This document shows positions 1 through 64,000 of a stretch of DNA of 64,000 nucleotides, piece by piece. The notes beneath the pieces are model-generated. The model did no database searches. It was not told the origin of the DNA and saw nothing but the letters and a program-made list of their open reading frames with translations. The position numbers were made by a program, and so were the translations under genes. The number at the start of each line of letters is the position of its first letter. Positions within the stretch are counted from its first letter, which is position 1. The stretch is from assembly GCA_019787685.1 (NCBI GenBank), contig JAHNUO010000006.1, positions 124,001 to 188,000 of the forward strand, given 5' to 3'. Source of the DNA: Chiua virens. Its lineage: Eukaryota > Basidiomycota > Agaricomycetes > Boletales > Boletaceae.

Positions 1-3000
1 CGATTTTCCCTGGAGTTCCTCTAGCTCGGCCGTCGCGGACGCAATCTCCCCTTCAAGGGCCTCGATCCGTGCCATGTCCCGAGCATCGGGCTTGCTCTGC
101 GCCCTAATATGGTAAACCAATAAGCACTCCGGTCCAACGCCAACAGAAATAAGAAAAAGCACGTCAAGCGATGAGAGAGATACGCACCTGAGGTCACGCA
201 CCCGCTTCTCTGCCTCCTCGAGTCGCTTCCGTCCGTTATTCACTGCCATCGTCAGCTTCTCCACGTCCATGTCTAGCTGCGGTCCTGAGAGTGCCAACCG
301 CTCGCCCTCGCTCTCCAATGCCCTAAGCGCTCTGATCGCTTCTTCGAGCTCCCTTGCTGCAGTGTCACTTTCTTGTTCAAACTGCCTCAGCACCTCTGGC
401 CTGACCACATCCGCTGCCAACCTGGAGCTCATCGCCCCGCGCGCGACATGGTTCCCACCACCCGACATCGTACCCGACGCATCGATCAGCTGGCCCGCGA
501 GCGTGACCACACGCCACCGCCTCGAACCACCGAACGCGATCCGGTTAGCCTGCTCTAGATCGTCCGCGACGAGCGTGTTCCCAACAGCCTTGTAAAAAGC
601 CGGTAAGAACTTGGGATCTTTAGGCTTGATGAGGTCATATAGCCGCGGGACATTTTCGGGCGTCTGGATACGTTCGTGAATGCGGTCGGAGGGAAGCTTC
701 TCGAGGACCATGAAGGAAGCGCGACCGACGTTTTGCGACCGGAGAAAGTCGATGCAGGCTTGTCCCTGAGTCACGGTGTCGACGACCATATTGTGGAGTG
801 CACCACAAGCAGTAGAGATCGCGACGTCGTACTTGTCAGGAATCGTACCGAGAGTACCTAGGCGACCCTACAGGAAGCCTGATTCTGCATATCTGAAAGG
901 TAAGGAACAGAAAGTACGTACGTGGAAACCGTCGATGCGCCCGGTCTGCTTGAGACGGGTGAGGGAATCGAGAACCTTGTTTTGCGATGTACTGGCCGCT
1001 TGAGATGCCTTGGCTTCCTCGGTTCTCTGTCGAAGAGAGGACGATTTGCCCCGCAATTCTTGTACCTGTGCCTGAGCAGCCTGCAAACACGAACGGTCGC
1101 GAGTGAGTGATGGCGTGTCGCGTAGGTTACGAGCGCGTACATGGAAGTTCTTCTCGTGAGCCTGCAGTTCCTTCTGCAAATTTGCCTTTGTGGCCTTCAT
1201 GTTGTTTAACTCTTCGAGCTACAACGCAAAATCATTCTCGAGTTAAATTCTCGATCGTAAGAGAGACTAACCTTGGCCCGTTGCGATGCCTGTTGCTGCT
1301 CAAGATCTTCCTGAGAATTCTTGACCGCGTCCTTGACACCGGCAGCTTTCTTCGTCAATGCATCCTTCTCGCTCGTCGCTATATCGATTTCTGCCTTCTT
1401 CTTATTGATCTTCGTAGTCCACGGCTGAAGGTCTTTCTGCTTGATCTCAATCTGGTCGTGGAATACTTGCGTCTTGTCTGTTGCAAGTGCGGTGTTTATC
1501 AGGCCAGAGAGGATACACACATAATAACATACCTTTCAAGCTATCTCGAATATTTTCAAGGACGTCCTCTTCCTTCCTGAGCTGCGCCTCATGTTCCTCG
1601 ATCTCCGCGCGTTTGCGTGCAATTTTGGCTGTGCTCTCTTCGATCGTGCGTTCAGCCGCGGCCTTCGCCTGTTCATCCTGTGGACGGAGTCGGACTACAT
1701 CAGAGGATGATACGCAACAACAAAAGAGATGTGAACCTCCTGCAGCGTCTTCTTCAGTTTCTTTGCCTTAGTATTAGCATGCTTGCGCCGTTCTTCGAGC
1801 CCGACGGCTTGCTTCTCATGCCCAGTCTGGTCTTTGACGGCATCTTCAGCAGCAGTTTTCACTTCCTGATAAGGTGAGATAGCTGACTGAGCGGTCGAGT
1901 CTAGAAGAGATCATGAACGACGACGAACCTCGTATGCCTTCGCACGTTCCTCAAAGTGTTTCTCCAACATCTCCAAGTGGGTAATATCGTCTCTGTTCCT
2001 CTCCGTCTCTGCGTCCAGCTCCTTCTGGTACTTTGACTATACAGCAATCTCATCAGCAGACAGATGCAACACTAACGTCAAAGTACTCACAATCTGCGAC
2101 TTAAGCCTAGCTTCTTGCTCCAAGCACTTCCAGAGGTACCATTGCCAGAGTCGACTCTGCGCTCTCACATGGTCGTTAAATAAGCTCAGGTAATCCAGTG
2201 CCTCCTTCCTTTGCGCCTCAAGTGCATTCTTCTCCCGTTCGACGATGCGTAACCGGTTCAGCTTCTCGACTCGTTGTTCAGTGAGAGTCTCGACCGCCGC
2301 AAGTGCATCGTCGATCGGGGTTTTGTACGAGGAGGTACCGATGATGTCTTCAAGGTACTCGAGCAGTCCGTCTTCATGTTCGTTCTGGGCTTTAGGCTTC
2401 ATCTGGGCGATCGACTCGACTTCTCCCTGGTTAGTACATAAGTCAAATCGCTTTGAGTGAGACATTCATTGGCCGTGAATTACCTGCAAGATGAGGAACC
2501 GCTTGTGGTCGAGATCGATCCCCCGACCTTTCAGGAGCGTCTGAACCTCCGTAAAGTTACTAGCACATCCATTGATCGTATACTTGCTTGCGTTGTTCTT
2601 GTAAGCTATCCGCCCCACCATCAGTTGGGATTTTGGCACTATTTTGTATGCGTCGGGACCAGGCTAAGTGACTTGTAAGCAAATACAGATCGAATTTTCA
2701 AGCAAAACACATACCAAATCAATAATTTCGCGGAAGTGTACTTCAACGCGACATTCATCGAGATCGGAATACCGAGCTGAGTTATGGATCAGCTCGGATA
2801 GTTTGCCTTGTCGCAGTTTCGATGCATGGTATCCGAACACGAATAAAAGCGCGTCGATGGTATTTGATTTACCTGAGCCATTGGGACCGACTATCGATGA
2901 GAATGACTGACCACGGAGATCATAAGTATGATTAACTCTCGAACAATCTACGAGACGCGTACCTTGTGGAACGGTCCAATTTCTTGTCTTCCTGCGTAGC

Positions 3001-4148
3001 TCTTGAAATTGACCAATACCATTTTGTGAATGACTAATCGACATTTTGGTCCTTCTTCAACGGGAGGAGGTTGCGATTGAGGTTGCGGTCTGACTCTGGA
3101 CTCCAAGAGAGATTGCTCTTCTTCATCCTCCATTGGTGCCGTCAGTTTCGGAGTCCCAGACGGCTGAGCGGGGGAAAAGATTTTGTTGGGATCTTGTCGT
3201 TTAGTGCGGCGCGGAGTAGCCTTGTATTGCTGATCAAAGCCATCTAGGCCATCCTCTTCTTCGGCCGCTGCTACCTGTTGTTCAGGCGTAGGATCTTTTC
3301 GGGGTGTGGCAAGGGCAGACTTGCGCGGTCGCGGGGTCGAGACGTTATCCTCCTCGTCCTCCGAATAGAATAGCCTATTGGCAGAGTTGGAAGATGGTTT
3401 GGACTGCGACTGCTTCGATGCGGGTTTGCCTGCAGCTGCTTTACGACTTCTACCTGTCTGAACCGGGAGTGTCTTCATCGTCAGAAATCGTAATCGCGGC
3501 CTCTTCGTCTTCGTGTTTCGGCTCTTCCTCGACGTCACTTTCAAGCCTTGGAACTCTACGAGATGAGCCGGGGATCTTCGTCGTTTTCGATGACGGAGGC
3601 TTAGCTGCGGAACGTCGGGTCTTGGATGCTGGGGGAGTGCTCTCCTCCTCTTCTTCTTCCTTGACCACACGACGAGATCTACCTCTCTGTAAGGGCCCTT
3701 GCTCTTCCTTCTCCTCTTCCTCCTCGTCTGACTTTCGTGGTTTCTTCCTAGCAGGAGGTGCGTCGGGTCTACGTCCCTTCACGTCATCATTGTGTTCCCC
3801 CTCTGAATCTGAACCTGACCCCTCCTCTGTCTCAGGGACCTCCTCCAACTTCGGTGTCCCTTTGATCTTCGCACTAGCCTTGGCGCCCCTCGTCCGCTCG
3901 GACCCAGCACTCGCGCGTCCCATCGGCGTCGACCCAGTAGAGGCGGGCTTGGCACGCGTGCGCGAGGACGATGTAGGTTTCGTCCTTGACCGAGTCGTGT
4001 TTGCTGTCTCGACGTCCGGCTCGTCTTCGGCGACCGAGTGGCCGCGCTTTCGTTTGCCAATAGTGGCATCGGAGGGCGTCTCGATCGACCCTGCTGATGT
4101 TGGCTGTGCGGATGAGCCGCGTGTTCGGGAGGACCGTCGTGGAGGCAT
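1..4148 (-). pseudogene. smc4: SMC4 condensin subunit, unit A, 3' part outside window, frameshifted
   Basis: The gene starts at ATG 4148 with a basic, Ser/Thr- and Glu-rich disordered N-terminus. It then runs through the ATP-binding domain with Walker A GPNGSGKS (about 2880), the first coiled coil and the hinge (about 200-790); the window cuts the rest. SMC4 is the ATPase partner of SMC2 in condensin, which compacts mitotic chromosomes. Against unit C this copy lacks two bases near 3468, where GGGAGTGTC replaces GGGAGAGTGTC. Reading from the ATG therefore stops soon after residue 225, before Walker A. With the same gene intact in unit C, I read this copy as a recent pseudogene. A start downstream of the break cannot be excluded. 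Confidence 0.85.
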
Positions 4149-4204
4149 TGGTCAATGACTTAATGTTACTTGGTTGACTCTGAGCGACGCGAGATGCTAC
4201 ACGT

Positions 4205-4223
4205 CATGTGATTCAATCACATG
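4205..4223. promoter_or_regulatory. 19-bp inverted repeat upstream of SMC4 (unit A)
   Basis: CATGTGATT, one central base, then AATCACATG: a perfect 9-bp inverted repeat about 57 bp upstream of the SMC4 ATG. The same element lies at 24345-24363 and 44572-44590. It could be a transcription factor site shared by the closely spaced methyltransferase and SMC4 genes; no factor can be named. Confidence 0.4.
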
Positions 4224-4714
4224 ATACCCAACGAATCTCGAATAGTGTGTATCCGCCTTCGTCCGCCCGACCAACCCCATCTACCTTTTCTATTTCTTCC
4301 CTACTCACGATCGCGAGATGTTTATCATCCCCCTTCTCATCACCTATGACAGGAAACACCTCCTCAACAGTCTTGCACAAGCCTTGATGTCTCCCACCGG
4401 AATAATCAACCAAAACACCCCACCCTCATTCAGCATCCGTTTCACGCATGCCCGGGATGATATACAACATCCGCCGCGAGCACTACGTCATACCCGCCCA
4501 CTTCCTTGACCAAGGCACACCGGTCGAGCTTGTCCACAAACACCCTTACCGCACTTCGGTTTTGCCGCAGGTTCTGGGCGAGGTTCTCCAGTACGCTCGG
4601 GTGGTAATTCGTCGTTTTGATAGAGACTCGCAGAGACGTCCGAGAGAAGATCTGGGACGCCGTGATGCTGAGTAGCCCTGTCCCTGCGCCGAGCTCGAGG
4701 ACTCGACGTTGACG
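4213..4714 (-). pseudogene. Methyltransferase C-terminal fragment, unit A
   Basis: The interval matches the C-terminal part of the intact methyltransferase at 44571-45137. It includes the SAM-binding motif ELGAGTGLLS and the DVVLAADVVY motif. The N-terminal half is missing because the duplication breakpoint falls inside the gene. Further upstream (minus sense) comes antisense P450 sequence. Small deletions around 4440 and 4510 also break the frame, so the fragment should be non-functional. Confidence 0.85.
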
Positions 4715-5033
4715 ATCAGTTCTTGAAACCATGCGTCTAATAATTTCATGTCCGGGCTCAGCTTTGTCACAGTCTAGCTCAAGTCTAGCTGCCCGTTTCA
4801 TAACGAATGTCCCGAAGAACACGAGGCGCGGCGCGGCGCATCTTCGTCCCATTGTCGAGGAACGACGCAAGTACTTGAATGAATATGGAAGTGATTGACC
4901 GAAAACCCCGTTCGTGCGCCTCATTGACGGTCCACGGCGGCTCACATACATGTTCTCTTGTAGAACGACCTTTTATCTTGGTTGATGGATGGAGCTGGGT
5001 CAGACATCAGTGTGGAGATGTTAAATAATTTCC
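4715..5033 (+). pseudogene. Cytochrome P450 internal fragment, unit B
   Basis: The plus strand encodes a stretch typical of the middle of fungal P450s: an AARFITNVPKN-type segment, then LRPIVEERRKYLNEYGSD and an I-helix-like MDGAGSDI segment. In this copy the frame is broken after YGSD (one base lost before ACCG). Sequence then jumps at about 5024 to the last intron of the kinase, deleting the rest of the P450 and the kinase start. There is no N-terminal anchor or haem-binding Cys region. It is a dead fragment left by the duplication breakpoint. Confidence 0.7.
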
Positions 5034-5087
5034 TTTTGTCGTATACCTAGCAGTTCTTTGTCGGTACTGACGCTTATATACGTACAG

Positions 5088-5940
5088 TCCCTATCGGCCG
5101 CCAGAACTTCTTTTTGGTCCGCGGTCGTACGACGCCTTTGCCATCGATGTATGGAGCCTCGGAGTCACCTTGGCTGAATTCTTCACCTCGCTCCGTCTTC
5201 AGACGGACTCGGACTCGGACGACGAGGATCTCGCCCTTTTGAACCGTGCTGACGATGGAGAATCAGGGTCTGAGTCGAGCGCCGACTCGCCACGAGCATT
5301 CACCCCATCCCCAACGCCGTTCATCATCCCACGAGGAAATCGCCCACGTCCGGGCATACCGACGGGTAGGTGGACCCGGACGAGTCTATTCGATGCAACG
5401 CGCGGCGAGATCGGGCTCGCGTGGAGTATCTTTCGGGTGCGTGGCACACCGAACGAGAGCACGTGGCCGGTACGTCCTTCTCCCTACGTTATACATTTTA
5501 ACGCACTGACCACGTCCTTCACACGCCCAAACAAACAGTCGTTTCTGACCCTCCCGGATGCATCCAAGGTCTCCTTTGCCAATGTCGATGCAGTCGACTT
5601 GTCGTCGCGCCTTCCAAATCTCCCTCTGTCCACCTCGAGCATTCGACACGACACGACCACACACGTGCCAGTGCCAGACCCAGTTTCCTTCCCGCTCGAC
5701 CTCATTCACCGCTTCCTCGTGTACGAGCCTGCTCGCCGGCTCCGTCCCTCCGAGGCCCTCGGACATCCTTGGTTCAAAGCTGAGCCTGGGTTGGTGTTAC
5801 CCACAGATGCGGATCATATAGAGTATCCGTCGTGGGTAGCGGAGACGGGAACGGTGATGCGTACGTTCAACTTGGAAGGGAAAACGCGTACGGTCGGCGA
5901 TCTGTTGCAGATGCAGGGCATTGTCGGAAAGGAAATGTAG
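5088..5940 (+). pseudogene. CDK-like protein kinase C-lobe, 5'-truncated, unit B
   Basis: After an intron acceptor at 5087 the frame encodes PYRPPELLFGPRSYD and AIDVWSLGVTLAEFF (kinase subdomains VIII-IX). A long acidic/Ser-rich insert follows, then an intron at about 5464-5540 and the C-lobe end with LIHRFLVYEPARRLRPSEAL and GHPWFKAEPG. The APE-like PPE and the DVWSLG motif are typical of CDK/CMGC kinases; fungal csk1/CAK-like kinases are the closest family I can suggest. The N-lobe, HRD and DFG parts are missing here because of a deletion relative to unit C, so no active kinase can be made. Confidence 0.75.
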
Positions 5941-6440
5941 AAATTGCTTATTGGACGCGTGATCGCATCAAGGGTTGGTATGTGCATTCTAAAGCATAAG
6001 TAGGAGCTAGTGTCCTTCCAAGTGACGTCACACTCGATGCGTTTGAAACATATAAAACAGGAACTAGCGAGTAGTAAGTAGTGCATCATGAGGGAAAGTG
6101 TACCTGTCCGAGAGAGGGTGGATACATCGAAGAGTGAGATGGAGTTGGGTGTGGACTCGGCGAGCAGAGTTGCCGTCCGAGTCGACACATTGTATGACTT
6201 GACTTTCTTGTCCTATGTGTAGTGGTCCATGCAAGCCGGGTAGATAAATACTGCGACACTGTCTTGGTGTCAATGGTGAGCGCAATGTAATATCCGGTTG
6301 AAACTCGCCGTAAGAAGAGAAGATGCCCGGGAATCTTGGGCTCTCAATCGCGATCATACTCTGAGCAAATCACACCACGCTCGCCGTCAGAAAAGATGAG
6401 ACCCCGACGCCATGTTCTTGGTCGCCGTGTACTTAGACTG
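5941..6440. other. Intergenic, unit B: no gene seen
   Basis: The 500 bp after the kinase stop contain only short unsupported reading frames. The same stretch in unit C (27134-27590) differs by several small indels of mixed length, as expected for non-coding DNA. Confidence 0.5.
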
Positions 6441-8180
6441 ACAACTCTCTATTTCCCACAGTGATGACGAAGAGCGGAATGTTTTGGAACAGAGCGGTCT
6501 TCAAGCAGACCCGCAGCCAGCACATTGAAGGTGCCGAAGGTGAACGGCTCCCGTTGTAAGTCAATCCCACGGCCTGGTTTGAGAGCGAGCAGCAGGACGC
6601 TTGATGGGAAGAGACGTGGTCGACTTGGACAGATTCGAACTCCAAGGGTAGGTCACCGTACCATATTACAAGTCTCTCATCACGACTAACGCGTACACCA
6701 CTTGGCAACATGTCCATTCCCCCCGCGACTGGTCCTGACGTTGCTTACTCGGACCCTTATCAACTGTACAGCTCTGACGGCTCAAATACCTCCCCGTCGC
6801 CGTGTTCAATGCCAGCGATTGGCAACGATCTGTAGATCAATATCGGAAAGCAAAACGACACGGAGGCTCACTGGATCGATGAATCTGACATCTTGACATG
6901 GCCATTCTCCTGGTCCTGACCCTGTCTGTCTTTTCTCTACGCGCGCCTTACGGAGACACCCATACCTCCCCGTTGTTCACTATCACGTATCACCAATGTC
7001 GCTGGAATAATGTCAACAATCGATGTGCGGGGTGTATTGAAGCGGTTCGATGAAGCGAATATAGATGTCTTTTGGCTCGATATCGAGTATTCCGGCGGAC
7101 ACAGTACTTTATGTGGGACGAGAAGGCGTTCCCTGACTCCGGTCGAGATGGTTGTAGACGTCGAGGGCAAGCAGCAAAAGGTGCGTTTTAGTGATCGGAC
7201 TGTTGATGGTCTCAATTAGACACAAAGACAGTCATTATCATCGAACCCAGTCTCGAAGGCGAGTCCGACTATCCTGACTGCGTCTGGCATCGGCGTGCTT
7301 GTGAATCCCAAGTCGGGTGAATGTGAGCTCAGGGTAAGTGATGGTTTCGCTCTGACTCGTCGCGACAACCGATACGCGTGTCTTAGATAGGGTTGGCCCG
7401 GATATTCCTCATGGATCGACTTTTTCAAACCAAACAACTGGGATTTGTGGATCGAATCATCTAAGACCAAGAGTGCAGATGGCCCTGGAGCATGGACGCA
7501 GAGTTCGGAGAACGTGTGTATCAACAACACGAATGTGATTTGTCGCCTTTCTAGCTTTTTCTTTCCGATTTAAACGTCAATTTTTTAAGGCCTTTCACTT
7601 CGGTGATCAACGGTCCCGAGATCTCGATGTCAAGAGATAACGTCCATTAAGTATAGTGCAGTCAGTTGGGAGCACCGAGATGTGCATAGCATCAATGGCA
7701 TGCTTTCTTGGTAAATAGCAGGAAGAGCGAAGATGGTTCTTTCAGATGGGCTCGCTGGAGTATTTGCAGGGTGAACGTCCCATTGTTTTCTTTGCTACAG
7801 CTGGCATTTCTAACGCGTATTCTGAATCCTCTGTAGTAACCCCGAAACCGGGATGCTTGGGAGGCGTTACGGGATTGGTGTTATTCTCACCGTTCTTTCG
7901 AGCACATACGCACGTCGACGCGAACCGCCGCGAGCGGATGAGCCCTACAAGGGTATGACCAAAGACGTGTTGAAGTTGAGATAGGCGAGGTTGCTGATTT
8001 GGTAGAACAGTGTAACGGGAGTACCCATCCTCCGGTAGGTCTCTTGATCGTTATTTGCGGGACGAGTTTGGTGCTGATACGCATTCGTGACAGCTAGCCC
8101 ACAATACGTGCTGTCACCCGAGGACGAACAAGGCTTCGGAATTGATGATCCAATTTATCTCGGTGACAGCGAGGTGTGAC
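6440..8180 (+). pseudogene. GH31 alpha-glucosidase (glucosidase II alpha-like) relic, unit B
   Basis: Fragments in several frames follow the order of GH31 enzymes of the ER glucosidase II type. In order they are EETWSTWTDS, AYSDPYQLY, DTEAHWIDES, a YHQCRWN motif (about 6990), RFDEANIDVFWLDIEYS (7040-7090), PDPVEM-like, WPGYSSWIDFF-like (about 7390), NGPEIS plus a WEHRDVH-like segment (7600-7680), FFRAHTHVDANRRE (7890) and a DDPIYLGDSE-like segment (8140). Many stops and frameshifts separate them. At the expected nucleophile motif (NDMNE) the sequence reads NNTN, so the catalytic Asp is lost. Glucosidase II trims N-glycans in the ER; this copy cannot. Confidence 0.75.
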
Positions 8181-8723
8181 CCCTGCCTGCTAACTACTCA
8201 GATGCACAAGTTACTATGGCTATTTCTCATACGCGGCCATAGCATCGTTCATCCATGTTCCAAGTCCTGGCTGGGCCATCACTGTCCCAGCGGTCCTATT
8301 GATCCCGCAGACGGGACGGACCTTTCGTCGACACACGGCCATCGCGCTGCTCGACGGTGTACCGATGACGGAACCAGGACGCGAGTCAGTCGGCGGTGAT
8401 GAGGACTAGTGTGTCGATGGATCTTCAACCATTGGGGTTCGTAGTGGCTGGAGTACGAAGCGGACGGCTACCGTTGGTGTTACTGAGAGGCGAGGAGCGG
8501 GTGCGGTGGTGTCTGATAACTGATTGAGTATGGATATGTCAAAGTGCCGCGGTCGGGTCGAGAGAGAGAATGGTGTTGCCAAAGTCTTAGCCATGAGTAG
8601 TAAGCCAAGTAGTCAGCCAATGGAATTTGGAACGAAGTGGCTGAATGGTGTTGTGGGTTGTTGACACAGCTCTCCTCAGAATCTCTCTCATAGTCGACAC
8701 CGAGCTCACAGCAGCTAAGTACA
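8181..8723. other. Region between GH31 relic and GTPase, unit B
   Basis: It may hold further decayed GH31 C-terminal sequence up to about 8400, but I cannot align it with confidence. The last 120 bp before the GTPase start are the likely promoter; no TATA box stands out. Confidence 0.4.
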
Positions 8724-11700
8724 ATGAAAAGGTTTATAGCTCGCGCTCGCTTCTCGTGTTTTCGCTCCAAGGCTCCCGCGAGACCTTCCAGAGAATCTCT
8801 CGCAGAGCCACCCACAGAGCCTCTCGCAGAACCGTCCACGGAATCTCTCGCAGCGCCACTCGCAGAACCTCCCACAGAGCCACCCGCAGAACCTCTCGCA
8901 GGACCTTCCGCAGAATCTGTCGCAGAGCCACCCACAGAACCTCTCGCAGAACCGTCCACAGAACCTCTCGCAGGACCTTTTGCTGAATTTCCTGAGGAGT
9001 CATCCGCGGAACCTATTATGCAGATAGACGGCATCAGAAAGAAATTCGGGCGGTTCAGAATTCTCATCATAGGCCGAGCCAATGCCGGGAAGACTACCAT
9101 ACTTAAGCAAATCTGCAACTCCACGGAAGATCCAGTGATCTTTGATGGAGATGGGAATGAGGTATGCTCAAATGAGATGTCCGTGACGATGCGGGCGCAC
9201 TGATAGTCTGCGATCAGGTCGATCTAGCACAGATCCAGGAATCCCGGGACGTGAGTTAAATGGTTACCGTGAAGTCCTGATCAATAACAGTTTTCTAACA
9301 CGTCTCAAGCGCGGAATGCATAACATCGAGAACGAATTGGTCTTTCGAAGCAACCCAAGTTTTATCTTTCATGACTCACAGGGCTTCGAAGCTGGTAGCA
9401 TTGGCGAATTTGAACAGATGAAGGAGTTTGTTTCATCGCGTGCAAAGACAGCACACCTCAAGAAGCGAGTCCATGCTATATGGTAAGGAGAGATAGCAGG
9501 ATTTATGCCATGCTGACAATGACAACATTGTGACTGAACAGGTACTGTATTCCAATGGACCAGTACCACCGAGCTGTCTTGTCCGCTGAGGAAATGTTTT
9601 TCAATGAATGTGACACAGGGAGTGGTAAGTGCTCCTGATGGATGTATGAAGTTGTTTTTCTCATACTATTTGCAGTGCCTGTGGTACTTGTATTCACAAA
9701 ATGTGATGCACTGCTGATACAAGGGTTGGCAGCCTTGACACCTGAAGAACAGAAGCTTTGTCATGAGAGAAGGGTTGTGATTGGACAGCAGAATGCTGAG
9801 AGAATGCTGAAAGGAAATCCTACATGGGAGAGGGTACAAAAGATGAGGCATCCACCAAATGCATATGTGGAGTTAAGAGGTGTGTATGATATACATGTCT
9901 CATGGCCAAACTGATTGTAATGTACATAGAACTGCACAAGTCAAATGAGGGGTGCAAACTTCTCTTGAAAAGGACTGTGGGGGCCTTGGATGAAGAAGGA
10001 TTGCAGATGCTGCTTGTGACTACACAACACACAAACATGCTGCTTTGCATTGAGTATGGGTTTATGAGGTAATTTATATGGAGTTTGTGGATTATGGGTT
10101 ATATGTATTAAAGCATTTTACAGGGTCCTGATACCTTTCATTCAGGATATATATAAGAAGATGGGACCATTGGCAGATTCTGCACAGCAGATGTTGGTGG
10201 AAGGAATTGGATCATGGTTTCCACATGTTGAGGTGTGTGAATTTGTATGCAGTGAATGAGATCTGTAGTGAAAGAAATTGTTGTCCTATTCATAAAAGGT
10301 GAGACATTCTTGTGATTGTAAATGAGGATGCTGGATGATCTATGCCCTGCTGTGCTTGCCCCTGTCCTGCCATTCATAGGAAGTAAGTGCTCTGATTATG
10401 AATGGGGTTCCAGAAGGATGCTGATGCATGCCCCTCTGTGCTTTTCCCTGTCCTGCCATGCATAGTATGTAAGTGCTCTGATTGTGAATGGGGTTCCAGA
10501 AGGATGCTGATGCATGCCCCTCTGTGCTTGCCCCTGTCCTGCCATTCATAGGGAGTAAGTGCTCTGATTGTGAATGGGCTTCGAGAAGGATGCTGATGCA
10601 TGCCCCTCTGTGCTTGCCCCTGTCCTGCCATTCATAGCTTGTAAGTGCTCTGATTGTGAATGGGGTTCCAGAAGGATGCTGATGCATGCCCCTCTGTGCT
10701 TTCCCCTGTCCTGCCATTCATAGGGAGTAAGTGCTCTGATTGTGAATGGGGTTCCAGAAGGATGCTGATGCATGCCCCTCTGTGCTTTCCCCTGTCCTGC
10801 CATTCATAGCCAGTAAGTGCTCTGATTGTGAATGGGGTTCCAGAAGGATGCTGATGCATGCCCCTCTGTGCTTGCCCCTGTCCTGCCATTCATAGGGAGT
10901 AAGTGCTCTGATTGTGAATGGGGTTCCAGAAGGATGCTGATGCATGCCCCTCTGTGCTTGCCCCTGTCCTGCCATTCATAGTATGTAAGTGCTCTGATTG
11001 TGAATGGGGTTCCAGAAGGATGCTGATGCATGCCCCTCTGTGCTTTCCCCTGTCCTGCCATTCATAGTATGTAAATGCTCTGATTGTGAATGGGGTTCCA
11101 GAAGGATGCTGATGCATGCCCCTCTGTGCTTTCCCCTGTCCTGCCATTCATAGCTTGTAAGTGCTCTGATTGTGAATGGGGCTCCAGAAGGATGCTGATG
11201 CATGCCCCTCTGTGCTTGCCCCTGTCCTGCCATTCATAGGATGTAAGTGCTCTGATTGTGAATGGGGTTCCAGAAGGATGCTGATGCATGCCCCTCTGTG
11301 CTTGCCCCTGTCCTGCCATTCATAGCCAGTAAGTGCTCTGATTGTGAATGGGGTTCCAGAAGGATGCTGATGCATGCCCCTCTGTGCTTTCCCCTGTCCT
11401 GCCATTCATAGCTTGTAAGTGCTCTGATTGTGAATGGTGTTCCAGAAGGATGCTGATGCATGCCCCTCTGTGCTTGCCCCTGTCCTGCCATTCATAGCCA
11501 GTAAGTGCTCTGATTGTGAATGGGGTTCCAGAAGGATGCTGATGCATGCCCCTCTGTGCTTTCCCCTGTCCTGCCATTCATAGCCAGTAAGTGCTCTGAT
11601 TGTGAATGGGGTTCCAGAAGGATGCTGATGCATGCCCCTCTGTGCTTGCCCCTGTCCTGCCATTCATAGGGAGTAAGTGCTCTGATTGTGAATGGGGTTC

Positions 11701-14249
11701 CAGAAGGATGCTGATGCATGCCCCTCTGTGCTTTCCCCTGTCCTGCCATTCATAGCTTGTAAGTGCTCTGATTGTGAATGGGGTTCCAGAAGGATGCTGA
11801 TGCATGCCCCTCTGTGCTTGCCCCTGTCCTGCCATTCATAGCCAGTAAGTGCTCTGATTGTGAATGGGGTTCCAGAAGGATGCTGATGCATGCCCCTCTG
11901 TGCTTGCCCCTGTCCTGCCATTCATAGGATGTAAGTGCTCTGATTGTGAATGGGGTTCCAGAAGGATGCTGATGCATGCCCCTCTGTGCTTGCCCCTGTC
12001 CTGCCATTCATAGGGAGTAAGTGCTCTGATTGTGAATGGGGTTCCAGAAGGATGCTGATGCATGCCCCTCTGTGCTTGCCCCTGTCCTGCCATTCATAGC
12101 TTGTAAGTGCTCTGATTGTGAATGGGGTTCCAGAAGGATGCTGATGCATGCCCCTCTGTGCTTTCCCCTGTCCTGCCATTCATAGGGAGTAAGTGCTCTG
12201 ATTGTGAATGGTGTTCCAGAAGGATGCTGATGCATGCCCCTCTGTGCTTTCCCCTGTCCTGCCATTCATAGCTTGTAAGTGCTCTGATTGTGAATGGGGT
12301 TCCAGAAGGATGCTGATGCATGCCCCTCTGTGCTTTCCCCTGTCCTGCCATTCATAGGGAGTAAGTGCTCTGATTGTGAATGGGGTTCCAGAAGGATGCT
12401 GATGCATGCCCCTCTGTGCTTGCCCCTGTCCTGCCATTCATAGAGAGTAAGTGCTCTGATTGTGAATGGGGTTCCAGAAGGATGCTGATGCATGCCCCTC
12501 TGTGCTTTTCCCTGTCCTGCCATTTATAGTATGTAAGTGCTCTGATTGTGAATGGGGTTCCAGAAGGATGCTGATGCATGCCCCTCTGTGCTTTCCCCTG
12601 TCCTGCCATTCATAGGGAGTAAGTGCTCTGATTGTGAATGGGGTTCCAGAAGGATGCTGATGCATGCCCCTCTGTGCTTTCCCCTGTCCTGCCATTCATA
12701 GGGAGTAAGTGCTCTGATTGTGAATGGGGTTCCAGAAGGATGCTGATGCATGCCCCTCTGTGCTTGCCCCTGTCCTGCCATTCATAGTATGTAAGTGCTC
12801 TGATTGTGAATGGGGTTCCAGAAGGATGCTGATGCATGCCCCTCTGTGCTTTCCCCTGTCCTGCCATTCATAGCCAGTAAGTGCTCTGATTGTGAATGGG
12901 GTTCCAGAAGGATGCTGATGCATGCCCCTCTGTGCTTTCCCCTGTCCTGCCATTCATAGCTTGTAAGTGCTCTGATTGTGAATGGGGTTCCAGAAGGATG
13001 CTGATGCATGCCCCTCTGTGCTTGCCCCTGTCCTGCCATTCATAGGATGTAAGTGCTCTGATTGTGAATGGGGTTCCAGAAGGATGCTGATGCATGCCCC
13101 TCTGTGCTTGCCCCTGTCCTGCCATTCATAGCCAGTAAGTGCTCTGATTGTGAATGGGGTTCCAGAAGGATGCTGATGCATGCCCCTCTGTGCTTGCCCC
13201 TGTCCTGCCATTCATAGTATGTAAGTGCTCTGATTGTGAATGGGGTTCCAGAAGGATGCTGATGCATGCCCCTCTGTGCTTTCCCCTGTCCTGCCATTCA
13301 TAGCTTGTAAGTGCTCTGATTGTGAATGGGGTTCCAGAAGGATGCTGATGCATGCCCCTCTGTGCTTGCCCCTGTCCTGCCATTCATAGGGAGTAAGTTT
13401 TCTGACTGTGAATGAGCTTCCAGCAGGATCCTGATCTGTACTGTTTATCATAACTTCCTTCATAATGTCTATAATAGCTGGTATGTATTTCACTCCATTT
13501 AACTTCATTCATTATTTGACATTCTATAGGATGTAAGCATTTATATCTCCTTTGATTTTCAAATATTTTAATCCCTATTTATTTTGATTCATCAGATGGT
13601 ATGAGGAATTTCTCATTTTGCTTCATATGCCTTATGTTTTATAGGAGGTTTGTCATCTGTTGCATTTTTTGCAGTATAAGTAATGATATCAACTTCATAG
13701 ATTTTGCAGGCCTCTCATGTATGTTGATCCATTTTAGTCTTCTATTTAGTCTTCTGATTTTCTTTTTCAATCAATTAATATACAATATCCTCAGCCCTAT
13801 ATTCCTGTTCATCACAGTGCACTGGCAAGAAAGTGCACATCCATTGTGAGTATGATTTTATAATCCCAGTCTACCTACTGTTTTATTCCATAATTCAGTC
13901 TTCTTTGCAAGATGCTACTGCATGGCACACAGCACTTCATTTAGGCATTGGTCAGTTTTCTCAGTGCCAAATTCAGTAACTATCTCCATTAATATTTGTA
14001 GCCATTGCCATTATCCTGGAGCATTCATTCTTCTTACACCAGAAAGGTGTTCAAGACCCAATCATGGTAGCAACCCAGCTTTATGAATCATCTGAAACAA
14101 TCCACAAAGTCAAGAAAGCAGTCTCTGAGCTTATTTCTCAATATGACTTTGAGAATAGAGAGAAAATGGCAGAGCTCCTTTTGCATCTGATTTCTAAGAG
14201 TCTTATTTGTAAGTCATCTGCCCTTTTGGTCATCATGAACAACTTTTGA
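8724..14249 (+). CDS. P-loop GTPase (Agaricomycete G-domain family) with embedded micro-exon array, unit B
   Basis: Multi-exon gene. Residues about 24-97 are Pro/Glu/Ala-rich repeats (AEPPTEP, AEPSTES type). The G domain follows with P-loop GRANAGKT (about 117-124), then across introns an IENELVFRSNP segment, G3-like FHDSQGFEAG, IWYCIPMD, NECDTGS and the G4-like FTKCD. A helical part follows, ending in GSWFPHVE at about 10230. Next comes the 86-bp array (10380-13392), four diverged introns, and then exons giving VCHLLHFLQ, ALARKCTSI, DATAWHTALHLGI, IAIILEHSFFLHQKG and a C-terminal helix region to a stop at 14249. The gene may continue past a GTAAGTC donor at about 14210. This GTPase family is large in mushroom-forming fungi; its function is unknown to me. 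Exon borders are inferred from GT-AG sites and frame. Confidence 0.75.
10380..13392 (+). repeat. 86-bp tandem array: 83-nt introns alternating with 3-nt variable micro-exons, unit B
   Basis: There are 35 intervals of exactly 86 bp and 36 variable triplets, at 10380 + 86n. Each interval is GTAAGTG...CATTCATAG (83 nt), with a GCTGATG branch-like motif about 40 nt before the AG and a C/T-rich tract after it. The three bases between AG and GT vary: GGA 10, CTT 8, CCA 7, TAT 6, GAT 3, GAA 1, AGA 1. The intron body is almost constant; its main variant is G/T at intron position 62. If every intron is spliced, 36 codons are added in frame after GSWFPHVE (phase 0 donor at GAG/GTGTGT). If one intron is retained, a stop follows within it. 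Confidence 0.85.
13393..13718 (+). other. Diverged introns with single-codon exons, 3' flank of array, unit B
   Basis: Past the last 86-bp unit the same pattern continues in unrelated AT-rich sequence. An 85-nt intron (13393-13477) is followed by CTG; a 49-nt intron (13481-13529) by GAT; a 63-nt intron (13533-13595) by ATG; a 46-nt intron (13599-13644) by an exon starting GAG. That last exon can run 29 nt (13645-13673, E-VCHLLHFLQ) into a 36-nt intron and a 9-nt exon. Each intron has a GT donor (GTAAGT, GTATGT, GTAAGC, GTATGA) and a TAG or CAG acceptor. Confidence 0.65.
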
Positions 14250-14717
14250 AATTATGTATATTAGCTACAAATGTCACCAAGTGAAATAGTGACTCTTACA
14301 AGGCTTACAATATGCTTGTACATATATGCTTTGGCAGAGATATAGTGTGTTGAATTAGTTTGGAACCACCCCATGTACTAGTAGTTGAAGACCAAAGGTC
14401 ACAAGTGCAAAGGATCAGGCTAAATAAAATATCACAAGTTGTGGGAAAACAAAGTATGTTCATGACTTATTGGAATGTACAGACTGTGGCTCAAATAACT
14501 GTCCCAATGTTTGCATGGTTTTCTCTGAATGCAACAAAATGTGGTAACCACTGAATGTTACCCAAACCTGTGGGTGTGTATGAAATATAGTACTTACCCT
14601 TGGCTTTCTATTAGATCAAGAGTCAAAGGATTTAAGCAAGATTTGATGAAATGGCAATCATTTCAAAATGATCACTTATTGGGTCAGTTTTTTTGACTTT
14701 ATACTAACCTAAATATT
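14250..14717. other. AT-rich intergenic or intronic stretch, unit B
   Basis: No convincing coding sequence. If the GTPase is spliced from the GTAAGTC at about 14210 this would be intron. CpG is almost absent. Confidence 0.4.
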
Positions 14718-15085
14718 TAGTGCTTGGTATGACCCTATTTGGCCTTGATAACTGCTTCAAGCCTTCTGGGCATGCTTTTAATCCAATTCTGACACTTTTC
14801 TGCAGAAATATTCTCCTACTCCTCTCCTAACCTTTCCTATAGTTGATGAACTCCTTTAGGAGCACTTTTATAAGGTGAAATGCATCTCTTGAGGTGATTC
14901 CAGGTATGTTCAATGGGACTGAGGTCTGGAGACTGTGTAGGCTAATGCAGAAACCTAATCCCTTCATTTTCAAACCAAATCTAAGCTCTTTTAGAGCTAT
15001 GCTTGAGATCATTATCTTGTTGAGAGAGCTAGAGATAGGTTTTATAATGATGGTGAGATTTACATAATTCTCTGGAGTCATCTCT
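14718..15085 (-). pseudogene. Decayed Tc1/mariner transposase C-terminus, unit B
   Basis: On the minus strand one can read a Tc1-type C-terminal region: SPDLNPIE-like sequence around 14920, then QKCQNWIKSMPRRLEAVIKA near 14790, ending at about 14718. Frameshifts and stops are frequent. It differs clearly from the Tc1 element at 15412-16973 and lies at the same place in unit C (34949-35316), so it predates the segmental duplication. Confidence 0.7.
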
Positions 15086-15411
15086 TGGTTTATATACTAC
15101 TATACATCTTTGTATCTATGTGTCTAGGGCTATGCTAGAGATAAGAGTCCATTATGCCATTGGCAGAGATAAGGTATGAGTTGAGGTGAGTCAGAATGAC
15201 TATAGGAATGAGGATGAGGTGGAGCACACAGCTTGTGTGGCAGAATGGAAGATCAGAAATGAAATGGAAGTAACATGCTTCTAACATAAGGTATGGTGAA
15301 GTTGTGAAATGGAAAAGGGATATGGCATAGATCTAGATGCAAAAGGAGATAACTTATTAGTTCATGAGGAAATTAAATAGTTGTTTGTGGAATGAATTGT
15401 TGAAATGGGTA

Positions 15412-16973
15412 CAGTGAGCAACAAAACCGTTCCAATAACTAACCCTGACGCAGTGCGCTTCGCGCACTGCAAACACCTGTGGGAATCTCGCTTAGTAGTA
15501 GTGGGACCAAATGATGTACAAACTCTTGGCTACAAATCGGTCCCTGGGTCATGTGATTTGGCCCAGGGGTGGTGGAGATATAACCATTTTAAATCACTCA
15601 TGTCATTGGAACAGTTTTGTTGCTGATATTAGGGGTATTGCAAATTAGTATGAAGTGTATCCTCCTTTGGCCTTGATGACCTCCTGAACCCTTCTAGGCA
15701 TGCTCTCAATCAATCTCTGACACTCCCCAACCTCAATCTTGTACCACTTTTCCTGAATCCTCTCCCAAAGTTCCAATACCCCCTTGGCTGGCTCAGGATA
15801 TTCTGCAAGCCTTCTTTTGAGGAGAAACCATAGATGTTCTATGGGGTTAAGGTCTGGAGACTGAGCAGGCCATACCATGACCTCATATCCATGCTCTTTC
15901 AACCACTCCTTGGCCCTCCTACTGGTATGTTTGGGGTCATTATCCTGCTGGAAAATAATGTCCTCTGGGGTAAATCCATAATCCACAAGGGTTTTTTGGA
16001 GTTCATTCTCCAAAATCTGCACATAAAGGTTAGCATCCATCTTACCATCAATCCTACAAGCCATCCCAACACCTTCCCAGGTCATACAACCCCATAACAT
16101 GACTGATCCTCCTCCAAACTTGACTGTACCCTCCACAAGTCTATCACTGAGGCCCTCTCCTGGCTTTTTCCATGCCCATTTCCTACCATCTGACCATATA
16201 ACTCGCTTCCAATCATCCACAGTCCAGTCCTGATGGCTCAAAGCAAAATCTAATCTTTCTCTCCTATGGCGCTTGGAAAGAAGAGGGCATTTCTTCTTTA
16301 CTACAGCCTTCATACCAGCTTTCTTCAAGTGACGACGGATGGTCTGGGAAGAGATGGGATGGTTCTTGACATCCTGAAGAGTCTTGGTGACCTGAACAGC
16401 ATTTTCAGCCTTTCCAGTACCAAGAAGTCGAATGGCATGTTGCATATCAGTGGGAGAAATGATGGATGGACGACCACCAGTGGCTTTGGGAAGGTTGGGA
16501 CAGTGTTCAGTGCGAATACGACTGATGGTAGAGTTACTGAATCCAGTAGAAGTGGAGATCTGACAAGTTGTTTGACCCAATTCCAAGAAAGCAATAACTT
16601 GGTTGATTTGATCAGTGGAAAGGGATTTCATGGTGAAAGAAGTGATAAAAGGAATGGTGTTTGGCTGTGTTTATGTCTTGTTGAACTGTTTATCCATCAC
16701 ATGACTCAATGCTGACATAATATCCCAGTGCAACATATGAGTTCTGTGTTTCAATATGACAGCAACAAAACTGTTCCAATGACATGAGTGATTTAAAATG
16801 GTCATATCTCTACCACCCCTGGGCCAAATCACATGACCCAGGGACCGATTTGTAGCCAAGAGTTTGTACATCATTTGGTCCCACTACTACTAAGCGAGAT
16901 TCCCACAGGTGTTTGCAGTGCGCTTCGCGCACTGCATCAGGGTTAGTTATTGGAATGGTTTTGTTGCTCACTG
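15412..16973. mobile_element. Tc1/mariner element, unit B copy
   Basis: A 1562-bp element flanked by a TA target duplication (15410-15411 and 16974-16975). It has 214-bp terminal inverted repeats at 15412-15625 and 16760-16973, beginning CAGTGAGCAACAAAAC. Each repeat carries a near-perfect palindrome, GCAGTGCGC/GCGCACTGC. Unit C has an uninterrupted TA at the matching place (35641-35642), so this copy inserted after the segmental duplication. Confidence 0.95.
15645..16631 (-). CDS. Tc1/mariner DD34E transposase with internal 10-residue deletion
   Basis: A 328-residue open frame. An N-terminal HTH region (DQINQVIAFLELGQ, then a second HTH ending in TIRRHLKKAGM) is followed by the DDE core: VIWSD, FQQDNDPKHTS and SPDLNPIEHLW, with 34 residues between the second D and the E. 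Compared with the unit C copy, 30 bp are missing right after VIWSD. This removes the ETKINRIGSD segment, probably by recombination between the two -SD- sites. The frame is kept, but a conserved strand next to the first catalytic Asp is lost, so activity is doubtful. Confidence 0.85.
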   Translation of the reverse strand: MKSLSTDQINQVIAFLELGQTTCQISTSTGFSNSTISRIRTEHCPNLPKATGGRPSIISPTDMQHAIRLLGTGKAENAVQVTKTLQDVKNHPISSQTIRRHLKKAGMKAVVKKKCPLLSKRHRRERLDFALSHQDWTVDDWKRVIWSDGRKWAWKKPGEGLSDRLVEGTVKFGGGSVMLWGCMTWEGVGMACRIDGKMDANLYVQILENELQKTLVDYGFTPEDIIFQQDNDPKHTSRRAKEWLKEHGYEVMVWPAQSPDLNPIEHLWFLLKRRLAEYPEPAKGVLELWERIQEKWYKIEVGECQRLIESMPRRVQEVIKAKGGYTSY

Positions 16974-16975
16974 TA

Positions 16976-17907
16976 ATTGTAACAAAGGCCATCAGCTAAT
17001 AGAGATCAAGGAGATTACTAATGGAGGAGTGGAGATGAGTAAGGGTCTGAGTAATACAGGAGGCAGGAAAATAAATAACTGGATATAGTTGGATATGTGT
17101 GAATGCCATAGTTGTGCTCCTAAGTACAGTAGTATATATGTATATGTACATAAACCCCAAGACACTCCAGAACACTTCAGTTAAATCCTCTTGGAAATTC
17201 CCTATCTGTTCTCAGCAGGAGTTGCCAATGACTGCTTTGCTCATCTTCTGTTAGAGATCATGCAACTTGGAGGTAGCCAACTCTAGATCTCTGGAGTTGT
17301 AGTGTTGGACAGGACTTGGCTTCACCATGTGTGGTGTGCCCTTGTCACAGTCTGTCCCTGTATTTACGGATGTGCAGAGAATGGAGGTTGAAGTAGGACT
17401 CAACACATAAAGTGGAGTTGAGCAGAGTAAAGACTGTCAAGGACGTCTTGGAGTGTTTGGAGTGAGTCATAGAAATAAACTAATATTCAGACTGAAGTTA
17501 CAATTGAAGTAACTATGATTTATATACTTGGAGGAAACAGAATGATTAGTCACAGAGCAAGGAGATGAATAATACAGAGAAATGGAGAATGACTAAATGC
17601 TGAGTGAGACAGATATCAGGAAGCTACATAACTGGAGGTAATTTGGGTACTGAGGAAGCTGGAGCTGTGCTTGTAAGTGAGACACAGGTTTATGTACTAA
17701 ACAAAAAGAGAAAACATATATACATAACAGAAGTCCAGGGTCACAGAGTTGCATCCTGAGGGAGATCGACCCAGAGTTAATGTCTAAGATGGACAGAGTT
17801 GCATCTGGAGGAACGGAGACAGAAATGGTATATGACATCTTCACTCTTCTACATCATTCAGTAAGTCTTGATCACAACAACTTACATAACTCTTAACCAA
17901 GTTTGGG
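16976..17907. other. Non-coding stretch, unit B, with empty Tc1 site
   Basis: No gene seen. At 17408-17409 (ACACATAAAG) lies the uninterrupted TA that in unit C holds the second Tc1 insertion (36067-37658). A short AT microsatellite near 17140 differs in length between units. Confidence 0.6.
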
Positions 17908-18204
17908 TTGTTTCACTGTGGATATACATGTAAGAAGCAGTCTGGGGACTCAATTATACATTATAGCCTCATTCAAGTTGAGCTTTGCCAATTTGAAGCA
18001 GACAGGAGTGGACATGAACACCATTTCAATATCAAAGGATGGAACATGGGTAATTTGTGGAATGCAAGATGGGGCAAGCATTTGGGACATCAACTTGCTG
18101 TCAATGTGGAACATGGATACTGGTACAGGCAGCAGATGTTGTCACTTCAAGTTGACTTGGAGAAAGGCATTTTGGCTTACCCTCCAAGGCTTGAAATGTT
18201 CTAA
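17908..18204 (+). CDS. Unknown ORF or last exon, unit B
   Basis: I do not recognise this. The frame ends LEKGILAYPPRLEMF then stop. The unit C counterpart (38157-38423) lacks 36 bp yet keeps the same frame and stop, which weakly suggests coding or former coding sequence. It lies at the end of the CpG-poor domain, 140 bp from the converging SMC4 stop. It could be a distal exon of the GTPase or another gene's relic. Confidence 0.25.
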   Translation: MFHCGYTCKKQSGDSIIHYSLIQVELCQFEADRSGHEHHFNIKGWNMGNLWNARWGKHLGHQLAVNVEHGYWYRQQMLSLQVDLEKGILAYPPRLEMF

Positions 18205-18344
18205 CCACAATCACAGGGCATATCACACGTAGGCATCATTACAAGTCATCACAAGTGATATCAACATACAATGCATCTAGCAATACACAAAACGAACAGG
18301 AACGCAAGAAACACCGCGGGTACAGAAAAGTAGCAACATTCCAG

Positions 18345-21300
18345 TTATGGGCGCGATGCAGGAGAGGTAGTGACCGTAGGCGGCATGGTCTTGACCGGAA
18401 CGAGAGCGCGATTATCGATCGCAATACCTAGCGACGGATCAGTATGCGTAGAGAAGAGAAAGCTAGTGCGAGCGTACTCTGAGTCGCATTTGCGGTCTTG
18501 TAAATACCGATCAACCGATGGCTCAGTTCAAACATATCATTTCTGCCAGATGTCAGAGGGCGCGACAAGAGTAAAGAGGGATCCACGAACCTCAGGGAGA
18601 TGATAATGAACTGTGCGTTTTTGGTCCGATCTTTGATGTAGTTGGCAACGATCGACACGTTGCGGAAGTCGAGCGCAGCGTCGATCTCGTCCATAAAGTA
18701 CAGAGGAGTTGGCTACAGACAGCGGGGTGGACCGTCGGTACCTTTATGCACGCACAACCATGGCGCTTACCTTGAAGACGTGCAGTGCAAACACGAGGGC
18801 CAGAGAACTAAGAGTCTACAGATACGTGAGTTTTTGACAGCAACGAGACTGGATGTAACCTACCTTTTCACCACCGGAGAGATTAGAGATATTTTTCCAG
18901 CTCTTCTTGGGTGGCATCACGCTGAAGATGATCCCTTCCGAAAACGGATCCATGCTGTCCACCAGCTCCAGTTCCGCATTCCCTCCAAGGGTGATCATCT
19001 ATCCGAAAGTAGAGTCACACTCGCGTGCTTCAGGAACGAATCGAAACACGAACCTGATACATCTCCTTGAGTTTCAAAGAGATCATATTAAAGCCGGCCA
19101 TGAACTCGTCCAAACGCTGCTTCCTGAGATTATCGTACTTTTGTTTCTGTGCGTCGCGGGCATCAGTGATCCGATCGAGGTCTTTAGCACGACGGAGAAA
19201 CTCTTCTTCGCGTTTCTTGTAATCCTTGAGTACGGTCAAGTCAGGCTTGGCGCTGCTCAGTTTTTCTATTGCGTGGAGGTCAGGACGGAATTGCGGCAGG
19301 GAGGATGAACTACTCACCGTCCAGATACTCGGAGTCAGCGACTAGGTCGCGCTTTCGGAATTGAGTGAGTTCGTCGACGCTGTAGATGTGCAACTCGTTT
19401 GAGGATTCATGTTTTGATGGTTTCTTGGGTGGCGGGTCTCCTGATTCCCGTTTGACCTGCGGTTCGGGGGGCTCACCGTCTACTGGTGCTGCCTCTGCCT
19501 CGTCCTCGTCCTCGTCGTCGCTACATTCCTGTATCAGTCAAGTGCTCAGAAAACTCCAGGGAAACTCACTCGATCTCCTCTAGCCTCAGCTTATCGTGCT
19601 CCAGTTGCCAGTGCTGCAGCGCATCCTCGTTCTCATTGGCCTCCTTTTTCACATCGTTTAGCTTCTGCGTCAACTCCATCTAACCGAGACATCAGGACGT
19701 TCGTGCGCGATATCTAAATCATACATACCTCTTTTTTTCTGAATTCTTGTATCTCTTCCCGCTTCTCCTCCAGCTGCGTCTTGAGTGCGTCCAAGTCGTC
19801 CCTCGAATGCTCCGCTGCCGTTTGCGCAGCTTCTACCTTGAGCTTGAGCTTCTCCAAGTACTCGCCCACCTCCTCCAGCTGCGTTTCCAGTTGCTTGATC
19901 TCCTCGTCCGCCTCTGCCACAACAATGGTGTTCCCCTTGATTGCTGACGCGTGCTTAACCACGTCCTTTTCAGCCTTGGCTTTCCCCACCTCCGCTTTCG
20001 TGATCTCGTCGTTGGCGAGGTTGATGTATAGCTTGATACCGTCGACGGTGGAACGTTGTTTGAGCAGTCGCGATCCACCAATATCGAGGATCTTCTTCTC
20101 GAGCTCCTTGATCGCGTCCTCGATTTTGCCCGATTTTCCCTGGAGTTCCTCTAGCTCGGCCGTCGCGGACGCAATCTCCCCTTCGAGGGCCTCGATCCGT
20201 GCCATGTCCCGAGCATCGGGCTTGCTCTGCGCCCTAATATGGTAAACCAATGAGCGCTCCGGTTCAACGCCAACAGAAACAAGAAAAAGCACGTCAAGCG
20301 ATGAGAGGTATACGCACCTGAGGTCACGCACCCGCTTCTCTGCCTCCTCGAGTCGCTTCCGTCCGTTATTCACTGCCATCGTCAGCTTCTCCACGTCCAT
20401 GTCTAGCTGCGGTCCTGAGAGTGCCAACCTCTCGCCCTCGCCCTCCAATGCCCTAAGCGCTCTGATCGTTTCTTCGAGCTCCCTTGCTGCAGTGTCACTT
20501 TCTTGTTCAAACTGCCTCAGCACCTCTGGCCTGACCACATCCGCTGCCAACCTAGAGCTCATCGCCCCGCGCGCGACATGGTTCCCACCACCCGACATCG
20601 TACCCGACGCATCGATCAGCTGGCCCGCGAGCGTGACGACACGCCACCGCCTCGAACCACCGAACGCGATCCGGTTAGCCTGCTCTAGATCGTCTGCGAC
20701 GAGCGTGTTCCCAACAGCCTTGTAAAACGCCGGTAAGAACTTGGGATCTTTAGGCTTGATGAGGTCATATAGCCGCGGGATATTTTCGGGCGTCTGGATA
20801 CGTTCGTGAATGCGGTCGGAAGGAAGCTTCTCGAGGACCATGAAGGAAGCGCGACCGACGTTTTGCGACCGGAGAAAGTCGATGCAGGCTTGTCCCTGAG
20901 CCACGGTGTCGACGACCATATTGTGGAGTGCACCACAAGCAGTAGAGATCGCGACGTCGTACTTGTCAGGAATCGTACCGAGAGTGCCTAGGCGACCCTA
21001 CAGGAACCCTGATTCTGCATATCTGAAAGGTAAGGAACAGAAAGTACGTACGTGGAAACCGTCGATGCGCCCGGTCTGCTTGAGACGGGTGAGGGAATCA
21101 AGAACCTTGTTTTGCGATGTACTGGCCGCTTGAGATGCCTTGGCTTCCTCGGTTCTCTGTCGAAGAGAGGACGATTTGCCCCGCAATTCTTGTGCCTGTG
21201 CCTGAGCAGCCTGCAAACACGAACGGTCGTGAGTGAGTGATGGCGTGTCGCGTAGGTTACGAGCGCGTACATGGAAGTTCTTCTCGTGAGCCTGCAGTTC

Positions 21301-24290
21301 CTTCTGCAAATTTACCTTTATGGCCTTCAGGCCGTTTAACTCTTCGAGCTACAATGCAAAATCATTCTCGAGTTAAATTCTCAATCGTAAGAGAGACTAA
21401 CCTTGGCCTGTTGCGATGCCTGTTGCTGCTCAAGATCTTCTTGAGAATTCTTGACCGCGTCCTTGACACCGGCAGCTTTCTTCGTCAATGCATCCTTCTC
21501 GCTCGTCGCTATATCGATTTCTGCCTTCTTCTTATTGATCTTCGTAGTCCACGGCTGAAGGTCTTTCTGCTTGATCTCAATCTGGTCGTGGAATACTTGC
21601 GTCTTGTCTGTTGCAAGTGCGGTGTTTATCAGGCCAGAAAGGATACAATACATACATAATAACATACCTTTCAAGCTATCTCGAATATTTTCAAGGACGT
21701 CCTCTTCCTTCCTGAGCTGCGCCTCATGTTCCTCGATCTCTGCGCGTTTGCGTGCAATTTTGGCTGTGCTCTCTTCGATCGTGCGTTCAGCCGCGGCCTT
21801 CGCCTGTTCATCCTGTGGACGGAGTCGGACTACATCAGAGGATGATATGCAACAACAAAAGAGATGTGAACCTCCTGCAGCGTCTTCTTCAGCTTCTTTG
21901 CCTTAGTATTAGCATGCTTGCGCCGTTCTTCGAGCCCGACGGCTTGCTTCTCATGCCCAGTCTGGTCTTTGACGGCATCTTCAGCAGCAGTTTTCACTTC
22001 CTGATAAGGTGAGACAGCTGACTGAGCGGTCGAATCTAGAAGAGATTATGAACGCCGACGAACCTCGTATGCCTTCGTACGTTCCTCAAAGTGTTTCTCC
22101 AACATCTCCAAGTGGGTGATATCGTCTCTGTTCCTCTCCGTCTCTGCGTCCAGCTCCTTCTAGTACTTTGACTATGCAGCAATCTCATCAGCAGACAGAT
22201 GCAACACTAACGTCAAAGTACTCACAATCTGCGACTTAAGCCTAGCTTCTTGCTCCAAGCACTTCCAGAGGTACCATTGCCAGAGTCGACTCTGCGCTCT
22301 CACATGGTCGTTAAATAAGCTCAGGTAATCCAGTGCCTCCTTCCTTTGCGCCTCAAGTGCATTCTTCTCCCGTTCGACAATGCGTAACCGGTTCAGCTTC
22401 TCGACTCGTTGTTCAGTGAGAGTCTCGACCGCCGCAAGTGCATCGTCGATCGGGGTTTTGTACGAGGAGGTACCGATGATGTCTTCAAGGTACTCGAGCA
22501 GTCCGTCTTCATGTTCGTTCTGGGCTTTAGGCTTCATCTGGGCGATCGACTCGACTTCTCCCTGGTTGGTACATAAGTCAAATCGCTTTGAATGAGATAC
22601 TCATTGACCGTGAATTACCTGCAAGATAAGGAACCGCTTGTGGTCGAGATCGATCCCCCGACCTTTCAGGAGCGTCTGAACCTCCGTAAAGTTACTAGCA
22701 CATCCATTGATCGTATACTTGCTTGCGTTGTTCTTGTAAGCTATCCGCCCCACCATCAGTTGGGATTTTGGCACTACTTTGTATGCGTCGGGACCAGGCT
22801 AAGTGACTTGTAAGCAAATACAGATCGAATTTTCAAGCAAAACACATACCAAATCAATAATTTCGCGGAAGTATACTTCAACGCGACATTCATCGAGATC
22901 GGAATACCGAGCTGAGTTATGGATCAGCTCGGATAGTTTGCCTTGTCGCATTTTCGATGCACGGTATCCGAACACGAATAAAAGCGCGTCGATGGTATTT
23001 GATTTACCTGAGCCATTGGGACCGACTATCGATGAGAAGGACTGACCACGGAGATGATAAGTATGGTTAACTCTCGAACAATCTACGAGACGCGTACCTT
23101 GTGGAATAGTCCAATTTCTTGCCTTCCTGCGTAGCTCTTGAAATTGACCAGTACCATTTTGTGAATGACTGATCGACTTTTTGGTCCTTCTTCAACGGGA
23201 GGAGGTTGCGGTTGCGGTTGCGGTCTGACTCTGGGCTCCAAGAGAGATTGCTCTTCTTCATCCTCCATTGGTGCCGCCAGTTTCGGAGTCCCAGACGGCT
23301 GAGCGGGGGAAAAGATTTTGTTGGGATCTTGTCGTTTAGTGCGGCGCGGAGTAGCCTTGCATTGCTGATCAAAGCCACCTAGGGTCATCCACTTCTTCGG
23401 CCGCTGCTACCTGTTGTTCAGGCGTAGGATCTTTTCGGGGTGTGGCAAGGGCAGACTTGCGCGGTCGCGGGGTCGAGACATTATCCTCCTCTTCGTCCTC
23501 CGAATAGAATAGCCTATTGGCAGAGTTGAAAGATGGTTTGGACTGCGACTGCTTCGATGCGGGTTTGCCTGCAGCTGCTTTACGACTTCTACTTGTCTGA
23601 ACCGGGAGGGTGTCTTCATCGTCAGAAATCGTGATCGCGGCCTCTTCGTCTTCGTGTTTCGGCTCTCCCTCGACGTCACTTTCAAGCCTTGGAACTCTAC
23701 GAGATGAGCCGGCGGTCTTCGTCGCTTCGATGACGGTGGCTTAGCTGCGGAACGTCGGGTCTTGGATGCCGGGGGAGTGCTCTCCTCCTCCTCTTCTTCC
23801 TTGACCACACGACGAGATCTACCTCTCTGTAAGGGCCCTTGCTCTTCCTTCTCCTCTTCCTCCTCGTCTGACTTTCGTGGTTTCTTCCTAGCAGGAGGTG
23901 CGTCGGGTCTACGTCCCTCCACGTCATCATTTTGTTCCCCTCTGAATCTGAACCTGACCCCTCCTCTGTCTCAGGGACCTCCTCCAACTTCGGTGTCCCT
24001 TTGATCTTCGCACTAGCCTTGGCGCCCCTCGTCCGCTCGGACCCAGCACTCGCGCGTCCCTTTGACATTGACCCAGTAGAGACGGGCTTGGGACGCGTGC
24101 GCGAGGACGATGATGCAGGTTTCGCCCTTGACCGAGTCGTGTTCGCTGTCTCGACGTCCATCTCGTCTTCGGCGACCGAGTGGCCGCGCTTTCGTTTGCC
24201 AATAGTGGCATCGGAGGGCATCTCAATCGACCCTGCTGATGTTGGCTGTGCGAATGAGCCGCGTGTTCGGGAGGACCGTCGTGGAGGCAT
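18345..24290 (-). pseudogene. smc4: SMC4 condensin subunit, unit B, multiply disrupted
   Basis: The whole gene is present: N-terminal disordered region, Walker A (about 23020), first coiled coil, hinge (about 20600-20920), second coiled coil, ABC signature NISNLSGGEK (about 18870), Walker B FMDEIDAALDF (about 18690), and a C-terminus ending SPASRP at stop 18345-18347. Against unit C there is one base lost near 23938 (TTCCCC for TTCCCCC), one lost near 23728, one gained near 23392, and a CAG-to-TAG nonsense codon at 22160-22162 in the first coiled coil. Each lies in exon sequence. An essential condensin subunit could not be made from this copy, so it is a young pseudogene. Confidence 0.88.
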
Positions 24291-24344
24291 TGGTCAATGA
24301 CAATGTTACTTGGTTGACTCTGAGCGACGCGAGATGCTACACGT

Positions 24345-24363
24345 CATGTGATTCAATCACATG
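24345..24363. promoter_or_regulatory. 19-bp inverted repeat upstream of SMC4 (unit B)
   Basis: Same CATGTGATT/AATCACATG inverted repeat as in units A and C. Confidence 0.4.
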
Positions 24364-24842
24364 ATCTCGAATAATGTGTATCCGCCTTCGTCCGCCCGAC
24401 CAACCCCATCCACCTTTTCTATTTCTTCCCTATTCACGATCGCGAGATGTTTATCATCCCCCTTCTCCTCACCTACGACAGGAAACACCTCCTCAACAGT
24501 CTCGCACAAGCCTTGATGTCTCCCACCGGAATAATCAACCAAAACACCCCACCCATTTCACCATCCGTCTCACGCATGCTCGGGATGATATACAACATCC
24601 GCCGCGAGCACTACGTCATACCCGCCCACTTCCTTGACCAAGGCACACCGGTCGAGCTTCTCGACAAACACCCTTACCGCGCTTCGGTTTTGCCGCAGGT
24701 TCTGGGCGAGGTTCTCCAGTACGCTCGGGTGGTAATCCGTCGTTTTGATAGAGACTCGCAGAGACGTCCGAGAGAAGATCTGGGACGCCGTGATGCTGAG
24801 TAGCCCTGTCCCTGCGCCGAGCTTGAGGACTCGACGTTGACG
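24357..24842 (-). pseudogene. Methyltransferase C-terminal fragment, unit B
   Basis: Equivalent to 4213-4714. It contains the SAM motif (KLGAGTGLLS, with Glu changed to Lys) and DVVLAADVVYHPEHA, and ends at the breakpoint into antisense P450 sequence. A small deletion near 24365 removes the normal C-terminal residues, and another near 24560 breaks the frame. Confidence 0.85.
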
Positions 24843-25460
24843 ATCAGTTCTTGAAACCATGCGTCTAATAATTTCATGTCCGGGCTCAGCTTTGTCACAG
24901 TCTAGCTCAAGTCTAGCTGCCCGTTTCATAACGAATGTCCCGAAGAACACGAGGCGCGGCGCGGCGCATCTTCGTCCCATTGTCGAGGATCGGCGCAAGT
25001 ACTTGAATGAGTATGGAAGTGATTGGACCGAAAAACCCGTTCGTGCGCCTCATTGACGGTCCACGGCGGCTCACATACATGTTCTCTTGTAGAACGACCT
25101 TTTATCTTGGTTGATGGATGGAGCTGGGTCAGACATCAGTGTGGAGATGTTAACGGACTACGTATTGGCGACCAATTTTGCTGCCATCCATGTGCGTATT
25201 CTGTTGTTTGTGTTTGTGACGATCGTCTCACTCACCGCATTGTACAGACGACGTATGTCAGACTTTGCGAGCCTGTTTAGTCTCTTGGTCATACTGCATG
25301 CCAGGTTTTTACACTCGCGTTGTACAATCTAGCGGTGAATCCTCAGTACGCACAGCCTCTCCGTGAAGAAGTTGAGACTATCCTCGAGAAAGAGGAATGG
25401 TCGAGAATGTCCTCGGGAAAGATGCGCGAAAGAGACAGTTTCTTTAAGGAGACAATACGT
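24843..25460 (+). pseudogene. Cytochrome P450 internal fragment, unit C
   Basis: A longer version of the unit B fragment. It encodes an AARFITNVPKN-type segment, LRPIVEDRRKYLNEYGSD, an I-helix-like MDGAGSDISVEML segment, ALYNLAVNPQYAQPLREEVE, and a K-helix-like DSFFKET...RM segment, with one or two introns (for example GTGCGT at about 25193). It stops before the haem-binding Cys region and runs directly into the kinase gene. The 5' end is the duplication breakpoint. Frame changes near 25050 and 25420 make it non-functional. Confidence 0.75.
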
Positions 25461-25483
25461 ATGGAAGAAATTTTCAAGAATTA

Positions 25484-27133
25484 ATGATGACTTTCGACGA
25501 CTACGACGAGAACGCTGTGGGTGCAACTTGGATCATACCATCAATCTTCTACGTGCTGATCTCTTCACTCTCAGGAAATCATATCTGATGGCCCCACCTC
25601 CATCGTAACCCGCATCGAATCTGAATTGTCAGACGGCCCTCGGTTCATCGCGGTCAAGACGTCCACCACGGCACATGCCAAAGAGCCTCACGATATCATC
25701 AAGAAAGTTCGCCTACTTGCTTCCCTTTCACATCCGAATGTACGTCGCATTCTGCGTCCGGGTTCTATCATTCAGTAATCTTGAACCTTGCGTGTCCCAG
25801 ATCATCCCACTAATCAAGCAAGAACCAAACCAACGATCCCCAAATCTGAGTTTTTGGATGCCATACATGCCTTACTCGCTAGACGAACTTCTCAAATCTT
25901 CTCGGTTCTCCCCGCACCCCATCGTTTCGTTTGGTGACGCCGCCTCACCCTCCCCGACACCACGCGAAGTTCAGTTCGTCGTTCTTGCCAAGTCAATCAT
26001 CTTCCAAGTCCTGTCTGGAGTGAGCTACCTACACAGCGAACACGTCCGGATCGCCCACCGGGATATCAAGCCGAGCAACATCCTTATGACGCTGTCTGGA
26101 TGTACATGACTGATCGAATCGCATTTTGCGCGGACGAGGAGACTACCGCGAAAGCGAAAGACTTGTGGCCCGAGTCGATCGCGCGAATGTATTTTGAGGT
26201 GTCAACTGGGTACGACAACGGCTTCCTTTTGTCGTATACCTAGCAGTTCTTTGTCGATACTGACGCTTGTATACGTACAGTCCCTATCGGCCGCCAGAAC
26301 TTCTTTTTGGTCCGCGATCGTACGACGCCTTTGCCATCGATGTGTGGAGCCTCGGAGTCACCTTGGCTGAATTCTTCACCTCGCTCCGTCTTCAGACGGA
26401 CTCGGACTCGGACGACGAGGATCTCGCCCTTTTGAACCGTGCTGACGATGGAGAATCTGGGTCTGAGTCGAGTGCCGACTCGCCACGAGCATCCACCCCA
26501 TCCCCAACGCCATTCATCATCCCACGAGGAAATCGCCCACGTCCGGGCATACCGACGGGTAGGTGGACCCGGACGAGTCTATTCGATGCAACGCGCGGCG
26601 AGATCGGGCTCGCGTGGAGTATCTTTCGGGTGCGTGGCACACCGAACGAGAGCACGTGGCCAGTACGTCCTTCTCCCTGCGTTATACATTTTAGCGCACT
26701 GACCACGTCCTTCACACGCCCAAACAAACAGTCGTTTCTGACCCTCCCGGATGCATCCAAGGTCTCCTTTGCCAATGTCGATGCAGTCGACTTGTCGTCG
26801 CGCCTTCCAAATCTCCCTCTGTCCACCTCGAGCATTCGACTTGACACGACCACACACGTGCCAGTGCCAGACCCAGTTTCCTCCCCGCTCGACCTCATTC
26901 ACCGCTTCCTCGTGTACGAGCCCGCTCGCCGGCTCCGTCCCTCCGAGGCCCTCGGACATCCTTGGTTCAAAGCTGACCCTGGGTTGGTGTTACCCACAGA
27001 TGCGGGTTGTAGAGCGTATCCGTCGTGGGTAGCGGAGACGGGAACGGTGGTGCGTACGTTCACCTTGGAAGGGAAAACGCGTACGGTCGGCGATCTGTTG
27101 CAGATGCAGGGCATTGTCGGAAAGGAAATGTAG
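25484..27133 (+). pseudogene. CDK-like protein kinase lacking DFG motif, unit C
   Basis: The likely start MMTFDDYDENA at 25484 is followed by an intron, then an N-lobe with IAVKTSTT (VAIK-like Lys) and LLASLSHPN. After another intron come a hinge region, SGVSYLHSEHVRIAHRDIKPSN (catalytic HRD loop), and a break. The codon after SGC-T is TGA, and the expected LIDFG-IAF reads LI-E/S-HF, so the DFG Asp-Phe-Gly is missing. The C-lobe resumes with PYRPPELLFG, DVWSLG, an acidic insert and GHPWFKADPG, and stops at 27131-27133. It is a CMGC-type kinase, csk1/CAK-like at best. The unit B copy has lost the whole N-lobe. Confidence 0.75.
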
Positions 27134-27589
27134 AAAATGCTTATTGGACGCGTGATCGCATCAAGGGTTGGTATGTACATTCTAAAGCATAAGTAGGAGC
27201 TAGTGTCCTTCCAAGTGACGTTACACACAATGCGTTTGAAACATATAAAACAGGAGTAGACGAACTAGCGAGTAGTAGTGGATCAGGAGGGAAAGTGTAC
27301 CTGTCTGAGAGAGGGTGGATGCATCGAAGAGTGAGATGTGTGGACTCGGCGAGTAGAGTTGCCGTCCGAGTCGACACATCGTATGACTTGACTTTCTTGT
27401 CGCTACATGTATGGTGGTCCATGCAAGCCGGTGGCATACTGCGACACTGTCTTGGTGTCAATGGTGAGCAGTGTGTCCGGTGAAACTCACCGTAAGAAGA
27501 AAAGATGCCAATCTTGGGCTCTCAATCGCGATCATACTCTGAGCAAATCACACCACGCTCGCCAGAAACGACGAGACCCCGACGCTGCA
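27134..27589. other. Intergenic, unit C: no gene seen
   Basis: Counterpart of 5941-6440, with several indels relative to it and no supported reading frame. Confidence 0.5.
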
Positions 27590-29335
27590 CGTTCAGGCTA
27601 TTTCCCACAGTGATGACGAAGAGCGGAACATTTTGGAACAGAAGCAGTCTTCAAGCAGATCCGCAGCAGATTGAAGGTGCCTCAGGTGAACGCTCCCGTT
27701 GCAAGTCCATTCCACGGCCTGGTTTGAGAGCGAGCAACAGGACGCTTGATGGGAAGAGACGTGGTCGACTTGGACAGATTCGAAGCCCAAGGGTAGGTCA
27801 CCGTACCATATTACAAGTCTCTCATCACGACTAACGCGTACACCACTTAGCAACATGTCCACTCCCCCCGCGACTGGTCCTGACGTTGCTTACTCGGACC
27901 CTTATCAACTGTACAGCTCTGACGGCTCAAATACCTCGGAGATTCTCCCATCGCCGTGTTCAATGCCAGCGATTGGCAACGATCTGTAGATCAATATCGG
28001 AAAGCAAAACGACACGGAGGCTCACTGGATCGATGAATCTGACATCTTGACATCTTCATTCTCCTGGTCCTGACCCTGTCTGTCTTTTCTCTACGCGCGC
28101 CTTACGGAGACACCCATACCTCCCCGTTGTTCACTATCACGTATCACCAATGTCGCTGGAATAATGTCAACAATCGATGTGCGGGGTGTATTGAAGCGGT
28201 TCGATGAAGCGAATATAGATGTCTTTTGGCTCGATATCGAGTATTCCGGCGGACACAGTACTTTGTGTGGGACGAGAAGGCGTTCCCTGACTCCGGTCGA
28301 GATGGTTGTAGACGTCGAGGGCAAGCAGCAAAAGGTGCGTTTTAGTGATCGGACTGTTGATGGGTCTCAATTAGACACAGACAGTCATTATCATCGAACC
28401 CAGTCTCGAAGGCGAGTCCGACTATCCTGACTGCGTCTGGCATCGGTGTGCTTGTGAATCCCAAGTCGGGTGAATGTGAGCTCAGGGTAAGTGATGGTTT
28501 CGCTCTGACTCGTCGCGACAACCGATGCGCGTGTCTCAGATAGGGTTGGCCCGGATATTCCTCATGGATCGACTTTTTCAAACCAAACAACTGGGATTTG
28601 TGGATCGAATCATCTAAGACCAAGAGTACAGATGGCCCTGGAGCATGGACGCAGAGTTCGGAGAACGTGTGTATCAACAACACGAATGTGATTTGTCGCC
28701 TTTCTAGCTTTTTCTTTCCGATTTAAACGTCAATTTTTTAAGGTTTTTCACTTCGGTGATCAACGGTCCCGAGATCTCGATGTCAAGAGATAACGTCCAT
28801 TAAGTATAGTGCAGTCAGTTGGGAGCACCGAGATGTGCATAGCATCAATGGGATGCTTTCTTGGTAAATAGCAGGAAGAGCGAAGATGGTTCTTTCAGAT
28901 GGGCTCGCTGGAGTATTTGCAGGGTGAACGTCCCATTGTTTTCTTTGCCACAGCTGGCATTTCTAACGCGTATTCTGAATCCTCCGTAGTAACCCCGAAA
29001 CCGGGATGCTTGGGAGGCGTTACGGGATTGGTGTTATTCTCACCGTTCTTTCGAGCACATACGCACGTCGACGCGAACCGCCGCGAGCGGATGAGCCCTA
29101 CAAGGGTATGATCAAAGACGTGTTGAAGTTGAAATAGGCGAGGTTGCTGATTTGGTAGAACAGTGTGACGGGAGTACCCATCCTCCGGTAGGTCTCTTGA
29201 TCGTTATTTGCGGGACGAGTTTGGTGCTGATACGCATTCGTGACAGCTAGCCCACAATACGTGCTGTCACCCGAGGACGAACAAGGCTTCGGAATTGATG
29301 ATCCAATTTATCTCGGTGACAGCGAGGTGTGACCC
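27590..29335 (+). pseudogene. GH31 alpha-glucosidase relic, unit C
   Basis: Same series of GH31 fragments as in unit B, including RFDEANIDVFWLDIEYSGG near 28190, PFFRAHTHVDANRRE near 29050 and a DDPIYLGDSE-like stretch near 29300. It shares the lost nucleophile motif and most stops with unit B, so the gene was already dead before the duplication. Confidence 0.75.
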
Positions 29336-29876
29336 CTGCCTGCTAACTACTCAGATGCACAAGTTACTATGCCTATTTCTCATACGCGGCCATAGTATCG
29401 TTCATCCATGTTCCAAGTCCTGGCTGGGCCATCACTGTCCCAGCGGTCCTATTGATCCCGCGGACGGGATGGACCTTTCGTCGACACATGGCCATCGCGC
29501 TGCTCGACGGTGTACCGATGACGGAACCAGGACGCGAGTCAGTCGGCGGTGATGAGGACTAGTGTGTCGATGGATCTTCAACCATTGGGGTTCGTAGTGG
29601 CTGGAGTACGAAGCGGACGGCTACCGTTGGTGTTACTGAGAGGCGAGGAGCGGGTGCGGTGGTGTCTGATAACTGAATGAGTATGGATATGTCAAAGTGC
29701 CGCGGTCGGGTCGAGAGAGAGAATAGTGTTGCCAAAGTCTTAGCCATAAGTAGTAAGCCGAGTAGTCAGGCAATGGAATTTGGAACGAGGTGGCTGAATG
29801 GTGTTGTGGGTTGTTGACACAGCTCTCCTCAGAATCTCTCTCATAGTCGACACCGAGCTCACAGCAGCTAAGTACA
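29336..29876. other. Region between GH31 relic and GTPase, unit C
   Basis: No convincing gene. It is the counterpart of 8181-8723 and includes the presumed GTPase promoter. Confidence 0.4.
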
Positions 29877-32800
29877 ATGAAAAGGTTTATAGCTCGCGCT
29901 CGTTTTCCGTGGTTTCGCTCCAAGGCTCCCGCGAGACCTTCCACAGAATCTGTCGCAGAGCCACCCACAGAGCCTCTCGCAGAACCGTCCACGGAATCTC
30001 TCGCAGCGCCACTCGCAGAACCTCCCATAGAGCCACCCGCAGAACCTCTCGCAGGACCTTCCGCAGAATCTGTCGCAGAGCCACCCACAGAACCTCTCGC
30101 AGAACCGTCCACAGAACCTCTCGCAGCGCCACCCGCAGAACCTCTCGCAGGACCTTTTGCTAAATTTCCTGAGGAGTCATCCGCGGAACCTATTATGCAG
30201 ATGGACGGCATCAGAAAGAAATTCGGGCGGTTCAGAATTCTCGTCATAGGCCGAGCCAATGCCGGGAAGACTACGATACTTAAGCAAATCTGCAACTCCA
30301 CGGAAGATCCAGTGATCTTTGATGGACATGGGAATGAGGTATGCTCAAATGAGATGTCCGTGACGATGCGGGCGCACTGACAGTCTGCGATCAGGTCGAT
30401 CTAGTACAGATCCAGGAATCCCGGGACGTGAGTTAAATGGTTACCGTGAAGCCCTGATCAGTAACATTTTTCTAACACGTCTCAAGCGCGGAATGCATAA
30501 CATCGAGAACGAATTGGTCTTTCGAAGCAACCCAAATTTTATCTTTCATGACTCACAGGGCTTCGAAGCTGGTAGCATCGGCGAATTTGAACAGATGAAG
30601 GAGTTTGTTTCATCGCGTGCAAAGACAGCACACCTCAAGAAGCGAGTCCATGCTATATGGTAAGGAGAGATAGCAGGATTTATGCCACGCTGACAATGAC
30701 AACATTGTGACTGAACAGGTACTGTATTCCAATGGACCAGTACCACCGAGCTGTGTTGGCTGCTGAGGAAATGTTTTTCAATGAATGTGACACAGGGAGT
30801 GGTAAGTGCTCCTGATGGATGTATGAAGTTGTTTTTCTCATACTATTTGCAGTGCCTGTGGTACTTGTATTCACAAAATGTGATGCACTGCTGATACAAG
30901 GGTTAGCAGCCTTGACACCTGAAGAACAGAAGCTTTGTCATGAGAGAAGGGTTGTGATTGGACAGCAGAATGCTGAGAGAATGCTGAAAGGAAATCCTAC
31001 ATGGGAGAGGGTACAAAAGATGAGGCATCCACCAAATGCATATGTGGAGTTAAGAGGTATGTATGATATACATGTCTGATGGCCAAACTGATTGTAATGT
31101 ACATAGAACTGCACAAGTCAAATGAGGGGTGTAAACTTCTCTTGAAAAGGACTGTGGGGGCCTTGGATGAAGAAGGATTGCAGATGCTGCTTGTGACTAC
31201 ACAACACACAAACATGCTACTTTGCATTGAGTATGGGTTTATGAGGTAATTTATATGGAGTTTGTGGATTATGGGTTATATGTATTAAAGCATTTTACAG
31301 GGTCCTGATACCTTTCATTCAGGATATATATGAGAAGATGGGACCATTGACAGATTCTGCACAGCAGATGTTGGTGGAAGGAATTGGATCGTGGTTTCCA
31401 CATCTTCAGGTGTGTGAATTTGTATGCAGTGAATGAGATCTGTAGTGAAAGAAATTGTTGTCCTATTCATAAAAGGTGAGACATCCGTGTGATTGTAAAT
31501 GAGGATGCTGGATGATGTATGCCCTGCTGTGCTTGCCCCTGTCCTGCCATTCATAGGAAGTAAGTGCTCTGATTGTGAATGGGGTTCCAGAAGGATGCTG
31601 ATGCATGCCCCTCTGTGCTTGCCCCTGTCCTGCCATTCATAGGGAGTAAGTGCTCTGATTGTGAATGGGGTTCCAGAAGGATGCTGATGCATGCCCCTCT
31701 GTGCTTGCCCCTGTCCTGCCATTCATAGTCAGTAAGTGCTCTGATTGTGAATGGGGTTCCAGAAGGATGCTGATGCATGCCCCTCTGTGCTTGCCCCTGT
31801 CCTGCCATTCATAGTCAGTAAGTGCTCTGATTGTGAATGGGGTTCCAGAAGGATGCTGATGCATGCCCCTCTGTGCTTGCCCCTGTCCTGCCATTCATAG
31901 TATGTAAGTGCTCTGATTGTGAATGGGGTTCCAGAAGGATGCTGATGCATGCCCCTCTGTGCTTGCCCCTGTCCTGCCATTCATAGGATGTAAGTGCTCT
32001 TAATGTGAATGGGGTTCCAGAAGGATGCTGATGCATGCCCCTCTGTGCTTGCCCCTGTCCTGCCATTCATAGGGTGTAAGTTTTCTGACTGTGAATGGGG
32101 TTCCAGAAGGATGCTGATGCATGCCCCTCTGTGCTTGCCCCTGTCCTGCCATTCATAGCTTGTAAGTGCTCTGATTGTGAATGGGGTTCCAGAAGGATGC
32201 TGATGCATGCCCCTCTGTGCTTGCCCCTGTCCTGCCATTCATAGTATGTAAGTGCTCTGATTGTGAATGGGGTTCCAGAAGGATGCTGATGCATGCCCCT
32301 CTGTGCTTGCCCCTGTCCTGCCATTCATAGTATGTAAGTGCTCTGATTGTGAATGGGGTTCCAGAAGGATGCTGATGCATGCCCCTCTGTGCTTGCCCCT
32401 GTCCTGCCATTCATAGCGAGTAAGTGCTCTGATTGTGAGTGGGGTTCCAGAAGGATGCTGATGCATGCCCCTCTGTGCTTGCCCCTGTCCTGCCATTCAT
32501 AGCCAGTAAGTGCTCTGATTGTGAATGGGGTTCCAGAAGGATGCTGATGCATGCCCCTCTGTGCTTGCCCCTGTCCTGCCATTCATAGTCAGTAAGTGCT
32601 CTGATTGTGAATGGGGTTCCAGAAGGATGCTGATGCATGCCCCTCTGTGCTTGCCCCTGTCCTGCCATTCATAGCTTGTAAGTGCTCTGATTGTGAATGG
32701 GGTTCCAGAAGGATGCTGATGCATGCCCCTCTGTGCTTGCCCCTGTCCTGCCATTCATAGCCAGTAAGTGCTCTGATTGTGAATGGGGTTCCAGAAGGAT

Positions 32801-34480
32801 GCTGATGCATGCCCCTCTGTGCTTGCCCCTGTCCTGCCATTCATAGTATGTAAGTGCTCTGATTGTGAATGGGGTTCCAGAAGGATGCTGATGCATGCCC
32901 CTGTGTGCTTGCCCCTGTCCTGCCATTCATAGGATGTAAGTGCTCTGATTGTGAATGGGGTTCCAGAAGGATGCTGATGCATGCCCCTGTGTGCTTGCCC
33001 CTGTCCTGCCATTCATAGCGAGTAAGTGCTCTAATTGTGAATGGGGTTCCAGAAGGATGCTGATGCATGCCCCTCTGTGCTTGCCCCTGTCCTGCCATTC
33101 ATAGCGAGTAAGTGCTCTGATTGTGAATGGGGTTCCAGAAGGATGCTGATGCATGCCTCTCTGTGCTTGCCCCTGTCCTGCCATTCATAGCCAGTAAGTG
33201 CTCTGATTGTGAATGGGGTTCCAGAAGGATGCTGATGCATGCCCCTCTGTGCTTGCCCCTGTCCTGCCATTCATAGGGAGTAAGTGCTCTGATTGTGAAT
33301 GGGGTTCCAGAAGGATGCTGATGCATGCCCCTCTGTGCTTGCCCCTGTCCTGCCATTCATAGCCAGTAAGTGCTCTGATTGTGAATGGGGTTCCAGAAGG
33401 ATGCTGATGCATGCCCCTCTGTGCTTGCCCCTGTCCTGCCATTCATAGTCAGTAAGTGCTCTGATTGTGAATGGGGTTCCAGAAGGATGCTGATGCATGC
33501 CCCTCTGTGCTTGCCCCTGTCCTGCCATTCATAGGGAGTAAGTGCTCTGATTGTGAATGGGGTTCCAGAAGGATGCTGATGCATGCCCCTCTGTGCTTGC
33601 CCCTGTCCTGCCATTCATAGGGTGTAAGTTTTCTGACTGTGAATGAGCTTCCAGCAGGATGCTGATCTGTACTGTTTATCATAACTTCCTTCATAATGTC
33701 TATAATAGCTGGTATGTATTTCACTTCATTTAACTTCATTCATTATTTGACATTCTATAGGATGTAAGCATTTATATCTCCTTTGATTTTCAAATATTTT
33801 AATCCCTATTTATTTTGATTCATCAGACGGTATGAGCAATTTCTCATTTTGCTTCATATGCCTTATGTTTTATAGGAGGTTTGTCATCTGTTGCATTTCT
33901 TGCAGTATAAATAATGATATCAACTTCATAGATTTTGCAGGCCTCTCATGTATGTTGATCCATTTTAGTCTTCTATTTAGTCTTCTGATTTTCTTTTTCA
34001 ATCAATTAATATACAATATCCTCAGCCCTATATTCCTCTTGATCACAGTGCACTGGCAAGAAAGTGCACATCCATTGTGAGTATGATTTTATAATCCCAG
34101 TCTACCTACTATTTTATTCCATAATTCAGTCTTCTTTGCAAGATGCTACTGCATGGCACACAGCACTTCATTTAGGCATTGGTCAGTTTTCTCAGTGCCA
34201 AATTCAGTAACTATCTCCATTAACATTTGTAGCCATTGCCATTATCCTGGAGCATTCATTCTTCTTACACCAGAAAGGTGTTCAAGACCCAATCATGGTA
34301 GCAACCCAGCTTTATGAATCATCTGAAACAATCCACAAAGTCAAGAAAGCAGTCTCTGAGCTTATTTCTCAACATGACTTTAAGGATAGAAAGAAAATGG
34401 CAGAGCTCCTTTTGCATCTGATTTCTAAGAATCTTATTTGTAAGTCATCTGCCCTTTTGGTCATCATGAACAACTTTTGA
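29877..34480 (+). CDS. P-loop GTPase with embedded micro-exon array, unit C
   Basis: Near-identical paralogue of the unit B gene: Pro/Glu-rich N-terminal repeats with a longer repeat block than in B, P-loop GRANAGKT, FHDSQGFEAG, FTKCD, and the helical region to GSWFPHLQ at about 31408. Then come the 86-bp array with only 25 triplets, the diverged introns, and the C-terminal exons (SSLQDATAWHTALHLGI, IAIILEHSFFLHQKG) to 34480. Differences from B in the conserved exons are few and mostly single substitutions (for example LAAEEMF against LSAEEMF), so both copies may still be expressed. The array content is completely different. Confidence 0.75.
31557..33623 (+). repeat. 86-bp intron/micro-exon array, unit C
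   Basis: There are 24 intervals of 86 bp with 25 triplets at 31557 + 86n: TAT 4, CCA 4, TCA 4, GGA 3, CGA 3, CTT 2, GAT 2, GGT 2, GAA 1. TCA, CGA and GGT do not occur in unit B, and AGA occurs only in B. All intron bodies carry the G variant at position 62. Interval 7 (after the GGT at 32073) begins GTAAGTTTTCTGACTG, the form otherwise seen only in the terminal intron of each array, which looks like a gene-conversion patch. Confidence 0.85.
33624..33950 (+). other. Diverged introns with single-codon exons, 3' flank of array, unit C
   Basis: Same layout as 13393-13718. The single codons are CTG (33709-33711), GAT, ACG (33827-33829, ATG in unit B) and an exon starting GAG. The one difference between units in the codons is M/T. 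Confidence 0.65.
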
Positions 34481-34948
34481 AATTATGTATATTAGCTACA
34501 AATGTCACCAAGTGAAATAGTCGCTCTTATAAGGCTTACAATATGCTTGTACATATATGCTTTGGCAGAGATATAGTGTGTTGAATTAGTTTGGAACCAC
34601 CCCATGTACTAGTAGTTGAAGACCAAAGGTCACAAGTGCAAAGGATCAGGCTAAATAAAATATCACAAGTTGTGGGAAAACAATGTATGTTCATGATTTA
34701 TTGGAATGTACAGACTGTGGCTCAAATAACTGTCCCAATGTTTGCATGGTTTTCACTGAATGCAACAAAATGTGGTAACCACTGAATGTTACCCAAACCT
34801 GTGGGTGTGTATGAAATATAGTACTTACCCTTGGCTTTCTATTAGATCAAGGGTCAAAGGATTTAAACAAGATTTGATGAAATGGCAATCATTTCAAAAT
34901 GATCACTTATTGGGTCAGTTTTTTTGACTTTATACTAATCTAAATATT
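34481..34948. other. AT-rich intergenic or intronic stretch, unit C
   Basis: Counterpart of 14250-14717; no gene seen. Confidence 0.4.
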
Positions 34949-35316
34949 TAGTGCTTGGTATGACCCTATTTGGCCTTGATAACTGCTTCAAGCCTTCTGG
35001 GCATGCTTTTAATCCAATTCTGACACTTTTCTGCAGAAATATTCTCCTACTCCTCTCCTAACCTTTCCTATAGTTGATGAACTCCTTTAGGAGCACTTTT
35101 ATAAGGTGAAATACATCTCTTGAGGTGATTCCAGGTATGTTCAATGGGACTGAGGTCTGGAGACTGTGTAGGCTAATGCAGAAACCTATTCCCTTCATTT
35201 TCAAACCAAATCTAAGCTCTTTTAGAGCTATGCTTGGGATCATTATCTTGTTGAGAGAGCTAGAGATAGGTTTTATAATGATGGTGAGATTTACATAATT
35301 CTCTGGAGTCATCTCT
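34949..35316 (-). pseudogene. Decayed Tc1/mariner transposase C-terminus, unit C
   Basis: Same relic as at 14718-15085, with the same breaks, so it was inherited through the segmental duplication. Confidence 0.7.
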
Positions 35317-35640
35317 TGGTTTATATACTACTATACATCTTTGTATCTATGTGTCTAGGGCTATGCTAGAGATAAGAGTCCATTATGCCATTGGCAGAGA
35401 TAAGGTATGAGTTGAGGTGAGTCAGAATGACTATAGGAATGAGGATGAGGTGGAGCACACAGCTTGTGTAGCAGAATGGAAGATCAGAAATGAAATGGAA
35501 GTAACATGCTTCTAACATAAGGTGTGGTGAAGTTGTGAAATGGAAAAGGGATATGGCATAGATCTAGATGCAAAAGGAGATAACTTATTAGTTCATGAGG
35601 AAATTAAATAGTTGTTTGTGGAATGAATTGTTGAAATGGG

Positions 35641-35642
35641 TA
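35641..35642. other. Empty Tc1 target site (TA) matching the unit B insertion
   Basis: GAAATGGGTAATTGTAAC here, where unit B reads GAAATGGGTA, then the Tc1 element, then TAATTGTAAC. This is a clean pre-insertion site. Confidence 0.95.
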
Positions 35643-36066
35643 ATTGTAACAAAGGCCATCAGCTAATAGAGATCAAGGAGATTACTAATGGAGGAGTGGA
35701 GATGAGTAAGGGTCTGAGTAATACAGGAGTCAGGAAAATAAATAACTGGATATAGTTGGATATGTGTGAATGCCAGAGTTGTGCTCCTAAGTACAGTAGT
35801 ATATAAACCCCAAGACACTCCAGAACACTTCAGTTAAATCCTCTTGGAGATTCCCTATCTATTCTCAGCAGGAGTTGCCAATGACTGCTTTGCTCATCTT
35901 CTGTTAGAGACCATGTGACTCAGAGGTAGCCAACTCCAGATCTCCAGAGTTGTAGCATTGGATGGGACTTGGCTTCACTGTGTGTGGTGTGCCCTTGTCA
36001 CAGTCTGTCCCTGTATTTACAGACATGCAGAGAATGGAGGTTGAAGTATGTAGGACTCAACACATA

Positions 36067-37658
36067 CAGTGAGCAACAAAACCGTTCCAATAACTAACCC
36101 TAACGCAGTGCGCGAAGCGCACTGCAAACACCTGTGGGAATGTCGCTTAGTAGTAGTGGGACCAAATGATGTACACACCCTTGGCTACAAATCGGTCCCT
36201 GGGTCATGTGATTTGACCCAGGGGTGGTGGAGATATGACCATTTTAAATCACTCATGTCATTGGAACAGTTTTGTTGCTGATATTAGGGGTATTGCAAAT
36301 TAGTATGAAGTGTATCCTCCTTTGGCCTTGATGACCTCCTGAACCCTTCTAGGCATGCTCTCAATCAATCTCTGACACTCCCCAACCTCAATCTTGTACC
36401 ACACTTCCTGAATCCTCTCCCAAAGTTCCAATATACCCTTGGCTGGCTCAGGATATTCTGCAAGCCTTCTTTTGAGGAGAAACCATAGATGTTCTATGGG
36501 GTTAAGGTCTGGAGACTGAGCAGGCCATACCATGACCTCATATCCATGCTCTTTAAACCACTCCTTGGCCCTCCTACTGGTATGTTTGGGGTCATTATCC
36601 TGCTGGAAAATAATGTCCTCTGGGATAAATCCATAATCCACAAGGGTTTTTTGGAGTTCATCCTCCAAAATCTGCAGATAAAGGTTAGCATCCATCTTAC
36701 CATCAATCCTACAAGCCATCCCAACACCTTCCCAGGTCATACAACCCCATAACATGACTGATCCTCTTCCAAACTTGACTGTACCCTCCACAAGTCTATC
36801 ACTGAGGCCCTTTCCTGGCTTTTGCCATGCCCATTTCCTACCATCTGACCCAATGCGATTAATCTTGGTCTCATATGACCATATAACTCACTTCCAATCA
36901 TCCACAGTCCAGTCCTGATGGCTCAAAGCAAAATCTAATCTTTCTCTCCTATGGCGCTTGAGAAGAAGAGGGTGTTTCTTCTTTACTACAGCCTTCATAC
37001 CAGCTTTCTTCAAGTGACGACGGATGGTCTGGGGAGAGATGGGATGGTTCTTGACATCCTGAAGAGTCTTGGTGACCTGAACAGTATTTTCAGCCTTTCC
37101 AGTACCAAGAAGTCAAATGGCATGTCACATATCAGTGGGAGAAATGATGGATGGACAATCACCAGTGGCTTTGGGAAGGTTGGGACAGTGTTCAGTGCGA
37201 ATACGCCTGATGGTAGAGTTACTGAATCCAGTAGAAGTGAAGATCTGACGAGTTGTTTGACCAAATTCCAAGAAAGCAATAACTTGGTTGATTTGATCAG
37301 TGGAAAGAGATTTCATGGTGAAAGAAGTGGTAAAAGGAATGGTGTTTGGCTGTGTTTATGTCTTGTTGAACTGTTTATCCATCACATGACTCAATGCTGA
37401 CATAATATCCCAGTGCAACATATGAGTTCTGTGTTTCAATATGACAGCAACAAAACTGTTCCAATGACATGAGTGATTTAAAATGGTCATATCTCCACCA
37501 CCCCTGGGCCAAATCACATGACCCAGGGACCGATTTGTAGCCAAGGGTGTGTACATCATTTGGGCCCACTACTACTAAGCGAGATTCCCACAGGTGTTTG
37601 CAGTGCGCTTCGCGCACTGCGTCAGGGTTAGTTATTGGAACAGTTTTGTTGCCCACTG
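36067..37658. mobile_element. Tc1/mariner element, unit C copy
   Basis: A 1592-bp element flanked by TA (36065-36066 and 37659-37660), with 214-bp inverted repeats at 36067-36280 and 37445-37658. Same family as the unit B element and about 97% alike by eye. It sits 420-430 bp further along the unit, at a TA that is unoccupied in unit B (17408-17409). Confidence 0.95.
36300..37316 (-). pseudogene. Tc1/mariner transposase, unit C, inactivated
   Basis: It keeps the 10-residue segment lost in unit B. Its lesions are CGA to TGA in the HAIRLLG segment (about 37115), CGA to TGA just before VIWS (about 36893), and the first catalytic Asp changed to Tyr (VIWSYETK, about 36878). The FQQDNDPKHTS and SPDLNPIEHLW motifs remain. 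The protein cannot be functional. Confidence 0.85.
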
Positions 37659-37660
37659 TA

Positions 37661-38156
37661 AATTGGAGTTGAGCAGAGTAAAGACTGTCAAGGTCTTCTT
37701 GGAGTGTTTGGAGTGAGTCATAGAAATAAACTAACATTCAGACTGAAGTTACAATTGAAGTAACTATGATTTATATACTTGGAGGAAACAGAATGATTAG
37801 TCACAGAGCAAGGAGATGAATAATACAGAGAAATGGAGAATGACTAAATGCTGAGTGAGACAGATATCAGGAAACTACATAACTGGAGGTAATTTGGGTA
37901 CTGAGGAAGCTGGAGCTGTGCTTGTAAGCGAGACACAGGTTTATGTACTAAACAAAAAGAGGAAACATATACATAACAGAAGTCCAGGGTCACGGAGTTG
38001 CATCCTGAGGGAGATCAACCCAGAGTTAACGTCTAAGATGGTCAGAGTTGTATCTGGAGGAACAGAGACAGAAATGGTATATGACATCTTCACTCTTCTA
38101 CATCATTCAGTAAGTCTTGATCACAACAACTTACATAACTCTTAACCAAGTTTGGG
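37661..38156. other. Non-coding stretch, unit C
   Basis: Counterpart of 17410-17907; no gene seen. Confidence 0.5.
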
Positions 38157-38423
38157 TTGTTTCACTGTAGATATACATGTAAGAAGCAGTCTGGGGACTC
38201 AACTGTACATTATAGCCCCATTCAAGTTGAGCTTTGCCAATCTGAAGCAAACAGGAGTGGACATGAACACCATTTCAATATCAAAGGATGGGACAAGCAT
38301 TTGGGACATCAACTTGCTGTCAATGTGGAACATGGATACTGGTACAGGCAGCAGATGTTGTCACTTCAAGTTGACTTGGAAAAAGGCATTTTGGCTTACC
38401 CTCCAAGGCTTGAAATGTTCTAA
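38157..38423 (+). CDS. Unknown ORF or last exon, unit C
   Basis: Counterpart of 17908-18204, with a 36-bp in-frame deletion between two GGATGG/ATGGGG-like repeats. Not recognised. Confidence 0.25.
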   Translation: MFHCRYTCKKQSGDSTVHYSPIQVELCQSEANRSGHEHHFNIKGWDKHLGHQLAVNVEHGYWYRQQMLSLQVDLEKGILAYPPRLEMF

Positions 38424-38556
38424 CCACAATCACAGGGCATATCACACGTAGGCATCATTACAAGTGATATCAACATACAATGCATCTAGCAATACACATA
38501 AAACGAACAGAAACGCAAGAAACACCGCGCGTACAGAAAAGTAACAACATTCCAGT

Positions 38557-41500
38557 TTACGGGCGCGATGCAGGAGAGGTAGTGACCGTAGGCGGCATGG
38601 TCTTGACCGGAACGAGAGCGCGATTGTCGATCGCAATACCTAGCGACGGATCAGTACGCGCAGAGAAGAGAAAGCTAGTGCGGGCATACTCTGAGTCGCA
38701 TTTGCGGTCTTGTAAATACCGATCAACCGATGGCTCAGTTCAAACATATCGTTTCTGCCAGATGAGTCAGCGAGCGCGACAAGAGTAAAGAGGGATCCAC
38801 GAACCTCAGGGAGATGATAATGAATTGTGCGTTTTTGGTCCGATCTTTGATGTAGTTGGCAACGATCGACACGTTGCGGAAGTCGAGCGCAGCGTCGATC
38901 TCGTCCATAAAGTACAGAGGAGTTGGCTACAGACAGCGGGGTGGACCGTCGGTACCTTTATGCACGCACAACCATGGCGCTTACCTTGAAGACGTGCAGT
39001 GCAAACACGAGGGCCAGAGAACTAAGAGTCTACAGATACGTGAGTTTTTGACAGCAACGAGACTGGAAGTAACCTACCTTTTCACCACCGGAGAGATTAG
39101 AGATATTTTTCCAGCTCTTCTTGGGTGGCATCACGCTGAAGATGATCCCTTCCGAAAACGGATCCATGCTGTCCACCAGCTCCAGTTCCGCATTCCCTCC
39201 AAGGGTGATCATCTATTCGAAAGTAGAGTCACACTCGCGTGCTTCAGGAACGAATCGAAACACGAACCTGATACATCTCCTTGAGTTTCAAAGAGATCAT
39301 ATTAAAGCCAGCCATGAACTCGTCCAAACGCTGTTTCCTGAGATTATCGTACTTTTGTTTCTGTGCGTCGCGGGCATCAGTGATCTGATCGAGGTCTTTA
39401 GCACGACGGAGGAATTCTTCCTCGCGTTTCTTGTAATCCTTGAGTACGGTCAAGTCAGGCTTGGCGCTGCTCAGTTTTTCTATTGCGTGAAGATCAGTAT
39501 GGAATTGCGGCAGGAAGAATGAGCTGTTCACCGTCCAGATACTCGGAGTCAGCGACTAGGTCGCGCTTTCGGAATTGAGTGAGTTCGTCGACGCTGTAGA
39601 TGTGCAACTCGTTTGAGGATTCACGTTTTGATGGTTTCTTGGGTGGCGGGTCTCCTGATTCCCGTTTGACCTGCGGTGAGGAGGGCTCACCGTCTATTGG
39701 TGCTGCCTCTGCCTCGTCCTCGTCCTCGTCGTCGCTACATTCCTGTATCAGTCAAGTGCTCATAAAACTCCAGGGAAACTCACTCGATCTCCTCTAGCCT
39801 CAGCTTATCGTGCTCCAGTTGCCAGTGCTGCAGCGCATCCTCGTTCTCATTGGCCTCCTTTCTCACATCGTTTAGCTTCTGCGTCAACTCCATCTAACCG
39901 AGACATCAGGACGTTCGTGCGCGATATCTAAATCATACATACCTCTTTTTTTCTGAATTCTTGTATCTCTTCCCGCTTCTCCTCCAGCTGCGTCTTGAGT
40001 GCGTCCAAGTCGTCCCTCGAATGCTCCGCTGCCGTTTGCGCAGCTTCTACCTTGACCTTGAGCTTCTCCAAGTACTCGCCCACCTCCTCCAGCTGCGTTT
40101 CCAATTGCTTGATCTCCTCGTCCGCCTCTGCCACAACAGTGGTGTTCCCCTTGATCGCTGACGCGTGCTTAACCACGTCCTTTTCAGCCTTGGCTTTCCC
40201 CACCTCCGCCTTCGTGATCTCGTCGTTGGCGAGGTTGACGTGTAGCTTGATACCGTCGACGGTGGAACGTTGTTTGAGCAGTCGCGATCCACCAATATCG
40301 AGGATCTTCTTCTCGAGCTCCTTGATTGCGTCCTCGATTTTGCCCGATTTTCCCTGGAGTTCCTCTAGCTCGGCCGTCGCGGACGCAATCTCCCCTTCGA
40401 GGGCCTCGATCCGTGCCATGTCCCGAGCATCGGGCTTGCTCTGTACCCTAATACGGTAAACCAATGAGCGCTCCGGTCCAACGCCAACAGAAACAAGAAA
40501 AAGCACGTCAAGCTATGACAGATATACGCACCTGAGGTCACGCACCCGCTTCTCTGCCTCCTCGAGTCGCTTCCGTCCATTATTCACTGCCATCGTCAGC
40601 TTCTCCACGTCCATGTCTAGCTGCGGTCCTGAGAGTGCCAACCTCTCGCCCTCACTCTCCAATGCCCTAAGCGCTCTGATCACTTCTTCGAGCTCCCTTG
40701 CTGCAGTGTCACTTTCTTGTTCAAACTGCCTCAGCACCTCTGGTCTGACCACATCCGCTGCCAACCTGGAGCTCATCGCCCCGCGCGCGACATGGTTCCC
40801 ACCACCCGACATCGTACCCGACGCATCGATCAGCTGGCCCGCGAGCGTGACGACACGCCACCGCCTCGAACCACCGAACGCGATCCGGTTAGCCTGCTCT
40901 AGATCGTCTGCGACGAGCGCGTTCCCAACAGCCTTGTAAAACGCCGGTAAGAACTTGGGATCTTTAGGCTTGATGAGGTCATATAGCCGCGGGACATTTT
41001 CGGGCGTCTGGATACGTTCGTGAATGCGGTCGGAGGGAAGCTTCTCGAGCACCATGAAGGAAGCCCGACCGACGTTTTGCGACCGGAGAAAGTCGATGCA
41101 GGCTTGTCCCTGAGCCACAGTGTCGACGACCATATTGTGGAGTGCACCACAAGCAGTAGAGATCGCGACGTCGTACTTGTCAGGAATCGTACCGAGAGTG
41201 CCTAAGCGACCCTACAGGAACCCTGATTCTGCATATCTGAAAGGTGAGGAACAGAAAGTACGTACGTGGAAACCGTCGATGCGCCCGGTCTGCTTGAGAC
41301 GGGTGAGGGAATCAAGAACCTTGTTTTGCGATGTACTGGCCGCTTGAGATGCCTTGGCTTCCTCGGTTCTCTGTCGAAGAGAGGACGATGTGCCCCGCAA
41401 TTCTTGTACCTGTGCCTGAGCAGCCTGCAAACACGAACGGTCGTGAGTGAGTGATGGCGTGTCGCGTAGGTTACGAGCGCGTACATGGAAGTTCTTCTCG

Positions 41501-44500
41501 TGAGCCTGTAGTTCCTTCTGCAAATTTACCTTTGTGGCCTTCAGGCTGTTTAACTCTTCGAGCTACAACGCAAAATCATTCTCGAGTTAAATTCTCGATC
41601 GTAAGAGAGACTAACCTTGGCCTGTTGCGATGCCTGTTGCTGCTCAAGATCTTCTTGAGAATTCTTGACCGCGTCCTTGACACCGGCAGCTTTCTTCGTC
41701 AATGCATCCTTCTCGCTCGTCGCTATATCGATTTCTGCCTTCTTCTTATTGATCTTCGTAGTCCACGGCTGAAGGTCTTTCTGCTTGATCTCAATCTGGT
41801 CGTGGAATACTTGCGTCTTGTCTGTTGCAAGTGCTGTGTTCATCAGGCCAGAGAGGATACACACATAATAACATACCTTTCAAGCTATCTCGAATATTTT
41901 CAAGGACGTCCTCTTCCTTCCTGAGCTGCGCCTCATGTTCCTCGATCTCTGCGCGTTTGCGTGCAATTTTGGCTGTGCTCTCTTCGATCGTGCGTTCAGC
42001 CGCGGCCTTCGCCTGTTCATCCTGTGGACGGAGTCGGACTACATCAGAGGATGATATGCAACAACAAAAGAGATGTGAACCTCCTGCAGCGTCTTCTTCA
42101 GTTTCTTTGCCTTAGTATTAGCATGCTTGCGCCGTTCTTCGAGCCCGACGGCTTGCTTCTCATGCCCAGTCTGGTCTTTGACGGCATCTTCAGCAGCAGT
42201 TTTCACTTCCTGATAAGGTGAGATACCTGACTGAGCGGTCGAATCTAGAAGAGATCATGAACGACGACGAACCTCGTATGCCTTCGCACGTTCCTCAAAG
42301 TGTTTCTCCAACATCTCCAAGTGGGTAATATCGTCTCTGTTCCTCTCCGTCTCTGCGTCCAGCTCCTTCTGGTACTTTGACTATACAGCAATCTCATCAG
42401 CAGACAGATGCAACACTAACGTCAAAGTACTCACAATCTGCGACTTAAGCCTAGCTTCTTGCTCCAAGCACTTCCAGAGGTACCATTGCCAGAGTCGACT
42501 CTGCGCTCTCACATGGTCGTTAAATAAGCTCAGGTAATCCAATGCCTCCTTCCTTTGCGCCTCAAGTGCATTCTTCTCCCGTTCGACGATGCGTAACCGG
42601 TTCAGCTTCTCGACTCGTTGTTCAGTGAGAGTCTCGACTGCCGCAAGTGCTTCGTCGATCGGGGTTTTGTACGAGGAGGTACCGATGATGTCTTCAAGGT
42701 ACTCGAGCAGTCCGTCTTCATGTTCGTTCTGGGCTTTAGGCTTCATCTGGGCGATCGACTCGACTTCTCCCTGGTTGGTACATAAGTCAAATCGCTTTGA
42801 GTGAGACATTCATTGGCCATGGATTACCTGCAAGATGAGGAACCGCTTGTGGTCGAGATCGATCCCCCGACCTTTCAGGAGCGTCTGAACCTCCGTAAAG
42901 TTACTAGCACATCCATTGATCGTATACTTGCTTGCGTTGTTCTTGTAAGCTATCCGCCCCACCATCAGTTGGGATTTTGGCACTACTTTGTACGCGTCGG
43001 GACCAGGCTAAGTGACTTGTAAGCAAATACAGATCGAATTTTCAAGCAAAACACATACCAAATCAATAATTTCGCGGAAGTATACTTCAACGCGACATTC
43101 ATCGAGATCGGAATACCGAGCTGAGTTATGGATCAGCTCGGATAGTTTGCCTTGTCGCATTTTCGATGCACGGTATCCGAACACGAATAAAAGCGCGTCG
43201 ATGGTGTTTGATTTACCTGAGCCATTGGGACCGACTATCGATGAGAAGGACTGATCACGGAGATGATAAGTATGGTCAACTCTCGAACAATCTACGAGAC
43301 GCGTACCTTGTGGAACGGTCCAATTTCTTGTCTTCCTGCGTAGCTCTTGAAATTGACCAATACCATTTTGTGAATGACTAATCGACATTTTGGTCCTTCT
43401 TCAACGGGAGGAGGTTGCGGTTGTGGTTGCGGTCTGACTCTGGGCTCCAAGAGGGATTGCTCTTCTTCATCCTCCATTGGTGCCGCCAGTTTCGGAGTCC
43501 CAGACGGCTGAGCGGGGGAAAAGATTTTGTTGGGATCTTGTCGTTTAGTGCGGCGCGGAGTAGCCTTGTATTGCTGATCAAAGCCATCTAGGCCATCCTC
43601 TTCTTCGGCCGCTGCTACCTGTTGTTCAGGCGTAGGATCTTTTCGGGGTGTGGCAAGGGCAGACTTGCGCGGTCGCGGGGTCGAGACGTTATCCTCCTCG
43701 TCGTCCTCCGAATAGAATAGCCTATTGGCAGAGTTGGAAGATGGTTTGGACTGCGACTGCTTCGATGCGGGTTTGCCTGCAGCTGCTTTACGACTTCTAC
43801 TTGTCTGAACCGGGAGAGTGTCTTCATCGTCAGAAATCGTAATCGCGGCCTCTTCGTCTTCGTGTTTCGGCTCTTCCTCGACGTCACTTTCAAGCCTTGG
43901 AACTCTACGAGATGAGCCGGGGATCTTCGTCGTTTTCGATGACGGAGGCTTAGCTGCGGAACGTCGGGTCTTGGATGCTGGGGGAGTGCTCTCTTCTTCT
44001 TCTTCTTCTTCTTCTTCTTCTTCCTTGACCACACGACGAGATCTACCTCTCTGTAAGGACCTTTGCTCTTCCTCCCCCTCTTCCTCCTCGTCTGACTTTC
44101 GTGGTTTCTTCCTGGCAGGAGGTGCGTCGGGTCTACGTCCCTCCACGTCATCATTTTGTTCCCCCTCTGAATCTGAATCTGACCCCTCCTCTGTCTCGGG
44201 GACCTCCTCCAACTTCGGTGTCCCTTTGATCTTCGCACTAGCCTTGGCGCCCCTCGTCCGCTCGGACCCAGCACTCGCGCGTCCCATCGGCGTCGACCCA
44301 GTAGAGGTGGGCTTGGCACGCGTGCGCGAGGACGATGATGTAGGTTTCGTCCTTGACCGAGTCGTGTTTGCTGTCTCGACGTCCGGCTCGTCTTCGGCGA
44401 CCGAGTGGCCGCGCTTTCGTTTGCCAATAGTGGCATCGGAGGGCGTCTCAATCGACCCTGCTGATGTTGGCTGTGCGGATGAGCCGCGTGTTCGGGAGGA

Positions 44501-44515
44501 CCGTCGTGGAGGCAT
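38557..44515 (-). CDS. smc4: SMC4, condensin complex ATPase subunit (intact copy)
   Basis: Start ATG 44515. Exon 1 is 407 codons long: a basic/acidic low-complexity N-terminus with a poly-Glu run, then KMVLVNFKSYAGRQEIGPFHK. After the first intron comes Walker A SSIVGPNGSGKSNT, then RIVEREKNALEAQ-type coiled coil. The hinge has VVDTVAQGQACIDFLRSQN and GGGNHVARGAMSS, and is followed by the second coiled coil. The C-terminal ATPase half has NISNLSGGEK (signature), TLSSLALVFALHVFK, FMDEIDAALDF (Walker B, D-loop) and NAQFIIISLRNDMFELSHRL, ending SPASRP at stop 38557-38559. SMC4 pairs with SMC2 in condensin for chromosome compaction. More than a dozen short introns. Unlike copies A and B I find no frameshift. 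One donor (about 39528) is GTGAAC instead of GTGAGT. Confidence 0.93.
43994..44026. repeat. CTT/GAA trinucleotide run (poly-Glu in SMC4)
   Basis: A run of CTT repeats (GAA on the coding strand) lengthens an acidic stretch of SMC4 in unit C. Units A and B have a shorter mixed CTC/CTT run. It is in frame, so it only changes the number of Glu residues. Confidence 0.8.
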
Positions 44516-44570
44516 TGGTCAATGACTTAATGTTACTTGGTTGACTCTGAGCGACGCGAGATGCTACACG

Positions 44571-45908
44571 TCATGTGATTGAATCACATGATACCCAACG
44601 AATCTCGAATAATGTGTATCCGCCTTCGTCCGCCCGACCAACCCCATCCACCTTTTCTATTTCTTCCCTACTCACGATCGCGAGATGTTTATCATCCCCC
44701 TTCTCCTCACCTACGACAGGAAACACCTCCTCAACAGTCTCGCACAAGCCTTGATGTCTCCCGACCGTCCTCACCGGAATAATCAACCAAAACACCCCAC
44801 CCTTCTTCAGCATCCGTCTCACGCATCCTCGGAGCCATCTGGCATGCTCGGGATAATACACAACATCCGCCGCGAGCACTACGTCATACCCGCCCACTTC
44901 CTTGTCCCCGATCGTGCCAACATCGGTGCTAGGTAAGGCACACCAGTCGAGCTTCTCCACAAACACCCTTGCCGTGCTTCGGTTTTGCCGTACGTTCTGG
45001 GCGAGGTTCTCCAGTACGCTCGGGTGGTAATCCGTCGCTTTGATAGAGGCTCGCAGAGACGTCCGAGAGAAGATCTGGGAGGCCGTGATGCTGAGTAGCC
45101 CTGTCCCTGCGCCGAGCTCGAGGACTCGACGTTGACGCACATTCGTCTTCGTCTCATCGGTACTGCAGTAATGCAACGTGCCCAGGTATCGTTCTGGATC
45201 CAAACACATCCAATCCGCAAAAATGATGGCACTCCCCCAGCTTTGTAGTCCAACAGCAGTGTGATCGGTTCCGTCGACGGGTGCATCGTTCAATTCGACT
45301 GCAATCGGCGCTGCCGGCGACAAACTGTTGCCGGCATCGCAGCTAGCACAGGACGGGATACGGAACGGAAAGTTGAACGTCCGAGCGACGGCTTCTTCGG
45401 GTGCGTCGTCGCCGGCAAAGCGCGCGAGGAGTTGTGATGCGTCTTCAAGATGCTTCGTTCGCGCGTCTTGTTCTTTGGCCGAGGCGCAGACCCATGTATC
45501 ACCCCGTTTCACAAATCCCGTCAGCCACTTGATTGCGTATCCGCGCTCAAGCTCGTCCAAGCGTAATATACCCAACGCTTCGTCCCTATCTTCTATCTCT
45601 TCCTCGTCTTTAACTGCTTCTGCTCTATCATCTTGATCATCCTGATCGTCTTCTTCGGCAGATGCGTACCCCGAGTCGGGGACACCGTCATGATGCACGA
45701 GACATGCTACTCGCCTGGACCGTACAGCTGTTACAGCCTCTGAGAGTGACTGACTGAGCAGTACGGCACCTTTAACCACCAGCGGCGGTACGTGCGGAAA
45801 GTATACATCTCGGAGTGCTCGTAATGCTTCTCCAACGCAAGTCGCGTTGCAGGCAGGGAGAGTAGCGAGCGCCGGGAGAACAGTGGTAGGTGAGAGGGGA
45901 TGTAGCAT
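44571..45908 (-). CDS. SAM-dependent protein methyltransferase, family 16
   Basis: A single exon of 445 residues. An N-terminal helical domain and an acidic linker (DDQDDQDD region) precede a seven-beta-strand methyltransferase fold. The fold has a WGSAIIFADWM segment, motif I VLELGAGTGLLS (about residues 267-278), KATDYHPSVLENL and DVVLAADVVYYPEHA, then a KKGGVFWLII strand. This pattern is that of Methyltransf_16 lysine methyltransferases (FAM86/EFM2-type, or fungal Rrg1-like). The substrate cannot be read from sequence; elongation factor 2 is a guess by family. It is transcribed in the same direction as SMC4, 55 bp upstream. The duplication breakpoint lies within it (about 45137), yet this outer copy is whole. 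Confidence 0.85.
   Translation of the reverse strand: MLHPLSPTTVLPALATLPACNATCVGEALRALRDVYFPHVPPLVVKGAVLLSQSLSEAVTAVRSRRVACLVHHDGVPDSGYASAEEDDQDDQDDRAEAVKDEEEIEDRDEALGILRLDELERGYAIKWLTGFVKRGDTWVCASAKEQDARTKHLEDASQLLARFAGDDAPEEAVARTFNFPFRIPSCASCDAGNSLSPAAPIAVELNDAPVDGTDHTAVGLQSWGSAIIFADWMCLDPERYLGTLHYCSTDETKTNVRQRRVLELGAGTGLLSITASQIFSRTSLRASIKATDYHPSVLENLAQNVRQNRSTARVFVEKLDWCALPSTDVGTIGDKEVGGYDVVLAADVVYYPEHARWLRGCVRRMLKKGGVFWLIIPVRTVGRHQGLCETVEEVFPVVGEEKGDDKHLAIVSREEIEKVDGVGRADEGGYTLFEIRWVSCDSIT
44572..44590. promoter_or_regulatory. 19-bp inverted repeat between methyltransferase and SMC4 (unit C)
   Basis: CATGTGATT-G-AATCACATG, overlapping the methyltransferase stop codon and about 57 bp upstream of the SMC4 ATG. 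Conserved in all three units except the central base. Confidence 0.4.
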
Positions 45909-46353
45909 TCGTCTGAAATGTGGTAAACGATGATGCTGGTATCGTATGGTGTATGATCGGGATGTTTCTATTGAACTCTTGGCTCTTGTTCTTCTATACC
46001 GGTGAATTCTATGATCTATGTCTAAGGTGGTGCCCTGATGTAGCCCGTGGAGAACGAATGAAAAAAAAAAAAAAAAGATAGCAAGTCTAGTCTGCGTTAA
46101 AAAACCAGGTGTGATCCAGCAAACGCAGGCTCGTCAAGTGAAAATACAAGAGAGCCTGCGTCGTTACCGAACAAGGAGGAGAAGCATCGGGATGATGGCG
46201 AAAAGACAAGACACGTTTTTCTTGACAAGTCGGAGTTGTAGACCTGATGAGGTCACGATGACCGCTGCGGAGCGGAGGACGCACGTTGCTTGGGGAACGC
46301 CGAGATAAGATAAGATAATCTCTTCTCCGGTACTTCACTTATTGCTACCCATC
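45909..46353. other. Intergenic with short poly(A) run
   Basis: Divergent promoter region between the methyltransferase (-) and the Gon7-like gene (+). It contains a run of 16 A at 46061-46076. Nothing else stands out. Confidence 0.5.
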
Positions 46354-46653
46354 ATGACTGCTCAGACAACATCGACAGTATCGTACGCTCTCTCTCCTCC
46401 AGAGGGGACAAAATCACCACCCTCACTCACATCGAATGGCGTGCATACATTTGCGGTCGCGGCAGAGAAGACGGGAAATGTTAGAGAGTACTATCATGGA
46501 GTGTCAAAATCGCTTGCTGCTGCGAAGGAAAAAGTGGGGAAAGAGCTGACGGCGTGGCGAGATGCGGTTGGGAACGCAGAGGTAGGAAAGGAGAAGACTG
46601 CTAAAGCTGCACGATCGGAGGACGAGGACGAGGAGGACGAGGAAGAAAGTTAA
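46354..46653 (+). CDS. gon7: Gon7-like subunit of EKC/KEOPS complex
   Basis: A 99-residue single-exon protein. An N-terminal strand-forming part (TVSYALSPPEG, HTFAV) is followed by a helical LAAAKEKVGKELTAWRDAVG segment and a highly acidic tail (DEDEEDEEES). Size, order and the acidic end fit fungal Gon7, the small subunit of KEOPS that makes the t6A tRNA modification. ATG 46354 is chosen over the in-frame ATG at 46342 because its context (ATCATGACT) is slightly better and the extra MLPI is unlikely to matter. Recognition is by pattern, so moderate confidence. Confidence 0.6.
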   Translation: MTAQTTSTVSYALSPPEGTKSPPSLTSNGVHTFAVAAEKTGNVREYYHGVSKSLAAAKEKVGKELTAWRDAVGNAEVGKEKTAKAARSEDEDEEDEEES

Positions 46654-46816
46654 TTCGACGAACCTCGTTCACTGGTAGGTCCACGCATGCGATAGATTGA
46701 CTCCCCGAACTGAGATACCGCTAACAGCCTGCACGTTCCGAACAAGGCACAATGTTTTCATATAATACACATCATTACACCTTATTGCATATTCTCTTCT
46801 TCTGCACGAAAACCAG

Positions 46817-47301
46817 TCACGCCTTGCCCTTTTTCCTCAACTCTTCTCGTTCTTCAGCCATGATTTCCGCATCGACCTTTGCACCCCTCGAAGGTTCGTT
46901 TCCATGAAACGTCGCCGGCCCCTGTGGGTCCACCTTGGGGTCTGCACCAGGACTCATCGACCCCTTGCCGTGCGCAGCATCCAGGGAGCGCTGATGGGCC
47001 TCTGCCATCCTGTCCCCGATTTCCCGTTCGTTCCTATCAGAGTCAGTTCTCCCCACACTTCACAAACGAGGAACTAAAGACCCACAACGCTTCGATATCC
47101 ATGTGCCATCGATCAGGGACATGTTTCGGGGGTAGGTTGTGATCTGTGTGCTTGGATGTCCTACGACCAACGTGGCGAGGTGAGTTTCGAGAGACCGATC
47201 GTGAAGTGAGCAGTGACATACCGCTGCTCGTGGTCCTCGTATATCTGAGAATTACCCACGTTGGACATCATGGCGCCTGAGCTTTTATCGAGTTTGGTCA
47301 T
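46817..47301 (-). CDS. Conserved small hydrophilic fungal protein
   Basis: Two exons: 47301-47222 (MTKLDKSSGAMMSNVGNSQ..., donor GTATGT) and 47033-46817 (NEREIGDRMAEAHQRSLDAA ... EEREELRKKGKA). Joined they give a 98-residue charged protein without signal or membrane segment. It looks like a conserved basidiomycete hypothetical protein, but I do not know a function. It converges with the Gon7-like gene, 163 bp between the stops. Confidence 0.6.
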
Positions 47302-48051
47302 GTCTCTACGTGTGTTACGGAGTGGTTGGCAGCGAGAGAAATGGATGTGGATGTGATATAGGAGTTGACTGTCATGACATCATGAATTAAACCAACGCCC
47401 ATTTCAAAATCTGGCACTTTGGGCTACCCCCACTCGAGGCTGAATTAATGACCCACTGAGTCACACACTGTTCGGACGCACTGCAAGCTTGAGAACCTCG
47501 ATCAAAAAGTTCGATTTACATACATAAAACGACTTGCATTGAGACAGGACATACTTGAGAAGATACATACGATTCAGAAAAAGTGTAGGGACCACCGGCC
47601 TGCATCCGCACCTGCACACGGCACACAGATGCAACAGCGCTAAGACGTACCAAAAATACGTTCCTTTCCGCCCTACTTTGGCACAAACCACTGTGAATCG
47701 TCCAACGACAGGTGTGGTCTGTAATTTGACTGAGTGCGTTTGAAGAACAGCGCAAAAAAAATTACAATTCATTCTTCAGGGCAAAATCACGTGCTTTCGG
47801 GCCGGGAAGCGTGGTCACGCGTCACAGCATAACGAGAACGGCTGAGAGAAGGGACGTAGCCGTTCGCAGGGAGGGTGGAAAGTATAATATTTGAAAGACA
47901 CTAGGGGACGATGGCATTACATGTAACGAATAGCCCCATACATCAGCTTTACTATTAGTTGGAGCAAAACCTGCGATGCGACAGAGTCGACATAGACAAC
48001 GAAGACGACCAGAGTAGGTTAACCCGGGACGCTCGAACCGATTCCCAACGG
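47302..48051. other. Intergenic, no gene seen
   Basis: Only short unsupported frames. A kinase-like APTNSKADVWGY string on the minus strand near 47950 is too short to support a gene. Confidence 0.4.
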
Positions 48052-50344
48052 TCATGGGGTTCGAGATCCCTGTTCTTGATGTGCAGACTCCGAGGTTACG
48101 TCTAACTCATCCGCATCGAGCTTGTGGTCGAATCTAGACTCCACGGTGCGATGGACGTTCACTTCGATCTGGTAACAACAAGAGACGGCAAAAAGGAGAA
48201 TCAGAACTGGCTGCCTTGATATGGACGAGCGGGAATAGGACGCACCGATCTCGATCCTAGATCCAGAGGTTCAAGTCTATGCCGATCAAGCCGCATCTGT
48301 GGCTGGATGATAAGAAAGACGACGTGTGCAGGAATAGAAACAGCAAAGAGAGAAGAGAAAGAGAAGAGGAGATGTTAGCGATCTAAAACATAGCCCCTCG
48401 CGATGCAGACCCACAGGATTTCGCCGTGGACTTCCGGGATCGTCTCGCTTATCGCCGTCTCGTACCGCGACTCTGGAGAATAGAGTAACAGGAGGTAACC
48501 TTGGAGTCCTCGATGAGCTGCTCATGCGGCTCCCTGAATTGCGGATTGTGTTACGCGCGTTGAGGCTGTGGGATCAGTGTCGGTGTCATGCCACCAGGAT
48601 TTTGGGACGAGACAGCGTACGTCGCAAGAAGGGAGTTGGCGTATACTGGGTGGTCCGGTCAAAAGTTAAGTGTACGTATGGGTTGAATCAGAGACATGAG
48701 TGTACGACCTACATTTTCCCATCACAAAGTGGAGACCAAGAAATATCCGATTTTGAGGCATCGCAAGCCACTAACGGATACGACTCAGTGTTCCAGAGTC
48801 TCATGGTGGTGGACCAAGTACTCACACATATGAGGGACGCGATCGTCCCCAAGCTGACACGGCTATCATTGAACCCCAAGCTCGTAAAGGGGGTATCCGA
48901 TTCCACTTACCATGTCATCGATCCATTTTGCACGGTCCAAAATGTCAATATGTCCATGATGCGATTCGTACTTTATTGGAGTCATTTTGGGGGTCGTGCT
49001 CGAGAATCCAAGGATGACGCACCTTAGTACCCTTGAACGGTTTGATCTGAACAGGTGACAAAGGAAGGTCGTGATGACGACATCGACAAACGCAGAGAGA
49101 ACCAGTCCGAGAGTAAATACCCACTACAGCACCCAATCAACATCCAACGTGGCCACCGAAAAGGGGAGCGAAAGCGAACCGATGGGAAAGGCTGTGTAAA
49201 TGCCGCGTAAGATTGTAATGTGAGCCTGGGAAGAAACTGATGAGTCTGCTATACATACCACACTCAAAAAAGCTGACTTACATCTCAGCCATGGACACTG
49301 CAGGGAACAATCACTGTCCAATACCCGAATAAAACGGATCAAATAAAGATCTTACCGGTGGCGGCGACTGTGGAACAGCTAGAAATCAGAATTGCGCGAG
49401 GATATTAGAGCGCTACATACTCAACCGGATGAACGCGAGGATAAACTGGATATATGATGCTTGTTAGGTATAGGAACAATGCGTTATCTCCGGGAGTACC
49501 TACCACAAGGCCTGCGACAATCAACTTATAGTTTTGCATTACCCTGAGAGCACTTTGCACTGCATAGAGAATACTAAATGACTGCGACGAGTGGTAGTAT
49601 CAGGAACATTATACCGACATCTATATATCCGATATGCGAAAAAGCTACCAGAATAATTGTCAACCAAGACGTGCAATGCATCTCAGGACGCCCACCTTTG
49701 TACCAAGAACGTCATCGTCGCCTAAAATGTGTATTAGAGCACTTTCCTTGAATATATGTATATATGCCTCAGCGTACTGTTGACTCCACTGCCGGCTAAC
49801 GCATTTCATCAGTGACCGTCAGAGCACGTCCAAGAGGCAAAACTGACCCCAACGCTCCTGTATACCATGTTTCATTAGCACTCACTCAATTTTACGCGAC
49901 TTTGCTTACCAAGGAATGAAGTCTAGTTTTTGGAGGTTACCATAATCGGCGATGACGGAGTCCCAGATGGCGACCCCGATGAATGCGGAGTGACACAGAT
50001 CGAGAAGCCTAAGAGGTCTCTGAACGAACTACAGCCCTTCACCAGTTTTAGAGCATACCAAGTCAATATCACCTGAGGACGTCCATCCATGGAAAATGTT
50101 AGCTTTCAATCGAAAAGAGTGAAATCACACACGACATACTAGAGATCTTGTCGGCCATCGTTCGTCTGGGTAAACTCGCCAGTACATTATAAATTGCATG
50201 CTAACGCAACCTGAAAGTCTGTGCATGGCCGATATGAAGGTCACCGACGTGCTCATAGAAAAGGATTCCTCACGTAAAAGCAATCAAGCCTCCCAGAATG
50301 AGTGGGCCATAATCCACATAAACGTCCCCCAAGGACTCAGACAT
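48052..50344 (-). CDS. DUF6534-like seven-helix membrane protein, copy 1
   Basis: Start ATG 50344 (MSESLGDVYVDYGPLILGG). It continues over short introns with SGCVSMQFIMYWRVYPDERW, LLDLCHSAFIGVAIWDSVI, a SFFAYRIYR segment, FVDVVITTFLCHLFRSN, STNRIMDILTFWTVQNGSMT, FLGLHFVMGK, YANSLLATLNARN, and a last exon giving QIEVNVHRTVESRFD to a stop at 48052-48054. The order of helices and the YANSLLATLN-R motif fit fungal DUF6534 membrane proteins, whose role is unknown. About 10-12 exons; some borders around 49400-49900 are uncertain. It is a tandem paralogue of the gene at 51219-53520. Confidence 0.6.
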
Positions 50345-50410
50345 GTACAAGTCGGTTGATGAATGTCAATCGAAAGGAGGGCCACGAGGAGACCACAAAA
50401 CCCTTACCCA

Positions 50411-50417
50411 TTATATA
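50411..50417 (-). promoter_or_regulatory. TATA box of DUF6534-like gene 1
   Basis: TATATAA on the minus strand, 67 bp upstream of ATG 50344. The same element sits 83 bp upstream of the paralogue's ATG. Confidence 0.5.
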
Positions 50418-51218
50418 AGTTGACGTAACGATCAAAATGGAGAAAACTTTGCGCACCAGCATGCGATCAGAACACTCTGTTTCCGGATATAGTTTTCATC
50501 ATGAGAAGCCGCCCGTGAAGATCGTGATTTTTCTGATTGATGTTCTATCTGTCCAAGAAAATTTCAATATCAATACATACTAGAAGGAATCTCGAGGTCT
50601 GATCTCTCCAAACGAGGTATTGAGGTCGCGATACCGTGGCATGCATCCAGACAAGCGGGGCGGTGATAAGACCATGTCGGGGAGTAGTAAGAAACCCGAT
50701 CTGTCGCTTTTACCTGGCAGGGCCATTCGAGACACTAGCACCTCGTCAGATAATATGCGTATAATTCCGACGTTCAAGTCGGCAAGTTGGCCAAGTTGTC
50801 AGAAGTACCAAGTAAGATTGCAGGACATAAAGTTGCAGAGGTAAGCAAGGATCCGAATTCGTCCGTGGCGTCAACAACCTGAGTTGGTGTCGCTAAACAA
50901 GCAAGTTGGACTTTGTGTTGATTTGTCACCGGTCACCAGTCACAAGTCACTGGCCATCCGGGATTCTTCTCTCCAAGGAGGTAAGTAAATGTATATTCGC
51001 CCGCAAGTCTGTGAAGTCGAGGGTACGACTGACAAATATATACAAATCGGAATAGACTTGAAACCCCGAGCTAGCAGTACAACGTTACAGCATTGATGAT
51101 ATGTATCAAAAACAACAAGTACTAGCAACACATGTTGGTTGGCTCAAAATGGAACCAACGATCGAAAAAAAATGGCGAAAATGGCGAATCGGATGAAGAT
51201 GGTGCAACAGTAGAATTG
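50418..51218. other. Intergenic between the two DUF6534-like genes
   Basis: Upstream region of gene 1, partly homologous to 53611-53700 upstream of gene 2 (shared TTTCCGGATAT stretch). No gene seen. Confidence 0.4.
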
Positions 51219-53520
51219 TCATATCACTCGGGACTCCTCCTCCTCATGTATGGATTCTACGGTGACGGAAAGGACGTCCACGTCGACTTCGTTGTCGTAT
51301 TTGGACTCGACTGTTCGATGGACGCTCACTTCGATCTGTGGACAAATAGGAGAATCAGAAGGGGATACCCAGACGCACGAAGAGAAATGAGGCCCGACGG
51401 GGCAACACGCACCGAGCGGGAACGCTTCAAGTTCACGGGTTCGAGTTTAAACCAATCGAGTCGCACTTGTGGCTGCATGTCAAAGAGGACGGAGTGTGCA
51501 AAAGACAAAGAAGACCGGGGGAAGGGGAACATATCAGAATCTACAACGTATGGGCGATCAACCTCACGCGGTTCGCACGCACATGATATGGCTGAGGACT
51601 TCCAGGTCCGGCTTGCTCGTCACCATCTCGGAAAGCGACACCTGGAGACACAGGCTGTGCTGGACTCCTCGAGTTGCGCCCCCACGAATTGCGGATTTTG
51701 CTGCGCGTGTTGAGGCTAAGGCGAGTATCGATTGTTAGTACTAAGTTATAGGAATCTAGGAACGAGGAGACTTACGTCGCAAGAAGGGAGTTGGCGTATA
51801 CTACATCGGTTAGAAAGCTAAACGTACGAGATTTGCGCAGACGCGAAGGATCTGCGACGTACATTTTCCCATGATAAAGTGGAGACCAAGGAATATTCGG
51901 TTTTCAGGCATCACGATCCACTGACGGATAGCAATGATGATCGCATCGCATATGGTTAACGATTTAGAGTCATATGTTCCAAGGCGCACGATTCGTTACT
52001 TACGCAGACGAGCGATGCAATGGCCGCAAAGCTGATATGACGTACATTCAGTTTTCTAGCCCAAAAACGAACCAACGCGCTACCTACCATGTTATGGACC
52101 CGTTTTGCACCGTCCAGAACGTCAGGGTATCCATGATGCGATTTGTACTGGATCCGAGTAACAAGGACTTTCAATGGATAATCGAAGTTGTAAGATGGAT
52201 AACGCACCTATGTACTCGTGAACGGTTTGATCGCAAAAAATAGCAAAGGAAAGTCGTGATGACGACATCGACGAACGCAGACAGAGCCAATCCGAGCGTA
52301 AAGATGCACTGCAGTTTCAGATCAATGACCGCTGTCGCCGGTTTCCATACTGGCAGAAAGACGAACCGATGGGAAAGTTTGTGCGAAAGAAATGTAACTC
52401 TTTAATACGATCCTAGAAAGAGATTAGAGTGTCACATCGCAGTCATAGAAACATTTTCACTGACATCTCGACCATCGATACTATAGAAAGTGATCAAAAA
52501 TCGAAAAGGCACGCGCAGAAACTGAGATCATTCACCAGTTGCAGCAACTATAGGTAATCGAGTATCCAAGTCAGGAGCGTGACAACATTCGGAGTAAGTA
52601 CATACCCATTCGGATGAACGCGAGGACAAACTAGATGCACGACGTTAATCTGATTCGGTGACGACGCATCGCTGTCTGTGATACCTACCACCGGACCTGC
52701 GACTATCCCCTTATGATTTTGCACTTTCCAAAGAACATGTGTGAATAACTTGAGACGGGTAGCATCCAAAACAGTACACTGACATCTATATATCCGATAA
52801 GCAAAAAAGCTGGCCAATGTGATTAGCAACCAAGGCATACAATCATCTGAGAGGTTTACCTCTGCGTCAGGAAAGTCATCATCGCCTAAACGTGTGGATA
52901 AGAACATCTTTCTTGAAAATAAGATCTCTACGCACAGTCAACTCCACTGCCAACTGATGCACCTTATGAGTGATTGTTGGGGGATGTTTGGAGACAAAAC
53001 GCACCCCGACGCTCCTGCACCCCGATTGCTCCGTCAGTATGCGACCAATTTCTCTCTGACATGATGTTTCCCACCAAGAAATCCAATCCAATCTACTCAA
53101 ATCACCATAATGCGCGAGGACGGAGTCCCAGATGGCGACCGCGACGAACACAGAATGGCACAGGTCCAGAAACCTGAGGCATTTCTCAAACCACTGAAAA
53201 AGCGCTCCGGGATCCAAACATACCATGTCAATATCACCTGAGGGCAACCGTCCAGAGACATCAGACGTCGACTAAAGACAACCGAATGACTCATGACTCA
53301 CCAGCGACTTTGTCGTCCATCGCTCGTCAGGGTAAATTTGCCAATACATTATAAACTGCATGTTCAAGCAACCTGAAAGACTGTCGATATTTGAGTACAC
53401 TCGACAGGCAGGTGACCAGCGTGCTTATGTGGGGAAATAAATTCCTCACGCGAAAGCAAGTAAGCCTCCAAGGATGAGCGGGCCATAATCGACGTAAACA
53501 TCCCTCAAAGACTCGGACAT
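51219..53520 (-). CDS. DUF6534-like seven-helix membrane protein, copy 2
   Basis: Start ATG 53520 (MSESLRDVYVDYGPLILGG). It is followed by SGCLNMQFIMYWQIYPDERW, CHSVFVAVAIWDSVLAHYGD, FFAYRIYRCQC, LSAFVDVVITTFLCYFLRSN, STNRIMDTLTFWTVQNGSIT, FLGLHFIMGK, YANSLLATLNTRSKIRN, and a last exon QIEVSVHRTVESKYD to a stop at 51219-51221. It is the same gene structure as copy 1, offset about 3.2 kb, with substantial divergence, so this is an older tandem duplication than the 20-kb units. Function unknown; membrane location inferred from the hydrophobic helices. Confidence 0.6.
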
Positions 53521-53602
53521 ATCCAAGTCGATCGAACGCGAAGGAAAGGGGGCCGCAACTTGAGGGAGGGGGGACCGCTGGCGGGATCTCCATCCCTATC
53601 TA

Positions 53603-53609
53603 TTATATA
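53603..53609 (-). promoter_or_regulatory. TATA box of DUF6534-like gene 2
   Basis: TATATAA on the minus strand, 83 bp upstream of ATG 53520. Confidence 0.5.
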
Positions 53610-55035
53610 AGTAGGCGCAAGGGTGAGAAGGGAAGAAACCTTGGCACCGCTGCGATGAGAACAGCTTGTTTCCGGATATGGCCATAAGTTCGCAATGAGA
53701 CCGCATCCTCAGATTGTAGTCCGTTGATTGATGCTCGGATCCACTGGCCAGTGGCAACCTATCTATTTTGAGGGAATACAGTGTGCAGGAAATACATTGT
53801 GACTCAAATGAGTTGCTTCGTCGGATAGCTAGCGTCGGGGTGGAATGATGAGCGTATAGACGAGTAAAACAGCTGTTACCGACAATCAATTGTGAACCGG
53901 TATTCGTTACCGGCAGGCGACCAAGGACATACCTCTGGCAAGGATCATAACATTCCAAAAATGCCCAGAATGATTTAAGGGAAGTTCGGTTGCGTTGTCC
54001 AGTGCCACGAGCTGGTCACCGGGTCCAAACAAGGAAGTGACTGGATACTACTACCAGCAAATAACAGCATGTGACAAGGAACTAGCTTTGTCGAAGTTGA
54101 GAAGCTAGTACTGTAATAGTTACTTGCCCGAGGTCAGCACCGTGTGCACCAGTCGATAGGCCGACCTCTCCTTGATGGAAGATTATGATGAAAAAACTTG
54201 GACCCCGCCGCCAGTCACATTCGCCGGCGCCGGGGAGGGGTACCATTTGGCAACGTCTTGGTAACCGGTGCAAAAGATACAGTACTCTTCTGCAAACTAT
54301 ACAAGTACCACGACATTCGACATTGTGTATCATAATCATGGCACGGAGGAGTGGTCCTGCATGCAAAAACGATCGCGCACGCTGCGCCTAACGACGCAAA
54401 GCGTGTGTAATCAAGCGGACTCAGTAATAGTTCGAAATAGACTGCATAGAAGTTCTTCCACGGATATATCTCCGTGTGTTTGTGAGCACATGGCAGTGAC
54501 AGGTTCCAAGCGCTGCGATCGCCGTGACTAACTGAAGGACTGGAGCGCTCGTAACGAATACAATGGCAAGCTGCTGTTACAATGGATACAAACAAAATAT
54601 CTTAAGACGCGTAGTTTCAAAAATCAGGCGGCAGTCGGAAATGACGGTACGTATATGAGCCTCAGGCTGTCCATGATACTTGACAAGGTCATTCATCTCA
54701 CGGCAGCTAGCAATGGCAACCAGTTAAACGTAAAAGTTCAGTCAAGTTCATGTTCAATCCCGTACTGAGCATTGAAACCCGGTTCAAGCCGAACGAGTTA
54801 CACAAACTTCGGAAATACGATTGTAGCCGGTCCAACAATATGCTCTAACAGCGTATATGTGGTGAGTACAGGGAGTGGGTTGTCGCGATACGGTAGTCAA
54901 GTATAGTACTGGAAGTGTCCTCAAAATAGGGGAAGAGCAGGGCAGTAAGGTGTCGCAGTATCAACGGGATCGAGAGATGAGGCGAGTAGAATTTGAATGA
55001 TTGGCAATGTGAAGGGAGACGCGAGAAGGGGTTGC
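53610..55035. other. Intergenic, no supported gene
   Basis: It contains several frames of 90-126 codons on the minus strand (for example 54215-54595), but none shows a motif or an intron pattern I can support. Confidence 0.35.
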
Positions 55036-55815
55036 TCATACAACAAGTGGACCCTTAAGACCGTCACCGCGGCGCGCAGCGATTATGCCACGGGCCGCCG
55101 CAACAATGATCGCAAATGTAACAGTAATCCTGTCAGGATGAGGTAAACACGACAGTTTGAAATGAGATCATCTCAAGTGAGCTTAAGACTTACCAAATTA
55201 TCCAGGCGAAAGCCTCGAGGGCATTCAGTTGTCCACAGTAAACAATCACGGTATTGCTGCGAGTTACCCGGTTCAACGCGATCGGCCATATCAGCCATAT
55301 CAGGAAGGGGGACGTACCTGCAATTCAATCCGCCCCCGAGAGCTGCGGTGATGGCGGCTGCGCCTGAGGTCCAGAATATCCATGTGACGAGCAAGCTACA
55401 CGGCCTGTCAATGAACCGAACGAGAAGAAGAACCGAATAATCCGCACAAGCAAATATGAGATCCAACACTGTTGAATACGCTGTCGGGAAAGACGAAGAA
55501 GAAAGTCATGTACAGCCCAGACAGCACGATCGTCCATATAGATGTGAACAGGAGGAAAGAAGTGCGATCGCGTTCGTCGATACTGAAGTAGTTGTGATGT
55601 CGGTTAAATTTCGCAGCGAGAAACGCAGATATTGATAGCTATAAGACCTGTTAACTAGAATGTAGTTTGGGAACAATCAGAAACGAACCTCGATAAAGCT
55701 GAGAACGATGAGCACCCCGAAGAGAACTGCGGAAGGTTTCAGACTGGCAGCTCATGGATTCAGGGGAACAAGGCTTACTGGGGTGGCCCTGGCGAATCCA
55801 ATCTTCGAAAGCCAT
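55036..55815 (-). CDS. MARVEL-like four-helix membrane protein
   Basis: Start MAFEDWIRQGHP at 55815. Exons then encode AVLFGVLIVLSFIE (helix 1), ISAFLAAKFNRHHNYFSIDE, LFTSIWTIVLSGLYMTFFFV (helix 2), LLVTWIFWTSGAAAITAALG (helix 3), and a last exon TVTFAIIVAAARGIIAARRG ending GPLVV at the stop 55036-55038. Four membrane segments and a basic C-terminus fit fungal MARVEL-domain proteins, which act at membrane apposition or vesicle sites. Exon borders are inferred. Moderate confidence. Confidence 0.6.
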
Positions 55816-56102
55816 TTGTTTAAATAGATGGGAAGTAAGTATGTTATCTGGAGAAGTCGTGAATTCGTGCAAGAGATCGTAAGCACTCGTCGTGGAAGTT
55901 GAAAGTAAGCTTGACTGTCGACCGCGACAATTCAACATGACAAGGTGGCTGTGCAAGATTTTCCCACTCATAGAGTGACGTCACACTTAGTCCTAGACAC
56001 AACTAAGCTGGCATGGCATACGGAGAGTCCCAGTAGTACTAAGTAATATGGTACAGGTGGTAACAATATACAAGATAGCCAGTCCCCCTCAGCTGAATCG
56101 AA

Positions 56103-56841
56103 TCAAAAGACTCTGCTTATCGAAGACCCTTCGTCCGGGATGCAAACTCGCTCTCCTGGATGTAGATCACTGCACACGACCTTGGGATTGACGATTTGAA
56201 ATTTATCCAAGGTCGAATTATAGCGGCGAGTGAGGTCCCAACAAGTATCGCCCGGCTGAATGATATACGAAATTGTTGTACTGGGACAAGGGGCCGGTGC
56301 GGCAATAGTGGGGGAAAATGCGAGTCGCCAGATGAGCAAGAGGGTGACGGCAACGATAAGAAAGAACGGGAAAAGTGTCCGATAGGCTCCTCCTCGCAGA
56401 ACATGACGAGAGCCATGCTGGAACGAGTGGCCCACCAAGTCAGCATACATGTGCTCAAGATAAATCATTGTACCCACCTCGTCTATGGAAAGAGGCTCGT
56501 AACCGTCAGCACGAGCAGATGCAGCCTCCACGTCATCGTCATCTCCTTCTGCAGAGACGGTGACAGGCAGGTCGGCGACTATCATACAAAATAAGACACG
56601 TCAGCCATAGGAGCGACAACATAAGTACCCTGGGTCAATTCTCCAAATTGGGAGCCTTCAGGACCTTTGTACACGAGTCCTTCGCGATCGCGAAAGTAGT
56701 AGCAGCCGGTGTCGGTATCATAACCAATACGTTTTACTCCCTCCGGAAGTCTGTAGTCGTCCTAGATGTGGTATATCCGTCGATGCAGAACAGCCACCTG
56801 AAGAGATGACACACCTCATCATATTGCGTCCAGCGCCCCAT
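56103..56841 (-). CDS. Single-pass membrane protein with LysM domain (CBM50)
   Basis: Exon 1 starts MGRWTQYDE at 56841. Exon 2 encodes DDYRLPEGVKRIGYDTDTG and a YYFRDREGLVYKGPEGSQFG segment. Exon 3 (up to 56585) begins with VADLPVTV and an acidic stretch. A hydrophobic helix FPFFLIVAVTLLLIWRLAF follows, then a C-terminal LysM domain (YIIQPGDTCWDLTRRYNST ... HPGERVCIP). LysM domains bind chitin or other GlcNAc polymers. No N-terminal signal peptide is seen, so it is probably a type II membrane protein with the LysM outside or in the lumen. A truncated second copy lies at 59731-60181. Confidence 0.75.
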
Positions 56842-57835
56842 CAGTATTGTGGACGTTTGCACCGGTGGTCCAGCCAAAAGTAAAGCGCTTTGGTAAGAAA
56901 GGCGGCGAGCGCAGCAGGAGTCCTCGGTCCATATAGTGCGGCAAATCCCGAAAAAAGGTCACACGGAGAAGGCCAAAAAGAGGAAAATCAGAATTTCCTA
57001 TGCTCTTACTTATATCGTACAACTGCCACTCAAGAAGATGCATTTACATGATATAATATGCATTCTCAGATGTTACGAGACGAGAGCTGTCAATGGGATA
57101 CCGTGACCAATGTTAGCCAATATGTAGACTGGAGACTTGCCCAGGCACTCTAACATCATTGGAGATCATTATCACGGTATCAGTGATAGTTATCATGATG
57201 GACTTGGAAGTTGAAACTACCTTCGGCCGCGCGTTCACGGAAGGCAGTGATCAGTATGTTTGCTTATTCGCGGCAACTCGCCCGGGAGATTCATCCGTCG
57301 TGGGGGGCGTGACACGCAAGCTAACGAACAGTCGAAGGTCCTTTACTCAGCCGTTGACAGATACACGAGACAGAGTGCTCAGTCAGGCTGATGACAGCTG
57401 GTTCATCAGTCACTCGCTGGCAGTACAGAGCAGGTGGCAGCAAAATTGGCAAATGGGGCAGTGAATAATACGTCGGAAAGAGCTTGGACATTCAGCGAGA
57501 GGAAACATTGTACCCTTCAAGTTGACCTGGTGCGGAAGGGAATTTACCCGGGAATATCTGAATCGAATGTCGGGACCGGAATCGCACTGGACAAAGCATT
57601 TGAAAACATCAAGATCGTCGCCATCATCGTTATTCACCATCTTCGTCAGGACAGTAGACATCACTTGAAGCGTAACACTGGAATCTCTACCTGACGTCCT
57701 CAGGAGTATCAAGTTAATCTTGGCCATATAGACATACGGTTCGCTAAAGTGATAAGCAACGAAAAATTCTTCTTCTGGCTAGACATGGTAACGGGGAGGG
57801 AGAGCACCATCCACACGCTTGCGAGCGGCATACTG
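56390..57835. repeat. Local duplication, left copy
   Basis: Homologous in direct orientation to 59743-61130, about 3.3 kb away, at clearly lower identity than the 20-kb units and with many indels. It includes the 5' half of the LysM gene and about 1 kb upstream. Confidence 0.8.
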
Positions 57836-58430
57836 TAACCCTCGGGCCTAGTGGACAGTTATTATTCAACTATGTAACAGTGGTACGGTCTGTTCTTCAA
57901 TATTCCGCCATGATTTGACAAGTGATACACCGAGAGAGCAACGATATTTGTGACGACACAGCAACACGGTGGTAGGCGCATCACATTGCGGTGTCATTGT
58001 GACACAGGATCACATCTTGGTGTCGCTCGTGGTGTGGTCGCAACACGGCAAGGTCTGAGGAGTTAAACTTAACGAGGCCATCTGGAAGTCTGGAAGATGA
58101 TACAATGACGCAGGATTCCATTGATGTCCAGGGGTACATAACAAGGCTGGCCCGGTTTGCTGTGTTGGTCGGGCCCGATACTGGACCGTCAGCTCGGATT
58201 GAAACTGAGACCGCAAATGGGAATAAGAGTCTGCCCGTACATCCCACTTTTATATACATTCCTCCTGATACGCTGCTAGGTATTCGTTCCGATGCCACCC
58301 ACTGGCACGGCCAAATTGCATGATGCTTCCTGTTATATATGTGTATTCAAGTTGTATGTGATGTCATTTGTAAAATAATACCTGGCTCCTGCTTGAGTTT
58401 AAAAGAATACCAACCCACGAGTTGATGCGA
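56842..58430. other. Region upstream of LysM gene
   Basis: Duplicated at 60182-61130 for its first kilobase. Minus-strand frames around 57410-57830 share residues with 60807-61124 (LRTSGRDS, TVLTK, DVFK), but I cannot build a gene model. From 57836 to 58430 nothing is recognised. Confidence 0.35.
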
Positions 58431-58439
58431 TCACGCGTC

Positions 58440-58990
58440 CAACGACGCAATTTCTAACTCTTCTTTCCGACGACGCCGCGCATTTGCAACAAATCGCCGA
58501 CCGTGCGCTCCAAGGTGACCGTACGCATCACCGTTCCCGTCTCCGCCACCCACGGCGGATACACAGTACAACCCGCATCCGTGGGCAACACCAATCCAGG
58601 TCAGCTTTGAACCAAGGGTGACCGAAGGCCTCGGAGGCGGCGAGCGGGCTCGTACACGAGGAAACGGTGAACGAGGTTGAGTAGGGACGAACCTGGAACG
58701 GGATGGTAGCACGGGTGTGGTCGTGTCGAGTCGAATGCTCGACGTCGACAAAGGATATTTTGAACGCATCCGGGGGGGTCAGAAAAGACATTGCGTTGGG
58801 AATGAAATGGTCAGTGCGTTTAAATGTGAGCGAGGAGGACGCGAACGGATTCAAGGTACAACAATGTACCGGCCACATATTCTCGTTCGGTGCCGAAAGG
58901 TACCCCACGCGAGCCCGATCTCGCGTGCGTTCCATCGAACAGACTCATCCGGGTCCACTTATTGCCTGACCCGGTCGCGGAGGACCGAAA
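58440..58990 (-). pseudogene. Relic of the CDK-like kinase C-lobe outside the 20-kb array
   Basis: The minus strand still encodes pieces of the kinase found at 5088-5940 and 25484-27133: TRARSGSRGVPFGTE, SFLTPPDAFKISFVDV, STSSIRLDTTT, EAFGHPWFKADLDW and the final segment before the stop. It has several frameshifts and deletions and is in inverted orientation. It is much more diverged than the array copies, so it is an older duplicate. Confidence 0.75.
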
Positions 58991-59730
58991 AGAAATTGTG
59001 GCACCCAATAGGAGCTGTGCGTACAAAGTGAGACCGACCGCTTCATGTCGTCAATTAAACCTACCTTGTCGGAGAGTAACTTGGAGGGGGTATCCAGTGA
59101 GAAAGCTGCAATTGCTTCTGCAGCCTAGGAAGATGCGAGCAACAACACAAGGAACGTTCTTGCTTGGGGTGGGTTGAGGCGATGATACACGGGGAAGGAG
59201 CATGATGGAACCATTGGACGGGAATGTGCGAGGGTGAGGGCATGAGCGAGTAGCGCACCCTCGTGGACCCGCAAGGAGAAACAACGGTGAGGGTGAGCGA
59301 GGGCAGCAGGAGAGGCGAAACGGAAGGTGAGATCTTAAGATGCGAGGACGGACACACGGGCGTACATATCCGTCGCGGTGTAGACAAGTAGGAAAGACGA
59401 GGTGGCGACGTCGACGACGAGCGCACGCGAATGGAGTCCACGCGTTTACAGAGCACGAGGTGAGAAGACGAGGGTAGTGATGGCGATGGCATCGTATACA
59501 GCTACTATTACGCTGGTGGGCAGGCGAGGGTAAGTAGGAGTTGCGGACGAAGCTACGATGCTCAGCTGTAGTCCCGCGTTTGACGTGACGGATAGTCTCA
59601 GTTTAATTTAAGTACATATCCTTTTGTGTGTTTTCGGGGTCCTTGCTCACTACACCGTTACGGCGCTGCAGGTACTTGTGTGTCTTCTCTCGAAGATAAC
59701 CAATTAAAGCTCCGAGTGGTAACAAGCGAG
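58991..59730. other. Intergenic, no supported gene
   Basis: A Ser/Pro-rich minus-strand frame (59061-59492) is of low complexity and unsupported. Confidence 0.35.
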
Positions 59731-60181
59731 CTATAACTCGGAAAGTGTCCGATTGGCTCCTCGCAGAACATGGCGAGAGCCATGCTGAAATGAGTGGCCC
59801 ACCAAGTCAGCATACGTACGCTCAAGATAAGTCATTACACACACCTCGTCTACGGAAAGAGGTCTGTAACCGTCATATCCTTGTGCAGAGATGGCGGTAG
59901 GCAGGTCGGGAACTATCATACAACTTGAAATTGAGCGACACCGGCCTTACGAGCGACAACATAAGTACCTTGGGTCAAATTTCCGAACCTGGAGCCTTCA
60001 GGGCCCTTGTACACGAATCCTTCGCAATCGCGAAAGTAGTAGCAGCCGGTGTCAGTATCATAACCAATACGTTGTACTCCCTCCGGAAGTCTGTAGTCGT
60101 CCTAGATGTGGTATATCCGTCGATACAGAACAGCCATCTGAGGAGATGACGCACCTCGTCGTATTGCGTCCAGCGCCCCAT
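59731..60181 (-). pseudogene. Truncated copy of the LysM membrane protein
   Basis: It starts MGRWTQYDE at 60181, then RLPEGVQRIGYDTDTGCYYF and GPEGSRFG. An exon follows with VPDLPTAISAQGYDGYRPLS and YADLVGHSFQHGSRHVLRG, ending RTLSEL at 59731. The membrane helix and the whole LysM domain are absent, because homology to the first copy ends at about 59743. It is either dead or makes a short soluble N-terminal protein. Confidence 0.7.
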
Positions 60182-61130
60182 AAGTATTGCACCTGTGGAC
60201 CAGCCAAAAGCAAGCGCTTTTGTAAGAAAGGCGGTGAGCGCAGCAGGGAGTCCATATAGTGCGGCAAATCCCGAAAAAGGTCACATGGCAAAGGCCAAGG
60301 AGGAAAATCAGAATACCTATCCAACTACTGCGACTCAGGAAGAAACACTTAGTCGACACGATAATGTGTTCTGTTCCAGACATATTCTTATTATAAGTCA
60401 GATGTTATCAAAAGAGACGAGAGCTAGGATACCAATGTTAGATTATATGTAGACCAGAGACTTGCCCAGACACATCATTGGAGATCATCGTCACGGTATG
60501 AGTGTTGATCATGAACTTGGAAGTTGAAACAACGCTCGGCCGCACTGTTCATGGAAGGCGGCGTGTTATCAGTATGTTTATCCGCGACAACTCACCTAGG
60601 AGATTCATCAGCCGCGGGGCGGGGCGTGACTAACAAACAGTCAAATCCTCTACTCAGCTGTTGACAGATAACAACCAGTTCATCAGTATCGTCCGTGGTT
60701 AAGAGTAGGCAGTCGAGCAAAAATGGTGATGATTGCATCGCAGTGAATATTAATAATATGTCGGAAAGACGCGGGAAGTTCAGCGAGGAGATATTGTACT
60801 ATGCTCTCAGCCTAGTGTAGCAGGGAACTCACCCGGAATATCTGAATTGAATATTTTAGGATCGAAATTGCAACAAGCAAAGAATTTGAAAACGTCAAGA
60901 CTGTCGCCATCATGGTTATTCGCTATCTTCGTCAGGACAGTAGATATCACCTGAAGCGTAGAATCTCTACCTGACGTCCTCAGGCTTGTCAAGTTCATCA
61001 CCGGGGACCTTATAGACATGGTTCGCCGTCGACAAAGTGATAATAAGCAACGGCAATTTCTTCTTCCGGCTAGACATGGTAACGGGGGGAGGGAGAGCAC
61101 CGCCCACGCGCTTGCAATCGACATATCCCC
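59743..61130. repeat. Local duplication, right copy
   Basis: Direct repeat of 56390-57835; see there. Confidence 0.8.
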
Positions 61131-61302
61131 AGGCCTGGCAATAATATCTAAGTGCCCGGCGTACTTTCACCTTAGAAATAAATGAGAGCAAAGTGCGATA
61201 CTTACTGCACAATCGCTGTTGTGCGGAACTGCTTGAAATGCACGAGTAGTACTCTGGACCGGTCTTCTCTGCTGGTTGGCTCTTGTTACAGTTCTTGCAC
61301 AT
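60967..61302 (-). CDS. Possible MYND-type zinc-finger fragment
   Basis: Minus-strand frame beginning MCKNCNKSQPAEKTGPEYYSC, with a probable intron at CAG/TAAGT-like sequence and then YYCQAWGYVDCKRVGG. The spacing of CxxC, C and a YCQ...W element resembles a MYND zinc finger, but the full Cys/His set is not clear. The frame ends at 60967. It overlaps the local duplication. Low confidence. Confidence 0.3.
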   Translation of the reverse strand: MCKNCNKSQPAEKTGPEYYSCISSSSAQQRLCSKYRTLLSFISKVKVRRALRYYCQAWGYVDCKRVGGALPPPVTMSSRKKKLPLLIITLSTANHVYKVPGDELDKPEDVR

Positions 61303-61529
61303 CCAAGTGATTTAACATTTCAGACAGAGGTTGTTAGTGTCTGGTATAGTAGTAGGGACTAACGTTGGTTTGAGGCCTTGACTCGGAAGAAGCCCATAAC
61401 ATACATAACCAGTACAAACCAAGAACAAACACGTTCTTTCCTTGCTCACTAGCACTACCGCCATGGCTGACGTTCAGGCTCCTCCACTAAACCAGATCCC
61501 CGCCCAAGTCGCGCCAGCAGTGCCCGACG

Positions 61530-62567
61530 ATGCCGCCCAGCCTGAAACACAAAACGAAGTCGCTTCAGGAGACTCTTTACATCCAAAATCTCAACGAAAA
61601 GATAAAGGTTGACGGTACGCTTCCCAGTTTGATCAGCTCGTTCTAGTCATTTGACGGTCAACTGGGAATAGTACTCAAAGCATCTTTACGGGGTCTTTTC
61701 AAGTCATATGGTGAAGTTCTGGATGTCGTCGCCCACAGTAATCTGCGGATGCGCGGACAAGCGTTCGTGTCATTTGGATCACCCGAGATCGCCGCCAGAG
61801 CAATGAAAGAGGTCCGGGGATTTCCGCTGTACTCAAAACCGATGGTATGATATTTCTTGTCTGCCATCGATTCCATCGTCAATGACATACCACAGCAAAT
61901 ATCGTTTGCTAGGACGAGGTCAGACGCGGTTGTGAAACGTTTGGATGCTGAGAACTTTGAAACCCATAAGGCTCGGAGAGCCGAGCACAAACGTACGCCA
62001 TACGCCACGCTTCTTGTGCATACCTGATACACGTATTACACCAAGGAAGGACGCGTTACACAAATCCGCTCAAGCAAAAGTTTCGTGCGAAGAGAATGGC
62101 CGCAGAAGGTAACCTCCACCCTTCTTTTCTTTTATGTCGGACTAATGCACCACTAATTAGTCGACGGGGCAGCTGCAGCCCCAGCTCCCAAACGACCAGC
62201 CGTACAGATGCCAGACGAATATTTGCCCCCCAACAAAATCCTATTTTTGCAAAATCTGCCGGAGAGTGTTACCAAGGACCAACTCATGGCACTCTTCTCC
62301 CAGTTAGCATCTGCGCTTATTCCTCACCCGTGAGCATGGTTTGTTGATCGTTATCCGCTAGATATCCAAATTTGTACGAGGTCCGACTCATTCCAACGAA
62401 ACGAGACATTGCATTCGTGGAATACATGGACGAGACGAGTGCAGGGGTTGCCAAGGACGCTTTGCACAACTACAAGCTCGATGGAGAGAACAAGATCAAG
62501 GTTTGTCTTCGTTTTATCGTTCGTTCTTTACTCATTTCTTTCAAAGATCACATTTGCACGCAAGTAA
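61530..62567 (+). CDS. U1A/U2B''-type snRNP RNA-binding protein (two RRMs)
   Basis: RRM1: ETLYIQNLNEKIKVD, intron, VLKASLRGLFKSYGEVLDVV, RGQAFVSFGSPE (RNP1), then QISFARTRSDAVVKR. The linker has NPLKQKFRAKRMAAE and a Pro/Ala-rich part. RRM2: KILFLQNLPESVTKDQL, PNLYEVRLIPTKRDIAFVEY, with the last exon ITFARK before the stop at 62565-62567. This is the U1A/U2B'' family (MSL1 in yeast) that binds U1 or U2 snRNA hairpins in the spliceosome. The start at 61530 (MPPSLKHKTK) is the only ATG I find in frame with RRM1. An upstream ATG at 61463 (MADVQAPPLNQ) opens a different, 50-codon frame that overlaps it. Confidence 0.88.
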
Positions 62568-63018
62568 TCGCTTATGGTATGACCGTTGTAAGCTTTCTGT
62601 AATAAGACATAATTTCTATCTCTCTGTCTCTGGCTTTCCGCCCTCAATGTGAACTTTTACGAGTGATACACTGATAGCAAGCATCATGACATAAATGCCC
62701 CTGAGACCTTGCGAGTTGGTGCCTCGCCGCATATTCGAGCTTCTATATTGTACCAGACACTCTTGGGCCCGGCCGATATTCATCGCCACTGCGAATCCAA
62801 CTTGCGAGGCGCGCGAAATCGCTGTTCACCGTTTTGTCCGTTCTGAAGAATCTTTTGAGGACTCCTCCCTTGACTCATTGCTACCATCATCAACGCACCT
62901 TCACAACAACTTCAAATCGTCTAAATAAAAGGCATGAACATACATTTTGTACGCGAACAACCCTGGAAACTTGAGATATCCCCTACTAACTTCTCTTTTC
63001 TCTTTTTTTTTCCTTTCA
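62568..63018. other. Region between U1A-like gene and RdRP-like gene
   Basis: A 77-codon plus frame at 62695-62928 may be an upstream exon of the next gene or chance. It ends with a pyrimidine-rich tract and CAG at 63019, a good acceptor. Confidence 0.35.
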
Positions 63019-64000
63019 GGACTCGGAGGACGAAGATCAAGATCAAGAATACCCTGAGGGGATGGAAGTTCTTGCAGCATTCATAGGTACGTATTGAACG
63101 TCAATGTCCAACTGGCTAACTCAGTTGCTTCGTCTCAGAATCGGAAACCACAGTGATAGGTTCCGGCTTGTCGACGTCTCGTGTCACCCAATCGGAGCCC
63201 ACGCGGACCTTGACAATCCAAAGGGCGACAGTGCCAGACCGCCCCCCGTCGCCAATGAACATCGATTCTGGCGCAGACTGAAATGCAAGGTAGGTTCGGT
63301 TTCCATGAGGCCTCCACCATTTCCCCTTTTCCTTTGATCTTGAGCGCTGATATCGTTGATCAGTTGAACAACGTACGTCTTTCAAACTCGACCACCGACC
63401 GCCTCCGGCCGTTTCATGCTCATCGCGACCTGCAGCCGTCATCAATTCCGTTACCATCAACACTGCCACAAGACTGTCACCTGCGAGTGGAATGTACCTG
63501 ACGACTGCCGTTGCTGTTCCCTCCAAACGACCTACCATCATGGACGACGTCTCTGACCCCAGTTCACCGTCCCCTTCGCCAGATACCTTACCCCAACCCG
63601 GGCCTGCGAAGCGCCTTCATGCCAACGCGTCGGCCAATACCTCGCCAGGTCAACAAGCCCGAGTTTGGTACCAAGCTAGACCCCTTCGTCATAGCACACG
63701 ACAAGTTGGCCCAGTCCCTGCTCGACGCGAATAGTCTCGCCTGGGGAACCATATATGAAATCGCACGTGGCGTCACCAAAGGACAATGGACATGGTCCGA
63801 GGTGACAAGGGAAAAGATCGACCAACTCCGCGGAACCAATGCCCAGGCCGCGAACAAAGTAGCAGCCATAATTTTACACGGCCGCGAGCCGCCTCGGGAT
63901 GCCGCGGCAGAGCTTTGGTGGGTCCTCTTTCATGGCGCTTGCTCCACGGAACACGTTTCCTCATGCAGGCACGTGATGTCATTAGGACCGAGTATGACCG
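63019..64000 (+). CDS. RNA-dependent RNA polymerase, N-terminal part (runs off window)
   Basis: From about 63640 a plus frame encodes EFGTKLDPFVIAHDKLAQSL, SLAWGTIYEIARGVTKGQWT, EKIDQLRGTNAQAANKVAAI and AAAELW. An intron (GTGGGT...GCAG, about 63920-63966) leads to ARDVIRTEYD at the edge. This resembles the region before the catalytic core in fungal RdRPs of the QDE-1 type (RNA silencing), where a WG-x-YE-ARG helix and an LRG-N motif recur. The catalytic DbDGD motif would lie beyond the window. Exons from 63019 to 63640 are Ser/Pro-rich and their frames are unsettled. Identification is by pattern only. Confidence 0.5.

Follow-up and report, generated by a model that had tools for sequence, protein, structure and literature searches.

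Several described gene systems approach, each in its own way, the gene design that we propose here for the bolete Chiua virens. The HNWD/NWD allorecognition genes of Podospora carry WD40 repeats of variable number that undergo concerted evolution, with a few codons under positive selection (PMC1805685). The PRDM9 zinc-finger coding minisatellite is likewise built of homogenised units that vary at few codons (PMC3890296). Schistosoma micro-exon genes contain many exons of 3-81 bp each, separated by long introns, and encode variable proteins (PMC10526429). A single-nucleotide exon in Fusarium CYP621A illustrates that ultra-small exons are spliced in fungi (PMC12940212), and the sister stwintrons of Hypoxylon are repeated, near-identical fungal introns that are removed by stepwise splicing (PMC9024468). 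Both ultra-small exons and homogenised hypervariable coding repeats are already known.

Each system shares some features with the Chiua arrays and differs in others. Like the Podospora genes, the Chiua arrays belong to fungal nucleotide-binding proteins with near-identical, homogenised repeats of changing number; the entire Podospora repeat, however, is coding and folded, whereas the Chiua repeat is a predicted intron plus one codon. PRDM9 shares homogenised minisatellite units with few variable codons, but its unit is a 28-residue zinc finger, whereas 3 of the 86 bp of a Chiua unit are predicted to be coding. The Schistosoma genes offer 3-bp exons, many exons per gene, and variable proteins; their exon lengths are mixed and their introns long, and the abstract of that account mentions no tandem repetition of a single intron with exons that are uniformly one codon long. 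Fusarium CYP621A has one conserved, invariable exon per gene in place of variable arrays. The Hypoxylon stwintrons resemble the Chiua arrays in their near-identical repeated introns, but they are nested and the whole intervening sequence is removed with no codons between, whereas in Chiua predicted codons stand between the introns. Searches of an open-access library, from which most subscription papers and preprints are missing, turned up no paper on exons of one codon arranged in tandem. As far as those searches reach, a gene built on an array of one-codon exons has no precedent.

The array genes of the window

Our window is a stretch of 64,000 nucleotides (C6:124001-188000) in the 48.3-Mb Chiua virens genome. 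The predicted parts of its first array gene, and the array of its tandem paralog, are as follows.

8724..9161, forward strand: predicted first coding exon, a Pro/Glu-rich repeat followed by the GTPase P-loop GRANAGKTT (open frame from 8724, donor at 9162)
9930..10068, forward strand: predicted conserved exon ELHKSNEGC...EYGFM, read from the sequence and used as the family marker
10124..10232, forward strand: predicted final pre-array exon, ending ...GSWFPHVE in phase 0 (translation of 10125-10232, donor at 10233)
10233..10379, forward strand: predicted first intron of the array region, 147 nt, outside the exact repeat (read from the sequence)
10380..13392, forward strand: array 1, 36 predicted one-codon exons with 35 introns of 83 nt between them, reading EYGLGPGYYLDPLPPGLPDGLGLGRYGGYPLDPYLG
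13478..13480, forward strand: predicted one-codon exon CTG behind array 1 (AG before, GT after)
13530..13532, forward strand: predicted one-codon exon GAT (AG before, GT after)
13596..13598, forward strand: predicted one-codon exon ATG
13645..13647, forward strand: predicted one-codon exon GAG
13710..13718, forward strand: predicted exon of three codons, ASH; several paralogs have an identical or similar 9-nt spacer
13795..13845, forward strand: predicted exon PYIPVHHSALARKCTSI
13899..13950, forward strand: predicted exon SSLQDATAWHTALHLGI, frame set by comparison with another array locus, L038
14002..14208, forward strand: predicted conserved C-terminal exon AIAIILEHSFFLHQ..., open once joined to the two preceding exons
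31557..33623, forward strand: array 2, belonging to the tandem paralog, with 25 predicted exons of one codon each, reading EGSSYDGLYYRPSLPYDRRPGPSGG

Used as a query, the conceptual protein of the window gene matches Chiua virens protein P0001 at 90% over 63% of its length. The sole domain that Pfam identifies in the array-gene protein is a G domain of MMR_HSR1 type, which scores at or close to the cut-off. The EHSF motif of the C-terminal exon recurs in many aligned relatives.

An initial annotation of this DNA had read 36 triplets at exact 86-bp spacing, and this stands: the triplets lie at 10380, 10466 ... 13390, every step is 86 bp, and Tandem Repeats Finder returns a period of 86, 36 copies, and 95% matches. 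Its statement that each triplet is flanked by the same motifs was slightly too strong, as the exact upstream motif CATTCATAG precedes 34 of the 36 and exact GTAAGTG follows 34 of the 36. The near-invariance that it ascribed to the 83-nt bodies is real: 10 intron columns vary across 35 units; nine of these differ in no more than two units, and the tenth, column 65, is a T/G site split 17:18. The triplet was rightly singled out as the changing part, its mean per-site diversity being 47 times that of the intron, but column 65 means that it is not the sole variable place. The annotation captured array 1 and missed a family of 68 loci, the second array of the window, and what look like four further one-codon exons behind array 1 (13478-13647). 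Array 2 sits in a tandem copy ~21 kb from array 1; the two arrays have their modal 83-nt intron in common but not their codon string.

Positions 1-45137 of the window form a tandem segmental duplication of ~20 kb, 95-97% identical, in which 17408-24842 pairs with 37659-45137 and 5030-12489 with 26223-33666. The duplication carries the array genes together with copies of other genes; one that looks like a lysine methyltransferase gene (Methyltransf_16) lies at 44571-45908, and another gene of the duplicated region presumably resembles an SMC protein. A Tc1/mariner-type transposase ORF (HTH_Tnp_Tc3_2, DDE_3) lies beside array gene 1 on the reverse strand (15645-16631), and a shorter copy of it lies beside array gene 2 (36300-36791, reverse strand). 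The GTPase N-terminus contains a Pro/Glu-rich 12/24-bp coding repeat (AEPxxEPLAEP; 8788-8979 and 29941-30150), the length of which differs between the copies; it is a second, ordinary coding minisatellite. Farther along, the stretch IQPGDTCWDLTRRYN... of a reverse-strand ORF (56103-56585) has what we take to be a resemblance to a LysM motif.

Spacing and coding signal across the family

Genome-wide, the pattern TTCATAG-NNN-GTAAGTG is found 1,420 times and the reversed control pattern once, which excludes chance; a strict intron pattern matches at 1,205 sites. At other distances the same two motifs meet once at 0-2 nt and four times at 4-30 nt (12 for the reversed control). Within the array sequence that we examined, all 790 donors found within 20 nt of an acceptor motif lie 3 nt from it, while 90 acceptor motifs have no donor in range.

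A genome search with the pre-array exons returned 132 exon matches, which we tallied as 68 GTPase-family loci. Arrays are present in all 31 loci examined out of these 68; 21 of the 31 had been chosen by protein match alone, and the rest either lie in the window or match the intron pattern. The fragment L015 was examined beyond this set. The smallest array has 6 triplets (L010), and the largest, L035, has 75 divided between two runs. Four array genes follow one another within 60 kb (C6:98049, 117572, 133929, and 155106), each with a codon string of its own. Our counts leave out L030, which has the same 49 triplets as L029, together with 28 spacers of a length other than 3 nt; nine or so of these are the constant or similar 9-nt exon, and further ones are found at the edges of arrays. 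L038 was added after the count of 966 triplets had been made and is not part of it. The 3-nt spacing persists even in old arrays, and the sole array seen with 5-nt and 2-nt spacings (C2:2027656 and C2:2027744) has a sum that does not restore the frame.

The triplets carry a coding signal in a single phase. Phase 0 holds 2 stops in 966 triplets (31 arrays), against 10 and 71 in the other phases and a mean of 62 (range 43-79) in shuffles of the codon columns, and 2 of 277 array-codon types are stops versus 18.9 (8-31) from shuffles; because the shuffles treat codon columns as independent, these tests of selection are not clean. The 33 TRR triplets that precede GTAAGTG genome-wide comprise 28 TGG, 5 TGA, and no TAA or TAG, and the final triplet of the L037 array is TAA. 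Even aged arrays, in which every intron is distinct (46/46 in L029, 45/45 in L034), have triplets that are still free of stops. In 29 of 32 arrays the end of the preceding exon is compatible with phase 0, and the other three lack the motif; this agrees with the annotation's placement of the triplets behind a phase-0 donor. Its central proposal, that each unit is an intron plus a one-codon exon, draws support from this upstream phase, from the 3-nt spacing and phase-0 openness that these counts establish, and from the peptide strings of relatives described below.

If splicing proceeds as we infer, the arrays resemble micro-exon genes at the sequence level, in that several of their exons are much shorter than is usual and as small as 3 nt. 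No intron breaks the splice signal of another, as in a stwintron; donor and acceptor ends are complete, with 3 nt between them.

Codon usage approaches one codon per amino acid (GGA for 178 of 186 Gly, CTT for 168 of 187 Leu, TAT for 92 of 93 Tyr), and individual arrays use small alphabets of their own: mostly Q/E/R/L in L035, A/R/G/L/E/Q in L033, and W/G/R/E/F in L014. Rare codons one step off common ones comprise 14 synonymous, 83 nonsynonymous, and 1 stop, against expectations of 30.4, 57.6, and 9.9; splicing constraints may account for part of this pattern, the rarity of synonymous change included.

Intron homogenisation and codon turnover

In many arrays, but not in the aged ones, the units are homogenised as they are in HNWD and PRDM9. 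The introns of L018 are identical in 26 of 27 cases (2 distinct), yet its triplets include eight codon types; those of L020 are identical in 28 of 30 (3 distinct), and one modal intron is common to four paralogs. Variation is focused on few codon positions in all 28 of 28 arrays, the ratio of triplet to intron diversity exceeding 1 in each (median 19, lowest 1.6). No folded protein repeat corresponds to the unit, which presents one codon between splice-site-like ends.

These ratios bear directly on whether the arrays could be neutral minisatellites inside a long intron, with the triplets skipped and absent from the mRNA. The tandem structure speaks for such a reading. Diversity is not spread over the unit in any of the 28 arrays but concentrated in the triplet, a pattern on which we rejected this explanation, as the annotation had on the same ground; moreover, stops are avoided in one phase only, the 3-nt spacing is kept even in old arrays, and some intronless contigs of relatives encode peptide strings at the same site. 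We regard a neutral origin as very improbable.

Paralogs within the one genome differ in unit number, and their codon strings turn over. Our comparison took in 12 pairs of paralogs whose upstream flanks match at 96% or more. One pair, L029 and L030 on contigs C46 and C9, shares the same 49-codon array between flanks 99.7-99.8% identical and is a haplotig or a very recent copy. Nine of the other 11 pairs have codon strings inside the shuffle range. Among these nine are the two window genes, whose flanks are 96.5 and 98.6% identical and whose score is 4 against a shuffle mean of 5.7. Residual likeness was detected for L018/L020 (flanks 99.6%; score 16 versus a shuffle maximum of 12) and weakly for L012/L013 (equalled by 4 of 100 shuffles).

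Such turnover sits poorly with an invasion in which copies of one intron, for example by reverse splicing, entered a low-complexity coding stretch at every codon boundary. The identical or similar introns of each array, the exact codon boundaries, and the coding triplets would all follow from it. Array length and codon order nevertheless differ between paralogs that have an intron in common and flanks identical at 96-99%, so that repeated rewriting rather than a single invasion would be needed, and phase 0 alone is affected. We give intron invasion scarcely any credence.

Inside the arrays, codon blocks recur in excess, as unequal exchange would predict (97 repeated 3-mers versus 64.2 expected; 4 repeated 6-mers versus 0.3). 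Intron homogenisation in many arrays, codon turnover between paralogs, and this block excess are direct observations. Clear periodicity of codon identity was not found at lags 1-8. Linkage between intron SNPs and codons is weak: of 50 tests, 4 fell below 0.05 (p 0.004 to 0.044), which hardly exceeds chance. Intron SNPs that are mostly unlinked to codons fit frequent recombination, and they also fit a dedicated mutator that targets the triplet, as in diversity-generating systems, and leaves the introns identical; the eight codon types of L018 amid its near-identical introns speak for the mutator as well. On the other side stand the near-single codon per amino acid, the scarcity of stops and synonymous codons, and the presence of the same codons in L038 despite a very different intron, which together point to the reshuffling of old units rather than to fresh random mutation. 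We know of no mutator of this kind in eukaryotes, and we consider one improbable here.

Relatives and the proposed mechanism

The best 120 of 980 protein matches include Boletus, Imleria, Suillus, Pisolithus, Rhizopogon, Tylopilus, and other boletes; a protein search with region 268-435 of the window gene itself found no relative. Some intronless contigs of 1.1-2.3 kb (JGI, Logan) encode protein through the array position, and judged by their size and the absence of introns they are likely transcripts, since the Chiua gene has several introns in that region. Small-alphabet strings follow directly after the invariant WFP in P0114 (WFPHIWARYYYDDVRDLDVLDLLRDLDVLLLLKRE), P0131 (EYFYGGFFRGDFFYGGFRAEYGDRYFYDRPYAYRS), and P0101 (a Q/E/R/Y string), and in complete proteins such strings precede the C-terminal part. 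Of 21 JGI or Logan proteins, 13 were tested for entropy and 8 inspected by eye. The lowest-entropy 25-residue window of the entire protein lies directly behind WFP in 6 of the 13 (5 if the near-copies P0129 and P0130 count as one); the array position is not singled out in the other 7, nor in any of the 6 NCBI models tested. Among the 8 JGI proteins inspected, 3 lack WFP and 5 end 5-38 residues past it, with no clear small-alphabet string. On this evidence, some transcripts of relatives likely carry small-alphabet peptides at the array position. In the Suillus plorans model P0132 the translation continues through repeated units, each made of a single residue and a further 22 residues that begin VSVSI, which fits GTAAGTGTC..., and Suillus probably also has one-codon arrays.

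An AlphaFold model of P0114 built from 20 sequences (mean pLDDT 77, pTM 0.50) shows a G domain and long helices. Most residues of its string (298-317) fall below pLDDT 50, and in this model the string is a disordered or unpredictable loop. In a fold search, IRG, EngB, and septin tie, and the part of the model beyond residue 253 is poorly covered.

We think it probable that each triplet is a one-codon exon, spliced in phase 0 into a low-complexity peptide, that the introns act as homology handles, and that selection keeps the codons diverse. The spliceosome would remove every 83-nt intron and join the triplets as single codons; splicing must be assumed to proceed stepwise, because splice sites 3 nt apart are hard to use simultaneously. 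The joined codons would form a fast-changing, low-complexity peptide of up to ~75 residues, placed after the GTPase part of the G-domain protein and ahead of its conserved C-terminal part. Near-identical introns would serve as handles for unequal crossing-over or gene conversion, an exchange that would shuffle, add, or lose units by one codon or a few while homogenising the introns of the array, and selection would maintain a diverse, stop-free codon string. Splicing in Chiua, recombination, and diversifying selection are each read from sequence here.

The one-codon exons might instead be joined in variable combinations, so that each gene yields many peptides. Donors and acceptors are alike within an array, so that skipping would remain in frame, and the pair P0129/P0130, which differ by an in-frame block of 17 residues that looks like a retained intron, suggests imperfect splicing; constant skipping, however, would leave the order of the codons of little matter. 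We hold such alternative splicing to be unlikely, if the least unlikely of the alternatives, and retain one-codon exons spliced in succession as our preferred reading.

The four Chiua NCBI models that we examined (P0001, P0002, P0003, and P0005) end before or just at the array; gene prediction seems to have missed the arrays, and similar peptides may for this reason be absent from other proteomes. By analogy with the Podospora HNWD genes, our guess is that the peptides have a recognition role in allorecognition or defence. More tentatively than for the exon reading itself, we suggest that boletes may use introns as handles for recombination between codons, and that this splicing-based, codon-by-codon shuffling may furnish ~68 immune-like GTPase loci with hypervariable recognition peptides; it would be the counterpart, at the level of codons, of gene-segment diversity. 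If true, these genes have an extreme structure, with dozens of successive one-codon exons and ~1,400 such exons in this one genome, and their arrays would test the way in which the spliceosome copes with splice sites separated by 3 nt. A genome so organised could reshuffle a protein residue by residue, because recombination needs a longer match than a bare codon offers, and 83 identical flanking bases supply it.
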